Of a stretch of 64,000 nt of DNA, positions 1 to 64,000 are shown one piece after another. Numbering within the stretch: position 1 is the first letter of the stretch; each line of letters opens with the position of its first letter. The stretch is from Solobacterium moorei (GTDB lineage: Bacteria; Bacillota_I; Bacilli_A; Erysipelotrichales; Erysipelotrichaceae). The translations under genes and the position numbers were made by a program. The stretch covers positions 248,001 to 312,000 of the forward strand of contig NZ_AP028934.1 of assembly GCF_036323475.1 (NCBI RefSeq), read 5' to 3'. The notes under the pieces are model-generated. The model made no database searches, was not told where the DNA came from, and worked only from the letters and a program-made list of their open reading frames with translations.

Positions 1-43
1 ACGCGTTACGAGTGCGTTGCTCTACCAACTGAGCTATGTCGGC
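1..43 (-). tRNA. tRNA-Thr (CGT anticodon), 3' part outside window
   Basis: Read on the minus strand, the tRNA starts at position 43 with the acceptor strand GCCGACA, then TA, a D-arm GCTC-AGTTGGTA-GAGC and an anticodon arm with loop CTCGTAA. The anticodon is CGT, which reads ACG (Thr). The anticodon stem has one A-C mismatch next to the loop. The T-arm and 3' acceptor strand lie beyond the window edge, so the gene is only partly visible. Confidence 0.85.
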
Positions 44-135
44 GATGTAATTATTATACGTAATATCGATACTGAATTCAAATCATATTAGGCAAAAATA
101 TGATACAGTAGAATACAGAAAATGTGAGGTACAGT

Positions 136-771
136 ATGAAATTTACAAAGTTAATGTTGGCAATATTATTGGTATTAGCAGGTTGCGGTAAGTCAACACC
201 AGAAGCACAGGCTAAGAAAACAGCAGAAACATTTATAAACGCACTAGACTCTGGAGATACAGAAAAAGCGAAGGAACAATCTAGTGAGAATGTTCAAAAG
301 ATGTGCGATGCGATTGAAGCTTCCTTTAAGACACCAGCTAGTTTTTCATCAACAGATTTATCTGATGACGCTAAGAAAAAGTTGGCTGAAATTGAAAAAC
401 AAATTAGAACTTCCTCATTTGAAAACCCAAAAATCAAAGATGTAAAAGAAGTAAATGAGAGAAAGTATGAAGTGACCTTCTCAATGGATTTTTTGGATAT
501 AGCTGAAATTAGAAAGTACTTTACAGGTGAGGAGTATAAGGCATTAATTTCTACACTATCTGTTGAAGCAACTGAAATACAAAAGAAAGATGGTGATGAA
601 GCTGCCAAAAAGTATATGATGGAACAACTTATAGATAAGATTTATTCTGTTTATACAGAACGGTTAAAAGACAAGAAGTATCACAATGAGGATTCTATTA
701 TCACTCTTGAACAACAAGATGATGGTAAGTGGTTTGTGACAGATATTAAAGACGTAAAACAAGAAAAATAA
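136..771 (+). CDS. Putative lipoprotein, NTF2/DUF4878-like
   Basis: This 211-residue protein starts with a lysine-containing n-region, a hydrophobic stretch and a lipobox LAGC, with the lipidated cysteine near residue 17. It should therefore be anchored on the outer face of the membrane. The mature part begins with AKKTAETFINALDSGD, a pattern seen in small NTF2-like/DUF4878-type lipoproteins, and is highly charged. The ATG at 136 is preferred over the upstream GTG at 124 because GAGG sits about 7 bases before it and the signal peptide begins there. It is followed after 19 bases by a flavoprotein gene on the same strand. Its function is unknown and the family assignment is tentative. Confidence 0.75.
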   Translation: MKFTKLMLAILLVLAGCGKSTPEAQAKKTAETFINALDSGDTEKAKEQSSENVQKMCDAIEASFKTPASFSSTDLSDDAKKKLAEIEKQIRTSSFENPKIKDVKEVNERKYEVTFSMDFLDIAEIRKYFTGEEYKALISTLSVEATEIQKKDGDEAAKKYMMEQLIDKIYSVYTERLKDKKYHNEDSIITLEQQDDGKWFVTDIKDVKQEK

Positions 772-790
772 GAAACTAGAGGAATAAACG

Positions 791-1723
791 ATGGCAAAGA
801 AGAGAATTGCGTATATTGGTGCAGGACCTGCAACTTTATATAGTATTCAGACACTTTTAAAGCTTGGTGAATACGATGTTGAAGTATTTGATATGAATGA
901 ACGTGCTGGTGGTGCTTGCTATACAGGTATCCCACAGTTTCGCTTCAATACAAGCTTTATCGATAAGCTGATGGATGAACTAACAGCAGCTGGTGTTCAG
1001 TTTCATTTCCAAACGACAATTGGAAAAGATATCCCATTTTGTGACTTACAGAAGAAGTTTGACCGTATTGTAGTCGCAATCGGTGCTCAAGTGGAGAACA
1101 TGTTCGGTCTAGAAGCTAAGGGTGGCTGTATCGCAGGCCTTAGCTTACTACATGATTTAAATATCAAACACATGCATGATTTTTATAAAGAGAATTATAA
1201 ACACGCTGTTGTATGGGGTGGTGGTAACGTTGCGATGGATTGCTCAAGAAGTCTTGTGCGTATCATGGATGATGTAAAAATTATTTATCGTCGTAGCGAA
1301 GCGGAGATGCCAGCGCATAAAGGAGAAATCAAAGATGCACGTGACGAAGGTGTCATATTCCATTTCCTAGAGAATATTAAAGAAGTATTGCGTGATGAGG
1401 CTGGAAAAGTAACTGGTGTTAAGGCCATTACAATGGAGCTTGGTGAGCCAGATGCGAGTGGAAGAAGATCAACCCATGAAGTAGAAGGCAGTGAACATAT
1501 CATTCCATGTGATTTGGTTGTTGCGGCAATCGGACAAAAAGTGGACTTCAGTATTCTCGATGAAAATCTAAATTTGACTTCCGGTCAACATCAGAGTACA
1601 ATAGGAAATGTACTAATAACAGGGGATGCTTATTTAGGCCCTCAATCGATCGCAGCTGCAATTAAAGACGGGCGAGAAGTTGCGAAAGAGGTATATGAAT
1701 CGTTCATTGAAACAGAAAGATAG
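791..1723 (+). CDS. FAD/NAD(P)-dependent oxidoreductase, GltD-like
   Basis: The 310-residue product has an N-terminal dinucleotide-binding motif GAGPA (residues about 11-15) for FAD and a second Rossmann motif GGGNVAMD near residue 143 for NAD(P)H. Near the C-terminus is GDAYLGPQSIAAAIKDGR, which resembles the FAD-contacting GD...A(I)xxGR motif of the glutamate synthase small-subunit superfamily. It lacks the N-terminal Fe-S region of full GltD, and no large subunit is nearby, so the electron acceptor is unknown. GAGG precedes the ATG. It lies between a lipoprotein gene and a small membrane protein gene, probably in one transcript. Confidence 0.8.
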   Translation: MAKKRIAYIGAGPATLYSIQTLLKLGEYDVEVFDMNERAGGACYTGIPQFRFNTSFIDKLMDELTAAGVQFHFQTTIGKDIPFCDLQKKFDRIVVAIGAQVENMFGLEAKGGCIAGLSLLHDLNIKHMHDFYKENYKHAVVWGGGNVAMDCSRSLVRIMDDVKIIYRRSEAEMPAHKGEIKDARDEGVIFHFLENIKEVLRDEAGKVTGVKAITMELGEPDASGRRSTHEVEGSEHIIPCDLVVAAIGQKVDFSILDENLNLTSGQHQSTIGNVLITGDAYLGPQSIAAAIKDGREVAKEVYESFIETER

Positions 1724-1733
1724 AGGAAATGAT

Positions 1734-2081
1734 ATGGATAAATATCGTGTAGGAATTAATATGTTGGTTGCTTCCGCAATCGTTAGAGCAGTTATATTAT
1801 GTACACCATTAGGCTGGTTAGCAATCGTTAGATTGTTATTAAATCTTGCTTGTTTAGCAGTTGCGATTGGTGGTTTATGGTATCTATACCAAGCAACTGG
1901 TGGACAGAAGGTTACAAACGGTTTGATTTACACAGCTATTGCGATGGTAGCGTATCGCATTGTGTTAGGAATCATCCATGGTTTCTTCGGAAGTATTATC
2001 ACACTTGTAGTTGTAATTTGTGTACTTAGTTACCTGCGTGTATATAAGTACGAAGATATCCTAAAATTTGTTAAACAATAA
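1734..2081 (+). CDS. Small integral membrane protein
   Basis: The 115-residue product is almost entirely hydrophobic, with about four membrane segments (roughly residues 10-28, 31-52, 62-78 and 80-100) and a short charged C-terminus. No catalytic motif is visible and I do not recognise the family. The ATG at 1734 is chosen because GAGG (1723-1726) sits at the right distance; the reading frame is open further upstream but begins inside the preceding oxidoreductase gene. It is the last gene before a strong hairpin terminator. Confidence 0.7.
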   Translation: MDKYRVGINMLVASAIVRAVILCTPLGWLAIVRLLLNLACLAVAIGGLWYLYQATGGQKVTNGLIYTAIAMVAYRIVLGIIHGFFGSIITLVVVICVLSYLRVYKYEDILKFVKQ

Positions 2082-2087
2082 AGAAAC

Positions 2088-2122
2088 AGCGCGGAATCAT
2101 TAGATTCTACGCTCATTTTTTT
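2088..2122. terminator. Rho-independent terminator between convergent genes
   Basis: A stem of about ten pairs (2088-2098 with 2103-2113, one mismatch, loop ATTA) is followed by seven T residues at 2116-2122. It ends the rightward operon. The minus-strand symporter gene ends at 2123, so the hairpin may serve both directions, although the minus-strand T-tract is weaker. Confidence 0.8.
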
Positions 2123-3493
2123 CTACCTGATAAATGTACTAATGTAACCTTGGATAAAGATCCATAGGATAATAAGTGGAATTACATAGGAAATATACAG
2201 TCTTGCCCATGTAGGGAACTTGATTCCTTTTCCTTCATTAGCTTCTTTAAGGAAGTTTTTGAAGCCCCAACCATATTTGCTGGTGCAGAATAGCAGGAAG
2301 ATAAGAGATCCGATTGGTAGTAGGTTGTTACTAACAATGAAGTCTTCTAAGTCCATAATATTTGTGCCTGCACCTAGCGGTGTGATATTTTGTAATACGT
2401 TAAAGCCGAGTATACATGGCAGTGATAGTACGATGATGACTATCGCGTTGATAAGTGAGGACTTCTTAACGGATACTTTTGTTAGATCAGAGCTAAATCC
2501 AATTATATTTTGGAAGATAGCAATAACGGTTGAAAGTGCTGCGAAGGACATGAATAGGAAGAATAATGCACCCCATAATTGTCCTAGGAACATATGGTTG
2601 AAGATATTTGGCAATGTAACAAAGATGAGCTTTGGGCCTTGTGATGGTTCTACACCAAATGCGAAACATGCTGGGAAAATAATGAAGCCAGCCATGATGG
2701 CTACAAGTGTATCAAGTGCTAGTACATGTAATGCTTCGCCAGCGAGTGCATGTTTTTTATCAATGTAGCTGCCGAAGATTGTCATTGTACCAATGCCAAT
2801 ACTGAGTGTAAAGAAGGATTGTCCTAGTGCTGCGAAGATGACTTTACCAATGCCGACTTCTTGGATGGCTGCTAGGTTTGGTTTCAGGTAGAATTCAAGT
2901 CCTCCCTGTCCTCCTTTTAAGAAGATGGAGTTAATACCTAGTGCTACCATCAGGATGAGTAGTGCTACCATCATCTTAGAAGTAATTTTTTCTACTCCGT
3001 TTTGTAGTCCCATAGAACAGATACCAAAACAGAGTATGACTGTAATAGTCATGAAGATAAACATTGTGAGTGGTTGATTTATTAGGCTAGAGAATTGGTT
3101 GCCAACTGCTGTTGCGTCTAAACCATTGAAGTCTCCGCGTAATGTTTTGAAGAAGTATAGTAATAACCAACCTGTGATAGTTGTATAGTACATTGCAAGT
3201 AAGTAATTACCACCCATACCGAACCATTTGTAGATATGCCATTTAGTACCTCTTGGTTCTAATTCATCGAAGGCGAGAGCGATACTTTTTTGACTGCTTC
3301 TACCAACGGCGTATTCCATAATAATAATTGGTAGTCCTAGCAATACTAAACATGCAATATAGATTAGTACAAAGGCTGCGCCACCGTATTGTCCGACGAT
3401 GTACGGGAATCTCCATACGTTTCCTAAGCCGATTGCGCAACCTGCGGATAATAAAATAAAGCCGAGGCGTGATGAGAGTTTTTCACGTTTCAT
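2123..3493 (-). CDS. Neurotransmitter:sodium symporter (SNF) family transporter
   Basis: The 456-residue protein has 11-12 hydrophobic segments. Its N-terminus carries the hallmark of the family: SSRLGFILLSAGCAIGLGN followed by VWRFPY, with GGAAF further on. In LeuT-type carriers this unwound first helix forms the sodium and substrate site. Bacterial members usually import amino acids or related amines with sodium; the exact substrate cannot be read from the sequence. AAGGGG lies upstream of the start. It is a single-gene unit. Confidence 0.93.
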   Translation of the reverse strand: MKREKLSSRLGFILLSAGCAIGLGNVWRFPYIVGQYGGAAFVLIYIACLVLLGLPIIIMEYAVGRSSQKSIALAFDELEPRGTKWHIYKWFGMGGNYLLAMYYTTITGWLLLYFFKTLRGDFNGLDATAVGNQFSSLINQPLTMFIFMTITVILCFGICSMGLQNGVEKITSKMMVALLILMVALGINSIFLKGGQGGLEFYLKPNLAAIQEVGIGKVIFAALGQSFFTLSIGIGTMTIFGSYIDKKHALAGEALHVLALDTLVAIMAGFIIFPACFAFGVEPSQGPKLIFVTLPNIFNHMFLGQLWGALFFLFMSFAALSTVIAIFQNIIGFSSDLTKVSVKKSSLINAIVIIVLSLPCILGFNVLQNITPLGAGTNIMDLEDFIVSNNLLPIGSLIFLLFCTSKYGWGFKNFLKEANEGKGIKFPTWARLYISYVIPLIILWIFIQGYISTFIR

Positions 3494-3635
3494 AATATAT
3501 ACCCCTTTTTGTAATGTTCATATCATATCAAATTTTTCTTAAAGATTGATAGATAAACTGTAATATATATGAAAAAAAGATGCAGTTTTATGAAAATAAT
3601 TACTGTATCATTTTCGAAATTGATATTTTTAGTGT

Positions 3636-5501
3636 TTATGCGGATTTTTCAATCGTTTCGAAATTTGCACTGTTAGTTAACACAACAATCACAGTATCTG
3701 GATGATTTGCGTCTTTAATCTTAGCACGGTCGAATATGATGAGCTTATCACCTGTATGGATGACATCATCCTGTTTTACGAATGCTTCAAAGCCTTCGCC
3801 ATTCATCTGTACTGTATCAACACCTATGTGAATAAGTACTTCTAAACCATCCTTGGATTGTAATCCAATTGCATGTTTTGTAGGAAATAACATCATGACT
3901 GTTCCATCAAATGGTGCGTATACTGTTCCTTCTGCTGGGATGATACCAACAGATTGACCCATTACTTCACCTGCAAAGACTGGATCTGGGATTTCACTTG
4001 CAGAAATGACTTTTCCTTTTACTGGGGAAAGGATTGTGCCTTTTTCTGTTGTGATAATTGGTTCTGCTTGTGGTGCTACTGGAGTTGGAGTAGATGTAGT
4101 TGCTTGTGTTTCTGCTTCAACATCATTTTCGTGCCAGAATAAGAATGTAAGTACAAAGGATGTTCCACCTGCCACTAGTAGTAGGATTGTATATGTTAGT
4201 GGGTTTGAAGCAATGAGATAGCCTGGAATACCTGTTACACCATTAGCAGTTGCGCCAATGTGGAAGATAGCACCTACAAGGGCACCGACTGCACCACTAA
4301 TCGCTGCGAACACAAATGGCTTCATCAAACGTAGGTTGACACCGAAGATTGCTGGTTCTGTAATACCTAAGGAAGCAGAGAGTGCGGATGGGATAGCAAT
4401 TGTCTTACGCTTTGCGTTCTTAGTCTTTAGACCTACTGCCAAGCAGGCACCAAACTGTGCGAAGTTTGCGGCAGAAGCAATTGGCATCCATGTGTTTAAT
4501 GCACCAGTACTGAGCATACCCAACTCAATTGTGTTGTACATATGATGTAGTCCCATCACAACTGTGATTGGATAGAGAGCACCCATTGCTAGAGCTCCAA
4601 AAGGATTGGCAACTAATACCGTTGCGGCGGATAATACCCAAGTTTCAAGTGTCGCAAAAATAGGGCCGATAACCATGAATGTAGCTAAAGCAGTTACGAT
4701 TATAGTTGTAAGTGGTGTTACGAATAAGTCAATCATTTCTGGTACGATCTTGTGTAACTTGATTTCAAGCTTACTCATAACCCATACTGCAATCACAACT
4801 GGAATAACGTGACCTTGGTAACCTAACTGATTGACTTGTCCAAGCGTGTAGCCGAAGATGTTAATACCCTTACCCAATAGATATCAAACATTGTATCCAT
4901 TTGCAGCATTCCAGCCGTTTGTAAGTGCTGGGTGGACCATCATCAGTCCGATGACTGCGCCTAAGAAGATATTTCCGCCGAATACATGTGCTGCAGATAC
5001 CGCAACAAGTACTGGTAAGAATGCGAAGGATGTATTAGAAGCCATGTCTAAGAATGCATACCAGTCAGTAGACGCAAAGGAAGGAATTGCCTTACCTAAC
5101 GCCTCTACAAGACCCATCATTAAACCTGCAGCTACGATAGCTGGTAGGATAGGTACGAATACATCGCCGAGTGTCTTGATTAATTGTTTCCACCATGGCA
5201 TTTGAGAAGCTGCAGCAGCTTTCACATCTTCCTTACTGCCACCAGTTACTCCACTGATTGCAATAAATTCATCGTAAACCTTATTTACAGTACCGGTACC
5301 AATAATAATCTGTAATTGTCCACTAGAATTAAATACGCCTTGTACACCCTGTACATTTTCTAATGTCTTTACGTCAACCTTACTGTTGTCCGCAATGACG
5401 AGACGTAAGCGTGTAGCACAGTGGGCAGCACTGATAATGTTGTCTTTACCACCAAGAGTTGCAAAGATTTCCTATGCACATTTTCTATAGTTTAGTTCCA
5501 T
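3636..5501 (-). pseudogene. PTS glucoside-type EIIBCA, interrupted by two in-frame stops
   Basis: Translating 622 codons from the ATG at 5501 (preceded by AAGGGG) gives one continuous frame with an EIIB domain (SAAHCATRLRL with its phospho-cysteine), an EIIC membrane domain, and an EIIA-Glc-like domain ending in the HIGVDTV phospho-histidine region. Two nonsense codons break it: TAG at codon 10 (5472-5474) and TGA at codon 206 (4884-4886). There is no frameshift, so decay looks recent, or one or both stops are sequencing errors. The family is the sucrose/trehalose/beta-glucoside group; the sugar is not certain. TGA is a genuine stop elsewhere in this window, so recoding is unlikely. Confidence 0.85.
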
Positions 5502-5607
5502 AAATGAGCCCCTTCTTTTTCGTATCATAGCTCGATATCATTTTACAATAAAAATGCAAAAGAGAAGTAGATGATTGTTGTGAAATGATACAATTGACAT
5601 GCTAATG

Positions 5608-5644
5608 CGAAAAAGAAAAGCATAAGAACATTGACTCTTATGCT
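5608..5644 (-). terminator. Terminator of the AraC-type regulator gene
   Basis: On the minus strand a perfect 9-bp stem (arms at 5636-5644 and 5619-5627, 8-base loop) overlaps the stop codon and is followed by a T-rich tail TTTCTTTTTC. Confidence 0.75.
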
Positions 5645-7671
5645 TTGTTGTTGGTTCGATATTGATTTGGTGTGCTGCCTGTATGTTTCTTGAAGAACGT
5701 ATAGAAGTAGTTGGAGTTTTCAAGACCTAGTTTTGATGAGATTTCTAGGGTGGATAAATCCGTTTCAACGAGGAGCTTCTTTGCGAGTTCTATACGACTG
5801 ACATTGATATATTCCTTCATCGACATTGCGTACTGTGATTTAAAGATTCGATTTAAGTAAGTTGCGTTATAATCCATCGATAATGCAACGCTATCCGCAG
5901 TTAAATCAGTATCACATAAGTGTTGGTCAATATAATTCTTTGCGTTAGAAATTAAATCGAGTATCTTTTCTTCTTTCATATCTGCAAGATACTGGCTATA
6001 TGCATGCATGAGATGTAAAATGCATTGATTAATCTCTTGAATATCCGTTGTCGTACTCAGTTTATTTTCGAACTGGTAGGTTGGTAAACTTGGAATAGAT
6101 GAGATAGATCGGATATGATCACGCAAGCTGGAATATAGTTTTGTATAGAAGAATTGTAGGGAGTTATAATGCAGGGATTTCATCAAACTAAACCACTCTT
6201 GGAAAGCTATCGTAATTTTTTCCTTGCGATCGTGTTCAACTGCATAAAGTAAACGTTGTTCGCTTTCTTGAATCGTAGAGAAGTTTGTCATGAAGTGAGG
6301 CATATCTGACTCTCGATAGAAGAACCTTGTGGAATCAAGAATACGTAGGAAATATAGTTGTGATAATTTCTGATATGAAGTATAGACTTTTGGTAGTGGT
6401 TTGGCATCACCTAAGAATACTTTGATGTGATGTGTTTTTGCATAATTCGATAGTGCCTCAACGTCTACTTCGTTTGTGATAACGGTGTATAGGTTATTGA
6501 TGGAATGTACTTCTTTTTTCTCGCCAAATAGAGCGAGAATATTTTTGTTTGATACAGTATCTAAGATACAGATGTAGATATCTTTTGTTGTATCAAAGTC
6601 GAGAAAATTTCTTAATAGGGGAAGCTTTTGGTTTAAGAGTAGCTTGGTGAGATAGTCCTGCTTGGCTTTATGAGTCGCTTCTTCCATTTTATGTTGTTGG
6701 TCATGAATCCAAAGGGTAACTGCGTTATTAACGGAGTTTTTGGAAGAGGATTTCAGTTCAAACTTATCCATGATTTCATAAAGAGGCGTGTAGTAATACT
6801 TATTAATAAAGTAACCTAGTATCACAATCAGGATAAAGTTGATTACAATAATCTCTAAAAATAAAGGAATATAGGAAGAGAAACGGTTAATGATGCTGTT
6901 TGATTTTACCTGTTTTGCAATATAGAGATTGTAATCTGGTTGATAAGAGTAGAAGTATACATCATCCTCGATTGTTTTAAAGTGACTATCATTGTCTGAT
7001 GTGAAATTTAGAGTTTCGATTGGTAGATAAGCATTTTCCGTAGAACTGAAATAGGTATCTTGTTCTGGGACATAGATGAATTCTGTCGCATCTGTATCTC
7101 TAAATAAGGAACGGTTAAAGAGATAAGTATCAATATTGACTACCATGGATACGTCTGTATCGCGAATATCGGTGAATTGTAATGTATAGACCCAAACTTG
7201 ATTTGGCAGTTGGCGCAGCTTTAATAAATGATTATTTGGAGTAAACGCTGCTTGATCATCAAATTGGTCAAACGAAGATGAACCAGAATTGGTTGTATAT
7301 ACCGTGTTGGATGATTTATTTAAAAGATAGATCGAATGAATAAATGGATTCGTACTATCCAGTGCATGAAGGGTACGTAGGTACTTTGCGGCTTGGGTTG
7401 GAGAGATTTCTGTTGCGTTACGTAGGCTAATGGCTTCGCTAGAGTAGAAGGTGTTATATGCGGCATAGCGGACTGTATCTAATGAGTGGGCCATCAGGTT
7501 TTTGAAGCTTTCTTGGGTACTTAAGTGATAATCAATCAGACTCTTTTTTCTGGAAGCGTTGATATTTTTCAGTAAAAGTAGACTGACGAAGATAAAAAAT
7601 AGCGCAACAATGAGGATTAATCGCTTGCGTAATCTATCGATACTATTTTGTAGTTTTGTGGATTCGTTCAT
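5638..7671 (-). CDS. Membrane-anchored AraC-family transcriptional regulator
   Basis: The 677-residue protein has an N-terminal membrane helix (roughly residues 17-36), an external sensor-like region of about 230 residues, a second helix near residues 270-295, a cytoplasmic middle section, and an AraC/XylS double helix-turn-helix in the last 100 residues. That last region includes ADSVALSMDYNATYLNRIFK and the closing motif GSTPNQYR. This one-protein layout lets an external signal reach DNA directly, like YesN-type regulators without a separate kinase. ATG 7671 is preferred to a GTG at 7713, which has no ribosome binding site, although the site at 7671 is also weak. It is divergent from the ABC operon at 7797, a likely target. 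Confidence 0.85.
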   Translation of the reverse strand: MNESTKLQNSIDRLRKRLILIVALFFIFVSLLLLKNINASRKKSLIDYHLSTQESFKNLMAHSLDTVRYAAYNTFYSSEAISLRNATEISPTQAAKYLRTLHALDSTNPFIHSIYLLNKSSNTVYTTNSGSSSFDQFDDQAAFTPNNHLLKLRQLPNQVWVYTLQFTDIRDTDVSMVVNIDTYLFNRSLFRDTDATEFIYVPEQDTYFSSTENAYLPIETLNFTSDNDSHFKTIEDDVYFYSYQPDYNLYIAKQVKSNSIINRFSSYIPLFLEIIVINFILIVILGYFINKYYYTPLYEIMDKFELKSSSKNSVNNAVTLWIHDQQHKMEEATHKAKQDYLTKLLLNQKLPLLRNFLDFDTTKDIYICILDTVSNKNILALFGEKKEVHSINNLYTVITNEVDVEALSNYAKTHHIKVFLGDAKPLPKVYTSYQKLSQLYFLRILDSTRFFYRESDMPHFMTNFSTIQESEQRLLYAVEHDRKEKITIAFQEWFSLMKSLHYNSLQFFYTKLYSSLRDHIRSISSIPSLPTYQFENKLSTTTDIQEINQCILHLMHAYSQYLADMKEEKILDLISNAKNYIDQHLCDTDLTADSVALSMDYNATYLNRIFKSQYAMSMKEYINVSRIELAKKLLVETDLSTLEISSKLGLENSNYFYTFFKKHTGSTPNQYRTNNKA

Positions 7672-7796
7672 ATAATAGGTACTTTTCTTGATATTTAAAT
7701 ATTTGATATTCACATAATATCACAATTTTTAAGTTTTAAATATGTATGGGTCTTCCTACAATATGGTTAGTAAGTCAACTCAGGAGGAAAGAAATC

Positions 7797-8822
7797 ATGA
7801 AAAAATTTTTCTTACTACTTGCGGCATCCGCAATGTTAATTGGATGCACAAATAAACCTGCATCAACTTCCACAACAACTGAAACTACAAACTCAGGTGG
7901 AAAGTCAAAGGTTATGTTGTACTCCTCATTAAAGGAACAACAATTAGAAGCGTTAAAAGAGGGATTTGAAGCTGCTCATCCAGAGTATTCTTTAGACTAT
8001 TACGCAGCTGGCACATCTAAGGTTGCGACTAAGATCGCTACAGAAAAGCAATCTGGTCAAATCGCAACTGACTTAGTATGGATCGGTGACCCATCCAACT
8101 ATGTAACATTCAAGGAACAGGGAATCTTAGAGGCTTATGAATCACCAGAAGCTGCTAATATTGATGAAAAGTTCAAGGATCCAGAACACTTCTACACGGG
8201 AGCACGCCTTGTAGTTATGGGCTTAACAACAAATACAAACACAGTCCCAGAAAATGAAGTTCCAAAGACTTGGAAAGACTTATTAAAGGATGATTTCAAG
8301 GGTCAGATCGTTATGACAGACCCAGGTGAATCTGGAACAACATTCTACTTAGTAGCTAGCTTGATGAACAACCCAGAATATGGTGTTGAATTCTTCGAAA
8401 AGCTAAAGGAACATGGTGCTGAATTAGAATCAGGTACAACTTCTACACATACAAAGGTTGCAGCAGCTGCATATAAGGTTGCAATTGGTGTTGACTACGT
8501 TACGCAATCTCTAGCAGATAAGGGTTCTACAATTCGTTTCACATATCCGGAGAAGGATCTAATCGCTGTATCCAGTCCTATCGCATTACTCAAAGACTCA
8601 CCAAACCCAGAGGGTGGTAAAGCCTTATATGACTTCATCCTTTCTAAAGAGGGACAAGAAATTCTTGCGAAGAATGACACAATGCCAATCCGTGGAGATG
8701 TTAAGAAGGAAGGCACACTATCATTAGATGAGATTATTACACGTGCAATGGTTGCGGACGATAAGGCAATCGCTGAACAGAGTGCAGAAATCTTAGAGAA
8801 GTTTGACAAGATTTTCAAATAA
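7797..8822 (+). CDS. ABC transporter solute-binding lipoprotein (AfuA/FbpA-like)
   Basis: The 341-residue protein has a signal peptide with lipobox LIGC (cysteine near residue 18), a Thr/Ser-rich linker, and a type-2 periplasmic binding fold opening with VMLYSSLKEQQLEALKEGFE. This order is typical of the Fe3+/hexose-phosphate/2-aminoethylphosphonate binding proteins. The ATG at 7797 has an excellent AGGAGG; the reading frame is open upstream but lacks a signal peptide start there. It is the first gene of a four-gene transport operon. The ligand is uncertain: iron, a sugar phosphate or another small anion are all possible. Confidence 0.85.
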   Translation: MKKFFLLLAASAMLIGCTNKPASTSTTTETTNSGGKSKVMLYSSLKEQQLEALKEGFEAAHPEYSLDYYAAGTSKVATKIATEKQSGQIATDLVWIGDPSNYVTFKEQGILEAYESPEAANIDEKFKDPEHFYTGARLVVMGLTTNTNTVPENEVPKTWKDLLKDDFKGQIVMTDPGESGTTFYLVASLMNNPEYGVEFFEKLKEHGAELESGTTSTHTKVAAAAYKVAIGVDYVTQSLADKGSTIRFTYPEKDLIAVSSPIALLKDSPNPEGGKALYDFILSKEGQEILAKNDTMPIRGDVKKEGTLSLDEIITRAMVADDKAIAEQSAEILEKFDKIFK

Positions 8823-8839
8823 ACAACTAGGAGAAAACC

Positions 8840-9916
8840 ATGGCAAAAGTACAATTTAACGATGTATCTTTTAGCTATGGAGACAAAAAGATTATCCAAA
8901 ACCTATCATTAGAAGTAAATGATGGCGAAATTATGGGTGTAATTGGACCCTCAGGGTGCGGTAAAACTACATTGATTAGACTTCTTTGTGGTTTTATCAA
9001 TCCTGAAACAGGGTCCATTTTTATTGGAGAAACTTGTGTCTTCGACGCTAAAAAGAGAATTAATATCCCACCAGAAAGAAGAAATATTGGTGTTGTATTC
9101 CAAGACTATGCGGTATGGCCACATTTAACAGTATTGGAAAATGTTAAGTATCCATTAAAAAAGAAGAGAATGGATAAGAAACAAATGCAGGAAATCGCAA
9201 TGAATGCGCTCAAGCAGGTACAGATGGAAACTTATGCAAACCACTTACCTTCCCAGTTGTCCGGTGGACAGCAGCAGCGTGTTGCGATTGCTAGAGCACT
9301 TGTATCATCAAAAGAATTAATCGTTTTAGACGAGCCTATCACAAACTTAGACTTGAAATTACGGCAAGAAATGTTGAAGGAGATTCGTGAGATTCAAGCA
9401 ACAGTTGGTACAACAATCGTTTATATCTCACATGACCAGGAAGCTTCATTAGAGTTGTGTGATCGCCTTGCGATTATGGACCAACAAGGTAACATCCGTC
9501 AGTTAGGTAATGACTACGATATCGTTATGAAGCCAAAGGATCGCTATATCTTTGAATTCGTAGGTATTTCTAACTTCGTAGATGTTGTTGCGAAGGAAGA
9601 TGGCGTGTATATCAACACACAGAATGGTCTAGTAAAGCTGGATGATAAGTCTGTTCTTGAACATCCAACAAAGGCATATCAATTAGCATTTAGACCAATG
9701 GATGCGGTATTTGATAGCGAAAGTCCTATTAAGGGTAAGGTCGTTACAGAAACTTTCCTAGGAAATATTACAAACTACTTTATTCAATTAGGTGATAAAC
9801 AAATCCGTCTTCAACAATCTGCTTTAGATGTAATGAAGTACGGCAAGGCAAAGGAAGGCCAAGAAGTTGGCTTAAAGTTTGTTCGTAAGTTCTATTATGA
9901 AAAGGAGGAGGCATAA
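8840..9916 (+). CDS. ABC transporter ATP-binding protein (FbpC/PotA-type)
   Basis: The 358-residue ATPase has Walker A GPSGCGKTT near residue 34, signature LSGGQQQR near 136, Walker B LIVLDEP near 156 and the H-loop SHDQ near 190. A C-terminal TOBE-like region of about 120 residues follows, as in FbpC and PotA proteins. It lies 17 bases after the binding-protein gene, and its stop overlaps the ATG of the permease gene by one base. A second, different ATPase gene follows the permease, so the complex may use an ATPase heterodimer. Confidence 0.92.
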   Translation: MAKVQFNDVSFSYGDKKIIQNLSLEVNDGEIMGVIGPSGCGKTTLIRLLCGFINPETGSIFIGETCVFDAKKRINIPPERRNIGVVFQDYAVWPHLTVLENVKYPLKKKRMDKKQMQEIAMNALKQVQMETYANHLPSQLSGGQQQRVAIARALVSSKELIVLDEPITNLDLKLRQEMLKEIREIQATVGTTIVYISHDQEASLELCDRLAIMDQQGNIRQLGNDYDIVMKPKDRYIFEFVGISNFVDVVAKEDGVYINTQNGLVKLDDKSVLEHPTKAYQLAFRPMDAVFDSESPIKGKVVTETFLGNITNYFIQLGDKQIRLQQSALDVMKYGKAKEGQEVGLKFVRKFYYEKEEA

Positions 9917-11640
9917 TGTTTAAGCGTAAAACGTTAAATAATGATTTAGCTGCGCTAGATGGTCGTAAGTTCTCTTTAGATAAGATTATGATTATCGCAA
10001 GCTTCATCATCCTTGCGATTATTGCGATCGTTCCGGTTGCCTCCATTATCGTTAACGCTTTATTCGTAGATGGAAAACTAGCATTAGATAGTTTCTTCAA
10101 AGTTCTATTGAATAAAGAAAACATCGGTGCAATGTGGAATACAATCACAATTGCATTCTGGGTAACAATTTTCGGGACTATCATGGGATTGTTCTATGCA
10201 TGGTTACTTGGACGTAGTGATATCCCTATGAAAGGATTCATGCGTGCATTGTTTAGTATTCCATACATGTTTCCTCCATTCTTTGGAGCCATGGCTTGGG
10301 ACTTATTGTTATCGGGTAGAGGCGGATATTTAAATAACTGGTTAATGTCTACATTCCACTTAACAAAGGCACCTATTAATATCAACTCCATCTGGGGAAT
10401 TATCTTCGTTGAAGTATCTTACTACTTCCCATTTGTATTCATGCAGGTAGTAAGTGCGTTAGAGAGAATGGACCCAACACTTGAAGAATCTGCACGTATT
10501 GCTGGTGCTTCACAGGGATATGTTATTCGTAAGATTACATTACCACTTGTAAAGCCTGCAATTTCATCTGGTGCACTTTTGATTATGATTTCATCATTAT
10601 CACATTTCGGTGTTCCATCTATCTTAGGATTCTCACAGAACATCTACACATTACCAACACGTATCTTCCAGCTCATTAACCGTGCTGCTGGTGACTTCCA
10701 GGGTATTCGTGAAGCGACAATTCTATCTATCTTATTGGTTGTCGTTGTATCTGTAGCACTTTTATTACAGAAAGCTATCTTGAAGTCTGGAAGCTATGAC
10801 ATCATCAAGGGTAAGAGTATGCGTCCAACAGTGATTAAATTACGTTCTGCTAAGATTCCTCTCTTGATTATCTCTATCGTGACATTAGTTATCATCGTTG
10901 TTGTACCATTAGGGATGATCTTCTTAGTTGGTCTATTGAAGTCTTACGGTCTACCACTTGTGCCAAGTAACTTCGACTTCAGCAACTACACAAATATCTT
11001 ATTCAACAACAAGATGGTTCGTGATGGTGTATCTAACTCCTTGATCCTAGCAGTAAGCTCAGGTATCTTCGCAATGTTACTAGGTGTAATGATTGCGTAT
11101 GTAATCATTAAGATCAAGCCAAAGGGAAAGGGTGCTTTAGAATTCTTGGCTACACTTCCATACTCTTTACCAGGTACAGTACTTGCAATCGGTGTCATTC
11201 TTGCATGGTCTGGTAAGATCTTAAATATCAATCTGTATAACACACTATGGATTATCTTCATTGCGTATATCGCACGTTACTTATCATTCTCAATGAACGC
11301 AGCTTCTGCTGCCTTAAGACAGGTACACCCATCCTTGGAAGAGGCTTCTCGTTCCTGCGGTGCTTCTCATACAGAATCCCTCAAGGATATTACACTTCCA
11401 CTCATTCGTCCTGCGATGTTATCGGGTTTCTTCCTAATCTTCTTGCCAGCAATGCGTGAGTTAACAACAAGTTCACTCTTGTATGGACCATATACAAGAA
11501 CATTGGGTGTAGCCATCTACATGTTACGTAGTGATGGATATATTACACAGGCTTCAGCACTTGCAACTCTAACAATCTTATTGATCGTTGTTGTGAACTG
11601 GATTATCAACTTTATTACTAAAGAAAGAAAGGGCGTATAA
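9916..11640 (+). CDS. ABC transporter permease, fused double-domain (AfuB/FbpB-like)
   Basis: The 574-residue protein has about 12 membrane helices and two copies of the binding-protein-dependent permease domain. Each carries the cytoplasmic EAA loop that docks on an ATPase: EESARIAGASQGYVIRKITL near residue 190 and EEASRSCGASHTESLKDITL near residue 475. FbpB/AfuB-type permeases typically have this fused form. AAGGAGGAG precedes the start, inside the end of the upstream gene. Two unequal EAA loops fit pairing with two different ATPases. Confidence 0.92.
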   Translation: MFKRKTLNNDLAALDGRKFSLDKIMIIASFIILAIIAIVPVASIIVNALFVDGKLALDSFFKVLLNKENIGAMWNTITIAFWVTIFGTIMGLFYAWLLGRSDIPMKGFMRALFSIPYMFPPFFGAMAWDLLLSGRGGYLNNWLMSTFHLTKAPININSIWGIIFVEVSYYFPFVFMQVVSALERMDPTLEESARIAGASQGYVIRKITLPLVKPAISSGALLIMISSLSHFGVPSILGFSQNIYTLPTRIFQLINRAAGDFQGIREATILSILLVVVVSVALLLQKAILKSGSYDIIKGKSMRPTVIKLRSAKIPLLIISIVTLVIIVVVPLGMIFLVGLLKSYGLPLVPSNFDFSNYTNILFNNKMVRDGVSNSLILAVSSGIFAMLLGVMIAYVIIKIKPKGKGALEFLATLPYSLPGTVLAIGVILAWSGKILNINLYNTLWIIFIAYIARYLSFSMNAASAALRQVHPSLEEASRSCGASHTESLKDITLPLIRPAMLSGFFLIFLPAMRELTTSSLLYGPYTRTLGVAIYMLRSDGYITQASALATLTILLIVVVNWIINFITKERKGV

Positions 11641-11642
11641 AT

Positions 11643-12725
11643 ATGAATCAGATTGAATTAATTAATGTAAGAAAAGATTATACGACAAAAACTTTAGGTA
11701 CAGTCACAGCAGTGAATAAATTCAATCTTACAATTAAGAAGGGTGAATGTTTCTCATTCTTAGGTCCTTCTGGATGTGGTAAGACAACAACTTTACGTAT
11801 GCTTGCAGGTTTTGAAGATTTAAGTGAAGGGGAGATTCGCTTAGAAGGTAAGGTTGTATCCAATAAAGCGAAGAACTTATACATTCCACCTGAACACCGT
11901 AACTTAGGAATGGTGTTCCAGGCATTTGCTGTATGGCCACACCTAAACGTATTTGATAACGTTGCTTTCCCACTACAGGTTCAAAAGCGTCCAAAGGCTG
12001 AGATTGAAGAACGCGTCAATCTTGCACTAAAGCAGACAAACCTATTAGACCAAGCAAAGGTATTTCCATCTGACTTATCTGGTGGTGAACAGCAGAGAAT
12101 TGCGTTAGCACGTTCTATCGTCGTTAACCCAGGTATCTTATTATTAGATGAACCTCTATCTAACCTTGATCCAAAGTTAAGAGAAAGTATGCGGTTTGAA
12201 ATCAAGCGTTTACAGAAGGAATACAACTTCACTATCGTATTCGTAACACATGACCAGTCAGAAGCCCTAGCGTTATCTGATCGTCTGCTTGTTATGAACA
12301 AGGGTGAAATCATCCAGATTGGCACACCACAAGAACTCTATAACAAGCCAGTAAGTTTATTCGTACATAACTTTTTGGGTGAATCTAACTTTACAAAGGT
12401 TGTGTATAGAGATGGTAAGGTATATGTCGAAGGTGATACAACACAACCTTTACCATGTACAATTCAACGCATGGATAAGGCTGTGAAGCTTGCGACAAGA
12501 CCAAGTGAGATTGAAATCAACCATGAGTCTGGTATCAAGACAAAGATTACAAAGCGTATTATCTTATCTGAATATACAGAATATTATGTAAGTTTAGGTA
12601 CACAGGAATTAAAGATTCAGGCACCACATCATCAAGTGCTTGCAGTGGGTGATGAATGTTATATTCGTTTAGTAAACCCTGTATATTATGATGCTGAAGA
12701 GCGTAATCTAACACACGCTGAATAA
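11643..12725 (+). CDS. Second ABC transporter ATP-binding protein (FbpC/PotA-type)
   Basis: The 360-residue ATPase has Walker A GPSGCGKTT near residue 40, signature LSGGEQQR, Walker B ILLLDEP, H-loop THDQ and a C-terminal TOBE-like region. All catalytic motifs are intact. It starts two bases after the permease stop. It is clearly related to, but not a recent copy of, the ATPase at 8840-9916: the N-termini and the TOBE regions differ widely. A hairpin follows the gene, closing the operon. Confidence 0.92.
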   Translation: MNQIELINVRKDYTTKTLGTVTAVNKFNLTIKKGECFSFLGPSGCGKTTTLRMLAGFEDLSEGEIRLEGKVVSNKAKNLYIPPEHRNLGMVFQAFAVWPHLNVFDNVAFPLQVQKRPKAEIEERVNLALKQTNLLDQAKVFPSDLSGGEQQRIALARSIVVNPGILLLDEPLSNLDPKLRESMRFEIKRLQKEYNFTIVFVTHDQSEALALSDRLLVMNKGEIIQIGTPQELYNKPVSLFVHNFLGESNFTKVVYRDGKVYVEGDTTQPLPCTIQRMDKAVKLATRPSEIEINHESGIKTKITKRIILSEYTEYYVSLGTQELKIQAPHHQVLAVGDECYIRLVNPVYYDAEERNLTHAE

Positions 12726-12731
12726 AATATG

Positions 12732-12757
12732 AAAAGGAGTGTTGATTCACTCCTTTT
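12732..12757. terminator. Bidirectional terminator between ABC operon and ROK gene
   Basis: A perfect 10-bp stem (12732-12741 with 12748-12757, loop TTGATT) has A-rich and T-rich flanks on its two sides, so it can end transcripts from both directions. The minus-strand ROK gene ends at 12747, inside the hairpin. Confidence 0.8.
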
Positions 12758-13637
12758 GTTGTGCTTGTCTATTGATATTTAATGCCAGTGCGCCGTAAAT
12801 ACCTGCTTTATTGCCAAGCTTTGCTTGAAGGATTTTCACACCATCAAAGCCTGGTATAACATATTTTTGATATGTCTTTTTAATGTTGTTAAATACATAT
12901 TCTTGTTCGAGAATACCACCGCCAAGAATGAATAGAGGTACGTTATATACGTGTGTTAAGGAACACAAACCAATTGCAATCTGTTCTATCCAAGCATCTA
13001 AAACTGCTTTGATTTCAGGTTCGTTCAAGTGTTCAAATAGGATTCTTCCATTTGTGATGCATGGATTGACTTGCTGTGCATTTTGAATGAGTGCAGTTGT
13101 GGATGCCAGTGATTCATAGCTACCATCCCATGGCTGATTGATTGTTGATGATTGCAATATTATACCACCTAGCATCACACCTGCTGATTTACCAGCACCA
13201 TAGTATGGTTGACCACTTAGGTATACACCTCCACCAATACCAGTACCATAGGTTAGACAGATGAAGTCTTTATAGCCTTTGCCTGCGCCGTATTGGTTTT
13301 CACCGCGGGCAGCGGCATATACATCATTTTCAACTGTGACTTTGACATGGAATTCATCTTCGAATATCTTCTTTACTTGCATACCTGTATAACCTGGCAT
13401 GTTTTCATTTGCGTAGTGGATAGAACCATCATTGTTATTCACTTGTCCACAGGTACTAATGCCGATACCATCGCATGGCATGTATTGCTTAATAAAAGTA
13501 ATACAGCGGTCAATCACAGCTTTTGCGCCTTGTTTGGCAAGTGTTGGAATTTCTGCTTCTTGGACAAGTACTTCATCTTTGAAGATACCAACTTTGATGT
13601 TTGTACCGCCAATATCTAGAGTAACAATTTTACGCAT
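12747..13637 (-). CDS. ROK-family sugar kinase (NanK/glucokinase-like)
   Basis: The 296-residue protein opens with the phosphate-binding motif [14 protein letters not shown], has the ROK catalytic region [11 protein letters not shown] and a second nucleotide motif YGTGIGGGV. The usual ROK zinc-binding CxCGxxGC and its partner histidine (GExGH) are absent; at that place the sequence reads [20 protein letters not shown]. It starts inside the end of the nanE gene with an AAGGCGG ribosome binding site, so the two are co-translated. That makes N-acetylmannosamine kinase the most likely role, with glucokinase or beta-glucoside kinase as alternatives. It ends in TGA. Confidence 0.85.
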
Positions 13638-14328
13638 CAAGAGCCGCCTTGAACTTCTTGGTAATTTCAAGTGGTCTTGTGATTGCGGAACCTACGACAA
13701 CTGCATGGACACCAATATCCATCGCATGACGGCATTGTTCAGGGGTGGAGATGTTTCCTTCTGCAATAACAGGCTTACCACACTGTTCTACAAGTGTCTT
13801 AATCATTCTGTATGGAGGTAAACTGCAGCCCTTTGTGTATTCTGTATAGCCTGCCATAGTTGTGCCGATTAAGTCAAAACCAATTTCTGCCGCATGCATA
13901 CCTTCTTCAATGTTGGAACAATCTGCCATGAATAACTGGTCAGGATATTTTTCGCGGACTGCCTTGAAGAAAGTATCTAGATCTAATTGTCCAGGACGTG
14001 TACGCTTTGTGGCATCCATTGCGATGACTTCAACACCAATTTCGACTAACGCATCGACTTCTTTCATCGTTGGTGTGATGTAAACATCTGGTGCATCTTC
14101 ATAGTCAATCTTGATAATACCGATGACAGGTAAATCTACCGTCTTTTTAATCTCTAGAATATCTTCTACGCTATTTGCACGTATTCCCTTAGAACCGCCT
14201 AAATATGCCGCATAAGCCATTCTGGACATGATATAACTACTGTGTAATGGTTCGCTAGGTAATGCTTGGCAAGAGACAATCAATTGCCCTTTGATTGCGT
14301 CTAAAATTTGTTTATTTTTTTCATTCAT
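13630..14328 (-). CDS. nanE: N-acetylmannosamine-6-phosphate 2-epimerase
   Basis: The 232-residue protein matches NanE throughout. It opens with [15 protein letters not shown] and contains [27 protein letters not shown] and [10 protein letters not shown], and a phosphate-binding end [13 protein letters not shown]...[12 protein letters not shown]. This TIM barrel converts ManNAc-6-P to GlcNAc-6-P in sialic acid and amino-sugar breakdown. It is the first gene of a two-gene minus-strand operon with the ROK kinase. No sialic acid lyase (nanA) or sialidase is visible in the window. A promoter lies at 14354-14381. Confidence 0.95.
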
Positions 14329-14353
14329 ATGTTTTTACTCCTGTTGGTTTTAT

Positions 14354-14403
14354 TGTATACACTTCAAAGAGTATTTGACAATCTGTTCTTTTTGGGGCAT
14401 AAC
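14354..14403. promoter_or_regulatory. Overlapping divergent promoters of nanE and the FAD oxidoreductase
   Basis: On the plus strand TTGACA (14375-14380) is followed after 17 bases by CATAAC (14398-14403). On the minus strand TTGTCA (14381-14376) is followed after 16 bases by TATACA (14359-14354). The two -35 boxes overlap almost completely, so only one side can bind polymerase at a time. Confidence 0.6.
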
Positions 14404-14430
14404 TAAAAACAAATACAAGGATGGGAAATT

Positions 14431-15786
14431 ATGGAAACAAAAATTCAATATGGCTCAAGAGAGATAAAGGTTTTAAAGACCTATGATACTGTCATTGTCG
14501 GTGGAGGTAGTGCGGGTAGTTCTGCAGGCTATACTTCAGCTAAGAATGGCTTTTCAACTTTAATCATTGATAAGGCGATTCGCCTTGGTGGTAGTGCCAC
14601 AAACGCACTTGTGACACCGATGATGCGTTCTTTTACAAATCATCACCAGAATTTCTACGATCTTGAAAATGAGATGAAGAAGTATGGTGAAACACGTGAC
14701 CAACACGGAACTGCACAAAGATGGTTTTCGGCTGAAGCGATGGCAGATGCGTGGGAAAATCTTTATACAAGCTGTGGTGGTGAGTTACTTTATGATGCGT
14801 CTGTCTGTGATGTGATTTTAGAAGATCAAAAGATTAAATATGTTATCGCCAATACGATAGAAGGCTTAGTAGCGATTGGCGGAAGACAGTTTGTGGATGC
14901 CAGTGGTGATGCGGTGTTATCACGCTTATCTGGTGTAGAAGTATTGTGTGGTGATGAAGAGGGAAATAATCAGATTACTTCACTACGTTTTGAGGTTGGT
15001 GGTATTGATATTGAGAAATATCGTGAATATGTATTCTCGCTGGATGATACTTACAGTATTCATCGTATCAAGGGTGACCAGTTTGAATCGGCGATGGTTG
15101 CTGGCAAGAACTTTGCGATGGAACCGCTATTCCGTAAGGGTGTAGAAGCGGGTATTCTCATTCCACAGGATTTACACTATTTCCAAAACTTTACAATTCC
15201 TGATAAGACAGGTGTCATGTCATTTAACTGTCCACACTTGGTGAATTTAAAGAACAATACGCATGCGTTAGAACGTTCTGCTGCTATCGTATATGGTCAC
15301 CAGTGTATTCGCCGTCTGGTTCGTTTCTTGAAGGAAATGATGCCTGGATTTGAAAATTGTTATTTGGTGCAGGTAGCGAATATGCTAGGTGTACGTGAAT
15401 CATGGCAGATCGTAGGCAAACTTTTGATGCATGAGGAAGACTATCCAAGAAAGGCTAGATACGAAGATGCGGTAGCCCGTGGTGACTGGTATATCGATGT
15501 CCATTCCGCAAATAAGAGTTTGGTACACCAGATTTCCTATCAACCAGGTGATTACTATGAAATTCCATATCGTGCGATGGTCACCAATGAAGTGGAAAAC
15601 CTCGTTGTGGCAGGTAGATGTATCTCTACAACATTCTTGATGCAGGCAAGTGTTAGAATTATTCCAACCTGCATTGACATGGGTGATGCAGCAGGTATGG
15701 CTACAGTACTGGCAAACCAAACGAATACGGCACTCAATGCATTAGATGGCAAAGATATCGCGGAAAAGTTAGGTGAATATCGCTAA
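14431..15786 (+). CDS. FAD-dependent oxidoreductase (FAD_oxidored family)
   Basis: The 451-residue flavoprotein has a dinucleotide-binding motif IVGGGSAGSSAGYTSAKNG near residue 23, an acidic end to the second strand (LIIDKA) and LGGSATNALVTP. This resembles the PF12831-type family, often found near carbohydrate genes. The C-terminal part has LVVAGRCISTTF and IPTCIDMGDAAGMATVLA, the usual FAD-closing elements. The substrate is unknown. It is transcribed away from nanE through a shared promoter region and is followed by a terminator, so it seems to be a single-gene unit linked to amino-sugar use by regulation. Confidence 0.82.
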   Translation: METKIQYGSREIKVLKTYDTVIVGGGSAGSSAGYTSAKNGFSTLIIDKAIRLGGSATNALVTPMMRSFTNHHQNFYDLENEMKKYGETRDQHGTAQRWFSAEAMADAWENLYTSCGGELLYDASVCDVILEDQKIKYVIANTIEGLVAIGGRQFVDASGDAVLSRLSGVEVLCGDEEGNNQITSLRFEVGGIDIEKYREYVFSLDDTYSIHRIKGDQFESAMVAGKNFAMEPLFRKGVEAGILIPQDLHYFQNFTIPDKTGVMSFNCPHLVNLKNNTHALERSAAIVYGHQCIRRLVRFLKEMMPGFENCYLVQVANMLGVRESWQIVGKLLMHEEDYPRKARYEDAVARGDWYIDVHSANKSLVHQISYQPGDYYEIPYRAMVTNEVENLVVAGRCISTTFLMQASVRIIPTCIDMGDAAGMATVLANQTNTALNALDGKDIAEKLGEYR

Positions 15787-15794
15787 TTCAAATC

Positions 15795-15822
15795 AAGTAC
15801 TCTATCACAGGAGTACTTTTTA
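15795..15822 (+). terminator. Terminator of the FAD oxidoreductase gene
   Basis: A perfect 8-bp stem (15795-15802 with 15811-15818, 8-base loop) is followed by a T-tract. Confidence 0.8.
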
Positions 15823-15833
15823 AATACAAAATT

Positions 15834-15847
15834 AGAAAGCGTTTACA
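15834..15847 (+). promoter_or_regulatory. Probable cre site (CcpA operator)
   Basis: The 14 bases AGAAAGCGTTTACA match the CcpA consensus TGAAAGCGTTTACA at 13 of 14 positions. The site lies 80 bases upstream of the ROK-type regulator gene, in a gap with no other gene, so it may place the regulator or its operon under glucose repression. Confidence 0.7.
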
Positions 15848-15926
15848 AATTTATATTGCAAATATCGAAAGTTGGGTGTATTTTAGAAGTACGATTTATT
15901 TCGGAGTCCGAATTAAAGGAGTTTGC

Positions 15927-16850
15927 ATGGGTAAGAAGGGTTTAAAAGACATTAAAAATCAGAATACCAATTTAGTCATGCAACAGATCATGCAAGCAAG
16001 GAGTATTTCACGTATTGAGCTTGCACAAGAAACGGGCTTATCACCAAGTACAATCAGTTCAATTGTTGGAGATTTGCTAGGCAAAGGTGTCATTGTGGAA
16101 ACAGGCACACAGACAGTTGAAAAGGGTAGAAGTCGTAAAGATTTATCTATCGCTGCAGAATTTGGAAGTGTTGCGGTATTTGAAATCAGTCGACGTTCAG
16201 TATTCTTCTGCTTATTCGATATGTGTTTGGAAACTCTTGTCTCAACATGCATTACAAAACAGAGAATAACGGGTAATGACTTGTTTGAACTCTTAGTAGA
16301 AACTGTAAATACACACGCAGAACAGAATATACGTGGAATTGGTTTGTTACTACATGATGATGTACAGCCGAGTGACTTAAATACGATTTACGATACAGGA
16401 TATGCATCAGCAACAATCAGTTTACAAGGAGCACTCAACAGCCAACTACACATTCCTGTTAGTGAAGAAACATGCAGTAGTTTTACAATCACAAATGCAT
16501 TCAATGAAGAAACACTGCATGAGAAAGTAAACTGTGCACATGTGATGGTTGGTGAGAAAGTATTTACAACGGTTACGATTGATGGACAGAAAGTTCCACT
16601 ACGCTCAGAATTCTGTAAAGAGCTGCTCTCAGAAAACACAGGCACAAAGGAAGTTAGCCAGTTATTGAATACGTTATGTACGATGTTTGATATCAAAAAA
16701 ATCTTTATGATGGGTACAGATTTTCAGTTCTATCAAAAGCTAAAACTTCAGAATAAAGATGTGGAACTCATACAGGTTCACACAGAAGAAACGGATACTT
16801 TATCGCCACGTATGGCAGAGAAAGTAAGAAATGAATTGTTATTTATTTAG
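15927..16850 (+). CDS. ROK/NagC-type transcriptional regulator
   Basis: The 307-residue protein has an N-terminal winged helix-turn-helix (SRIELAQETGLSPSTISSIV, about residues 27-46) joined to a ROK-like body in which the kinase motifs are degenerate. The ATP motif DxGGT and the zinc cysteines are not visible. The body should therefore sense a sugar or sugar phosphate rather than act as a kinase. AAAGGAG precedes the ATG at 15927; the frame is open upstream but without a ribosome binding site. It sits between the FAD oxidoreductase and a transporter gene and could control either side. Confidence 0.8.
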   Translation: MGKKGLKDIKNQNTNLVMQQIMQARSISRIELAQETGLSPSTISSIVGDLLGKGVIVETGTQTVEKGRSRKDLSIAAEFGSVAVFEISRRSVFFCLFDMCLETLVSTCITKQRITGNDLFELLVETVNTHAEQNIRGIGLLLHDDVQPSDLNTIYDTGYASATISLQGALNSQLHIPVSEETCSSFTITNAFNEETLHEKVNCAHVMVGEKVFTTVTIDGQKVPLRSEFCKELLSENTGTKEVSQLLNTLCTMFDIKKIFMMGTDFQFYQKLKLQNKDVELIQVHTEETDTLSPRMAEKVRNELLFI

Positions 16851-16856
16851 GAACTA

Positions 16857-16870
16857 ACGACAATCGTCGT
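16857..16870. repeat. Short inverted repeat between regulator and permease genes
   Basis: ACGAC and GTCGT form a perfect inverted repeat around a 4-base centre, 28 bases before the permease start. It has no T-tract, so an operator role is as likely as an RNA hairpin. Confidence 0.4.
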
Positions 16871-16897
16871 GTTCATATAGGAAAGGGGAATTTGAAT

Positions 16898-18202
16898 ATG
16901 CTTCAAGGTATTTTAATTATTTTAGCCTTCGTTATCATCGCAGCATTGATGATGACAAAAAAGATTCCTACATTACTAGCGTTACCTTTAATGGCAGTTG
17001 TAATCTGCTTGATTGCTGGTGTTCCAGCAATTGGTGTAAACGCTGATGGTGTAGCAATCGGATGGTTGCAGGCAGTTCTAGAAGCTGGAACTGTCCGTAT
17101 GGGTGCGGCTATCATGGCGGTTATTTTCGGTTCATGGTTAGGTCAATTAATGAATAAAACAGGTATTACAGAAAATATCATTAAGAAATCCGCCGAATTA
17201 GGTGGCGATAAGCCATTAGTAGTAACACTGATTCTCTGTGTTGCGGTAGCATTACTCTTCACAACATTAAATGGGCTTGGTTCCATCATCATGGTTGGTT
17301 CTATCGTATTACCAATCTTGATCTCTATCGGTGTTCCAGCTTTATCAGCAGCATCAATCTTCTTAATGTCATTCATAACAGGTTTAACATTCAATATCGC
17401 TAACTGGAAGATGTTTGCAGGTATCTTCTCACTTGAAATCGATAAGATTCGTAACTTTGAGATTTACCTCATGATAGCTACAGCAGTGGCTACATTAATC
17501 TTGATCTTCGTTGAATTCAAGAAGAACGGTATCAAGTTTGCATTCTCAGCTCCAGCAAAGCAAGAAGCGAAGGCAACACAGCTAACTGGTGTTAGAGGTG
17601 GACTAGCAATGCTTACACCATTAATCCCAATCGCACTTGTTGCAGGTCTTAAGGTTCCAGTTTGTCCTGCATTCATGGTTGGTATTGCATGGGCATTGAT
17701 TTTCACATCAACATCTTTTGCAAAAGCTATGAACACACTTACAAAGACATGCTACGACGGCATCACAGATGCTGGTCCAGCAGTAATCTTAATGGTAGGT
17801 ATCGGTATCCTTTACTTAGCAGTTACACACCCAATGGTAAAAGAAGTTCTCAATCCATTCTTATTAGCTGTAACACCTAAGTCTAAGGTTGCATACATTC
17901 TATTCTTCTCACTATTAGCGCCATTAGCACTTTACCGTGGCCCAATGAACTTATTCGGTTTAGGTTCTGGTATCGCAGCGTTAATTATTGGTTTAGGAAC
18001 ATTATCTCCACTAGCAGTTATGGGTGCATTCTTATCTGCTGAACGTATCCAGGGTTGTGGTGACCCAACAAATACACAGAATGTTTGGACAGCAAACTTC
18101 TGTGAAGTAGATGTCAACAGCATTACACGTAAATTACTACCTTACCTATGGGTAATCGCAGTATTTGGTGTAGTATTATCAGCTGTATTATTTTTCAATT
18201 AA
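16898..18202 (+). CDS. Ion-transporter-superfamily permease (citrate/CitMHS-like)
   Basis: The 434-residue protein is almost wholly hydrophobic, with 11-12 segments, and contains an internal soluble stretch near residues 205-225 rich in Lys and Ala. The overall pattern (MTKKIPTLLALPLMAV at the start, FGSWLGQLMNKTGI near residue 80) resembles citrate/gluconate-type members of the ion transporter superfamily, which move organic anions. The ATG at 16898 is chosen because GGGG (16885-16888) is at the correct distance, whereas the in-frame TTG at 16892 is too close. Its neighbour, a HyuA-like protein, suggests a cyclic amide or related acid as cargo. Confidence 0.75.
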   Translation: MLQGILIILAFVIIAALMMTKKIPTLLALPLMAVVICLIAGVPAIGVNADGVAIGWLQAVLEAGTVRMGAAIMAVIFGSWLGQLMNKTGITENIIKKSAELGGDKPLVVTLILCVAVALLFTTLNGLGSIIMVGSIVLPILISIGVPALSAASIFLMSFITGLTFNIANWKMFAGIFSLEIDKIRNFEIYLMIATAVATLILIFVEFKKNGIKFAFSAPAKQEAKATQLTGVRGGLAMLTPLIPIALVAGLKVPVCPAFMVGIAWALIFTSTSFAKAMNTLTKTCYDGITDAGPAVILMVGIGILYLAVTHPMVKEVLNPFLLAVTPKSKVAYILFFSLLAPLALYRGPMNLFGLGSGIAALIIGLGTLSPLAVMGAFLSAERIQGCGDPTNTQNVWTANFCEVDVNSITRKLLPYLWVIAVFGVVLSAVLFFN

Positions 18203-18206
18203 ATAA

Positions 18207-18242
18207 AACTGAAGGGTGCTTATTCTTTAAGTACCCTCAGTT
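18207..18242 (+). terminator. Hairpin after permease gene
   Basis: AACTGA-GGGT pairs with ACCC-TCAGTT across a 10-14 base loop with one bulged A. Only ATTTAAAA follows, so this could be a weak terminator or an mRNA-stabilising hairpin before the HyuA-like gene. Confidence 0.5.
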
Positions 18243-18255
18243 ATTTAAAATGAGT

Positions 18256-18270
18256 ACAAGTTTAACTTGT
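18256..18270. promoter_or_regulatory. Perfect 15-bp inverted repeat upstream of hyuA-like gene
   Basis: ACAAGTT and AACTTGT flank a single T. The site is 33 bases before the start codon. Its symmetry and lack of a T-tract fit a dimeric repressor operator better than a terminator. Confidence 0.45.
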
Positions 18271-18302
18271 GTTGATTTTAGATAGGCATATGAGGAGGAT
18301 AT

Positions 18303-20456
18303 ATGAAAGTTCGTATTGGTATTGACGTAGGTGGTACATTTACAGATGCAGTTGCAATTAACAACGAAACATATGAGTTGATTGGAACAGTTAAGATTCC
18401 TACAACACACTTTGCACCAGAGGGTGTAGCTGCAGGTATCGTTCAAGTATTACATAAAATCATGGAGGAATATAGCATCAAACCTGATGATGTTGTATTT
18501 ATTGCTCATGGAACAACGCAGGCAACAAATGCCTTACTAGAAGGTGATGTTGTAAAGGTGGGTGTTGTAACACTTGGTAAAGGTTTACAAGGTGCAAAAT
18601 CAAAGAGTGATACAGCAATTGACAACATTGAATTAGCAAAAGGAAAGTATCTCTACTCTGAAAATGAGTTTGTCGATACATCTGATTCATCTAAGATTGA
18701 TGAATCAATTATCGCAGCAATCAAATCCCTACAAGAAAAGGGATGTAAGAGTATCGTAGCAGCTGAGGCGTTCTCTGTTGATGATCCTACAAATGAAAAT
18801 TTAGTTATCAAGCATTGTACAGAACAGAATGTTCCATCAACTGCCACAAACGATATCTCCAAGTTATATGGTTTAAAGATTAGAACACGTACAGCAGTTG
18901 TAAACGCTAGTATCATGCCTAAGATGTTAGAAGCTGCCACAATGACAGATGAATCCATCAAGAAAGCAAACATTAAGAATCCCCTCATGGTTATGCGTTG
19001 TGATGGTGGTGTTATGACGGTTGAGGAAGTAAGAAATCGTCCAATCCTAACAATCTTATCAGGACCAGCAGCTGGTGTTGCAGGTGCTTTGATGTATGAG
19101 AAATTAACAGATGGTATCTTCTTTGAAGTAGGTGGAACATCAACTGATATTTCATGCGTAAAAGATGGTAAGGTTATGATCAAGTACGCTGAAGTTGGTG
19201 GACATAAGACATATTTAAATTCTCTTGATGTACGTACCGTAGGTATCGGTGGTGGATCAATGGTAGAAATTAAAGATGGTAAGGCTGTTAATATCGGACC
19301 AAGATCTGCCCATATTGCAAACCTTGAATACGAAGTATATACAGACCCAAGTTTGATTGTTGAGCCTGTCTTAAAGACAATTCAACCAATGAATGGTGAC
19401 CCTGAGTATGCATACATTGAATGTAGTAATGGTACAAAGGTATCCCTAACCATGGCAGGTGCCGCAAACATTGCAGGTTATGTGCATCCAGAAGACTATG
19501 CATATGGTAATGTAGAGGCTGCACGTAAAGCATGGCAACCACTCGCAGATAACATGGGCTTATCTGTGGAAGAAACAGCGAAAACGGTAATGGCATACGC
19601 AGCTGAAAAGAATGGTAAGGTAGTCAAAGACTTAATGCATGACTATCAGATGGATCCACGCACAACACTATTCGTTGGAGGTGGAGGAGGTGCAGCTAGC
19701 GTTGTGCCACATCTAGCCGAAACAATGAATCATCAATTCAAGATTGCAAAGAACGCTCCAGTTATCTCGACTATCGGTGTCGCACTAGCGATGGTTCGTG
19801 ATATGGTGGAACGTTCCGTATCCAACCCGACAGAAGAAGATATCATCAGTGTACGTCGTGAAGCAGAGCTAAAGGCAATTCAAAATGGCGCATCACCAGA
19901 TACAGTCGAAGTTTCTGTCGAAGTTGATACACAACGTAACATCATTCGTGCAATCGCAGTAGGTGCTACAGAACTACGTAGTAAAGATCGTCTAAAGAAA
20001 CAACTAACAACAGAAGAGTTACTTGATACAGTTGCGCATAACTTAAATGTTGATAAATCAACATTAGAGATTTCTGCAGAAAACGGCAGTATGTACGCAG
20101 TACAAGCAACCATCACAGAAAAGAAACTTTTTGGTCTTGTTAAGAAGACAACAAAACCACTACGTCTCATTGATGATGAAGGTGTTATCCGTCTACAGAA
20201 GAAAAATGCATGGTCACGTCAATCTTCAGCCGCAAGCTGGCAAGCGGATGTTGACTGGATGATTGAAGAACTAACAGAATATAACGATGGTGGTGCAAAC
20301 CTACCGAATCTATATATTGTGTTAGGTAAGCGTGTCATCGACCTATCTGGTCTACAGAATGCAGAACAAATTAAGTCAATTGGTGGTGTTGAGTTAAGTG
20401 GTATCGCAGCAGACACAAAACTGATAGTCATTGCGACAAAGAGAGTGGATGGCTAA
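18303..20456 (+). CDS. Hydantoinase/oxoprolinase family protein, HyuA-like
   Basis: The 717-residue protein begins with the actin-like ATP motif RIGIDVGGTFTDAVAI, has AHGTTQATNALLEG near residue 66, and the second phosphate region EVGGTSTDISCVKDGK near residue 278. These are diagnostic of HyuA/5-oxoprolinase subunit A proteins, which use ATP to activate a cyclic amide. The usual partner HyuB is not in the window. Instead its stop overlaps the start of a small HEXXH protein, and an organic-anion permease gene precedes it. AGGAGG precedes the ATG. The C-terminal 150 residues do not show a motif I recognise. Confidence 0.88.
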   Translation: MKVRIGIDVGGTFTDAVAINNETYELIGTVKIPTTHFAPEGVAAGIVQVLHKIMEEYSIKPDDVVFIAHGTTQATNALLEGDVVKVGVVTLGKGLQGAKSKSDTAIDNIELAKGKYLYSENEFVDTSDSSKIDESIIAAIKSLQEKGCKSIVAAEAFSVDDPTNENLVIKHCTEQNVPSTATNDISKLYGLKIRTRTAVVNASIMPKMLEAATMTDESIKKANIKNPLMVMRCDGGVMTVEEVRNRPILTILSGPAAGVAGALMYEKLTDGIFFEVGGTSTDISCVKDGKVMIKYAEVGGHKTYLNSLDVRTVGIGGGSMVEIKDGKAVNIGPRSAHIANLEYEVYTDPSLIVEPVLKTIQPMNGDPEYAYIECSNGTKVSLTMAGAANIAGYVHPEDYAYGNVEAARKAWQPLADNMGLSVEETAKTVMAYAAEKNGKVVKDLMHDYQMDPRTTLFVGGGGGAASVVPHLAETMNHQFKIAKNAPVISTIGVALAMVRDMVERSVSNPTEEDIISVRREAELKAIQNGASPDTVEVSVEVDTQRNIIRAIAVGATELRSKDRLKKQLTTEELLDTVAHNLNVDKSTLEISAENGSMYAVQATITEKKLFGLVKKTTKPLRLIDDEGVIRLQKKNAWSRQSSAASWQADVDWMIEELTEYNDGGANLPNLYIVLGKRVIDLSGLQNAEQIKSIGGVELSGIAADTKLIVIATKRVDG

Positions 20457-21000
20457 TATGCTAGGATTTGCATATCCTTTCCCAACCAAAGATCTTGCAT
20501 ATCAAGAACTTACGTATGATTATTGTTATAACAAGATTAAGAAAGAAGATAAGCAACGTATTGTAGATGAGGCTTGGAAAAAGGGTGAGGAAACCGCAAA
20601 GGAAGTATTCGCAAAGTTTAATGGTAGTTATGACTTCCGCAAGATTTGCGCTGAATCAGGACTACAGTTAAATGATAAGGATACTGACTATGTTGTCGGT
20701 AATCAAAGATACTTCAGTGATTATGTGTCCGGAACCAATCAGATTAACCTCTACCTAAAGTCTATTGCAAAGTGGGCAGAAGAGAATCAGTTATCTATGG
20801 ATGATGCAATCAATCTCATCCTTAGCCATGAATATTTTCACTTCATGGAGATGAATATGATAGGACAACTGAGTAAATCCTACGAAGTGCCAATGTTAGT
20901 GATTGGTAAATTTAAACTAGGTAAAACAGGCATCCATGCATTATCCGAAATCGGAGCACATGGCTTTGCCCATCAGTATTATCTTCTAGCAACAAATTAA
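20449..21000 (+). CDS. Small HEXXH putative metalloprotein
   Basis: The 183-residue soluble protein has the zinc-protease signature HEYFH at residues 127-131 and a glutamate in ALSEIGAHGFAHQ at about residue 167 that could be the third metal ligand. I do not recognise the rest. It begins inside the end of the HyuA-like gene (ATG 20449, overlap 8 bases; ATG 20458 is an alternative), so the two are probably translated together. No signal peptide is seen, so it acts in the cytoplasm. It could hydrolyse the product of the HyuA-like enzyme or be its partner; neither is proven. Confidence 0.75.
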   Translation: MANMLGFAYPFPTKDLAYQELTYDYCYNKIKKEDKQRIVDEAWKKGEETAKEVFAKFNGSYDFRKICAESGLQLNDKDTDYVVGNQRYFSDYVSGTNQINLYLKSIAKWAEENQLSMDDAINLILSHEYFHFMEMNMIGQLSKSYEVPMLVIGKFKLGKTGIHALSEIGAHGFAHQYYLLATN

Positions 21001-21005
21001 ACAAT

Positions 21006-21034
21006 AAAAGCAGGATTAACGCCTGCTTTTATTT
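21006..21034 (+). terminator. Terminator of the HyuA-like operon
   Basis: AAAAGCAGG pairs with CCTGCTTTT around a short loop, followed by ATTT. The arms are A-rich and T-rich, so it may work in both directions and also serve the minus-strand regulator ending at 21066. Confidence 0.75.
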
Positions 21035-21065
21035 ATGAATGTATGCATGTGGAATCAAAGTTATA

Positions 21066-21773
21066 TTATAGAATTAGACTTTGATATTTATGTGATAGTT
21101 TTTTAAAGCATTCGATATCAATAGTAATTTTACCTTTTCGTAGTTTGATCATTCCTTCTAATTCCATGGTATCTAAGTATCTATACAATGATCGAAGATT
21201 TATATGGAGAACGTCTGCTAACTCACTTCTTTTTAATGGGCAGATATATGGAATCGATTCACAGGATTTTAAGTATAGGTAGTATCCAACAATATCCTTT
21301 TTAGGAAAAGTACTCTGTGTTTCAGCGTGTTCCATTGCATGAGTGGTTACTCTCGCTAAAATTTTTAATATTGAAAAACTTATATCAAAGTTAGATGCTA
21401 ATATTTCGTAAAACTCATTATTATGAACTTTTAATACATAGCAGTCTGTTTTTGCTATAACAAATCCAGTATATTCCCTTTTTTTAGTTAAATACTCAGT
21501 AATACCTAGACAATCAATTGCATTTACCTCATCAATTGTATTATTGATATTCCAATCGATATCATTAAGGACTAAACCTTCGCCACTCAATAATATATAA
21601 ATATAGTCTGCGGGCTGCCCTTGTGTTATTATTGTTTTTCCTTTTTTTATCTGAAAGATATATGTTTCATGCAGTAATTCTGTTAATTGGTAAATTGATT
21701 GTTTGGATAAGTTGTCTAGTGAATCGTTCAGAAAAATTATATTGAATGCATGTTTTAAATTTTTATTTATCAT
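21066..21773 (-). CDS. Crp/Fnr-family transcriptional regulator
   Basis: The 235-residue protein has an N-terminal cyclic-nucleotide-binding-like beta-barrel (GKTIITQGQPADYIYILLSG, residues about 39-58) and a C-terminal helix-turn-helix (RSELADVLHINLRSLYRYLD). No cysteine cluster for an Fe-S centre is seen at the N-terminus, so it is more Crp-like than Fnr-like; its ligand is unknown. It is divergent from the ECF/nucleoside operon, and a palindrome lies between the two genes. It is probably the local regulator. Confidence 0.85.
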   Translation of the reverse strand: MINKNLKHAFNIIFLNDSLDNLSKQSIYQLTELLHETYIFQIKKGKTIITQGQPADYIYILLSGEGLVLNDIDWNINNTIDEVNAIDCLGITEYLTKKREYTGFVIAKTDCYVLKVHNNEFYEILASNFDISFSILKILARVTTHAMEHAETQSTFPKKDIVGYYLYLKSCESIPYICPLKRSELADVLHINLRSLYRYLDTMELEGMIKLRKGKITIDIECFKKLSHKYQSLIL

Positions 21774-21791
21774 AATTGAAGTTTATCAAAG

Positions 21792-21811
21792 AAACTGACA
21801 ACTGTCATTTT
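21792..21811. promoter_or_regulatory. Candidate Crp/Fnr-type operator
   Basis: TGACA and TGTCA are separated by AC, with AAAC and TTTT extending the symmetry, giving 8 of 9 matched positions per arm. It lies 18 bases from the start of the Crp/Fnr-type gene and about 100 bases before the ECF operon. Confidence 0.5.
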
Positions 21812-21913
21812 CTTTTTAAATTTCTTTCGATACACTGAAGGTACAAGTAAATTTTACGGAATGCTAATAGAGGTGATTACATCCATAGATAAAGATTAGG
21901 AGGATATAAGACT

Positions 21914-22519
21914 ATGGAAACAACAAAAAAGTATTCTATTAAAGATGATTTTACAATGCAGGCAATTCTCATCATTCCAGTATGTGTTGCTGTCAATTTT
22001 GTTGGCGGACAGCTTGCTGGATTATTAAAGTTACCAATGTACCTAGATACCATTGGAACGATTTTTGCATCATTATTATGCGGTCCATGGGTTGGTGCCG
22101 TAGCAGGTGGTTTAACAAATGTTGTTACTGGAATAGCAAATCCAACTAATTTCGCATTTATTCCAGTAAATATCATTGCGGGTTTAGTAACTGGTTTCTT
22201 AGCTAGAAAAAACATGTTTAATAAAACATGGAAGTGGTTACTATCTATGTTTATCATGGCCTGGGTATCTATTATTGTATCTGCACCAATTGTAGTTCTT
22301 GTATATGGTGGAGTTACAGGTGGCGGAACATCTTTAATTACTGCAGCTGCTTTGGCAGCAGGGGCAAATATTTGGGCAGCATTCTTTGGGACAGAAGGAG
22401 TTTTCCAAGTGTTAGATAGAATTATCTCTTTCTTAATTTGTTGGGCAGTTATTAAAGTGATTCCTACTAGAAACTTGATTAAATTTAGTCTTGGGGAGTT
22501 ATATATCAAAAAGAAGTAG
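21914..22519 (+). CDS. ECF transporter S component (substrate-binding membrane subunit)
   Basis: The 201-residue protein has six membrane segments and the sequence YLDTIGTIFASLLCGPWVGA near residue 42, a pattern typical of ECF S components. It should bind the substrate in the membrane and dock on the T protein encoded next. The specificity cannot be read from family motifs. Since genes for a uridine-phosphorylase-like enzyme and a nucleoside hydrolase lie downstream, nucleosides are the most likely cargo. AGGAGG precedes the start. Confidence 0.82.
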   Translation: METTKKYSIKDDFTMQAILIIPVCVAVNFVGGQLAGLLKLPMYLDTIGTIFASLLCGPWVGAVAGGLTNVVTGIANPTNFAFIPVNIIAGLVTGFLARKNMFNKTWKWLLSMFIMAWVSIIVSAPIVVLVYGGVTGGGTSLITAAALAAGANIWAAFFGTEGVFQVLDRIISFLICWAVIKVIPTRNLIKFSLGELYIKKK

Positions 22520-22560
22520 AAATAAATCACCTCTATTCGCATCCATATTGAAAGGTAAGT

Positions 22561-23367
22561 ATGGAAAAGACGTTTGCAGAACAGATTCAGATCAACAAAT
22601 CAAATAAAATCTGTGGTTTACACCCAAAAGCAAAATTAGTAATTTTAATATCTTATTCAATTTGCTCGTTTATCTTAATGACAGTGAATGTAACTAGCTT
22701 AGATATTCCGCTTTTAGTAATTCCATGGTTTTTTATATTGCCTATTTTGGCATTGATGAGTGGTATATTAATTAAATTTATCAATGGATTTAAGGTTATA
22801 TTTACAATTTCTTTAATTGTATTTCTAGTACAGTTATTTTTGATATCAGGCGGAGAAGAACTGTGGAGATTTTACTTTTTGAGTATATATCAAGGCGGTT
22901 TGAAATCAGCTCTCATTCTGACATTTATGATTACTAATATTGCAGGAATATTTTTATGGTATTTTCAAACTACAACTAATCAAGAAATATCCAGAGCTTT
23001 AGAAGAATCAGGAATGAATTATAAAGCAGCTTTCGTGTTTACTTCATCACTGAAAATGATTGATGTATTAGGGAAGAATAGTAAAACAATCATGAATGCT
23101 CAACAAGCACGTGGTGTGGAAACTGAGGGAAACATATTAATCAGAGCAAAGGCGTTTTTCCCTTCAATGGTTCCTTTGATTCTCGGGGCGGTGATTAATG
23201 CAGATGAAAAAGCATTAACTTTAGAAGCGAGAGGATTTAACTATCAATGTAGGAAAACAAGATTATTCAATCTAAAGAAATCTGGTTGGGAAAAACAGGC
23301 AATACTAATTAGTATTTGTATAACAATAATGATTTTAGGATGGAGAGTTTTATGGCAGATTATGTAA
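22561..23367 (+). CDS. ECF transporter T component
   Basis: The 268-residue membrane protein has about six helices and the two Ala-Arg-Gly signature motifs of T components: QQARGVETEG near residue 180 and LEARGFNY near residue 222. These helices couple ATP hydrolysis to toppling of the S component. The GGTAAG upstream is a modest ribosome binding site. Its stop overlaps the first ATPase gene by 16 bases. Confidence 0.9.
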   Translation: MEKTFAEQIQINKSNKICGLHPKAKLVILISYSICSFILMTVNVTSLDIPLLVIPWFFILPILALMSGILIKFINGFKVIFTISLIVFLVQLFLISGGEELWRFYFLSIYQGGLKSALILTFMITNIAGIFLWYFQTTTNQEISRALEESGMNYKAAFVFTSSLKMIDVLGKNSKTIMNAQQARGVETEGNILIRAKAFFPSMVPLILGAVINADEKALTLEARGFNYQCRKTRLFNLKKSGWEKQAILISICITIMILGWRVLWQIM

Positions 23368-24209
23368 TCGAATGTAAGAATATTACCTACACCTATCCTG
23401 TTTCTGAAGAACCAGCAATTAAAAATTTAAATCTTGATATCGAAAGAGGAAAATTTTATGGAATAATTGGAAACAATGGCTCTGGAAAATCAACCTTATG
23501 TGCAATATTAAGAGGGTTTGCCCCTGCATATTTTAAAGGAAAATTAGATGGTGAAGTGATATTTAACGGGAAAGATATTAGTCAATATGGTTATGAAATA
23601 TCTAAAATGATAGGCTATGTTTTTCAAAATCCATTTACACAAATCAGTGGAATAAAAGAAACTGTTTTTGAAGAGATTGCATATGGTCTCGAAAATTTTG
23701 GGACACCAGTAGAAGAAATTGAAAAACGTGTTGTCGAAGTAATGAAGTTGACTAATACTGAAGAACTTGCAATGAAGAACCCTTATGAACTCTCAGGTGG
23801 CCAAATGCAGAGAGTTGCTTTGGCATCTGTAATTGTACTTAACCCAGATGTTTTAATTATAGATGAGCCCACAAGTCAATTGGATCCACAAGGTACGGAA
23901 AGCGTTTTTGAAATAATAAGAAAATTAAAGGAACAGAGAAAAACAATTATCTTAGTTGAACATAAAATTGACTTGATTGCGGAATTTACAGATCAGGTAG
24001 TTATTCTGAAAGATGGAGAAATACTTACAGAAGGTGACACAAAATCTGTGTTGACTGATATATCTCTATTAGAACATGGAATTGCAATTCCACAAGTTAC
24101 TCAGCTAGCTATTCAATTGAAAGAAATTGGTTTACCAATCAATTCAATAAGTGTTACTGAAGAAGACTTACTCAATATTCTTAAGAGTTTATTGTATGAA
24201 AGGGGATAG
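23352..24209 (+). CDS. ECF transporter ATPase A1
   Basis: The 285-residue ATPase has Walker A GNNGSGKST near residue 37, Q-loop FQNP, signature LSGGQMQRVA, Walker B VLIIDEP and switch histidine VEHK. The ATG at 23352 has GGAGAG in front and lies inside the end of the T gene. It should pair with the next ATPase as an asymmetric dimer below the T component. Confidence 0.92.
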   Translation: MADYVIECKNITYTYPVSEEPAIKNLNLDIERGKFYGIIGNNGSGKSTLCAILRGFAPAYFKGKLDGEVIFNGKDISQYGYEISKMIGYVFQNPFTQISGIKETVFEEIAYGLENFGTPVEEIEKRVVEVMKLTNTEELAMKNPYELSGGQMQRVALASVIVLNPDVLIIDEPTSQLDPQGTESVFEIIRKLKEQRKTIILVEHKIDLIAEFTDQVVILKDGEILTEGDTKSVLTDISLLEHGIAIPQVTQLAIQLKEIGLPINSISVTEEDLLNILKSLLYERG

Positions 24210-24212
24210 GAA

Positions 24213-25034
24213 ATGCAGACCATTAAATTTAATGATGTAGGGTATTGCTATCCAAATGGTTTCTGTGCCGTTGATAATATCAATATTGAAATTGAAAAAG
24301 GTGAAAATGTTGTAATCATTGGTCAAAATGGTGCCGGTAAAACCACAACGGTAAAAATGATGAATGGATTATTAAAACCCTCATCTGGAGAAGTGCTAGT
24401 TGGAGATAAAAATACTAAAGATTATACAACCGCACAGATTTCGCGTCATGTTGGTTATGTATTTCAGAATCCAGACGACCAAATTTTTCACTCAACGGTT
24501 GAATTGGAAGTGAGATATGGACCGGCAACAACGGGGTCATCAAAAGAGGTCGAAGATCAGAGAGTTGAAAGAGCACTTGAGATGACAGGTTTAACTAAAC
24601 ATCGAGATGAAAATCCATATAACTTACCACTCTCTATACGCAAATTTGTGACAATCGCTGCAATTATAGCGATGGATACAGATATTATGATTTTTGATGA
24701 GCCGACTGCAGGACAGGATTTAGAAGGGACACGACAACTAATTAATGTAATTAATACTTTACATGAAGAAGGGAAGACACTAATTACCATTTCTCATGAC
24801 ATGGAGTTTGCGGCGAATAATTTTGAAAAAATAATAGTAATGGCTAATAAAAAAGTCGTGAAAATTGGAAGGCCGGAAACTATTTTCTATGATTTTAAGA
24901 CTTTGGATCAAGCAATGCTTAAGCAGCCATATGTATGTAGAATTGTTTCTAAACTTGGTATAGAGTCCAATGCAATTAGTTTAAATAATGCGGCGAAAGT
25001 TATCTTAGAGAGATGGAAGCAAAATGCGAAATAA
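24213..25034 (+). CDS. ECF transporter ATPase A2 with altered signature motif
   Basis: The 273-residue ATPase has intact Walker A GQNGAGKTT, Q-loop FQNPDDQ, Walker B IMIFDEP and ISHD, but the ABC signature is not LSGGQ: at the expected place the protein reads NLPLSIRKFVTIAA. It resembles the EcfA' variant and is likely the partner of A1. If so, only one of the two composite ATP sites would have a canonical signature. It starts 3 bases after A1 and its end overlaps the MFS gene by 11 bases. Confidence 0.88.
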   Translation: MQTIKFNDVGYCYPNGFCAVDNINIEIEKGENVVIIGQNGAGKTTTVKMMNGLLKPSSGEVLVGDKNTKDYTTAQISRHVGYVFQNPDDQIFHSTVELEVRYGPATTGSSKEVEDQRVERALEMTGLTKHRDENPYNLPLSIRKFVTIAAIIAMDTDIMIFDEPTAGQDLEGTRQLINVINTLHEEGKTLITISHDMEFAANNFEKIIVMANKKVVKIGRPETIFYDFKTLDQAMLKQPYVCRIVSKLGIESNAISLNNAAKVILERWKQNAK

Positions 25035-26229
25035 AAGGTTTATATTTGGGTTTGTTGCATTTGCATTATATTTTTTGACTGGCGCAGCATGTATTGTCGT
25101 TGGAAGTGGTTTATCGCATTTTGCAGATAAGTTTGGAACTGATATTAAAACAATTGTGATTTTGGGCTCTTTATATTCACTTGGAAGAGTAAGTACTGTT
25201 TATTTGACTGGAAAACTTGTAGAGAAGATAGGACCACTTAAAGTCACAGTTATGGGAATATGTTTAATGGGTCTTTATTTAACGGGTATTGCGTATACAC
25301 ATTCATTTTATTATGCACTGGTCTTTGCATATATAGGCGGAGTTGGAATGGGAGCTCAAGATACAGTATGTCCTTTGTTTTTAAGCGTAGCTTTTCCAGA
25401 TAATTACGCAGGCTCACTAAGTGCCGGTCAAGGATTATTTGGTTTAGGTGGCTTTATAACACCTTTTTTAACAGGTGTTATGCTAATGAATAAGCTACCT
25501 TTCTATTTTGCATATTATGTATTACTTATTTTTGCTCTAATTACATTGGGTTTTGTAATATATGAGAAAAAAACAATTAATGTAACATTCAATCAAAAAA
25601 GGAATTTGACAGTATCTGATGAGACACAAATCAAACCATTATTTACAAAGAATAAAGTGATAGCTTTCACAGCTATATTATTGGCTGCTGCAACATATAG
25701 TACCACTGTAAACACAATTGGACTTTATACAACTACATTTGCAGAATATCAAGGTTTTACAAGTGCTAGTGCTGTGTTCTTGCTAACTGTATATAACGTT
25801 GGTTCGGTTATAGGCTCTTTAATATTTATATTGATATTAAAAAGAGTTTCTGCCGTCAATATTTTGATTGTAAATAATATTCTATCAATTGTTATATTTG
25901 CAATTTTAGAGCACCTAAAAGATTCAACAGTTTATTTTATATGCCTTTTTGCTGCAGGTTTTTTATTAGGTGTACTCTTTAGTTTAATTGTGGAAATTAC
26001 AACAAGAATTGGATATAAACATATTAGTGTTGCAAGTGCATATGTGGCAGTTGCAGGTGGTTTTTCGGATGTTCTCACACCAATTATTACAGGATTTATT
26101 GTTGGAGTATTTGGTATTGCGTCAATTTATAGGTATGCATTTATTGCAATAATTATCACAACTATATTAGCTATTATGGTTCGAATATATACATATGAAA
26201 GTGGAGGCTCTTATGTCAATTCAAAGTAA
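25024..26229 (+). CDS. MFS transporter
   Basis: The 401-residue protein has 12 hydrophobic segments and the loop 2-3 region YLTGKLVEKIGPLKV, which fits the major facilitator motif GxLxDrxGrk loosely. It starts inside the ATPase A2 gene and its end overlaps the phosphorylase gene by 17 bases. Within a nucleoside operon it could export a base or import a second nucleoside or sugar; no direct evidence exists for either. Confidence 0.85.
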   Translation: MRNKRFIFGFVAFALYFLTGAACIVVGSGLSHFADKFGTDIKTIVILGSLYSLGRVSTVYLTGKLVEKIGPLKVTVMGICLMGLYLTGIAYTHSFYYALVFAYIGGVGMGAQDTVCPLFLSVAFPDNYAGSLSAGQGLFGLGGFITPFLTGVMLMNKLPFYFAYYVLLIFALITLGFVIYEKKTINVTFNQKRNLTVSDETQIKPLFTKNKVIAFTAILLAAATYSTTVNTIGLYTTTFAEYQGFTSASAVFLLTVYNVGSVIGSLIFILILKRVSAVNILIVNNILSIVIFAILEHLKDSTVYFICLFAAGFLLGVLFSLIVEITTRIGYKHISVASAYVAVAGGFSDVLTPIITGFIVGVFGIASIYRYAFIAIIITTILAIMVRIYTYESGGSYVNSK

Positions 26230-26962
26230 AGAAGTATTAAATGAAAAAGGTCAACAATACCACATTTGTGTAGAAAAAGGACAGATTGGGAGATATGTGC
26301 TTCTCCCAGGGGATCCTGGTAGAACAGACTTAATTGCAAAATTCTTAGATAATCCAAAGCTGGTTGCATATAATCGTGAGCATAAAACATGGACAGGATA
26401 TTTAGATGGAGAAATGGTTTCTGTTACAAGTACAGGAATGGGTGGACCATCGGCTGCAATATGCTTAGAAGAATTAATACATGCAGGTGCGGAAACATTT
26501 ATCCGTGTGGGTACATGCGGAAGGATTTGTGAAGAGAGTTATAACAAAAAATATGAAGGTGTTGTTATTACTGGTGCGATTCGTCATGAAGGAACAACGG
26601 TACAGTATATTCCAATCGAGTATCCTGCAATGGCTGATCGTCATGTTACAGATGCACTAGTTAAATCAGCGCAAGAACAAGGTTTTTGCTTTGCAGAAGG
26701 TATAGCGCAATGTAAGGACTCATTTTATGGCCAACATGATCCTGATAGTATGCCAAGTGGTTTTATGTTGAAATCATATTGGGAAGCATGGGAAAAAGCA
26801 GGTGTAATGGCTTCTGAAATGGAAAGTGCAACAGTATTTATTGTAGCTGCAATACGTGGCAAGAGAGCAGGAGCACTAATGGCTTATGAGCATATGAATG
26901 AAAATACAATCAGGACAGCAATAGGTGCAATTAAGAAACTTATCAAGTCAGATAGATTGTAG
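26213..26962 (+). CDS. Nucleoside phosphorylase, uridine phosphorylase-like
   Basis: The 249-residue protein has LPGDPGRTDLIAKFLD near residue 30, TSTGMGGPSAAI, FIRVGTCGRI and the ribose-binding MASEMESATVF. These are the phosphate, base and ribose segments of the Udp/DeoD (NP-I) family, and Udp is the closest by motif. It would split a nucleoside with phosphate to a free base and pentose-1-phosphate. The ATG at 26213 has GGAGG in front and lies inside the MFS gene end. Confidence 0.9.
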   Translation: MSIQSKEVLNEKGQQYHICVEKGQIGRYVLLPGDPGRTDLIAKFLDNPKLVAYNREHKTWTGYLDGEMVSVTSTGMGGPSAAICLEELIHAGAETFIRVGTCGRICEESYNKKYEGVVITGAIRHEGTTVQYIPIEYPAMADRHVTDALVKSAQEQGFCFAEGIAQCKDSFYGQHDPDSMPSGFMLKSYWEAWEKAGVMASEMESATVFIVAAIRGKRAGALMAYEHMNENTIRTAIGAIKKLIKSDRL

Positions 26963-26978
26963 AATGGGAAATAGTATT

Positions 26979-27917
26979 ATGAAACAGAAAATTATTATTG
27001 ATACAGATTGTGGGTCAGATGATGCAATGGCAATAGCCATGGCAATGAATGATACAAGATATGAAGTACTTATGTTTTCTACTGTGGCAGGAAATGTGAC
27101 ATTGGATCAAGCAACTGATAATACATTGCTCACATTAGAAAAAGTAAATACATACTTTCCGCCAGTATATAAAGGCTGTGCAACAATGCTAAATAAACAG
27201 TTATTCTATGCATATGAGACACATGGTGATGATGGAATGGGTGATTATGGATATAAACCTACCTATTTAGAATGCAATGAAGGAAATGGAATTATAAAGA
27301 TGCTTGAATTTCTGGGAAAAGAGCCTAATAAAACAATCGATATTATTGCTTTGGGGCCTTTAACAAATATAGCGGTTGCATTTAAATTGAAACCAGAATC
27401 TATGAATCGTGCTAGAAATATATATGTTATGGGAACATCAGGACTAGGTGTTGGAAATGTTTCTCCAGTAGCAGAATTTAATATATGGCAAGATCCTGAA
27501 GCTGCTAAGGCGGTTATAGAAGCAGGATTCCCAAATTTATATTTTATCGGATGGGATGCATGTTTAGATGATAACATGCTAGATAAAGATGATATTGAAA
27601 AAATTTATTCAAGTGGTGATTTAGGGAGATTTGTAATTGAAATCAACAGAAAACTATTAGAAATTAATTACGGACGCTTCTCAGGAAAATTCCTGGACAT
27701 GGCGGATCCTGCTGCAATGGCAGCAGCATTACATCCCAAGTGTATTGATAAATGCAAAAAATATTATTGTGAAGTAGATACATCAAAAGGACCTAGTGAA
27801 GGTGGTGTTCTAATCGACGTAAATGAATTTTCTGGAAAAGAACCAAACGCATATATAATTAGTCATTTGATTCCAAGTGAGTATAAGAATTATCTATTTA
27901 AAACACTGTGTAAATAA
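26979..27917 (+). CDS. Nucleoside hydrolase (IUNH family)
   Basis: The 312-residue protein starts with the calcium-binding motif IIIDTDCGSDDAMAIAMA (DxDxxxDD) typical of inosine-uridine nucleoside hydrolases; ALGPLTNIAVAF and AEFNIWQDPEAA further on are also conserved. It cleaves a ribonucleoside to base and ribose. Together with the phosphorylase this gives two routes to the base. ATG 26979 is preferred (GGGA upstream), with 26964 as an alternative. Queuosine hydrolases of this family exist, so a modified nucleoside cannot be ruled out. Confidence 0.88.
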   Translation: MKQKIIIDTDCGSDDAMAIAMAMNDTRYEVLMFSTVAGNVTLDQATDNTLLTLEKVNTYFPPVYKGCATMLNKQLFYAYETHGDDGMGDYGYKPTYLECNEGNGIIKMLEFLGKEPNKTIDIIALGPLTNIAVAFKLKPESMNRARNIYVMGTSGLGVGNVSPVAEFNIWQDPEAAKAVIEAGFPNLYFIGWDACLDDNMLDKDDIEKIYSSGDLGRFVIEINRKLLEINYGRFSGKFLDMADPAAMAAALHPKCIDKCKKYYCEVDTSKGPSEGGVLIDVNEFSGKEPNAYIISHLIPSEYKNYLFKTLCK

Positions 27918-27993
27918 AGACTATATATGAGTTGGTTATAACTTTAAAAAGAAAAATTTACTGAAGAATATTATTCGTAACTACTTTTATAAC

Positions 27994-28027
27994 AAAAAGT
28001 TGCAATTTTATTGTTGCAACTTTTTGT
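27994..28027 (+). terminator. Terminator of the ECF/nucleoside operon
   Basis: A perfect 12-bp stem (27994-28005 with 28014-28025, 8-base loop) ends with TTTTT. It cleanly separates the nucleoside operon from the aldolase/PTS operon. Confidence 0.88.
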
Positions 28028-28078
28028 AATTTAATAAACATGCAGAATAGCATTAAATAGTATTAAGGAGAAAAGTAT

Positions 28079-28690
28079 ATGGAACTATCAAAAGTAACAA
28101 TGATATTACGTGGATATAACGTAGAACAAGTAAGAACAGTTGCGGAAGTTCTATTACATGCAAAGTATGTAAGAAATATGGAAATAACTCTAAATACTGA
28201 TAATGCATATGAAATAATCCAGATAATATCAAATGAATTTCAAGGAAAGTTAAATGTTGGTGCTGGAACAGTTCAAACTTATGATGAACTTAAAAAAGCA
28301 GTAGATGCAGGGGCAAAGTTTGTTCTTTCACCAAGACAAATGTCATATGACATGCTTGCATATTGTAAGGAAAGAGGTATAGTCAGTGTACCAGGGTCAT
28401 TTACGCCTTCTGAAATTGGTGACCAGTTTGCAATGGGGGCGGACATTGTTAAAGTTTTCCCAGCTAATGAACTAAGTTTGAAGTATGCGAAAAAAGTTTG
28501 TGAGCCAATGGGAGATCTTAAATTAATGGCAGTTGGTGGAATCAATAGAGAAAATGTTAGAGAAGCTTTAGATTCTGGATATAAATATGTTGGTACAGCA
28601 GGTGGATTATTTCCTAAAGACCAAATTGCACAGATGGATAAAGAGAAGATGCTTATTAGTCTAAAGGAGTTTGAAGCTGAACTAGATTAA
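28079..28690 (+). CDS. KDPG/KHG aldolase-family protein
   Basis: The 203-residue protein has the family signature: MEITLNT (catalytic glutamate), NVGAGTV, the Schiff-base lysine in DIVKVFPA and the phosphate loop VGGINRENV. It should cleave or form a 2-keto-3-deoxy-6-phospho acid. AAGGAG precedes the ATG. Its position at the head of a fructose-type PTS operon suggests it works on a sugar-derived phosphate made by that PTS, but no dehydratase is encoded nearby. The exact substrate is unknown. Confidence 0.88.
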   Translation: MELSKVTMILRGYNVEQVRTVAEVLLHAKYVRNMEITLNTDNAYEIIQIISNEFQGKLNVGAGTVQTYDELKKAVDAGAKFVLSPRQMSYDMLAYCKERGIVSVPGSFTPSEIGDQFAMGADIVKVFPANELSLKYAKKVCEPMGDLKLMAVGGINRENVREALDSGYKYVGTAGGLFPKDQIAQMDKEKMLISLKEFEAELD

Positions 28691-28698
28691 GGAGAGCC

Positions 28699-30618
28699 AT
28701 GAAAGATATACAGAAAAGAAGAAAATTAATAATCGACTTGCTGATTAATGCAGAAGATTACTTAACAGTAAAGAAGATATCATCTCTTTTAGGTGTATCT
28801 GAAAGAACAGTACATAATGATTTAGATTGTCTACAGGACAAGTACGAGATTATTAAGAAGAGTGGAGTGGGCATTAGGCTGGTTTCAAATAATAATCTAA
28901 TCGATACGGAAACAACTTTAGATGATAGACGACTAGATATTATAAAAAAATTAGTATTGGAAGGTCGAATAGTCACAATTAATGAACTTAAAGAACAATA
29001 TTATGTGTCTCAAAGTTCGATACTGAATGATTTAAGATGGATAAGGGACAATTTTCTGCAATCATATAATGCAAATCTTTTTAGTTCTGAAAAAGGTACG
29101 AAAGTTATTTGCTCTGAAAACGAAAGAATTAAGATATTAGTATCATATAGTAATTTGGCGATTAACTTAGATCAAACAAATTTTCAAAAAGAAGAAATCA
29201 TAAGGAAATTTTCTTTGATTTATCCTAAAAATATTTGTGAAACATGCTGGCATGTTATCGAAATGTTTAGAAATGAACAATTTTCACAGAAGGCAGAATA
29301 TTACTTGCAAAATGTCTATAAGTTTCTACTTGCACTAATCTACAGGCTGCAATTAGGTAATCATTTAGTAGCTGAAAATAAAAATGAACTGCATACTATG
29401 CAAGTTATGGAACTGACAAATTATCTCCTTGCCCGTGATGTCTATAATTTAATAAATGAAAATTTAGATATTAAAATAATACCTACCGAAGAAGATGTCT
29501 TATATCTATCGATGCTTTTACGAGCAAATAAAATTAGCTTTTTGAAAACAACAAATGGGATAGATGATTATTCTAAGCAATTTGCTTCTAGTCTAATTAA
29601 AAAAATGTCGGAAGTTCTAGGAATAGATTTAACTGGTAATTCACAATTAGTTGAAATGATTTGCTCACATTGTAATGCAATGTTCGAAAGAATCAAAAAT
29701 AGAGTTAAACTTGAAAACCCAATGTTGCAAATTATTAAGCAGGAATATCAAGCAATGTTTGAGTTGGTATGGCTTATAGTTGATGCAATAGATCACAATA
29801 TTTCGAAAAATATTAGTGAGGATGAAATAGGTTTTTTGATGCTGTATTTCCAGAATGAAATGGAAAAGAACAAGAAAAGTAAAAAAATAATCGTTGTTTG
29901 TCCGAATGGAGTAGTAGCATCTAACCTTATAGCGTCTAAGATTAGAGAGTTTCTTCCGCCTATGGATATTATCGAAGTGACATCAATAGACAGAATTGCA
30001 AAGAATGATATTTCAGGATACTCATTTATCGTATCAACTACATCATTGGATAAACAGATAATACCTGTCATACAAGTTTCAATGCTATTAACAATTCAAG
30101 ATATTAATAATATCAAGGATATGTATGAGGGTATTAGTGAATATAAGAGCGGTGATAATGCTATTTTTAGTCAATTGAAAACCAAATATTTGACTGAAGA
30201 AGATATATTTTGGAGTAATAAATCTCTGACTAGGGAGAATGTGATCCATGAGGTATGTAGAAAATTATTAGACAGTGGAAAAGTGAAAAAAGGTTTTTAC
30301 GAGTCAGTTCTTAATCGAGAGAAAATATCTTCAACAAGTATATCGACAGGTGGTGCAATTCCACATGCATCTTGCAAATATGTAAATGAGACATGCTTTG
30401 CATTATATGTAAGTAGCAAACCTATTGAGTGGGGAGATTACTCAGTAAAAGTTATTATTTTCTTTGCTTTAGCAGAGTCAGATATGCCTGACTCAAGGAG
30501 AATTCTTACTGAGGCATTTAATTTTATTAGAGAACAAAATATCGTGGATACATTAGCAAGTGTAAATTCAAAGGACAGATTGATAGATTTGATATATTTT
30601 GGAGGAAAAAATGATTGA
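28699..30618 (+). CDS. BglG/MtlR-type PTS-controlled transcriptional regulator
   Basis: The 639-residue protein has two N-terminal helix-turn-helix units (LTVKKISSLLGVSERTVHND near 20; TINELKEQYYVSQSSILND near 95), PTS regulation domains in the middle, an EIIB-Gat-like domain with CPNGVVASNLIASKIRE near 395, and an EIIA-Fru-like domain ending near the C-terminus with GGAIPHASCKY. Phosphorylation of these domains by the PTS should set its activity. It lies 8 bases after the aldolase gene and its end overlaps the EIIA gene by 8 bases. Confidence 0.92.
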   Translation: MKDIQKRRKLIIDLLINAEDYLTVKKISSLLGVSERTVHNDLDCLQDKYEIIKKSGVGIRLVSNNNLIDTETTLDDRRLDIIKKLVLEGRIVTINELKEQYYVSQSSILNDLRWIRDNFLQSYNANLFSSEKGTKVICSENERIKILVSYSNLAINLDQTNFQKEEIIRKFSLIYPKNICETCWHVIEMFRNEQFSQKAEYYLQNVYKFLLALIYRLQLGNHLVAENKNELHTMQVMELTNYLLARDVYNLINENLDIKIIPTEEDVLYLSMLLRANKISFLKTTNGIDDYSKQFASSLIKKMSEVLGIDLTGNSQLVEMICSHCNAMFERIKNRVKLENPMLQIIKQEYQAMFELVWLIVDAIDHNISKNISEDEIGFLMLYFQNEMEKNKKSKKIIVVCPNGVVASNLIASKIREFLPPMDIIEVTSIDRIAKNDISGYSFIVSTTSLDKQIIPVIQVSMLLTIQDINNIKDMYEGISEYKSGDNAIFSQLKTKYLTEEDIFWSNKSLTRENVIHEVCRKLLDSGKVKKGFYESVLNREKISSTSISTGGAIPHASCKYVNETCFALYVSSKPIEWGDYSVKVIIFFALAESDMPDSRRILTEAFNFIREQNIVDTLASVNSKDRLIDLIYFGGKND

Positions 30619-31078
30619 TGAAAAATTGATTTTTACAGGATTGGAGTATACAGAAAAAACAGCTTTACTCAATTTCTGCTACAAGAAATTAAAAGAATTA
30701 GATTATTTATCAGATATTTCAGAATTTGCAGATGAAATAAAAAAAAGAGAAGAGATTATGCCAACATCAGTTGGTTTTGGGGTAGCGATTCCTCATGGTA
30801 GATGTAAAGCTATTAAACGGCCATTCATTGTATTCATTAAATCTAGTGAGCCATTTTTTTGGAATAGAGATGATTCTGAAAAGTCTGATTTAATCTTCAT
30901 GATTGGTGTACCTGAGGGGGATAATGCAAGTAACATGCACTTGCGTATACTTTCCTCCATTAGTAAGAAGCTAATGCATGATGAATTTAGGGATGCTCTA
31001 AGAAATGGTACAGATAAGGAAGTATATCAATTATTAAATGAAATTGATCAAACAATAACAGGAGGATGCAACAAATGA
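30611..31078 (+). CDS. PTS fructose-type EIIA
   Basis: The 155-residue protein has the phospho-histidine site GVAIPHGRCKAI near residue 60, typical of EIIA-Fru/Mtl domains. The ATG at 30611 has GGAGG in front and overlaps the regulator gene by 8 bases. The single-domain form pairs with separate EIIB and EIIC genes that follow. Confidence 0.9.
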   Translation: MIDEKLIFTGLEYTEKTALLNFCYKKLKELDYLSDISEFADEIKKREEIMPTSVGFGVAIPHGRCKAIKRPFIVFIKSSEPFFWNRDDSEKSDLIFMIGVPEGDNASNMHLRILSSISKKLMHDEFRDALRNGTDKEVYQLLNEIDQTITGGCNK

Positions 31079-31389
31079 AAATTATTGGTATTACAGCATG
31101 TCCAACAGGGATTGCGCACACATATATGGCACAAGAATGTTTGGAAAAAGAGATTAAAAAAAGAGGCATCGATGTAAAAATAGAAACCCAAGGCGGCCTT
31201 GGAATAGAAAACGAATTAACAGAGGATGATGTGGCTTCAGCTGATGTTGTTATTCTTGCAGTTAGTGTAGTAATTGAAGGTGAGGAAAGATTTGAAGGAA
31301 AGAAGATTATCAACACAGATGTAAACGAGGCAATTTCAAATACTGCAGGATTGATAGACCGAGCAGTTGAACTAGCGAAAGGGGAATAA
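31075..31389 (+). CDS. PTS fructose-type EIIB
   Basis: The 104-residue protein has the phospho-cysteine motif TACPTGIAHTYMAQE at its start, as in EIIB-Fru. ATG 31075 (AGGAGG upstream) overlaps the EIIA stop by 4 bases. It carries phosphate from EIIA to the sugar taken up by EIIC. Confidence 0.93.
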   Translation: MKIIGITACPTGIAHTYMAQECLEKEIKKRGIDVKIETQGGLGIENELTEDDVASADVVILAVSVVIEGEERFEGKKIINTDVNEAISNTAGLIDRAVELAKGE

Positions 31390-31390
31390 T

Positions 31391-32443
31391 ATGAAGCAAG
31401 TATTAAAAGATGTACAGAAGGCATTACTAAGTGGCGTATCATTTATGATGCCAATTGTTGTGGCTGGTGGTGTGATATTGGCGGTATCACTATTAGGCGC
31501 ACAGCAAACACCTACTGGACTTGTTCCGGCAAATGACATATTAAAATTTTTAAATACTCTAGGTAAAGCAGGAATGGCAATGATGATTCCGGTTTTCTCG
31601 GCATACATTGCATATTCTATGGCTGGTAAACCGGGCTTAACTCCAGGATTTATTTTAGGTTTCATGGCAAATAATGCCGTAAGCATTAATGGTACAGATG
31701 TAAAAACTGGTTTCTTAGGAGCAATGATTTTAGGTATCTTAAGCGGTTATGTAGTTAAGTGGATGAAATCATGGAATGTTGGTAAGTCGCTCCGTTCTGT
31801 GATGCCAATTATCATTATTCCAGTACTTACTGTTTTGGGACTAGGGTTAATTTATTATTTTGTAATTGGATATCCAATTGCTATTTTAGTAAATGCATTA
31901 TTAAAATTCATGACAGGTCTATCAACTACAAATGCTATTGGTTTGGCTATATTGATGGGCGCAGTTGCTGAGATTGATTTTGGTGGACCAGTAACAAAGA
32001 CAGTATCTATGTTCACATTGGCTTTAATCAATGAAGGCGTATTCTGGCCAAATGGAATTTTCCGTGTGTTAGTAGCAGTTCCACCTATTGGCATTTTCTT
32101 GGCAACTATTCTTTTCAAAAAGAAATTTAGTGAAGAAGATAGGGATAATGCAAAGGCAGTGGGTATTATGGGATGCTTAGGAATTACAGAAGGTGCAATT
32201 CCATATGCATTAAAAGATCCTAAGTCTGTATACCCGGCAACAATTATTGGTGGTATCGTTGGTGCGATTATTGCTTTATTTGGAAAAGTAGAGTGCCCAG
32301 TACCACATGGTGGATTTATTGTTTTACCAGTAGTATCAGGACGAATCTTATTTATTGTTGCAATTTTAGTAGGCTCCTTAGCAACTGCTGTAGTTCTAGG
32401 ACTACTACGTAAAGATGCTACAGAAAATACAGAATCAAAATAA
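31391..32443 (+). CDS. PTS fructose-type EIIC
   Basis: The 350-residue membrane protein has eight to ten hydrophobic segments, with GVSFMMPIVVAGGVILAVS at the start and EIDFGGPVTK near residue 195, and GCLGITEGAIPYAL near residue 258, a conserved region of EIIC-Fru. It transports and, with EIIB, phosphorylates a hexose or related acid. Specificity cannot be read directly. It lies one base after the EIIB stop; a terminator follows. Confidence 0.92.
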   Translation: MKQVLKDVQKALLSGVSFMMPIVVAGGVILAVSLLGAQQTPTGLVPANDILKFLNTLGKAGMAMMIPVFSAYIAYSMAGKPGLTPGFILGFMANNAVSINGTDVKTGFLGAMILGILSGYVVKWMKSWNVGKSLRSVMPIIIIPVLTVLGLGLIYYFVIGYPIAILVNALLKFMTGLSTTNAIGLAILMGAVAEIDFGGPVTKTVSMFTLALINEGVFWPNGIFRVLVAVPPIGIFLATILFKKKFSEEDRDNAKAVGIMGCLGITEGAIPYALKDPKSVYPATIIGGIVGAIIALFGKVECPVPHGGFIVLPVVSGRILFIVAILVGSLATAVVLGLLRKDATENTESK

Positions 32444-32475
32444 TTAAAAACTTCTTCACCTAAACTTACACGATG

Positions 32476-32515
32476 CTACCTACTTAAGAGTATTACTTGA
32501 AAGTAGGTAGTTTTT
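32476..32515 (+). terminator. Terminator of the aldolase/PTS operon
   Basis: A perfect 10-bp stem (32476-32485 with 32501-32510) has a 15-base loop and five T residues directly after it. Confidence 0.85.
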
Positions 32516-32521
32516 ATATTG

Positions 32522-32551
32522 TTGTAACGCATGGGAAACATCATCTATACT
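32522..32551 (+). promoter_or_regulatory. Promoter of the XRE-type gene
   Basis: TTGTAA (32522-32527) is separated by 18 bases from TATACT (32546-32551), 27 bases before the start codon. Confidence 0.5.
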
Positions 32552-32577
32552 TAAATAAGTTATAGAGGGTAGTCATT

Positions 32578-33042
32578 ATGGAAAATAAAGGAAAAAGTAT
32601 GTTTCAAGAAGCTCGTATGAAGCTGAAACTAACAAGAAATAAAGTAGCAGACTTATCAGATGGTTTTTTCAATGAGAGTCGTCTAGAGAAGATTGAAACT
32701 GGTAAGCTTGAAATTCATCCTGAAGAAGTTGTGAAGCTTGCGGAAATCTATAAGGATAAAGAACTGTGTAGTACATTCTGTGCAACAGAATGCCCAGTTG
32801 GAATCAAGCGAGGGATGAAGGTTGTCAAAGAGAAGAACTTATCTCAGATTGTGTTGGAGATGCTTGCGACTTTGCAATCTTTAGATGAAAAGAAAGTAAG
32901 ATTAATTGAAATGACAGTGGATGGGAAAATCGATGATAAGGAAATTCGCGATTTTAAACTAATCCAAGATCAACTGAAACAAATGGAGGAAACAATCCAT
33001 TCTTTACAGCTTTGGATCGAACATTATATTGATAAAAACTAA
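32578..33042 (+). CDS. XRE-type helix-turn-helix protein with Cys motif
   Basis: The 154-residue protein has an XRE-like helix-turn-helix at residues about 6-60 (FQEARMKLKLTRNKVADLSD, then SRLEKIETG) and a cysteine cluster CSTFCATEC near residue 62. A long helical C-terminus follows. The cluster could bind a metal or a redox signal. This architecture occurs in uncharacterised Bacillota regulators. The start has GAGGG upstream. The membrane-protein gene that follows after 105 bases may be its target. Confidence 0.75.
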   Translation: MENKGKSMFQEARMKLKLTRNKVADLSDGFFNESRLEKIETGKLEIHPEEVVKLAEIYKDKELCSTFCATECPVGIKRGMKVVKEKNLSQIVLEMLATLQSLDEKKVRLIEMTVDGKIDDKEIRDFKLIQDQLKQMEETIHSLQLWIEHYIDKN

Positions 33043-33147
33043 TATTTCGTAATAATTGCTAAAATTAAAGATGTTTTTCGTAATATTCGTAAAATGATAA
33101 ATGGATGTTACAAGATATAATGCATGTATAAAAAAGGGGATGAAATA

Positions 33148-34845
33148 ATGAATGTACAAAAGAACCCACAGTTTAATCAGTTTAGTAGAATGAAGTTTCG
33201 ACAAGAGAATTTAAAGAATAATACTGTGATGAGCTATGTGATAGGAGTTGTTATTACACTTGTTATCGCATGTATTGGCTTCTACTTTTTCTTACCAGCA
33301 ATTAACCTTAAGAGTATTCGATTTTGGGGATTCTTACTAGGGATTGGTGCAGTATACTTTGTAGTACAAGCACTAGTATTCTCTATTAGAAAAGAAAAGG
33401 AAAATGTTAAGAAGATTGCAATTGCAGAGTCTGTTCTCCTTGTATGCATGGTGCTAGGTAGTATTACAAGTATGCGCTTATTCCACGCGAAGGGATATTC
33501 ATCTATTTTAAAAGTAGATGAAGGTAGTACAGAAGATATTCCATCTGTCAGTGGGACAAGTTCTATTGCGTTAATGGATACCGCAAGTGCAGAGAAACTT
33601 GGGGATCGTAAGATTGGTTCCTTAAGTGATGTTGTCTCGCAGTTTAATGTTGGCGAGTACATGCAGATTGACTATCAAAAAAGTCCAATCAAGGTGGCAC
33701 CTTTACAATATGATAGATTCTTTAAGTGGTTTGGAAACCATAAAAATGGAATTCCGGGTTATGTAAAAGTAAATCCGGTCACAATGGATGCGGAATATGT
33801 TGCGATGACTAACAAGATGAAGTATGTCCCTAGTGCTTATTTTAACGAGAATCTAGGAAGACATATTCGTTTTGCATATCCAACAACAATGTTTACAAAT
33901 CTTCATTTCGAAATTGATGAAGAAGGTAATCCTTGGTATATCGCTTCTACTTATACAAATAGTATTTCCCTATTTGGTGGTACGAAGATTACAGGTGCTA
34001 TCTTAATCAATCCAATTGATGGCACAATGACCAAGCTTGATGTAAAGGATGTTCCTCGTTGGGTAGATATTATTTATCCAGGAAATTTGATTGTTGAGCA
34101 GTATAACGACTCTGCCAAATTGCACCGCGGATTCTTGAATAGCATCTTCGGCCAGATTGATTGTAGACAGACTACAACCGTAGAAATTAAGAATGAAGAT
34201 GGTGATAAGAGTTATCGTACAGACTATGGATATATTGCGAAAGATGGAGATATTTGGATTTATACAGGTGTAACCTCTGTAAATGGTGATTCAAGTAATA
34301 TTGGATTCATTATGGCAAATGAACGTACATCTGAAACTAAGTTCATCCTAGCTTCTGGCGCAGACGAAGGCAGTGGAATGCATTCGGCTGAAGGCGAAGT
34401 GCAGGAGAAGGGTTATCACGCATCCTTCCCATCATTAATCAATGTAGATGGTACACCGACATATATCATGGTATTAAAGGATGATAATGGTTTGGTGAAG
34501 ATGTATGCTTGTGTCAATGTTGAGCAGTATAACATGGTTGTTACAGCGTATAACCAAAAGGACGCAATCGAACAGTATCGCAGACTACTCAAGGGTGAAA
34601 TCAGTACAGAACAAGCAAACCAAGAAGTTGCTGATGCTGTAGATACTTCTAACTATAAAGAGAAGGAAATTACAGTGGCGAAGCTTGAAAAGATTGATAT
34701 TGGTGGTAATACCTATCTTTATATCATTGATACAGATCAAATGATATATAAGGCAAAGTACGCTGATGTAATTAAGATGATCACTGTAAATGCTGGTGAT
34801 AAGATTACAATCAAGACGGATGGCACATATTATCTTTATAAGTAA
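33148..34845 (+). CDS. Unrecognised membrane protein with large external domain
   Basis: The 565-residue protein has three membrane helices (about residues 28-50, 57-79 and 90-108). A region of about 450 residues follows, rich in beta-prone sequence and Asp/Gly/Thr, likely outside the cell. I recognise no catalytic motif. ATG 33148 follows AAGGGG; the frame extends 24 bases upstream but with a poorer start. Its repeating patterns, such as YVKVNPVTMDAEYVAM and ILINPIDGTMTKLDV, look like a beta-propeller or adhesin-type fold, but that is a guess. Confidence 0.7.
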   Translation: MNVQKNPQFNQFSRMKFRQENLKNNTVMSYVIGVVITLVIACIGFYFFLPAINLKSIRFWGFLLGIGAVYFVVQALVFSIRKEKENVKKIAIAESVLLVCMVLGSITSMRLFHAKGYSSILKVDEGSTEDIPSVSGTSSIALMDTASAEKLGDRKIGSLSDVVSQFNVGEYMQIDYQKSPIKVAPLQYDRFFKWFGNHKNGIPGYVKVNPVTMDAEYVAMTNKMKYVPSAYFNENLGRHIRFAYPTTMFTNLHFEIDEEGNPWYIASTYTNSISLFGGTKITGAILINPIDGTMTKLDVKDVPRWVDIIYPGNLIVEQYNDSAKLHRGFLNSIFGQIDCRQTTTVEIKNEDGDKSYRTDYGYIAKDGDIWIYTGVTSVNGDSSNIGFIMANERTSETKFILASGADEGSGMHSAEGEVQEKGYHASFPSLINVDGTPTYIMVLKDDNGLVKMYACVNVEQYNMVVTAYNQKDAIEQYRRLLKGEISTEQANQEVADAVDTSNYKEKEITVAKLEKIDIGGNTYLYIIDTDQMIYKAKYADVIKMITVNAGDKITIKTDGTYYLYK

Positions 34846-34858
34846 GAGGGACCTCTTA
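34843..34858 (+). terminator. Short hairpin at end of membrane-protein gene
   Basis: TAAGAGG pairs with CCTCTTA with only two bases between; TTCTTCT follows. The very tight loop makes it a doubtful terminator. Confidence 0.4.
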
Positions 34859-34902
34859 TTCTTCTAAAAGTTATTTAATTTTCAAGCATGACTTAAGTTT
34901 CA

Positions 34903-34931
34903 TTGACTTTACAGTATTCTTTGAGTAATAT
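34903..34931 (+). promoter_or_regulatory. Promoter of the LicT/PTS/ADP-ribosylglycohydrolase operon
   Basis: TTGACT (34903-34908) and TAATAT (34926-34931) are separated by exactly 17 bases. The start codon is about 100 bases downstream, leaving a leader long enough for an attenuator. Confidence 0.65.
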
Positions 34932-34973
34932 TTTAATAGAAATATCAATGAGGAAGTTATCATGATTGAGCTT

Positions 34974-35026
34974 AACTCGTTTTCATTAAATTATACGGTT
35001 TGTATATTTTTTGAGACGAGTTTTTT
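34974..35026 (+). promoter_or_regulatory. Possible attenuator hairpin in the licT leader
   Basis: AACTCGT (34974-34980) pairs with ACGAGTT (35016-35022), followed by a T-run to 35026, with a small inner hairpin ATAC/GTAT in the loop. This terminator-like structure precedes the antiterminator gene and could be the site it acts on. I could not find a convincing RAT sequence, so the role is uncertain. Confidence 0.35.
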
Positions 35027-35039
35027 GTTGAGAGGGACT

Positions 35040-35876
35040 ATGAAAATCAAGAAAATACTAAACAATAATACTGCAGTCATTGATGATAATGGTAATGAAG
35101 TAATTGTGATTGGAAAAGGAATTTGTTTTCAGCATAAAGCTGGAGATTCCATTAATAGTGCATTAGTCGAGAAACAGTTCTTTTTATCTTCTAATGATTT
35201 GAATCTCAACCTACAGAAGGTATTGGTTTCTTTGCCGTTAAGTGAAATCAATATCGTGGATAGAATTATCCAAAATATACGTTTATCTTTAACAAAGAAA
35301 TTCAGTGATATGTTATATGTTTCACTTTGTGATCATGTGCATTACGCATTAAAGAATTATGCGGATGGAATATATGTACGTAATGATTTATTAACTGAAA
35401 TATCGCATTTTTATTCAGATGAATATGAACTTGGAATGCAAGGAGTTCAGATTATATCCGAGGAAACAGGCGTAGCACTGCCGGTAGATGAAGCTGGTTT
35501 TATTGCGATGCATATCGTCAATGCTGAAACTGAAAATGGAATCGGTACTGCAAATGTTAGGAAGGTCACTATCATCATCGATGAGATATTGAAAATTATA
35601 TCGAATTACTTCAATGTGGAAATTGATGAAAAATCATTGGTATATTTTAGACTAATTAGTCACTTAAAGTATTTTGCAAGAAACATTGTTACACATCAAG
35701 AATTTGGGAGTGATGATAAGAATGAAGTTCTTTTGAATATGTTAAAGGAAGCATATAAAGACGCTTACTTATGTGCTATAAATATTAAACAATTTATACA
35801 TGCAAAATATGAAGTGGAAATTGGTAATGAGGAATTAACATATTTAATAATTCATATTCAAAGATCAATATCATGA
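35040..35876 (+). CDS. BglG/LicT-family transcriptional antiterminator
   Basis: The 278-residue protein has an N-terminal RNA-binding CAT domain beginning MKIKKILNNNTAVIDDNGN with IGKGICFQHKAGD, and two PTS regulation domains, including conserved histidines such as SLCDHVHYALKN near residue 100 and FIAMHIVNAE near 160. It should prevent termination in the leader of its own operon when the PTS sugar is present. ATG 35040 is preferred (GAGAGGGA upstream). It is followed by an EIIBC gene 14 bases on. Confidence 0.9.
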   Translation: MKIKKILNNNTAVIDDNGNEVIVIGKGICFQHKAGDSINSALVEKQFFLSSNDLNLNLQKVLVSLPLSEINIVDRIIQNIRLSLTKKFSDMLYVSLCDHVHYALKNYADGIYVRNDLLTEISHFYSDEYELGMQGVQIISEETGVALPVDEAGFIAMHIVNAETENGIGTANVRKVTIIIDEILKIISNYFNVEIDEKSLVYFRLISHLKYFARNIVTHQEFGSDDKNEVLLNMLKEAYKDAYLCAINIKQFIHAKYEVEIGNEELTYLIIHIQRSIS

Positions 35877-35889
35877 AAGGGGAATCGAT

Positions 35890-37302
35890 ATGAATGAGAA
35901 TCAAAAATTAGCACAGTTTATTCTAGAAAATGTAGGTGGAAAGGAGAATGTAGAGTCTGCTACGCACTGCATGACAAGATTGCGTTTAAAGTTAAAAGAT
36001 AATACAAAGGCGAATCGTACAAATCTAGATAATCATCCAGGTATCATTTCTACCCAGGTTGCAGAAGGAAAACTACAAGTGATTATTGGCACACAAGTAG
36101 GAGATGTTTACGAAGAGTTTATTAAACTTGTACATGTGGCAGAGGAAGTTCCACAAGAAGAGATAAAAGACAAAAATGTTCTAAATCGCTTTGCGGCATT
36201 GATTACGAAAATTGTGGTTCCATCATTAGGTGTTTTATGTGCTTGTGGAATCATTGCAGGTGTTAATTCAATTCTGCTATCAACTGGTGTGATTACGAGT
36301 GGGGATGGCACAAATATCCTATTATCTAGCTTGGGTAATGCATGCTTAACGTTCTTCCCAGTTATTTTAGGCTATACTAGTGCAACTGCATTTGGTATGG
36401 ATCCATTTATCGGTATGATTCTGGGTGCGTTTATGATTTATCCTGGTATAGCACAGACAATCAATGCAGGAGACCCATTATTTACACTGTTTGCAGGTAC
36501 CCCATTAGAAATGCCTGTATTCAAAACTTTCTTAGGAATTCCAATTATTTTCCCTGCAACAGGATATACATCAACAGTTATTCCTATTATGATGGTAAAC
36601 TTCTTGGCTTCTAAGATTGAAAAGATTTTAAAAGAAGTATTACCACGTGTAACAAGACAGTTCATGGTTCCTTTCTTTACAATTCTTTTTGCGGGAATCG
36701 TAGGTGTATTATTAGTTGGGCCAATCTCAATGATTATCCAGAACTTATTGCAGGCTGGATTAAACAGTTTGATTTCAACTTCTAAGATTTTAGCGTTTGC
36801 AGTAATTACACTGATTTATCAACCATTGGTTATTTTTGGTTTACATTGGCCATTAATTACTTTGGGAATTATGGAATTCGGCTCATTAGGAAATTCACTC
36901 ATTGTAGCTTCAATCTTTCCTGCAAGCTTTGCACATATGGCAGCTTGCTTTGCAGTATTCCTAAAGAGTAAAGATATTAAGACAAAGAATATTGCATTAC
37001 CTGCATTCTTGAGCGCATGCTTCTGCATTATTGAGCCTTCTATTTACGGCGTTACATTACCAGTTAAGAAGCGTTTTGGCTTCTGCATGATTGGTGGATT
37101 AGTAGGTGGTTTAATCTTGGCTTTATCAAATTCTCCAATGTATGCGATTAGTATGGGTGTAACAGGTGTTATGTCATTTATTAATCCAAATGCTCAGGGT
37201 ATCGGAGGACTAGTTTGGGCAGTTATTGCATGTATTGCTGCGATGCTAGTAACATTCACACTTACATTTGTTACATATCAAGATGCAAAGGAAGTGAAAT
37301 AA
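35890..37302 (+). CDS. PTS glucose/glucoside-type EIIBC
   Basis: The 470-residue protein has an N-terminal EIIB domain with phospho-cysteine in SATHCMTRLRL near residue 26, and an EIIC domain of about 10 helices ending near residue 465. No EIIA domain is attached, so it needs EIIA from elsewhere. EIIC motifs such as IIEPSIYGVTLP (near residue 380) are typical of the sucrose/glucoside group. AAGGGG precedes the start. The stop is directly followed by the ADP-ribosylglycohydrolase ATG. Confidence 0.92.
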   Translation: MNENQKLAQFILENVGGKENVESATHCMTRLRLKLKDNTKANRTNLDNHPGIISTQVAEGKLQVIIGTQVGDVYEEFIKLVHVAEEVPQEEIKDKNVLNRFAALITKIVVPSLGVLCACGIIAGVNSILLSTGVITSGDGTNILLSSLGNACLTFFPVILGYTSATAFGMDPFIGMILGAFMIYPGIAQTINAGDPLFTLFAGTPLEMPVFKTFLGIPIIFPATGYTSTVIPIMMVNFLASKIEKILKEVLPRVTRQFMVPFFTILFAGIVGVLLVGPISMIIQNLLQAGLNSLISTSKILAFAVITLIYQPLVIFGLHWPLITLGIMEFGSLGNSLIVASIFPASFAHMAACFAVFLKSKDIKTKNIALPAFLSACFCIIEPSIYGVTLPVKKRFGFCMIGGLVGGLILALSNSPMYAISMGVTGVMSFINPNAQGIGGLVWAVIACIAAMLVTFTLTFVTYQDAKEVK

Positions 37303-38295
37303 ATGAGTTTATCTCGCAGAGATAAAATATATGGTTTGCTTTTTGGCTGTGCTTACGGTGATGCGATGGGTATGCCATCTGAAATGATGTGCCGAAAGAT
37401 ATTGGACGAAACATTCCCTGATGGTATCCATGCATTATTACCATCTTCAAAGAATGATTTCTTCAAACGAAAATTCAAAGCAGGTGAGGTAACGGATGAT
37501 ACTGTTAATACCTTACTGGTATGTGATTCAATCATTGAAGAAGGACAATTTGATACGGAATTATACCTTCATAAATTGATGCGATGGGCAGACGAAAATC
37601 CAGAAAAGAATGCTAGTCAAATTGGGCCGTCTACTTCAAAAGCTCTTGATTTATTACGCGTTGGTAAAAGTTATGTAGAATCTGGAAAATATGGAACAAC
37701 AAATGGCTCTGCCATGAAAGTTAGTCCACTCGGGATTTTGCATGATTATCATGACATAGAAGGTTTAGTAGATGATGTTTGTAAACTATGCCTCCCAACA
37801 CACAATACAAGTATTGCGATTGCAGGTGCGAGTGTTGTCGCAACTCTATCTAGTTATGCTTTGCGACATGAATATGATGAAGAAGAAATTTGGACACTAA
37901 CAAAACGAGCAATTGAAGAGGGAATGAAACATGGAAATCAACTCCCATCACCATCGTTGTTAAAGAGACTTGATTTAGTTCAACAAGATATTATGACATT
38001 ATCTGAGAAAGAGGTTCTTGAGAAGCTTGAGACAGTGTATGGTGTTGGCTTTGAGACAATTGAAACAATTCCGGCTGTATTTACGATGATTGTCCTGAGT
38101 AAAGGAAATCCTATGAAGTCTGCTTGGTTATCAGCCAATATTGCAGGGGATAGTGATACGATTGGTTCTATATCCACTGCTATCTGTGGAGCGTTTCATC
38201 CGGAATTTAATAGTTTAGATATCAAACACATTGAGGAAGTCAATGGAATTAATTTTAAAGCATATGTAGATGGATTAGAAAAAGTATTTAAATAA
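37303..38295 (+). CDS. ADP-ribosylglycohydrolase family protein
   Basis: The 330-residue protein has the family motifs for two metal ions: GCAYGDAMGMP near residue 15, EVTDDTVNT near 63, GTTNGSAMKVSPLG near 128, PTHNTSIAIAGA near 165 and AGDSDTIGS near 284. It should hydrolyse an N- or O-glycosidic ADP-ribose-like bond. Its ATG follows the EIIBC stop with no gap, so it is part of the PTS operon. In this setting a phosphorylated ribosyl or glycosyl compound imported by the PTS is a plausible substrate, but this is inference. Confidence 0.88.
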   Translation: MSLSRRDKIYGLLFGCAYGDAMGMPSEMMCRKILDETFPDGIHALLPSSKNDFFKRKFKAGEVTDDTVNTLLVCDSIIEEGQFDTELYLHKLMRWADENPEKNASQIGPSTSKALDLLRVGKSYVESGKYGTTNGSAMKVSPLGILHDYHDIEGLVDDVCKLCLPTHNTSIAIAGASVVATLSSYALRHEYDEEEIWTLTKRAIEEGMKHGNQLPSPSLLKRLDLVQQDIMTLSEKEVLEKLETVYGVGFETIETIPAVFTMIVLSKGNPMKSAWLSANIAGDSDTIGSISTAICGAFHPEFNSLDIKHIEEVNGINFKAYVDGLEKVFK

Positions 38296-38300
38296 GTATT

Positions 38301-38333
38301 AAAAGGACTCCAATATGATATTGAAGTCCTTTT
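38301..38333 (+). terminator. Terminator of the LicT/PTS operon
   Basis: A long stem (AAAAGGACT with AGTCCTTTT, continuing through CAATAT and ATATTG) closes on a single-base loop, with a T-rich end. A tRNA gene follows on the opposite strand. Confidence 0.8.
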
Positions 38334-38336
38334 CAA

Positions 38337-38420
38337 TGGTGCGGATAACAGGAATCGAACCTGCACTCCGAAGGAACTAGATCCTAAATCTAGCGCGTCT
38401 GCCAGTTCCGCCATATCCGC
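38337..38420 (-). tRNA. tRNA-Leu (TAG anticodon)
   Basis: On the minus strand the acceptor strand GCGGATA pairs with TATCCGC; the anticodon stem CTAGA/TCTAG carries loop TTTAGGA, so the anticodon is TAG (reads CUA). A variable arm typical of Leu is present. The 3' CCA is encoded at 38339-38337. The total length is 84 bases. Confidence 0.95.
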
Positions 38421-38458
38421 GTGCTAGATAATAATAGCAGAATAGTTAGACGATGAAA

Positions 38459-38486
38459 AGCATAAAATGATTAATTCGCTGATTGC
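38459..38486 (+). repeat. 28-bp direct repeat, left copy (target duplication)
   Basis: The same 28 bases occur at 40016-40043, flanking the ISNCY-type insertion. Long duplications of this kind are known for IS1202-like elements. The right copy includes the stop codon of the esterase gene, so it marks the original target. Confidence 0.85.
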
Positions 38487-40015
38487 TCTGAATCGAAGTT
38501 GATATTGTCTTAATGAACCGAAAGGGAAAATGCCCCATTTATAGAAAGGAATTGTTATGATTCATTCCATTAGATTGGATTGAATATGAAAAAGATTATA
38601 TTAACCCCTATGGAAGAAAACAAATACAACATTATTAAAGAACTGGTTGATCATTCTGGCAATAAACGCCGTGCGGCATTAAAACTAAATTGTTCTATTC
38701 GTACTATCAACCGCCTGATTACACGTTATAAGTCTGAAGGCAAATCCTCATTTTCACATGGTAATCGTGGACGATTACCATCAAACACATTCTCACTGGA
38801 AACGAAAAACAAAATCATTGAACTCTATCTTAACGAGTATCTTGATGCCAACATCACTCATTTCAGTGAAATCGTCCAGATGGACCTCGGCATCTCCATC
38901 AGTGACACCACTATTAGAAACTGGTTATCAGAACACGATGTCTTGTCCCCAAAGGCCCATCGAAAAACCAAGAAACAATTAAAGGAACGTTTGACAAAAC
39001 GATTAGACCAAACAACATCTACAAAGGCCAGAAACGCAATCAATGAACAAATCGAATCAATTGAAGATGATACGCCTCATTCACGAAGATCTAGATCCAA
39101 ATATATGGGAGAGATGATTCAAATGGACGCTTCAAGCTACGAATGGATTCCTGGCGAGATATGGCATCTACACCTAGCTGTAGATGATGCGACCGGTACT
39201 GCTGTTGGAGCCTACTTTGATATACAGGAGACCCTATGTGGCTATTACAACGTTTTCCATCAGATACTAGTCGACTATGGCATACCCGCTCTATTCTATA
39301 CGGATAAACGAACCGTATTTGAATACAGAAAGAAAACCAAGGCCTTCGACGACGAGGATACCTTCACACAGTTCTCCTACGCCTGCCATAACCTTGGTGT
39401 CGAAATCAAAACAACGAGCATCGCACAAGCCAAAGGACGCATCGAACGTCTCAACCAGACTTTCCAATCACGTTTGCCAGTTGAACTTAGACGTGCTCGT
39501 ATTACTTGTATGGCGGACGCGAATAAGTTCCTAAAATCCTACCTAAAGGAATTCAATGCAAGGTTCGCCCTACACTTGAATAGTACCAATTCTGTATTTG
39601 AAGTACAACCAGATATAGAAACAATCAATCAAACATTGGCAATCATTTCATCGAGAATAGTCGATCAAGGCAACTGTATCAAGTTCAAAAACAAGTATTG
39701 GATGGCCTATGACAAGGAACACAATAGAATTCCACTAAGACCTAAGATGGAGGTATTGGTTATTGAATCATTTGATCAAAAGATCTTTGTCAATGCGATG
39801 GATACACTATACATCTTAGAAGAAGTACAAGTGTTTGAAGAAAATTCGGGTGAGTTCGATAATATCATTGAAACTCCTGAGAAAAAGAAAGTATATATTC
39901 CGCCGATATCTCACCCTTGGAGGAAGTATTCATATCAATTATTTACAAAAAAGCAGAACTATTATAGCTCCGCTAATGTTCGTTAATTTTTAAGACATTT
40001 TCATTTTTGGTTGAC
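38487..40015 (+). mobile_element. IS1202-like (ISNCY family) insertion sequence
   Basis: The element carries one transposase gene (38586-39986). Its ends form an imperfect inverted repeat of about 30 bases (about 21 matched), with the most conserved part being TGTCTTAA. It is flanked by the 28-bp direct repeat at 38459 and 40016. The exact ends could shift by 3-4 bases because the repeat and element ends share AGC/GCA. It inserted between tRNA-Leu and the esterase gene and broke no coding sequence. Confidence 0.85.
38586..39986 (+). CDS. ISNCY/IS1202-family transposase
   Basis: The 466-residue protein has an N-terminal helix-turn-helix (KRRAALKLNCSIRTINRLIT near residue 28), a linker with a charged region, and an integrase-like DDE core with MIQMDASSYEW near residue 177, FYTDKRTVFEY near 240 and KGRIERLNQTFQ near 285 for the third acidic residue. 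The frame is intact, so the element could be active. Start 38586 is used; an ATG two codons earlier at 38580 is also possible. Confidence 0.9.
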   Translation: MKKIILTPMEENKYNIIKELVDHSGNKRRAALKLNCSIRTINRLITRYKSEGKSSFSHGNRGRLPSNTFSLETKNKIIELYLNEYLDANITHFSEIVQMDLGISISDTTIRNWLSEHDVLSPKAHRKTKKQLKERLTKRLDQTTSTKARNAINEQIESIEDDTPHSRRSRSKYMGEMIQMDASSYEWIPGEIWHLHLAVDDATGTAVGAYFDIQETLCGYYNVFHQILVDYGIPALFYTDKRTVFEYRKKTKAFDDEDTFTQFSYACHNLGVEIKTTSIAQAKGRIERLNQTFQSRLPVELRRARITCMADANKFLKSYLKEFNARFALHLNSTNSVFEVQPDIETINQTLAIISSRIVDQGNCIKFKNKYWMAYDKEHNRIPLRPKMEVLVIESFDQKIFVNAMDTLYILEEVQVFEENSGEFDNIIETPEKKKVYIPPISHPWRKYSYQLFTKKQNYYSSANVR

Positions 40016-40043
40016 AGCATAAAATGATTAATTCGCTGATTGC
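40016..40043 (+). repeat. 28-bp direct repeat, right copy
   Basis: It is identical to 38459-38486. The esterase stop codon (40028-40030) lies inside it. Confidence 0.85.
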
Positions 40044-40789
40044 GCGTTAATTAACTGGTTCACATAGTATGGGAATTGCTTCTCCCACCATGGCCAATCG
40101 TGGCTGACGTCGAATCCCCAGTACTCTACATGAGCAGGGATATTCTTATATTTAAGTAGTTCTTCTAAGCGACGGGTGTCCTCTAACATTGGATGTTCCC
40201 AAGCGCCCTGTCCACAACAGATATAAATCTGTTTCTGACGGTATTTTTCAACGTATGGATGATCATAGTGCATACCATTGATGAAGTCGTTTGGGGAATT
40301 TTGATAGATGATTTCGTCGCTGTAGGAGCCAAAGAATGGGTAGGTACTATATACACCAGATAAACAAATACATCCTGCAAATAAGTCCGGCATACGAAAC
40401 AAGATATTGAGTGCGTGATAAGCACCTAGTGAGCACCCGGTTGTGTAGACTTTACTTTCTCTTTGGCTTGGATATAAGTCACGGAATAGTGGTAAGAGCT
40501 CTTGGTAAATGTAATTGAAATATGCTTCGTGCGCACTGATGCGATCATTGATGTTTTTCCATTCTGCAGACCAAGATTCTCCATCAATGGAATCACAGCA
40601 TAGTACCATGACTTTTCCTTGATCAATTTGATAGGAAATGGATTGGATTAGGTTACGGTTTTCATAGTCGTAGAATCTTCCATCTTGTGATGGAAAGGCA
40701 AGTAGTAAAATGCCTGCATGACCAAAAACCTTGAATTCCATTTCTCGGTTTAGATAATTACTATAGCTCTTGTGGTAGTTTATCTGCAT
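40028..40789 (-). CDS. Putative esterase (alpha/beta hydrolase, PF00756-like)
   Basis: The 253-residue protein has the nucleophile elbow GCSLGAYHAL near residue 117, and a late histidine in DVSHDWPWWEKQ that fits the catalytic triad; acidic partners are present between them. This set is typical of the esterase-D/antigen-85 type hydrolases. There is no signal peptide. Its start overlaps the end of the ATP-grasp gene by 29 bases, so the two proteins probably act in one pathway. An IS lies directly behind its stop. Confidence 0.82.
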   Translation of the reverse strand: MQINYHKSYSNYLNREMEFKVFGHAGILLLAFPSQDGRFYDYENRNLIQSISYQIDQGKVMVLCCDSIDGESWSAEWKNINDRISAHEAYFNYIYQELLPLFRDLYPSQRESKVYTTGCSLGAYHALNILFRMPDLFAGCICLSGVYSTYPFFGSYSDEIIYQNSPNDFINGMHYDHPYVEKYRQKQIYICCGQGAWEHPMLEDTRRLEELLKYKNIPAHVEYWGFDVSHDWPWWEKQFPYYVNQLINAQSAN

Positions 40790-41990
40790 GTGGCTTCACT
40801 TCCTTTTCCGTCACAAAATCAACAAACTCATGTAGTTCCTTCATTGTTTTAAAGCGGGCAACGTAGAATTCATTACCCATCGCTGCATCTAGCACCTGTG
40901 GCATTCTTTCATGCATGACGATGTTTGCGCCAAAGCGTTGGAAGATTTCAAGGCCGGAATGTGCGTAATGGCTACCGTCACGCAAACCTACATATACACA
41001 GTGATAGATAGGATGTGGCGATACCATATTCTGTACATGCATGCACATTTTTGCATAGATCATGTAGATGTTAATATCTTGCGAGTAGTTGATCATGTCT
41101 GTCATGTATCCACCTGGTGGACGCATGTTTACTTCTAGACCGATTAAATCACCTTTCTTACCAAGTCCTTCTTTATCTTCTGTCATACGGAAGTACTCTG
41201 TATGGAAGAAGCGTGAGCGAAGATCGAAGGCGTGGATGAGTCGTTCACCCATCTGGTTTAGATCTTTTGGTATGTCAATTTCATTCCAAAATACACAATC
41301 TGTCTTCCCGTTTACGATTTCCATGACTGGGTTTGGAAATATGTGGCATGTACGATAAACGATTTTGTTGTTTTCGTCTACAATGCCATCGAATGACAGG
41401 ATATATCCTGGAACATATTCTTCCATGATATATTCATGTGGCATTTGGATTTTATAGAAGTCTTCTAGTTCGCCATCATTGCAAATCTTCCAAGTTGCAC
41501 TAGAACCTACACCATTGTTTGGCTTTACAACAACAGGATAGCCTACTTTAGAGATGAATTCTTTACCAGCTTCTAAAGTGGATACGATGTGATAGCGTGC
41601 GGTTGGTACATTTGCCTTGTGATAGTATGCCTTCATTTCAGATTTTAGCTTATAGTGCACAACATCATCTGCTTTATCACCGGTGGTAATATTAAAGTCC
41701 TGACGTAGTTTTGCGTCTTGAAATAACCAATACTCATTATTGGACTCTAGCCAGTCAATTTTGCCATAACGATGCGCAAACCATGCGACTGCACGATATA
41801 CCTCATCATAGTTTTCTAGAGAACTTACTTGATAGTAATCATCAAAAGCTGACTTTTGTACGTCGCTTAAAGAGTTATAATTTGCATCACTGATTGCGAG
41901 GGAACGACCACCTAATTGTTTCCAAGCGAGTGGGAATTGATAATATGTCTTAGGAAAATTAGGGGAAATAAAGATAAAGTTTTTTTGCAT
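40761..41990 (-). CDS. ATP-grasp domain protein (carboxylate-amine ligase type)
   Basis: The 409-residue protein has the ATP-grasp motifs PVVVKPNNGVGSSATWKI (near residue 140) for the phosphate loop, EEYVPGYILSFDGIVD for the adenine side, and GLEVNMRPPGGYMTDM near residue 280 for Mg2+. Such ligases join an acid to an amine using ATP. ATG 41990 has GCAGGTG upstream and is the natural start. The overlap with the esterase gene suggests joint production or processing of a small peptide-like compound. The product is unknown. Confidence 0.82.
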   Translation of the reverse strand: MQKNFIFISPNFPKTYYQFPLAWKQLGGRSLAISDANYNSLSDVQKSAFDDYYQVSSLENYDEVYRAVAWFAHRYGKIDWLESNNEYWLFQDAKLRQDFNITTGDKADDVVHYKLKSEMKAYYHKANVPTARYHIVSTLEAGKEFISKVGYPVVVKPNNGVGSSATWKICNDGELEDFYKIQMPHEYIMEEYVPGYILSFDGIVDENNKIVYRTCHIFPNPVMEIVNGKTDCVFWNEIDIPKDLNQMGERLIHAFDLRSRFFHTEYFRMTEDKEGLGKKGDLIGLEVNMRPPGGYMTDMINYSQDINIYMIYAKMCMHVQNMVSPHPIYHCVYVGLRDGSHYAHSGLEIFQRFGANIVMHERMPQVLDAAMGNEFYVARFKTMKELHEFVDFVTEKEVKPHADKLPQEL

Positions 41991-42098
41991 AATATTCACC
42001 TGCTTCGTGATGATTTTAACATATTTTAGAGTATAAAGATGAAGAAGGCACATACTTTTTCGCTAGAAAGTTTATAATAGTAACAGGAGGTATTTATA

Positions 42099-42545
42099 AT
42101 GGGCGAGCTATTAGTACAATTACGAAAAGATAATATGAAGGCAATGAAGGAACATGACACTCTGACTAAGGGTGTATTGAGCCTTGTGATTTCCGCAATT
42201 ACACTTGCGGAGAAGGAAGCTGGTCATACGTTAGAGAAGAATGATGAGCTAGCGTATATTCAACGTGAAATCAAACAGACAAATGAAACGATTGAGAGTA
42301 TTCCTGAAAATCGTGCAGATTTAAAGGAGGAGGCACAAAAGAAGCTGGCATTACTTTCTTCTTACTTACCAAAGCAGTTAACAGAAGAAGAGATTCAGCA
42401 AATCATCGAAGGAATCTTGCAAGAGAAGGGCTTAGAGCCTCTGAAACGTAATCAAGGTCCTGTGATGAGGGAGATTCTTGATAAGTACAAGGGTCAAACG
42501 GACGGTAAGACTGTTAACCGTATTCTCAGCACAATCTTGCATTAA
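42099..42545 (+). CDS. yqeY: GatB/YqeY domain-containing protein
   Basis: The 148-residue protein is a short YqeY: an N-terminal helical part (KAMKEHDTLTKGVLSLVISA) and the C-terminal tail-like domain related to GatB (ILQEKG...MREILDKYKGQTDGKTVNRI). Such domains help tRNA-dependent amidotransferases bind tRNA; the standalone role is not settled. AGGAGG precedes the start. Confidence 0.88.
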   Translation: MGELLVQLRKDNMKAMKEHDTLTKGVLSLVISAITLAEKEAGHTLEKNDELAYIQREIKQTNETIESIPENRADLKEEAQKKLALLSSYLPKQLTEEEIQQIIEGILQEKGLEPLKRNQGPVMREILDKYKGQTDGKTVNRILSTILH

Positions 42546-42568
42546 AAACAAGTAACTTTCGTTACTTG
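42544..42568 (-). terminator. Terminator of tcdA, overlapping its stop codon
   Basis: CAAGTAAC pairs with GTTACTTG around a 4-base loop and TTTTT follows on the minus strand. It overlaps the tcdA stop and also closes the convergent yqeY gene. Confidence 0.75.
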
Positions 42569-43299
42569 CGATTGTTTGGATCAAAATTTGTAATTTGTCG
42601 AACAACTTCGGCAGCTAATGTAATACCTGCAACAGGTGGAACGAAGGCGGTGGAACCTGGAATACTCCATTTCACTGCTTTTTCTTGTTCCTCATCGGAA
42701 TATTCAATTGGTTTGATTGGGGCTTCTGTTGAGCAACATACTTGTAAGTCTTTGATGTTACGCACACGTAATTCATGGCGCATGACTTTTGCCAGTGGAT
42801 CATTTTTTGTAGCGTAGATATCCATTACGCAGACTTTCGTTGGATCGAAGCGATTGCCACATCCCATTGCAGAGATGATAGGAACATCTAAGCTTTTTGC
42901 GGTTACGATTAAATCAATCTTAGCGGTAACGTTATCGATAGCATCGATGATATAGTCATATTGGCTAAGATCAAACTGATCTTTGGTTTCTGGTAAATAG
43001 AAGATAGGTAGAGCATTCACGATAGTATCTGGACTGATTGTGTGGATGCGCTCTTTCATCACATTTACTTTGTATTGGTCGATGGTTGCGTCGGTTGCGA
43101 TGAGCTGTCGGTTAATATTGGTGAGTGAAACCGTATCATGGTCGACGATGTCGATTTTACCAATCCCACTACGTGCTAAAGCCTCGATGGCGTAACTACC
43201 AACTCCACCAACGCCAAATACGATGACGTGCGCTCGTTGTATTTTATGTAGTGCGTCTCTTCCAATGACGCGTTGAGTTCTAGAAAAACGATTGATCAT
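42562..43299 (-). CDS. tcdA: tRNA threonylcarbamoyladenosine dehydratase (TcdA/YgdL-type)
   Basis: The 245-residue E1-like protein begins NRFSRTQRVIGRDALHKIQ, has the ATP motif GVGGVGSYAIEALARSGIG and DHDTVSLTNINRQL, and MGCGNRFDPTKV. These are close to TcdA, which cyclises t6A in tRNA to ct6A. ATG 43299 (GCGAGGT upstream) is chosen although the frame is open for about 95 codons more; the upstream part overlaps the ybaK gene and has no conserved content. Confidence 0.88.
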   Translation of the reverse strand: MINRFSRTQRVIGRDALHKIQRAHVIVFGVGGVGSYAIEALARSGIGKIDIVDHDTVSLTNINRQLIATDATIDQYKVNVMKERIHTISPDTIVNALPIFYLPETKDQFDLSQYDYIIDAIDNVTAKIDLIVTAKSLDVPIISAMGCGNRFDPTKVCVMDIYATKNDPLAKVMRHELRVRNIKDLQVCCSTEAPIKPIEYSDEEQEKAVKWSIPGSTAFVPPVAGITLAAEVVRQITNFDPNNRK

Positions 43300-43398
43300 G
43301 GTTATACCTCGCAGTTTATTGTAACGTAAATTTAATATGGATGGAACGTATCTGCAATGGTTTATAAATTGGTGTAAAATAGTGGCGAGGTCAAAAAT

Positions 43399-43881
43399 AT
43401 GGCAAAAAAAGAAGTGAAGACAAATGTGATGCGTATTTTGGATACAGAAGGAATTACGTATCAGGAACATACCTATGATATCAGTGATGATTTGATTGAT
43501 GGTGTCTCTGTCGCACAAAAGTGTGGAGAAGATCCAGAACAGGTCTTTAAGACACTGGTAACGAAGGGTGATGATGGCAATCACTATGTATTGGTGATTC
43601 CAGTGAAAGAGAAGCTAGATTTAAAGGCTTGTGCACGTGCGGTCGGTGTTAAGAGTGTGGCGATGTTACCACAGAAGGAGTTGTTCAAGACAACCGGTTA
43701 TGTACATGGTGGTTGTTCACCAATTGGAATGAAGAAATTATTTGTAACAGTCTATGATGAAACGATCGTATTGTTTGATACGATTCTTGTCTCAGGTGGT
43801 AAGGTTGGTACACAGATTGAAATTGCGCCTGATGATATTATCAAGATTACTGAAGGTAAGGTTGCAGGTTTAACACAATAA
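43399..43881 (+). CDS. ybaK: Cys-tRNA(Pro) deacylase YbaK/EbsC
   Basis: The 160-residue protein has the YbaK pattern: KTNVMRILDTEGITYQEHTY, VFKTLVTKGDD with the conserved lysine, and GYVHGGCSPIGMKK. It removes cysteine wrongly attached to tRNA-Pro. GCGAGGT is seen upstream. It is a single gene, divergent from tcdA. Confidence 0.92.
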   Translation: MAKKEVKTNVMRILDTEGITYQEHTYDISDDLIDGVSVAQKCGEDPEQVFKTLVTKGDDGNHYVLVIPVKEKLDLKACARAVGVKSVAMLPQKELFKTTGYVHGGCSPIGMKKLFVTVYDETIVLFDTILVSGGKVGTQIEIAPDDIIKITEGKVAGLTQ

Positions 43882-43885
43882 AGAA

Positions 43886-43918
43886 AAGTAGAGAACCTAT
43901 TTGGTTTTCCACTTGTTT
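43886..43918. terminator. Bidirectional terminator between ybaK and vanZ-like gene
   Basis: AAGT and GAGAACC pair with GGTTTTC and ACTT around a 5-base loop, with T-rich tail on one side and A-rich on the other. It overlaps the stop of the minus-strand VanZ-like gene. Confidence 0.6.
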
Positions 43919-44340
43919 ATGAGATACATGATTAAAAATCCAAAGCTATATCCACACATGTCGATGAAACAGTCACGCAATTCGGCTGATCTTCCAGGCG
44001 TGAAGTATTGAATACCTTCATCGATAAGCGGTGTTAACACCATCCATAGGATGATGACTAGCCTCTGTCTGCGCTCTTGGATGGTATATGAACTAACAGT
44101 CGATACCAAGATGCCAAGTAGAGTGTATTCGCTAAAATGTGCAAATTTACGGATGAGTGTATGGAATAATTGAAATGGCATGAAATGTAGAAATTGCAAG
44201 CAATCATAGATGCGATAGCTCAATGTTTGACTCAGATTTGCGGAGACTTTTCCGGTTTGTGCTGAGTTATGAAATATCCAAAGTGTATATGCGATTACGA
44301 TAGTCCAAAGGATTATGTTTTTTATACGGTTATCTTTCAT
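43897..44340 (-). CDS. VanZ-family membrane protein
   Basis: The 147-residue membrane protein has four helices and the VanZ pattern: IRKFAHFSEYTLLG near residue 64 and DEGIQYFTPGRSAELRDC near residue 106. VanZ-like proteins contribute to resistance to some glycopeptides and to cell-envelope homeostasis in some species; here no van cluster is present, so a general membrane role is more likely. Confidence 0.88.
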   Translation of the reverse strand: MKDNRIKNIILWTIVIAYTLWIFHNSAQTGKVSANLSQTLSYRIYDCLQFLHFMPFQLFHTLIRKFAHFSEYTLLGILVSTVSSYTIQERRQRLVIILWMVLTPLIDEGIQYFTPGRSAELRDCFIDMCGYSFGFLIMYLINKWKTK

Positions 44341-44367
44341 TAGTCATTCTCCATATCGTAGTACCTA

Positions 44368-44376
44368 TGATATAAT
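44368..44376 (+). promoter_or_regulatory. Extended -10 promoter directly before the yitT-like start codon
   Basis: TGATATAAT is a perfect extended -10 (TGnTATAAT). The ATG at 44384 is only eight bases beyond it, so transcription should begin at or next to the start codon. No clear -35 and no ribosome binding site are seen. Confidence 0.6.
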
Positions 44377-44383
44377 ACCTTCC

Positions 44384-45238
44384 ATGAATAAGAAAAGTGT
44401 AATCAATTTTTTGATGGTTTTAGCCGGAACGTCCTTATTGTCTATGTCAGTAGAATTTTTTATTTTACCGTACAATATCCTTTCCGGTGGCGTCGCTGGT
44501 CTTGCGGTTGCCTTTGAGCCATTCTTCCATATAGATAAGACCCTATTTGCCAACTCGGCGGTGATTGGCTTCCTAATCTTAGGAGCAGTTATCCTTGGTA
44601 AGGAATTTGCCTTAACAACGATGTTGTCTTCACTTGCCTATCCAGTATTTAATAACTTATTGATAAGGGTTCCAAATCCGATCACTGTTGATCCGATTTT
44701 GGCTGCTTTATATGCAGGACTTCTTGGCGGTACTGGTATTGGTATTGTGATGAGAGCAGGGTCAAGTACAGGAGGTATGGATATACCGGCCTTGATTTTA
44801 CATAAGTTTACAGGTGTACAAATTTCGATTTTGGTTATTATTATTGATACTTTAACGGTTGGACTAGGTATTGCGGCGTATGGCATTAATTCTGCATTAC
44901 TTGGTCTTGTGTCCGTATTTGCGTCTGGCTTTGCGATTGGAAAGGTGCTGAGTGCTGGACAAGGTGCTAATGCCAAGTCTGTACATATTATTTCCAGTCA
45001 TTGGGAAGAGTTACGAGATGGAATCTATCAGGAACTCAATCGTGGTGTTACGATTTTAGATGGTCGTGGTGGATTTAACAGTGAAACGAAGAATATAGTA
45101 TTGGTTGTTGTATCAACACGTCAATACGCAAGCTTGATTTCATTAATTAATCGAATTGATCCAAAAGCATTTGTGATTACAAATGATGCATCTGATATGC
45201 ATGGTGAAGGTTTCACCTACGCTTCATCCAATATTTAA
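44384..45238 (+). CDS. YitT-family (DUF2179) membrane protein
   Basis: The 284-residue protein has five to six membrane helices (SVEFFILPYNILSGGVAGLA near residue 22, then RAGSSTGGMDIPALILHKF near 124) and a soluble C-terminal domain of about 80 residues with SVHIISSHWEELRDGIYQEL, typical of YitT/DUF2179 proteins. Its function is unknown. The ATG at 44384 is the first in the transcript and lacks a Shine-Dalgarno, which suggests leaderless translation. Confidence 0.87.
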   Translation: MNKKSVINFLMVLAGTSLLSMSVEFFILPYNILSGGVAGLAVAFEPFFHIDKTLFANSAVIGFLILGAVILGKEFALTTMLSSLAYPVFNNLLIRVPNPITVDPILAALYAGLLGGTGIGIVMRAGSSTGGMDIPALILHKFTGVQISILVIIIDTLTVGLGIAAYGINSALLGLVSVFASGFAIGKVLSAGQGANAKSVHIISSHWEELRDGIYQELNRGVTILDGRGGFNSETKNIVLVVVSTRQYASLISLINRIDPKAFVITNDASDMHGEGFTYASSNI

Positions 45239-45290
45239 CAGAATGTGATAAAATTATTGAGCAGGATTTTACAAGTAAGGAGGTACCCTT

Positions 45291-45980
45291 ATGATTCAAT
45301 GCACCCATGTTTACAAACGATATAAAAATGGTACGAATGCACTGTATGATATAAATTTATCAGTTGATCAAGGCGAATTTGTTTATGTTATTGGACCTAC
45401 TGGCTCTGGTAAATCTACGTTGATTAAGCTGATGGATGCGGAAGAGATGTGTACAAAAGGCAATGTGAAAGTTGTCGGTATTGATGTTGGTGAATTATCC
45501 AAACGTCAGATTCCTATCTATCGCCGTAATATCGGTGTTGTATTCCAGGATTATAAATTATTGCCACATTTGACAGTATTTGAAAATATTGCTTATGCCT
45601 TAGAAGTAATCGGTATGAAAAAGGCACAGATTCGCAAACGTACAATTGAAGTGATGAAAGTCGTGGGCTTAAGTGAAAAGGGCAATTCTTTCCCAAAGGA
45701 ATTATCTGGTGGACAGCAGCAGCGTGTAGCGATTGCACGTGCGATTGCCAACCGTCCTAAGGTTTTGATTGCGGATGAGCCTACTGGTAACTTGGACCCA
45801 GCAAAATCAGATGAGATTATGGACTTACTAGAGGAAATCAATCAGCGTTATAGTACAACGGTTGTGATGGTTACCCATGATATTACGCTTGTAAATAAGT
45901 ATCGTAAGCGTACGATTGTTTTGGAACAAGGGCACATTGTGGCTGACCGTTCCGAAGGAGGTTATGTTCGTCATGATTAG
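45291..45980 (+). CDS. ftsE: Cell-division ATP-binding protein FtsE
   Basis: The 229-residue ATPase has Walker A GPTGSGKST, signature LSGGQQQR and Walker B VLIADEPTGNLDP, plus RRNIGVVFQDYKLL, a hallmark of FtsE. With FtsX it forms an ABC-type complex that activates a cell-wall hydrolase at division rather than moving a solute. AAGGAGGT precedes the start. The ftsX gene overlaps its end by 8 bases. Confidence 0.95.
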   Translation: MIQCTHVYKRYKNGTNALYDINLSVDQGEFVYVIGPTGSGKSTLIKLMDAEEMCTKGNVKVVGIDVGELSKRQIPIYRRNIGVVFQDYKLLPHLTVFENIAYALEVIGMKKAQIRKRTIEVMKVVGLSEKGNSFPKELSGGQQQRVAIARAIANRPKVLIADEPTGNLDPAKSDEIMDLLEEINQRYSTTVVMVTHDITLVNKYRKRTIVLEQGHIVADRSEGGYVRHD

Positions 45981-46866
45981 ACCAATTCGTGAAGGTATCC
46001 GTGGTGTTGGCAGACACTGGGCAATGTCTCTTTCGAGTGCAATTGCAGTTACGGTAACACTAATGATTATTAGTTTGTTCTTGGTATTAAGTTATCACTT
46101 AGAACAATTTACTCGTTCCGTAGAGTCCTCTGTTGAAATCTCCGTTATGGTTTCGTATGATGCGGAATCCACTTCTAGCTTAAAACAGATTGAGAAGGCA
46201 ATCGCTGCAATTGATGGGGTTGAAAGGGTAACATATTCATCGAAAGATGATGAGCTAAAATATTACATCAACAGTTTTGAAGATGAGCGTACAAGAGCGG
46301 TGTTTGAGCCATTTAAGGCAGATAACCCTATGCATGACGCCTACTACGTAGAAACAAAGAATGGCGCAAATCTTGAGGATATTGCTAAGAAGATTGGTCA
46401 GATAAACGGTGTCGATAGTGTCAACTATGGTGGTCAAAGTACCTTGAACATGGTTGATGCGATGTCATCTATTCGCCGTTTTGGTGGCATCTTAGTAGCT
46501 GCGTTAACATTACTTGCGATTTTCTTAATTCAAAATACAATCAAACTTACAATTTATGCACGTAAGGATGAAATCACAATCATGAAGCATGTAGGTGCGA
46601 CAAACGGGTTTATCCGTGCTCCTTTCCTTTGGGAGGGTATTATTACAGGTATTCTAGGCGCAATTATCCCGATTGGTCTAACGATTTGGGGTTACATTGT
46701 GATTTTTGAAAAGACCTCTGGTGTATTGATCTCTAATATGTTCCGTTTAGAGAAGGCGTTCCCGTTCTTATACTATATTTCAGGTATCTTGTTGTTAGTT
46801 GGTATTTTGGTTGGTCTTTTCGGAAGCTGGCTCTCTGTAACGAAGTATTTGAGGGATAAGCGATGA
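45973..46866 (+). CDS. ftsX: Cell-division protein FtsX
   Basis: The 297-residue protein has an N-terminal segment IRPIREGIRGVGRHWAMSLS, a membrane helix, a large external domain and three further helices at the C-terminus, as in FtsX. The start at 45973 uses the AAGGAGG at 45955-45961; ATG 45964 is too close to it. It ends in TGA, overlapping the ATG of the M23 hydrolase gene by 4 bases. FtsX should relay the FtsE signal to that hydrolase. Confidence 0.93.
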   Translation: MIRPIREGIRGVGRHWAMSLSSAIAVTVTLMIISLFLVLSYHLEQFTRSVESSVEISVMVSYDAESTSSLKQIEKAIAAIDGVERVTYSSKDDELKYYINSFEDERTRAVFEPFKADNPMHDAYYVETKNGANLEDIAKKIGQINGVDSVNYGGQSTLNMVDAMSSIRRFGGILVAALTLLAIFLIQNTIKLTIYARKDEITIMKHVGATNGFIRAPFLWEGIITGILGAIIPIGLTIWGYIVIFEKTSGVLISNMFRLEKAFPFLYYISGILLLVGILVGLFGSWLSVTKYLRDKR

Positions 46867-48257
46867 AAAAATTAACGAAGATATGTTTATGCCTGTTGAT
46901 GGCTGTAATTATGGTTGGAAATCAATCGAGTACCGTTATCGCGGATGAAGATTACTCCAACTCTGAATATTGGCTAAATCGTTGTACAAACTACGGCAAA
47001 GACGATGCTAGTGCATGTGAGGCGTATAAGGCTTTCTTAGAGTCTCAGAATGCGGAAATGAGTCAACAGATTGCGGCTTGGAAGGCTCAAAAGGCTGACA
47101 TGGAAGCCAATATCACCAAGTATGCGGCGAAGATCTCCGAGTATCAGATTCAGATTGATACAAAGCAAACTGAAATCACGCAGAAAGAAGCTGAAATTGA
47201 CGCAAAGCAGAAAGAAATTGATCATAAGCAGGCAGAGATTGATCAAAATCAACAGACGGCAGATAAACTACAAGATAAAGTAAAGACACGTATGGTATTG
47301 AATCAACCTACCATGCGTACAAATCAATATATTGATATTTTGATGGGTGCGAATAACTTCACAGATTTTATTCGTATTGCGAATGGTTTAAGTACAATTT
47401 CTCAATACGATAAGAAGACTTTGAGTGAGCTTGTTCAGATTATCGCAACGTTAAACAAACAAAAAGAAGAGCTTGTTGTTGCGAAGAATGAACTAGAGAT
47501 TCAAAAGAAGGAAAAACAAGACCAACAAAAGGAACTCATTACGTTACAGACTTATGTTCAGATTGCCCAAGAAGCAGCGCAAAAGACTGCAGCTGCACTT
47601 CGCGGTTCTATTGAGACAAAGAACTCTGATATTGCACAAAACAATGCGTTAATGGCAGGTATCACTGCTCAAATTGAAGCGATTCCTAGTACAAATGGTT
47701 GGACTTATCCAGTAGATGGCGGTTGGCGTAGTGCTGGTACCTGGTCTTATCCGGATGGTAGTATTCATTTGGGATATGACGCTGCCGCTGGTTATGGTGC
47801 GACAATTCGTGCAGTCGCCAATGGTGTCGTACTAAGAGGCGTCAATGGCTGTCCAACAGTTGGTTATCTAGGTGATAGTTGTGGATATCAATTTGGTGGT
47901 GCTTCCTATTCTGGTAACCAAGTTATATTACTTGTAACAGTGAATGGTAGCTTGTATGGCGTGGATTACTTCCATATGACATTAAATACACCAGCAGCGA
48001 CTGGTACGATTGTAAATGCAGGTGACGTGATTGGACAGGTAGGTTCATCTGGTAATACAACTGGGCCACACTGTCACGTGGAAATCTTTTACTTAGGAGA
48101 TGCATCTAACTTTGCGTACTACGCTGCTAACTGGAATGGTGATGTCAGCTTTGGCGCAGGTTGGACTGGTGGAAGATACGGTTTATATGGAAGACGTTGT
48201 AGTGATGGCGTTGGTGCTCCATGTCGTATCCAACCTGAAGAAGTATTTGGTTATTAA
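46863..48257 (+). CDS. M23-family peptidoglycan hydrolase with coiled coil
   Basis: The 464-residue protein has a signal peptide, a long coiled coil (about residues 58-260, rich in Q/K/E repeats such as EIDAKQKEIDHKQAEIDQ), and a C-terminal M23 zinc peptidase with HLGYD near residue 302 and HCHVE near 404 as metal ligands. The layout is that of EnvC/PcsB-type hydrolases whose coiled coil binds FtsX. The 4-base overlap with ftsX strongly supports this partnership. It should cut cross-bridges at the septum. Confidence 0.92.
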   Translation: MKKLTKICLCLLMAVIMVGNQSSTVIADEDYSNSEYWLNRCTNYGKDDASACEAYKAFLESQNAEMSQQIAAWKAQKADMEANITKYAAKISEYQIQIDTKQTEITQKEAEIDAKQKEIDHKQAEIDQNQQTADKLQDKVKTRMVLNQPTMRTNQYIDILMGANNFTDFIRIANGLSTISQYDKKTLSELVQIIATLNKQKEELVVAKNELEIQKKEKQDQQKELITLQTYVQIAQEAAQKTAAALRGSIETKNSDIAQNNALMAGITAQIEAIPSTNGWTYPVDGGWRSAGTWSYPDGSIHLGYDAAAGYGATIRAVANGVVLRGVNGCPTVGYLGDSCGYQFGGASYSGNQVILLVTVNGSLYGVDYFHMTLNTPAATGTIVNAGDVIGQVGSSGNTTGPHCHVEIFYLGDASNFAYYAANWNGDVSFGAGWTGGRYGLYGRRCSDGVGAPCRIQPEEVFGY

Positions 48258-48268
48258 AAATAGTATCA

Positions 48269-48299
48269 AGGAGTCTCTTCTTTCATAGAGACTCTTTTT
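48269..48299 (+). terminator. Terminator after the FtsEX-hydrolase genes
   Basis: GAGTCTCT pairs with AGAGACTC around an 8-base loop with five T residues behind. The ctpA gene begins shortly after and may be reached by read-through or its own promoter. Confidence 0.75.
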
Positions 48300-48319
48300 G
48301 GAAAGATAGAGGCAGTAAA

Positions 48320-49861
48320 ATGGACGAAAACAAAGAAGAATTACAGAACGATGAAAAAGTATATAGTATTCCTTTCCGTCGTCATTTATGGCCAGAAGAA
48401 GTGGCTTTAAAACAAGAGCAGAGGAAGGTAAAACGTCTACGTATCCTCATGATAGCGTTTGTGGTGGTAGCCTTAGTTGGTGGTTGGTTACTTGGATCAG
48501 TACTACCATTATCTTTGCTCGCTCCTGCGCGTAAAAACGTGATGAATAATCTCCCTTTGAATTCTGATGAGAAAATCAGCGGTGTTTTACAGGTGATGGA
48601 GAATGATTGGTTTTTTGCGGACCAAGTAGAAAATATTGATACCAAATTAACAGACCAAGCTCTAAAGGGTATTACAACCAATGAGGTTGATAAGCATACA
48701 GAATACATGACGGCTGATGAGATGAAGCAGTTTACGGATTCTATTAACCGTAATTATGTAGGGATTGGTGTACAGTTCTTACAAGCCAATGGAATCAATA
48801 TTATCGATCGTGTCTTCCGTAATTCACCAGCGGATAAAGCAGGTGTAAAGGCTGGAGACATCATGAATAAGGTCAATGGTGAATTATTGACTGGGAAGAC
48901 GACGGAAGAAATCAAGAATCTGGTACAGGGTGATAGTGGTACAGATGTAACGATTGAATTCATCCGTCAGGAACAACCTCTTGAGATTACAATTACACGT
49001 GCAGCTGTTAGTGCGACTGCGTTTGGCGAGATTTTAAGTGATAATACAGGATACTTACAGATTTATCAGTTTGGTGAAAACACAACCAATGAAGTAAAGA
49101 CATACCTAGATGATTTCAAGAATGCGAATGTATCAAATATCGTGATTGATTTACGTGATAACGGTGGTGGATATCTGACTGCATTACAGGGGATTGCGTC
49201 ATATTTCTTGCCAAAGGATACACTTGCGATGAAGCAGGTTTATGCGGATGGCACAACAGAAAAAATTTATACAACTGATGGTATGTATGACAATATCAAG
49301 AAGATTTCCATTTTAGTGAATAAGAATACGGCAAGTGCTTCTGAAGTATTAACGATGGCCCTCAAGGAACAACATAAAGATGTAACAGTACTTGGGGTTA
49401 CGACCTACGGTAAGGGTACAGTACAGGTATCACGTGTATTTAAAGATGGTTCAGCACTTAAATATACAACTTCAAAATGGACTTCCCCAAATGATGTTTG
49501 GGTCAATGGTGTTGGTATTACACCAGATGTAGAAGTGAAGTTACATGAAGTGATGTATACCTCTTTACCAAAGATGAATGATACGGATCGTTACACTTAT
49601 GATAGTGTTGGTGAACCAGTAAAGTTTGCCCAACTATGTTTAGATTACCTAGGGTATAGCGTTGGTCGTACCGACGGTTATTTCTCATCTCAAACAGAAG
49701 ACGTCTTACGTCAGTTTGAGACAGACAAAGGTATTAAAGCAGATGGAGTGTTAGATAAGGAAACATTCAGTACTCTCTATAGCGCTGTGGTACTGGATTG
49801 GAATACAACAAAGACACATGATGTTCAACTACAGAAAGCACAGGAGATCTTAAATGGATGA
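48320..49861 (+). CDS. S41-family C-terminal processing protease (CtpA-like)
   Basis: The 513-residue protein has one membrane anchor (residues 42-65), a PDZ domain (near 130-220), and the S41 catalytic region with [11 protein letters not shown], the serine in TASASEVL near 345 and the lysine in TYGKGTVQ near 370. A peptidoglycan-binding-like domain closes the protein ([20 protein letters not shown]). It should process external proteins near the wall, possibly the M23 hydrolase. The stop overlaps uvrB by 8 bases. Confidence 0.92.
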
Positions 49862-51830
49862 TCGTAAGTTTGAACTTGTATCGCCATTTAAGCCTACAGG
49901 AGACCAACCGAAGGCGATTGCGGAACTGGTTGCTGGCCTGCATGCAGGTAAGAAGGAGCAGGTTCTAGAGGGGGCAACTGGTACTGGTAAGACATTTACT
50001 ATGGCGAATATCATCGCACAGATGAATCGACCAACACTGGTGTTTTCACACAATAAGACATTAGCTGGTCAGCTATATTCAGAGTTTAAAGAACTATTCC
50101 CACACAATCGTGTAGAGTTCTTCGTATCAAATTTTGACTATTATCAACCTGAGGCATACATGCCTAAGAGTGACATGTATATTGAAAAGACAGCTGCAAT
50201 CAATGAAGAGTTAGATATGTTCCGTGAGTCTACTTTGAATTCTCTTCTCGAAAGAAGAGATACAATCGTCGTCGCATCCGTCGCATGTATCTATGCGGCT
50301 AGTGATCCTGTTGAGTATAAGAACATGTTCTATACGATACGTGTAGGAGAAAGCATTGACCGTAATGATTTGATGCGTCGTTTGATTGAACTACAGTATT
50401 CACGTAACGACGTTGACCAAACAAGAGGTACGATACGTGTACGTGGAGACATTATTGATTTAACACCATCCTATACAAATGAATTTAATATTCGTATTGA
50501 GATGTTTGGTGAAAAGATTGAACGTATTACAGAGATTGATCCTTTAACAGGAAAAACCATGAATGCATACCAGTTCTATAACATCTTCCCAGCGAGTGGT
50601 TATGCTCGTTCTAAGGAGACGATGTTAAGAGCTTGTGATGCGATTGAAGCAGAACTAGAAGATCGTCTAGAGTATTTCCGTAAGAAGGGCAAACCACTCG
50701 AAGCAGAACGCTTAGAACAGCGTACACGCTTTGACTTAGAAGCGCTAAGAGAAAATGGGTACTGTTCTGGTATTGAGAACTATTCTATGCATATTGATGG
50801 TAGAAAAGTAGGACAGCGTCCATGGAATCTCTTTGATTACTTTCCGAAGGATTTCTTGTTGTTTGTGGATGAATCGCACGTATCCTTACCGCAGGTAAGA
50901 GGTATGTACAACGGAGATCGTCAACGTAAGGAGGTCTTAGTAGAGTATGGCTTCCGCTTGCCATCGGCACTAGAAAATCGTCCGATGAAATTTGATGAAT
51001 TTCAAACGATGATGAATCAAGTTATATATTGTTCTGCAACACCTGGTGACTTTGAACTAGAAGCCGTTGATCACCATGTGACAGAACAGATTATTCGTCC
51101 GACTGGATTACTCGATCCAAAGATTACCGTCAAGCCAACCAAGGGACAGATTGACGATATCTGTGAGGCGCTAGATGCTAGACTCAAACGTAATGAACGT
51201 GTGCTAATTACAACCTTAACTGTACGCATGGCAGAGGATCTTACAGCGTATCTCAAAGAGCGTGGTTATAAGATTGCATATTTGCACCATGAGACCAAGA
51301 CTTTGGAACGTACAGAAGTCATCCGTGATTTACGTTTGGGAAAAGTAGATGCGATTGTCGGTATTAACTTGTTGCGGGAAGGCTTGGATATTCCTGAAGT
51401 ATCCTTGGTATGTATCTTGGATGCGGACAAGGAAGGCTTCTTGCGTAGCCATCGTTCTTTGATTCAGACAATTGGACGTGCTGCACGTAATGCGAATGGT
51501 GAAGTGTACATGTACGCAGATGTCATGACGGATTCCATGCGTTACGCAATTAACGAAACAGAACGTCGTCGTAAGATTCAGGAAGCGTATAACGTAGAAC
51601 ATGGCATCATACCTACAACTGTTAAGAAGAATGTCGAAGAAGCCATCCATGGTAAAGAAACCAAAGAAATGGCTGCGAAATACATGCAGAAGAAAGCGAA
51701 GCTTTCTCAGAAAGATAAGGCAAAACTGATTGCATATATGGAAGTTGAAATGCGTGAAGCAGCCGCAAGTCTAAACTTTGAAAGAGCAGCTGAACTTCGT
51801 GATATTCTCTTTGAATTAAAATCGGAGTAA
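49854..51830 (+). CDS. uvrB: Excinuclease ABC subunit UvrB
   Basis: The 658-residue protein has [28 protein letters not shown] with the beta-hairpin region, and IGRAARN in the helicase motifs, closing with a UVR domain [19 protein letters not shown]. It loads onto damaged DNA with UvrA and recruits UvrC. No uvrA or uvrC is seen next to it. It overlaps the ctpA end, so transcription comes from the cell-wall operon or an internal promoter. Confidence 0.98.
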
Positions 51831-51833
51831 ATT

Positions 51834-52358
51834 ATGAAAATGGATGATATGCAAGAAGAGCCAAAACTGATTTTGAAATATCCATATCAGTCTAAATTGA
51901 ATCAGGTAGCTTTTGCGACTATCGTATCTTTCTCTTTGATTGTAATATGGATACTAAAGCACCTGATTGATGTTGGAACAAGTGAATCAGACACAATGAT
52001 TATTGTTATTGTACTCGTTTGTGCACCGATACTTCTTTGTTTGATGGTTTATTATTTCTATCTGCACGCAGTGAAAATAGAAATTGATAAAAACAATATT
52101 GTAAAATACTATAGCTATGGAAGTAGAGGGCGTAGTGCATTACATTTTAGATTTGAACCTGAAGATATTGAAGAAATCAAAGTAAGTAAACATGCGTTTC
52201 ATTGTTCAAAGTTAACGATGAGAATCAAGAATCCTATCTTTTGTGGTCTTTGTGAGAAGAAGTTAGATAAGTCTATGAATATCAGTGTCATCGCTGATAC
52301 AGAGAAAGTAGATGATTTTATCCAAGAGATTTTGAATAAGCATTCCAATATACATTGA
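51834..52358 (+). CDS. Small membrane protein, unknown
   Basis: The 174-residue protein has two membrane helices (about residues 24-44 and 52-74) and a C-terminal soluble half of beta-rich sequence that might be a PH-like domain (EIDKNNIVKYYSYGSRGRS). I do not recognise the family. GGAG lies at 51823-51826, within the uvrB end, so it is probably translated from the same message. A strong hairpin follows. Confidence 0.7.
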   Translation: MKMDDMQEEPKLILKYPYQSKLNQVAFATIVSFSLIVIWILKHLIDVGTSESDTMIIVIVLVCAPILLCLMVYYFYLHAVKIEIDKNNIVKYYSYGSRGRSALHFRFEPEDIEEIKVSKHAFHCSKLTMRIKNPIFCGLCEKKLDKSMNISVIADTEKVDDFIQEILNKHSNIH

Positions 52359-52379
52359 GTTTTGAGTGTCATGATAATT

Positions 52380-52421
52380 ACTGTAAAAAATGTTTCTGTA
52401 TAGGGAGCATTTTTTTACAGT
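52380..52421 (+). terminator. Terminator of the ftsE-uvrB region
   Basis: ACTGTAAAAAATG pairs with CATTTTTTTACAGT in a long AT-rich stem. A TATAAT box at 52427-52432 follows, giving the aminotransferase gene its own promoter. Confidence 0.7.
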
Positions 52422-52457
52422 TCGAGTATAATAGAGGGGACGTACGAGGTACATACT

Positions 52458-53633
52458 ATGGATTATACAAAGCTAGTAGCACAAAGAGCAGCAAATATGA
52501 AACCATCGGGAATTCGTAAATTCTTTGACTTGGTTGCGGAAATACCAGATTGCATTTCACTCAGTGTGGGTGAGCCTGATTTCAAGACACCATGGGATAT
52601 TCGTGATGCGGCAATTCATACGATTGAACTTGGAAGGACGCAATATACGACCAACGCAGGTTTAAAAGAATTACGTCTTGCGATTCGTGAATATCTACTT
52701 CGTAAATATAATCTGGATTACGACATTGATCAGATGATTGTGACTGTAGGTGCAAGTGAAGGAATTGACCTTGTATTCCGTACAATTGTGGAAGAGGGAG
52801 ATGAGGTCATCTTGCCAGATCCTGGATACGTTACTTATCAACCTACGGCTGCTTTTGCAGGTGCGAAAATAAAGTATGTGAAGGCCAAGGTTGAAAATGG
52901 TTTTAGAATCCAAGCGGCAGATATCAAGGCTGCAATTACAGATAAAACAAAGGCAATTCTATTATCCTATCCAAATAATCCAACGGGTGCGACTTTATCT
53001 TACAAAGAGATGGAAGAAATCGCAGAAGTATTACGTGACACAAATATTCTTGTCATCTCCGATGAAATCTATTCTGAATTGATTTACGGCAATGGTAAAT
53101 TTACTTCCTTCGCATCAATCCCAGGGATGAAGGAAAGAACAATCGTACTCAACGGTTTCTCTAAGACCTTCTCTATGACAGGTTGGCGTTTGGGATATGT
53201 CCTTGGGCCAAAGGAATTAATCAAGGTGATGTTAAAGGTACATCAAAATTGTGTTATGGCAGCGCCTACCGTGAGTCAATATGCGGCAATTACAGCACTG
53301 CGTGATTGCGATAGGGATGTAGAAGAGATGCGTAAACAATATGACATGCGTCGCCAGTATTGTGTACGTAAGCTCAACGAAATGGGCTTAGAAACATTTG
53401 AGCCTATGGGTGCGTTCTATGTTTTTCCTAATATTTCTAGTCTTGGCATGGCAAGTGATGAGTTCTGCGAGAAGTTATTGAATGAACAACATGTCGCAAT
53501 TATTCCTGGTACAGCTTTTGGTGAAAGCGGACAAGGCTTTGCGAGAATTAGTTATGCATATAGTATTGAACACTTGCAAGAAGCGATGAGGCGTATTGCA
53601 CAGTTTATAAAGGATCACAAAGGAGATAAATAA
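52458..53633 (+). CDS. PLP-dependent aminotransferase, class I
   Basis: The 391-residue protein has SVGEPDFKTPW, PNNPTGATLS, SDEIYSELIY and the PLP lysine in NGFSKTFSMTGWRLGY near residue 230, and closes with GEGFARISYA-like GQGFARISYAYS. It is of the aspartate/PatA-type fold I group. The exact amino donor is unknown. A GAGG-type site precedes the ATG. An Lrp-type regulator follows after one base, so it may be regulated by an amino acid. Confidence 0.9.
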   Translation: MDYTKLVAQRAANMKPSGIRKFFDLVAEIPDCISLSVGEPDFKTPWDIRDAAIHTIELGRTQYTTNAGLKELRLAIREYLLRKYNLDYDIDQMIVTVGASEGIDLVFRTIVEEGDEVILPDPGYVTYQPTAAFAGAKIKYVKAKVENGFRIQAADIKAAITDKTKAILLSYPNNPTGATLSYKEMEEIAEVLRDTNILVISDEIYSELIYGNGKFTSFASIPGMKERTIVLNGFSKTFSMTGWRLGYVLGPKELIKVMLKVHQNCVMAAPTVSQYAAITALRDCDRDVEEMRKQYDMRRQYCVRKLNEMGLETFEPMGAFYVFPNISSLGMASDEFCEKLLNEQHVAIIPGTAFGESGQGFARISYAYSIEHLQEAMRRIAQFIKDHKGDK

Positions 53634-53634
53634 G

Positions 53635-54126
53635 ATGGACAATCTAAAGTTAATTGACTTACTTGTACAAAATCCACGTGCAAGTATTACAGACTTAGCA
53701 GATATTCTTGGCGAAACAGAAGAATCTGTAAACAGTGCAAAGAAAGAATTAGAGGATAAGAAGATTATCTGCGGTTACCATACGATGGTAAATTGGGACA
53801 AGGCGAATATCGATCATGTGGATGCGATGATTGGTGTTAGCGCAAAGCCAGAACGTGGTAGCGGTTACGATAAGATTGCGGAAAGAATCGCACACTTTCC
53901 AGAGGTTAGTAGTTTATTCCTCATGAGTGGTAATTCTGAGTTTTTAGTAAATGTAAATGGAAAGACAATGCGTGAGGTCGCTGACTTCGTTGGTGAAAAG
54001 TTAGCTCCAATTGAAGGGGTTGCGGCAACAGTCACGATGTTTGTCTTGAAGAAGTATAAGGTAAATGGTGTAACCATGGACCTGCATAGCGAAGCAGGTG
54101 ATGAGAGAATGCCAGTATCCGCTTAA
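53635..54126 (+). CDS. Lrp/AsnC-family transcriptional regulator
   Basis: The 163-residue protein has an N-terminal helix-turn-helix (NPRASITDLADILGETEESVN) and a C-terminal AsnC-type ligand domain (VSAKPERGSGYDKIAERIAHF, MREVADFVGEKLAPIEGV). It would bind an amino acid and control the aminotransferase gene or itself. The spacing of one base suggests co-translation. Confidence 0.87.
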   Translation: MDNLKLIDLLVQNPRASITDLADILGETEESVNSAKKELEDKKIICGYHTMVNWDKANIDHVDAMIGVSAKPERGSGYDKIAERIAHFPEVSSLFLMSGNSEFLVNVNGKTMREVADFVGEKLAPIEGVAATVTMFVLKKYKVNGVTMDLHSEAGDERMPVSA

Positions 54127-54137
54127 ATAGCGAACAG

Positions 54138-54173
54138 AATCACTTTTTTCTCGTGAAGTAGAAGTGATTTTTT
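54138..54173 (+). terminator. Terminator of the aminotransferase/Lrp operon
   Basis: AATCACTT pairs with AAGTGATT with a 16-base loop, followed by a T-run to 54173. Confidence 0.8.
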
Positions 54174-54204
54174 CTTTACTTTTGGTAGGAGAACTGGTAC
54201 TATA

Positions 54205-54268
54205 TTATGGCGAGTGGGTTACTCCCGCTCCTTGCCAGAAATGGCCGTTAGACCAGAAGGAGGTGTAC
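54205..54268 (+). promoter_or_regulatory. Ribosomal protein leader, S6:S18-type (probable)
   Basis: The rpsF leader folds into a stem GAGTGGG (54212-54218) with CCCGCTC (54224-54230), flanked by GGC and GCC, and continues with CCGTTAGACCAGAAGGAGG close to the ribosome binding site. This layout fits the known feedback element in which S6:S18 binds its own mRNA. A TATTAT box lies just upstream. Whether the exact S6:S18 bulge is conserved cannot be judged by eye. Confidence 0.45.
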
Positions 54269-54271
54269 GGA

Positions 54272-54577
54272 ATGAAGAAGTATGAAGTCATGTACATCAT
54301 CAATGAATCTGTTGAAACAGAGAAGAGAGCAGAATTAATCGAGACTCTCAGCAAGATCATCACTGACAACGGTGGTAAGATTGCAAAGACAGATGAATGG
54401 GGCATGCGTGAATTCGCATATCACATTGATGACATGAAAAAGGGTTACTATGTAGTAACAGCATTTGAAGCAGATAATGCCTGCGTTAAGGAATTTGATC
54501 GTTTGATGGGAATCAACGCAAATGTTGTTCGTTTCATGATTACCCGTGACGAAGCTCCGGCTAAGGGAGCTAAGTAA
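54272..54577 (+). CDS. rpsF: 30S ribosomal protein S6
   Basis: The 101-residue protein begins MKKYEVMYIINESVE and contains EWGMREFAYHIDDMKKGYY, the S6 core. ATG 54272 follows AAGGAGGTG; upstream codons in the same frame are leader, not gene. It begins the canonical rpsF-ssb-rpsR operon. Confidence 0.97.
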   Translation: MKKYEVMYIINESVETEKRAELIETLSKIITDNGGKIAKTDEWGMREFAYHIDDMKKGYYVVTAFEADNACVKEFDRLMGINANVVRFMITRDEAPAKGAK

Positions 54578-55059
54578 TGATTAACCGCGTTGTTTTGGTT
54601 GGCAGACTAACACGTGATGTGGAAGTTCGTAAGACAGCTAGTGGCTTATCCGTTGCGACATTTACGGTTGCATGTGATCGTCGTATGGCTCGTGGACAGG
54701 ATGGAAACAATCAACAGTCTGCAGATTTCATCAGTTGTGTCGCTTGGCGACAAGCAGCCGATTTCTTAGGCTCATATGCACGTAAGGGTGCGTTAGTTGG
54801 TGTTGAAGGAAGAATCCAAACACGTAGCTATGATCGTGATGGACAGAAGGTTTATGTTACAGAAATCGTTTGCGATACTGTAAACTTACTCGAATCTAAG
54901 AGTCAATCACAGAGCAGAGCACAGAACAGCAGTTATCAAGACAACAGTTATCAACAGCCGTATTCACAACCAAAACCATCTACAAACGATGATTTTGTGA
55001 GTGATGACTTCGGCGCAGGAATCGGAATGGATATTTCCAGCGATGACCTGCCATTCTAA
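54577..55059 (+). CDS. ssb: Single-stranded DNA-binding protein
   Basis: The 160-residue protein has an OB-fold with [21 protein letters not shown] and [21 protein letters not shown], a Q/S/N-rich linker and the acidic tip DDLPF that recruits partners. Its ATG overlaps the rpsF stop by one base. Confidence 0.98.
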
Positions 55060-55076
55060 ATAAAGGAGAACAGACA

Positions 55077-55307
55077 ATGGCATTCAGAAAACAAAGAATG
55101 GGCCGCAGAAAGGTCTGCTACTTTACAAAAAACAACATCACTTATATTGATTATAAGGATGTAGAGCTCTTGAAGAAATTCGTTAGCGCAAATGGAAAGA
55201 TTACTCCACGTCGCGTTACAGGAACTCGTGCGAAGTACCAGAGAATGTTAGCAATCGCTATCAAGCGTGCTCGTCAAATGGCTTTATTACCATACGTAGA
55301 AGACTAA
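55077..55307 (+). CDS. rpsR: 30S ribosomal protein S18
   Basis: The 76-residue protein has the S18 core [18 protein letters not shown] and [23 protein letters not shown] lies upstream. It ends the rpsF operon. Confidence 0.98.
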
Positions 55308-55314
55308 TGACACA

Positions 55315-55348
55315 AACGACTATCAATTTACGTAGTCGTTTTTTTTCC
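55315..55348 (+). terminator. Terminator of the rpsF operon
   Basis: AACGACTA pairs with TAGTCGTT around a 10-base loop, with a long T-run up to the ISL3 target. Confidence 0.88.
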
Positions 55349-55353
55349 TAATG
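55346..55353 (+). repeat. 8-bp direct repeat, left of ISL3 copy 1
   Basis: TCCTAATG occurs here and at 56975-56982, directly flanking the first ISL3 copy. Eight bases is the usual target duplication for ISL3-family elements. Confidence 0.7.
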
Positions 55354-55403
55354 TAAAATAACTTGGGGTTTTAGAAAAAACCGCTTTAAAATTACATGGG
55401 GGT

Positions 55404-55464
55404 AAAAAGGTAGAAATTGTAGATGAGAATAATGTCTCTTGTCTACGATTTCTACCTTTTATAT
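55404..55464 (-). terminator. Hairpin inside ISL3 copy 1, downstream of transposase
   Basis: AAAAGGTAGAAAT pairs with ATTTCTACCTTTT, with inner pairing around TAGA/TCTA. It should terminate the minus-strand transposase transcript and could also block read-through from rpsR. Confidence 0.65.
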
Positions 55465-55493
55465 GTGCTAAGAAAGAAATGTTTTATTGTTAA

Positions 55494-56822
55494 TTATTTT
55501 TTGTATGAACCACGCTTCTTTCCAATCCTTTTGTTGGATTGAAGGTGATCCGTAATTGTGTAATATAGTTTTCTGTTTAACGCGTAGAGCACTCTAGCAC
55601 GGAATCTTGGAAAGTTTGAAAGACCATTAGAAACATTGATCAGTACACGTAATCTACTATTCATATATTCTGATAGTGCATTCGATTGTTTTCTGTCATC
55701 ATACGGTCTTCTAAACGAGTTGAGATACTCCTCTTTCCAGTTTGTGATAGATGTCAAAAAGTCTTCGTACGCAGGTATATCAGCAGAAATAAACGCATCT
55801 AGTATGGAGGTAATTTCGATTGTACAAGATGGGTAAATAGCAGTTCTATTAAAGTTGCGAAATAATTCTTTTAAGTGGTAGGCAAGCGTTAAAACTGGAT
55901 CAATCTCCAATAACTGATCATATAGATTTCGATAATTCAATTTTTGCCTAAAGAAACTGTTATATTTCGGCTCGTTATCTAAGTTGTAGTCGGTTTCCAG
56001 TAATTTATGCCATGTTTTAAGAAGATAATAAGCTCTACTTCCTTTTTCATAATGATTCATGATATCGATACGTAGACGTGAGAATCCAGATGTAAGATGC
56101 TCGATGACATGGAAAGGATCTACAGCGACGATGGCGTTGGGCAGATATTTCTTTACAACATCTTTGTATGGCTGCCACATATCGATGGTCACAATCTTCA
56201 CTCTTTGTCTCTCACTTAATGGGATATTTTCAAAGTAAGTGCTGAGTTCCTTTTTTGAACGAGACTGTATGACTTCGTTTAGAACACGAGCTTTATTATC
56301 GACCATGACACATAAGTAAGAACTGTTTTTTAACGCCATGTCAGAATATAGTTCATCAATTCCTAGATACTCGGGTAAGAACTGCCTTGGAATTCTCAAG
56401 TAACTATCGGCATAGAGTTCTACCGTAGGAATAGATACATGTGCTCTTAGTGCAATTGTCTTTAAGTTAATGGAGATATCACCTAGATCTTTCATGATTT
56501 GATCGACCATAGAGAAGGTGGAGTGCATACCATCAGGGGTAAAGATATTGTCTTCACTAAAAGTACGATGACAGTCATGACACTTATATCGTCTACGTTT
56601 CCAGTTGACAATCGTTTTTAGACCAGCGATGTCTTGCGTTTTGAATGTATATGTTAGAAGTCCTTTACTAGATGTATCAGCACCACAGTAAGGACAAATG
56701 GGATGTTTATTTATCAGTAGAAGATAAATATTCAAGGTATCATGATTGCGATATGTAGATAGACTTTGAACTTGATCTTGGGACAAGTTCAAAGCAGATG
56801 TGATAATATAATCAATAGCCAT
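55494..56822 (-). CDS. ISL3-family transposase, copy 1
   Basis: The 442-residue transposase has an N-terminal zinc finger (HPICPYCGADTSSKG and YKCHDCHRTFSEDN), a helix-turn-helix, and the ISL3 DDE core with YLGIDELYSDMA near residue 154 and VTIDMWQPYKDVVKK, AVDPFHVIEHL near residue 215-240. The frame is intact. It differs from copy 2 at two residues (His versus Arg in the zinc finger; Ile versus Met before DMW). Confidence 0.93.
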   Translation of the reverse strand: MAIDYIITSALNLSQDQVQSLSTYRNHDTLNIYLLLINKHPICPYCGADTSSKGLLTYTFKTQDIAGLKTIVNWKRRRYKCHDCHRTFSEDNIFTPDGMHSTFSMVDQIMKDLGDISINLKTIALRAHVSIPTVELYADSYLRIPRQFLPEYLGIDELYSDMALKNSSYLCVMVDNKARVLNEVIQSRSKKELSTYFENIPLSERQRVKIVTIDMWQPYKDVVKKYLPNAIVAVDPFHVIEHLTSGFSRLRIDIMNHYEKGSRAYYLLKTWHKLLETDYNLDNEPKYNSFFRQKLNYRNLYDQLLEIDPVLTLAYHLKELFRNFNRTAIYPSCTIEITSILDAFISADIPAYEDFLTSITNWKEEYLNSFRRPYDDRKQSNALSEYMNSRLRVLINVSNGLSNFPRFRARVLYALNRKLYYTITDHLQSNKRIGKKRGSYKK

Positions 56823-56974
56823 TTATGGCCTCCTCTCAAGACATTTTCTTTCATAGCAAAAAGATAATAACATGAGAGGTTTTTTTATTTTTGAAGGTAC
56901 CCCAAGTTTTCTGAAGAAGTATCAAAAAGGCACCCCAAGTCTTCTCATTGCGGTACCCCAACCCCAAGTAATTT

Positions 56975-56982
56975 TCCTAATG
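56975..56982 (+). repeat. 8-bp direct repeat between the ISL3 copies
   Basis: TCCTAATG is identical to 55346-55353. It is the only sequence between the two elements. Confidence 0.7.
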
Positions 56983-58603
56983 TAAAATAACTTGGGGTTT
57001 TAGAAAAAACCGCTTTAAAATTACATGGGGGTAAAAAGGTAGAAATTGTAGATGAGAATAATGTCTCTTGTCTACGATTTCTACCTTTTATATGTGCTAA
57101 GAAAGAAATGTTTTATTGTTAATTATTTTTTGTATGAACCACGCTTCTTTCCAATCCTTTTGTTGGATTGAAGGTGATCCGTAATTGTGTAATATAGTTT
57201 TCTGTTTAACGCGTAGAGCACTCTAGCACGGAATCTTGGAAAGTTTGAAAGACCATTAGAAACATTGATCAGTACACGTAATCTACTATTCATATATTCT
57301 GATAGTGCATTCGATTGTTTTCTGTCATCATACGGTCTTCTAAACGAGTTGAGATACTCCTCTTTCCAGTTTGTGATAGATGTCAAAAAGTCTTCGTACG
57401 CAGGTATATCAGCAGAAATAAACGCATCTAGTATGGAGGTAATTTCGATTGTACAAGATGGGTAAATAGCAGTTCTATTAAAGTTGCGAAATAATTCTTT
57501 TAAGTGGTAGGCAAGCGTTAAAACTGGATCAATCTCCAATAACTGATCATATAAATTTCGATAATTCAATTTTTGCCTAAAGAAACTGTTATATTTCGGC
57601 TCGTTATCTAAGTTGTAGTCGGTTTCCAGTAATTTATGCCATGTTTTAAGAAGATAATAAGCTCTACTTCCTTTTTCATAATGATTCATGATATCGATAC
57701 GTAGACGTGAGAATCCAGATGTAAGATGCTCGATGACATGGAAAGGATCTACAGCGACGATGGCGTTGGGCAGATATTTCTTTACAACATCTTTGTATGG
57801 CTGCCACATATCCATGGTCACAATCTTCACTCTTTGTCTCTCACTTAATGGGATATTTTCAAAGTAAGTGCTGAGTTCCTTTTTTGAACGAGACTGTATG
57901 ACTTCGTTTAGAACACGAGCTTTATTATCGACCATGACACATAAGTAAGAACTGTTTTTTAACGCCATGTCAGAATATAGTTCATCAATTCCTAGATACT
58001 CGGGTAAGAACTGCCTTGGAATTCTCAAGTAACTATCGGCATAGAGTTCTACCGTAGGAATAGATACATGTGCTCTTAGTGCAATTGTCTTTAAGTTAAT
58101 GGAGATATCACCTAGATCTTTCATGATTTGATCGACCATAGAGAAGGTGGAGTGCATACCATCAGGGGTAAAGATATTGTCTTCACTAAAAGTACGATGA
58201 CAGTCACGACACTTATATCGTCTACGTTTCCAATTGACAATCGTTTTTAGACCAGCGATGTCTTGCGTTTTGAATGTATATGTTAGAAGTCCTTTGCTAG
58301 ATGTATCAGCACCACAGTAAGGGCAAATGGGGTGTTTATTTATCAGTAGAAGATAAATATTCAAGGTATCATGATTGCGATATGTAGATAGACTTTGAAC
58401 TTGATCTTGGGACAAGTTCAAAGCAGATGTGATAATATAATCAATAGCCATTTATGGCCTCCTCTCAAGACATTTTCTTTCATAGCAAAAAGATAATAAC
58501 ATGAGAGGTTTTTTTATTTTTGAAGGTACCCCAAGTTTTCTGAAGAAGTATCAAAAAGGCACCCCAAGTCTTCTCATTGCGGTACCCCAACCCCAAGTAA
58601 TTT
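56983..58603 (-). mobile_element. ISL3-family insertion sequence, copy 2
   Basis: It is 1,621 bases, same orientation as copy 1, with the same ends and terminal hairpin (57033-57093). At least seven substitutions separate the copies. The right flank (starting TAGAGCGC) does not match TCCTAATG, so a clean target duplication is missing on that side. Confidence 0.85.
57123..58451 (-). CDS. ISL3-family transposase, copy 2
   Basis: The 442-residue transposase is the same length as copy 1 with YKCRDC and VTMDMW in place of YKCHDC and VTIDMW. The zinc-finger change does not touch the cysteines. The gene is intact, so both elements might be active. Confidence 0.93.
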   Translation of the reverse strand: MAIDYIITSALNLSQDQVQSLSTYRNHDTLNIYLLLINKHPICPYCGADTSSKGLLTYTFKTQDIAGLKTIVNWKRRRYKCRDCHRTFSEDNIFTPDGMHSTFSMVDQIMKDLGDISINLKTIALRAHVSIPTVELYADSYLRIPRQFLPEYLGIDELYSDMALKNSSYLCVMVDNKARVLNEVIQSRSKKELSTYFENIPLSERQRVKIVTMDMWQPYKDVVKKYLPNAIVAVDPFHVIEHLTSGFSRLRIDIMNHYEKGSRAYYLLKTWHKLLETDYNLDNEPKYNSFFRQKLNYRNLYDQLLEIDPVLTLAYHLKELFRNFNRTAIYPSCTIEITSILDAFISADIPAYEDFLTSITNWKEEYLNSFRRPYDDRKQSNALSEYMNSRLRVLINVSNGLSNFPRFRARVLYALNRKLYYTITDHLQSNKRIGKKRGSYKK

Positions 58604-58623
58604 TAGAGCGCCTTTTTTTATGT

Positions 58624-58646
58624 AAAAAAAGAAGCATGACGCTTCT
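58624..58646 (-). terminator. Terminator of lrgAB
   Basis: On the minus strand AGAAGC pairs with GCTTCT around a 5-base loop, followed by seven T residues. Confidence 0.8.
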
Positions 58647-58655
58647 TTATGAAAT

Positions 58656-59348
58656 TTACATGATATGTGCAAAGATAGTCGCTAGAACAACGGTAATAAT
58701 ACCAGATGTACAAATTGCAAGACCTGCCATAGCACCCTGTAAGTCGCCGAGTTCGATTGCCTTAGATGTGCCGATTGCGTGAGCACTAGCTCCAAGAGCT
58801 AAGCCTTGAGCAATTGGGTCGGTGATATGGAAAACCTTGAAGACAATATCTGCGATGATTGCGCCAAAGATACCTGTTACGATGATAACTGCAACTGTTA
58901 CTGGTACGATACCACCCAATTCCTCTGCGATACCCATACCGATTGCAGTAGTAATTGATTTTGGTAAGAAGGTAACGTATTGTTCGTGGTTGAAACGAAA
59001 TAATAAAGCAAGGATCAGTACTGTTATTACACTGCTAGCACAGCCGCATGCGATAGAGATTGTAATCATTTTCCAATTGGATTTTAGTCTTTCAACTTCC
59101 TTGTAAAGAGGTACAGCTAACGCAACTGTCGCTGGTGTTAACAGCCAACTGAGGTATTTTGCGGAAGAGTAGTATGAATCGTAGTCGACATGGAAGATTT
59201 TGACAAAAATAATCGTAAAAATAATCGCAATGAGTAATGGATTAAAGATTGGTAATTTAAATTTCTCGCGGCATAGGATACCGACAAAGAAGCCCATCAA
59301 TGAGATGACAACACCCATCGTTGCACTATTTAACATTACATTATTCAT
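58656..59348 (-). CDS. lrgB: LrgB/CidB-family membrane protein
   Basis: The 230-residue membrane protein has six or more helices and the LrgB pattern LPKSITTAIGMGIAEELGG (near residue 125) and GASAHAIGTSKAIELGD (near 185). With LrgA it modulates murein hydrolase activity and cell lysis. ATG 59348 has AAGGAG in front and overlaps the lrgA stop by 8 bases. Confidence 0.93.
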   Translation of the reverse strand: MNNVMLNSATMGVVISLMGFFVGILCREKFKLPIFNPLLIAIIFTIIFVKIFHVDYDSYYSSAKYLSWLLTPATVALAVPLYKEVERLKSNWKMITISIACGCASSVITVLILALLFRFNHEQYVTFLPKSITTAIGMGIAEELGGIVPVTVAVIIVTGIFGAIIADIVFKVFHITDPIAQGLALGASAHAIGTSKAIELGDLQGAMAGLAICTSGIITVVLATIFAHIM

Positions 59349-59697
59349 TATCAGAATTCTCCTTGCGTAATAACATAGATACTTTGCCAGTGATAACCAT
59401 AACAACAAATGTAGAAATCATCATGATAATGATGGATTGGATTAAGATGGGTTTTATGGATGTGGTAGATTGGATTAAACCAACGGCTGCTGGTATAAAC
59501 ATAATAGGCATAATATCAATCAAGAAATCAGCTGTATCATGCACTTCATTAATCTTAAAGATACCATGGTTGAGTGCGATGAATAATAGAACAAGACCAT
59601 AGATAGACGAAGGGATTGGCAATGGTATAAATTCATGTAAGACTTCACCAATACATGTAAAGAATAAAATAATTAAAAACTGTCGCATGTGCTTCAT
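59341..59697 (-). CDS. lrgA: LrgA/CidA-family holin-like protein
   Basis: The 118-residue protein has four membrane helices and the family pattern LPIPSSIYGLVLLF near residue 25 and IMPIMFIPAAVGL near 62. It resembles a holin and works with LrgB. GGAGG precedes the ATG. The gap of about 150 bases upstream to the riboswitch promoter holds only AT-rich sequence. Confidence 0.93.
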   Translation of the reverse strand: MKHMRQFLIILFFTCIGEVLHEFIPLPIPSSIYGLVLLFIALNHGIFKINEVHDTADFLIDIMPIMFIPAAVGLIQSTTSIKPILIQSIIIMMISTFVVMVITGKVSMLLRKENSDNE

Positions 59698-59848
59698 AGG
59701 AAAACCTCCAAACGCATGTTATTATCCCATTATTTTTAAGATAAAGATATTCTTTTTTTTGAGATTTTTTATAATAGTGCTTTCATTTCGGATAATATAT
59801 ACATTTTGCGTAAAATGTTGGAAAAATTGTTTTTTTAACAAATACCCT

Positions 59849-59877
59849 TTGTAATCGTCTTGTTTATTTCATATAAT
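59849..59877 (+). promoter_or_regulatory. Promoter of the riboswitch/NCS2 permease transcript
   Basis: TTGTAA (59849-59854) and TATAAT (59872-59877) are separated by 17 bases, with the aptamer beginning about 12 bases later. Confidence 0.65.
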
Positions 59878-59888
59878 ACCTATGTGCC

Positions 59889-59961
59889 ACATATCGTATA
59901 TGCTTTCGAATTGGCGGAAGTGTCTCTACCCTGCTACCTTAATGGCGGGACTACGGTTGTC
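59889..59961 (+). ncRNA. Purine riboswitch (guanine class)
   Basis: The element has the P1 start CGTATA, P2 CTTTC/GGAAG with loop GAATTGGC, the core GTCTCTACC, P3 CCTGC/GCGGG with loop TACCTTAATG, and GACTACG. The C in GAC (position 74 in standard numbering) pairs with guanine; adenine riboswitches have U there. It precedes a guanine/hypoxanthine-type permease gene. Confidence 0.9.
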
Positions 59962-59980
59962 TCTATTCTTTTTAGTGACT

Positions 59981-60017
59981 TCCTGTTGAGATGATTCTTG
60001 GCAGGATTTTTATTTTT
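59981..60017 (+). terminator. Expression-platform terminator of the purine riboswitch
   Basis: TCCTG pairs with CAGGA across a 16-base loop, followed by an uninterrupted T-rich run. Purine binding would favour this hairpin and stop the permease transcript. Confidence 0.65.
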
Positions 60018-60054
60018 AAGGGCAGCGATGTGTGAAAAAACAAGGGGGATATTT

Positions 60055-61422
60055 ATGTTAGAAAAGTTATTTCATTTAAAGGAAAACGGCACAACAGTTA
60101 AAACAGAATTGATTGCTGGTATCACAACATTTATTACAATGGTTTACATTCTTGCGCTCAATCCATCCATCTTAAGTGCTTCTGGTATGGATGCAGGTTC
60201 CATCTTGACAGCGACTGCAGTCGCATCCGCAATTGCATGTTTCTGCATGGCTGCGTTTTCAAATATGCCATTTGCATTATCTGCTGGTTTAGGTTTGAAT
60301 GCTTACTTCGCATACACAGTATGTGGTGTTATGGGTTATCCGTGGCAGGTTGCGTTAACAGCAGTACTTGTGGAAGGCATTATCTTCATCGTGATGTCAC
60401 TAACAAATGTTCGTGAAGCAATTTTCAATGCAATTCCAGTACAGCTAAAGGTAGCTGTATCTGTAGGTATTGGTTTCTTCATCGCATTCATCGGTGTACA
60501 AAATGCAGGTATCATCGTTGATGGTGCAACACTAGTTAGTTTATATTCATTCACAAATGGTTTCGCAAATGGAACGTTCGCATCACAAGGTGTAGGTGTC
60601 ATCTTATGCATGATTGGTGTTGTATCGATCGTTGTGATGTTAATCAAGGGTGTTAAGGGATACATGTTATGGGGTATCTTACTTACTTGGGTATTGGGTA
60701 TTATCTGCCAGTTATTAGGTATCTATGTACCAAATCCAGAACTAGGTTACTATTCATTAATCCCAACAGCATTCTTCTCAATGCCAAATTCTATCGCTCC
60801 TACATTCTTCCAATTTGACTTTGCGTTTGTGGCAAGTCACCTTGCGAATTTTGTAGTAGTTGTATTTGCATTCTTATTCGTTGATATTTTCGATACACTT
60901 GGAACAGTTATCGGATGTGCTTCTAAGGCAAATATGTTAGACAAGGATGGTAAACTACCAAAGATTAAGGGTGTGCTATTAGCTGACGCTGTTGGTACAA
61001 CAGCAGGTGCTATCTTAGGTACATCTACAATCACAACATTCGTTGAATCTTCTTCTGGTATTACTGAAGGTGGTAGAACAGGTTTAACAAGTGTTACAAC
61101 AGGTATCCTATTCTTAGCTGCTTTATTCTTATCTCCATTATTCTTAACAATTCCTTCCTTTGCGACAGCACCTGCATTAATCGTTGTTGGTTTCTTGATG
61201 ATGCAGCAGGTTGTTAACATTGAATGGAATGATATCACAAAGGCATTCCCAAGCTTTGTATGTATTACAATGATGGGCTTTGCGTATTCTATTTCTGAAG
61301 GTATCGCATTTGGCTTTATCTCTTACACTTTCATTCATGTAATTACAGGTAAGGCTAAGGAAATTTCACTCTTGATGTATATTCTTACAGGATTATTCAT
61401 CTTGAAGTTCTTCATTATCTAA
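60055..61422 (+). CDS. NCS2/AzgA-family guanine/hypoxanthine permease
   Basis: The 455-residue protein has about 12 to 14 helices and begins with TELIAGITTFITMVYILALN, typical of AzgA/PbuG; GLGLNAYFAYTVCG near residue 82 and the FVDIFDTLGTVIGCASKA region are also conserved. It should import guanine or hypoxanthine with protons. ATG 60055 follows AAGGGGG. Control by the guanine riboswitch fits this role. Confidence 0.93.
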   Translation: MLEKLFHLKENGTTVKTELIAGITTFITMVYILALNPSILSASGMDAGSILTATAVASAIACFCMAAFSNMPFALSAGLGLNAYFAYTVCGVMGYPWQVALTAVLVEGIIFIVMSLTNVREAIFNAIPVQLKVAVSVGIGFFIAFIGVQNAGIIVDGATLVSLYSFTNGFANGTFASQGVGVILCMIGVVSIVVMLIKGVKGYMLWGILLTWVLGIICQLLGIYVPNPELGYYSLIPTAFFSMPNSIAPTFFQFDFAFVASHLANFVVVVFAFLFVDIFDTLGTVIGCASKANMLDKDGKLPKIKGVLLADAVGTTAGAILGTSTITTFVESSSGITEGGRTGLTSVTTGILFLAALFLSPLFLTIPSFATAPALIVVGFLMMQQVVNIEWNDITKAFPSFVCITMMGFAYSISEGIAFGFISYTFIHVITGKAKEISLLMYILTGLFILKFFII

Positions 61423-61433
61423 ATAAATGATCA

Positions 61434-61460
61434 GGTTCACTTCAATGTGGACCTTTTTTT
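61434..61460 (+). terminator. Terminator of the NCS2 permease gene
   Basis: GGTTCAC pairs with GTGGACC around a 6-base loop, with a seven-T run. A TATAAT at 61465-61470 follows. Confidence 0.85.
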
Positions 61461-61489
61461 CATTTATAATACTAATAAGAGGTGTTTGT

Positions 61490-62389
61490 ATGATTTATAC
61501 AGTAACGATGAATCCTTCGCTGGATTATATTGTGCAATTAGAAACATTTGAGGAAGGAAAGCTGAATCGTTCCATCTTTGAACAGATTGATGTTGGTGGG
61601 AAAGGAATTAATGTGTCCATTGCCTTGAAACATCTAGGAAGAATTAGTACACCACTGGGTTATTTGGCTGGTTTTACTGGGGATGAGATTGAACGTCGTG
61701 TGAGTAGTCATGGACTTATTCCAGAGTTTATTAAGTTAGATCATGGAGAATCTCGTATCAATATCAAGATGAAGCATGAAATAGAAACAGAAATTAATGC
61801 CAGTGGCCCTACGGTTGAAAAAGATGATATTGAAAAGTTATATGTAAAGTTGGAACATCTTACAGATGGGGATGTACTCATTCTTTCTGGTAGTATGGCA
61901 GCAGGTGTTGACCAAAATTTTTATGCGGATGTAATGAAATTTCTAGCAGGAAGAAAGATACGTATCATTGTAGATGCAGGAGGTAGTGTATTGAAGACGG
62001 TACTTCCATATTGTCCATACTTGATCAAACCAAATCAACAGGAATTATCAGAGATATTTTCTGAAACTGTCTTAGAAAATCAAATGGAAGAATATGCATG
62101 CAAGCTAGTATCTATGGGTGCACAGAATGTGCTTGTTTCATTAGGGAATCAGGGTGCACTCCTAGTAAATCACAAGGTATATCGCTGCAATGCACCGAGT
62201 GGAGAAGTAATCAATTCTGTAGGTGCAGGAGATTCAATGGTAGCTGCGTTTTTAACAAGTAAATTAAATGGAGAAGATGATCAAACAGCACTCAAAAAGT
62301 CAGTTGCGATGGGTTCGGCTACTGCCTTCTCCTATGGGATTGCAGACCAGGAAGCTGTAGATTTACTGTACAAAGAGATGGTGAAATAA
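61490..62389 (+). CDS. PfkB-family kinase, 1-phosphofructokinase-like
   Basis: The 299-residue kinase begins IYTVTMNPSLDYIVQL and has GGKGINVSIALKHLG near residue 40, and the PfkB closing motif NSVGAGDSMVAAFLTS. This is typical of FruK/LacC-type kinases that add a second phosphate to a sugar phosphate. ATG 61490 has GAGGTG in front. Its end abuts the AlaX-type gene, so the two are co-transcribed. Confidence 0.9.
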   Translation: MIYTVTMNPSLDYIVQLETFEEGKLNRSIFEQIDVGGKGINVSIALKHLGRISTPLGYLAGFTGDEIERRVSSHGLIPEFIKLDHGESRINIKMKHEIETEINASGPTVEKDDIEKLYVKLEHLTDGDVLILSGSMAAGVDQNFYADVMKFLAGRKIRIIVDAGGSVLKTVLPYCPYLIKPNQQELSEIFSETVLENQMEEYACKLVSMGAQNVLVSLGNQGALLVNHKVYRCNAPSGEVINSVGAGDSMVAAFLTSKLNGEDDQTALKKSVAMGSATAFSYGIADQEAVDLLYKEMVK

Positions 62390-63565
62390 ATGAATGAATT
62401 TCAAGAATATTATTATCGTCATCCTTACATAAAAGAATTGGATACAGTCGTTTTGTATTGCCATGCATGCAAGGATGGCTATGAACTTGTTTTGAAAGAT
62501 ACGATCTTTTATCCGGAAGGTGGTGGACAGCCTTGTGATAAAGGTACAATCCAAGGCGTTGAAGTAATCGCTGTACAACGAGAAAAAGAAAGGATTGTAC
62601 ATATCACAAAACAACCACTTGCACCAGGAGAAAATGTTCACTGTGAAATTGATTGGGAGTATCGTTTTGATTTAATGCAGAATCATACAGGAGAACATAT
62701 CTTTTCTGGTGTTGTAAAACAGTTATATGGATATTCCAATGTTGGTTTTCATATGGGTGAATATATCTGTGCTGATTTTAATGGGAATCTAACAGAAGAG
62801 AATATTGAAGAAGTTGAAAGACGTGTTAACCAAGCGATTTGGACGAATCTTTGCGTACAGGAAATCCTCTGTTCTCCGAGTGAAACAGCGAAGTATGATT
62901 ATCGCTCTAAGATTGCGATAGAAGGTACTACGCGCATTATTTCAATTGATGGCTATGACATGTGCGCATGTTGTGGTATGCATGTTAAAAATACGGGTGA
63001 AATTGGAATCTGTAAGGTGATAAACTTTGAAAAGTCACGCAATAAAACAAGAGTCTTCTTGTTGAGTGGAAGAAGAGCATTTGCCTACCTTAGTCACATT
63101 CACCAAGAAAATAGTAGCATTTCAAAGCTGTTGTCCGCTAAACCGCTAGAGATATCGACAGCTGTAAGCCATCTTCAACAGCGTTATGTAGATGTACAGA
63201 AATCATATCGCACTGTCTCGATGGAAATGATGATGAAGGACGCAGACCAAATCCCTATACAAGATGCGATTATATATACTTCTGTCCTTGCGGATTCTGA
63301 AGGAATGCGTGCATTCTGTAATCGTTGTATTGAGATGGGAATCTCTACAGTAATGGTGATTGCGAAAACAGAAGTGGGATATGCTTATGTCATCATGAGT
63401 CATACGATTGATTTACTATCTATTCGTGCTGAATTCAACGCGGATATCCACGCTAAGGGTGGCGGAAATCGTGAAATGATGCAGGGTAGTTGTACGGCAA
63501 GTCCGACAGAAATTTCTATCGCATTTCATGCTGTAACTGGAATCTCAATGCATATCGTTTCCTAA
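62390..63565 (+). CDS. AlaX-type alanyl-tRNA editing protein
   Basis: The 391-residue protein has the editing-site ligands NHTGEHIFSG near residue 98 and CACCGMHV near residue 190 (HxxxH and CxxxH), and ends with a DHHA1-like region (HAKGGGNREMMQGS). This is the longer AlaX class that removes serine or glycine wrongly attached to tRNA-Ala. Its ATG directly follows the kinase stop. Confidence 0.9.
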   Translation: MNEFQEYYYRHPYIKELDTVVLYCHACKDGYELVLKDTIFYPEGGGQPCDKGTIQGVEVIAVQREKERIVHITKQPLAPGENVHCEIDWEYRFDLMQNHTGEHIFSGVVKQLYGYSNVGFHMGEYICADFNGNLTEENIEEVERRVNQAIWTNLCVQEILCSPSETAKYDYRSKIAIEGTTRIISIDGYDMCACCGMHVKNTGEIGICKVINFEKSRNKTRVFLLSGRRAFAYLSHIHQENSSISKLLSAKPLEISTAVSHLQQRYVDVQKSYRTVSMEMMMKDADQIPIQDAIIYTSVLADSEGMRAFCNRCIEMGISTVMVIAKTEVGYAYVIMSHTIDLLSIRAEFNADIHAKGGGNREMMQGSCTASPTEISIAFHAVTGISMHIVS

Positions 63566-63588
63566 CATTTCCAGGAAATAATAAATTC

Positions 63589-63674
63589 TTTGACAAGTAT
63601 CACAAAAAGCGTAAGTAGATGTGAATATTTTCGTTTGACATCATAAAGTCATGTGATACGATTGATTTGTCAAA
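63589..63674. repeat. Nested inverted repeats upstream of gpmA
   Basis: TTTGACA and GTATCAC (63589-63603) reappear as GTGATAC and TGTCAAA (63653-63674) in reverse order, and each half is followed by AAAAAGCG. The arrangement overlaps the gpmA promoter. Confidence 0.5.
63635..63662 (+). promoter_or_regulatory. Promoter of gpmA
   Basis: TTGACA (63635-63640) and TACGAT (63657-63662) are separated by 16 bases. The start codon is 31 bases downstream. Confidence 0.5.
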
Positions 63675-63692
63675 AAGCGAAGGAGGCTTAAA

Positions 63693-64000
63693 ATGAAACT
63701 TGTTTTAATTAGACATGGTGAAAGTGAATGGAATAAGCTCAACCTTTTCACAGGTTGGACAGACGTTGAACTTTCTGAGAAGGGTGTAGAGGAAGCTAAG
63801 GCTGGCGGACGTGCTTTAAAGGAAGCAGGATTTGACTTTGATCTTTGCTATACATCATATTTGAAGCGTGCAATCCACACATTAAACTTTGTATTATCTG
63901 AAATGGACCGTGAATGGTTACCAGTTACTAAGACTTGGAAGCTCAATGAAAGACACTACGGTGCTTTACAGGGCTTAAATAAGGCTGAAACAGCTGAGAA
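63693..64000 (+). CDS. gpmA: 2,3-bisphosphoglycerate-dependent phosphoglycerate mutase, partial
   Basis: The visible 102 residues begin [13 protein letters not shown] (catalytic histidine in RHGE), then [15 protein letters not shown] and [12 protein letters not shown], all classic for GpmA. It interconverts 3- and 2-phosphoglycerate in glycolysis. GGAGG precedes the ATG. The gene runs off the right edge. Confidence 0.97.

Follow-up and report, generated by a model that had tools for sequence, protein, structure and literature searches.

The window analysed here, a stretch of 64,000 nucleotides from Solobacterium moorei, comes from a single contig of 2.6 Mb. At the locus of interest, seven tightly packed genes encode the S, T, A and A' components of an ECF transporter, an MFS protein, a uridine-phosphorylase-like enzyme (UP) and a nucleoside hydrolase (NH), with a gene for a CRP-type regulator divergent from them (Table 1). 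All seven open reading frames and the regulator gene are found at the coordinates proposed in the initial annotation, and their Pfam families agree with the gene assignments made there. The T/A, A'/MFS and MFS/UP pairs overlap, and the other junctions are short gaps of 3 bp (A to A'), 16 bp (UP to NH) and 41 bp (S to T). Given this packing, the seven genes are likely co-transcribed as a single operon. The same gene order is seen in many genomes and the grouping is therefore not due to chance. The hairpin 3' of the NH stop codon, a possible terminator, is absent from the output of the consensus scan. We also considered riboswitch control of the operon, but rejected it as there is no Rfam match, including to a preQ1 riboswitch, in the region 15000-33000 around it.

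Table 1. Features of the operon and its immediate surroundings; positions are those of the window.
Feature	Position	Strand	Basis
Divergently encoded CRP/FNR-type regulator of transcription	21066-21773	-	PF00027, 46 bits; PF13545 below cut-off
EcfS (substrate-binding), nearest family CD3073	21914-22519	+	PF12822, 42 bits (cut-off 30.7); NF045596, 120.7 bits (cut-off 180)
EcfT, transmembrane coupling component	22561-23367	+	PF02361, 70.7 bits; two ARG motifs
EcfA ATPase, canonical Walker A and LSGGQ	23349-24209	+	TIGR04520, 245 bits; motifs
EcfA' ATPase, degenerate signature LPLSIRKF replacing LSGGQ	24213-25034	+	TIGR04521, 225 bits
MFS transporter, proposed base exporter	25024-26229	+	PF07690, 99.9 bits
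UP, uridine-phosphorylase-like enzyme without a C-terminal loop of ~22 residues	26213-26962	+	PF01048 (PNP_UDP_1), 113 bits; TIGR01718, 241.5 bits (cut-off 280.3)
NH, nucleoside hydrolase (IU_nuc_hydro), Ala at the RihB His239 position	26979-27917	+	PF01156, 242 bits; alignments
Hairpin with 14-bp arms, 3' of the NH stop, possible terminator	about 27992-28027		Read by eye from the sequence

The first four genes encode the components of an ECF module. The S protein combines a PF12822 match above the cut-off with an AlphaFold model (pLDDT 83.7, pTM 0.82) that adopts the S-component fold, while the T protein carries its PF02361 match and both ARG motifs in the same operon as S. The two ATPases match PF00005 at 99 and 95 bits, and both contain a Walker A motif and a DEP Walker B motif. 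The motifs of EcfA are canonical (GNNGSGKS, LSGGQ), whereas EcfA' has lost the LSGGQ signature. In fact, this loss extends to the whole family, in which the A' signature reads LPxSxRKF: SGG, and thus LSGGQ, is kept in 0/73 A' proteins, and RK occupies the sixth and seventh signature positions in 71 of them. Both housekeeping ECF ATPases of the window's genome carry LSGGQ. Asymmetric ABC exporters have one degenerate composite ATP site, and one of the two composite sites formed here may be degenerate as well. The family-wide loss poses a sharp mechanistic question on ECF ATPases. We note that the genome encodes a separate housekeeping T-A-A' set. Synteny kept across phyla and the control loci described below bear out the original description of an ECF module of the group I type that is self-contained, joined to nucleoside cleavage and equipped with its own regulator.

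ECF transporters are known mainly for the uptake of vitamins and metals, with queuosine precursors as a nucleoside-like exception. The window S matches one NCBIfam model much better than any other, namely NF045596 (“CD3073 family putative ECF S component”), although its membership cut-off is not reached; the relatives that were scanned score 90-134 bits too. The genome's other S component, in L206, has no CD3073 match, which speaks for the specificity of the assignment. No S model of known substrate fits the window S well in the model scan (the FolT-family model, whose cut-off is 60 bits, gives 21) and consequently no vitamin family claims it, nor does the Pfam scan match it to PF06177 (QueT) at E<=0.001. 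The initial annotation had proposed a comparison with the known S families, QueT among them; the closest family proves to be CD3073, below its cut-off, and neither QueT nor a vitamin family. Naming a substrate from the fold was considered and rejected, since ThiT, FolT and RibU match the model alike (VIA Z about 13-14) and the fold alone does not distinguish between them. Within the S family, the polar residues N28, D45, T49, N69 and D168 are conserved and are candidate ligand contacts. S is also the operon's most conserved member among close relatives (about 80% versus 50-72%).

These comparisons bear on the reading that S serves a vitamin or vitamin precursor, e.g., a thiamine-like pyrimidine, with the nucleosidases acting on glycosides or being mere neighbours. 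ThiT is the best fold match, albeit within the tie, and TenA-like genes occur in 6/19 loci of the S sub-clade described below. However, beyond the poor fit of the known-substrate models, the linked genes are NH, UP and PfkB rather than vitamin genes, and the operon lacks a riboswitch whereas the genome's other S is accompanied by an FMN riboswitch. We therefore consider a vitamin substrate improbable.

The genomic context of S was surveyed at 80 named loci and further unnamed loci, whose open reading frames were searched with profiles built in this analysis; the window S served to gather these loci by similarity, and they are mutually related. A PF01156-type hydrolase lies within 5 kb of S in 55/73 loci (those in which S is free-standing and flanked by 5 kb on either side), and NH, UP or a PfkB kinase is present in 57 of the 61 loci that have their own T. 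None of these three genes is found at 30 control loci of other PF12822 S components from the same phylum. For the NH linkage (55/73 versus 0/30) Fisher's test gives 9e-14, a value that is overstated because of this relatedness and of the way in which the loci were picked. S genes that lack T, A and A' are still paired with NH in 7/12 loci (e.g., L042, L045 and L196-L203), and the association spans Bacillota, Chloroflexota, Spirochaetes, SAR324, Actinomycetota and one haloarchaeon. Ribokinase-like genes are also frequent near S relatives, several of which have a phosphopentomutase or PfkB kinase nearby. At two loci where NH is missing (L041 5385-7085; L103 13187-14997), a BtpA/SgcQ-family protein and a PfkB kinase adjoin the same S-T-A-A' set, perhaps providing a kinase-then-cleavage route.

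The conserved linkage of S to NH, set against the empty control, makes nucleoside import the best reading of the operon. We propose, with a probability of roughly 0.7, an importer and cleavage operon in which (I) S-T-A-A', a dedicated ECF-type ABC importer, would take a ribonucleoside into the cell, (II) UP would split the imported nucleoside by phosphorolysis to ribose-1-phosphate or, alternatively, NH would split it by hydrolysis to ribose, and (III) the pentose would be used while the base would be reused or would leave the cell through the MFS protein. The operon would be controlled by the CRP-type regulator. What the sequences show is gene content, family membership, conserved linkage and clade-specific enzyme changes; that S-T-A-A' is a nucleoside importer is a reading that we hold with some confidence. 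A family tied to NH and present in Bacillota, in Chloroflexota and even in a haloarchaeon would extend the ECF class to nucleosides. In a literature search of incomplete coverage, CD3073 was named in no paper, and no paper mentioned an ECF transporter together with nucleoside uptake; searching for ECF together with nucleoside hydrolase gave nothing on the window system.

Among described systems, the one most similar in design is the C. difficile queK-qrtT-queL operon, which pairs ECF uptake with an IunH-family hydrolase (PMC11477304, PMC11130926). As in QrtT/QueK, an ECF S component in the window stands with an IunH-family hydrolase that would free the base from an imported nucleoside. Unlike that system, going by descriptions rather than sequences, the window has a dedicated T-A-A' set, a UP-type enzyme, an MFS protein and a CRP-type regulator, and lacks a preQ1 riboswitch. 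Besides the C. difficile precedent, salvage of queuosine, with S taking it up and NH freeing queuine, would be in keeping with a TGT encoded in the genome and with the fact that known QrtT proteins also belong to PF12822 (PMC11130926). The missing QueT match, the absence of a preQ1 riboswitch or other Rfam element, and a second enzyme of uridine phosphorylase type nevertheless render it very improbable. Consequently, the queuosine-like substrate that had first been put forward as an example is not upheld.

More can be said of the substrate from the close relatives of the window S, which falls within a 25-row monophyletic clade (SH-aLRT 99 in a quick tree), hereafter the sub-clade. Within 8 kb of S, the 19 sub-clade loci with full flanks contain MFS (19), UP (18), NH (16), TudS-related (15), CRP-type (13) and isomerase-like (11) genes; the corresponding counts at 54 loci outside the clade are 2, 1, 41, 1, 12 and 1. 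The isomerase-like gene encodes a 400-aa protein weakly similar to arabinose/sulfoquinovose isomerases and adjoins sub-clade operons, e.g., at L061 16768-18018 and L065 16157-17359.

Both cleavage enzymes have diverged within this sub-clade. The best solved relative of the operon UP is the Streptococcus pyogenes uridine phosphorylase 3qpb (240 bits), with which it shares a CKD[AS]FYGQH stretch but from which it differs by the missing C-terminal loop and by an Asp where E. coli Udp has R168. The loop, present in E. coli Udp as well as in a second uridine phosphorylase of the window's genome (L002), is deleted in all aligned clade UPs except that of L077. By contrast with R168, the counterparts of E. 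coli Udp H8, R30, R48, R91, Q166 and E198 are kept. The loop flanks the active site, and it is therefore reasonable to infer that the operon UP has a more open base pocket. Similarly, the operon NH, a PF01156 member, keeps its metal-binding aspartates, with DTDCGSDDA and an Asp matching RihB D240, as well as the counterpart of RihB His82, while the position of RihB His239 is Ala in 22/22 clade NHs and in 0/71 elsewhere. Neither UP nor NH reaches the curated cut-offs of the function-specific models. Both the loop loss in UP and the His239-to-Ala change in NH would fit an altered base specificity.

These changes have to be weighed against a simpler account in which ordinary ribonucleosides (uridine, cytidine, inosine etc.) are imported for ribose and base salvage and the changes in UP and NH tune activity. 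In sister lineages (L038, L039, L096) the partners of S are ribokinase-like genes and more than one NH paralogue, a set that would suit general nucleoside scavenging, and the window lacks a desulfidase. On the other hand, the genome already has the full-loop UP and three other PF01156 hydrolases, and a changed substrate is what one would expect from a sub-clade that has lost both the UP loop and NH His239. Import of ordinary nucleosides thus remains a substantial contender at appreciably less than even odds. As to the window's sub-clade, its substrate has probably become a modified pyrimidine ribonucleoside that perhaps stems from degraded tRNA; for the main substrate to be a modified rather than an ordinary nucleoside, we would put the chance a little short of even.

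That the substrate may be thiolated is suggested by the TudS-related neighbour of the relatives, a divergent 186-aa protein that scores 164 bits against NF045597 (cut-off 130). TudS enzymes remove the sulfur from 4-thiouracil and 4-thiouridine but act chiefly on 4-thio-UMP (PMC10611767), and the neighbour is a putative desulfidase of a family related to TudS. NF045596 and NF045597 describe the CD3073 S component and the CD3072 TudS-related putative desulfidase, respectively. The window S and its relatives match the former and the relatives' neighbour exceeds the cut-off of the latter. In contrast to this pairing, the window S scores below the NF045596 cut-off and no desulfidase is found in the window's genome at E<=0.1 with either PF04463 or NF045597. 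A desulfidase encoded elsewhere in the genome was thereby rejected, so that the desulfidation step is drawn from the relatives and a thiolated substrate does not follow from the window itself. The gene content and enzyme changes of the sub-clade suggest a modified, perhaps thiolated, pyrimidine nucleoside; possible candidates are thiolated pyrimidines, 5-modified uridines and 2'-O-methyl nucleosides. Hydrolases for the last of these are known, as exemplified by the L. buchneri 2'-O-methylribonucleoside hydrolase (PMC6278475). The modified nucleoside of the initial annotation is thus favoured by the derived UP and NH and by the relatives' TudS-related neighbour, though not in its queuosine form. 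The most elaborate version of our proposal is a widespread ECF branch that imports nucleosides with asymmetric ATPases, in which the window's sub-clade serves thiolated or otherwise modified tRNA-derived pyrimidine nucleosides by means of a loop-less phosphorylase, a His-less hydrolase and, in most members, a TudS-related desulfidase. It is offered tentatively, as it is rather unlikely to be correct in all these parts. Such a system would give named, testable genes for the scavenging of modified nucleosides from RNA turnover.

The layout around the regulator resembles that of E. coli yeiL/rihB-nupX, where genes for a nucleoside hydrolase and a nucleoside transporter likewise diverge from that of a Crp-type regulator. 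The transporter class is different, however, and the window's regulator has no more than weak similarity to YeiL (22% over 96 aa).

The operon was likely acquired horizontally. Among 272 genomes of the same family, no other genome of the window's genus has a free-standing S of the window type, whereas the nearest S proteins, with up to 83% identity, are encoded in Lachnospiraceae and other Clostridia; in addition, the G+C content of the operon is 33.8% versus 38.0% in the rest of the window. Seven other genomes of the genus do have an S-like match, each in a frame of more than 700 aa, and the three such long proteins that were scanned (in G029, G022 and G023) carry a C-terminal HD domain (HD_5, PF13487). 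Proteins of 717-732 aa from this genus, with an N-terminal S-like domain and a C-terminal HD_5, are encoded at L043 4559-6751, L044 9546-11744 and L050 2249-4402. These fusions are possibly receptors that sense the same ligand as S.

Outside the operon, the window contains a hydantoinase A-like gene (18303-20456) that adjoins a transporter-like gene (16892-18202) and is followed by a gene for a 189-aa protein (20431-21000) with no Pfam or NCBIfam match. Further along, an ADP-ribosylglycohydrolase-family gene (37303-38295) lies directly 3' of a PTS EIIBC gene.
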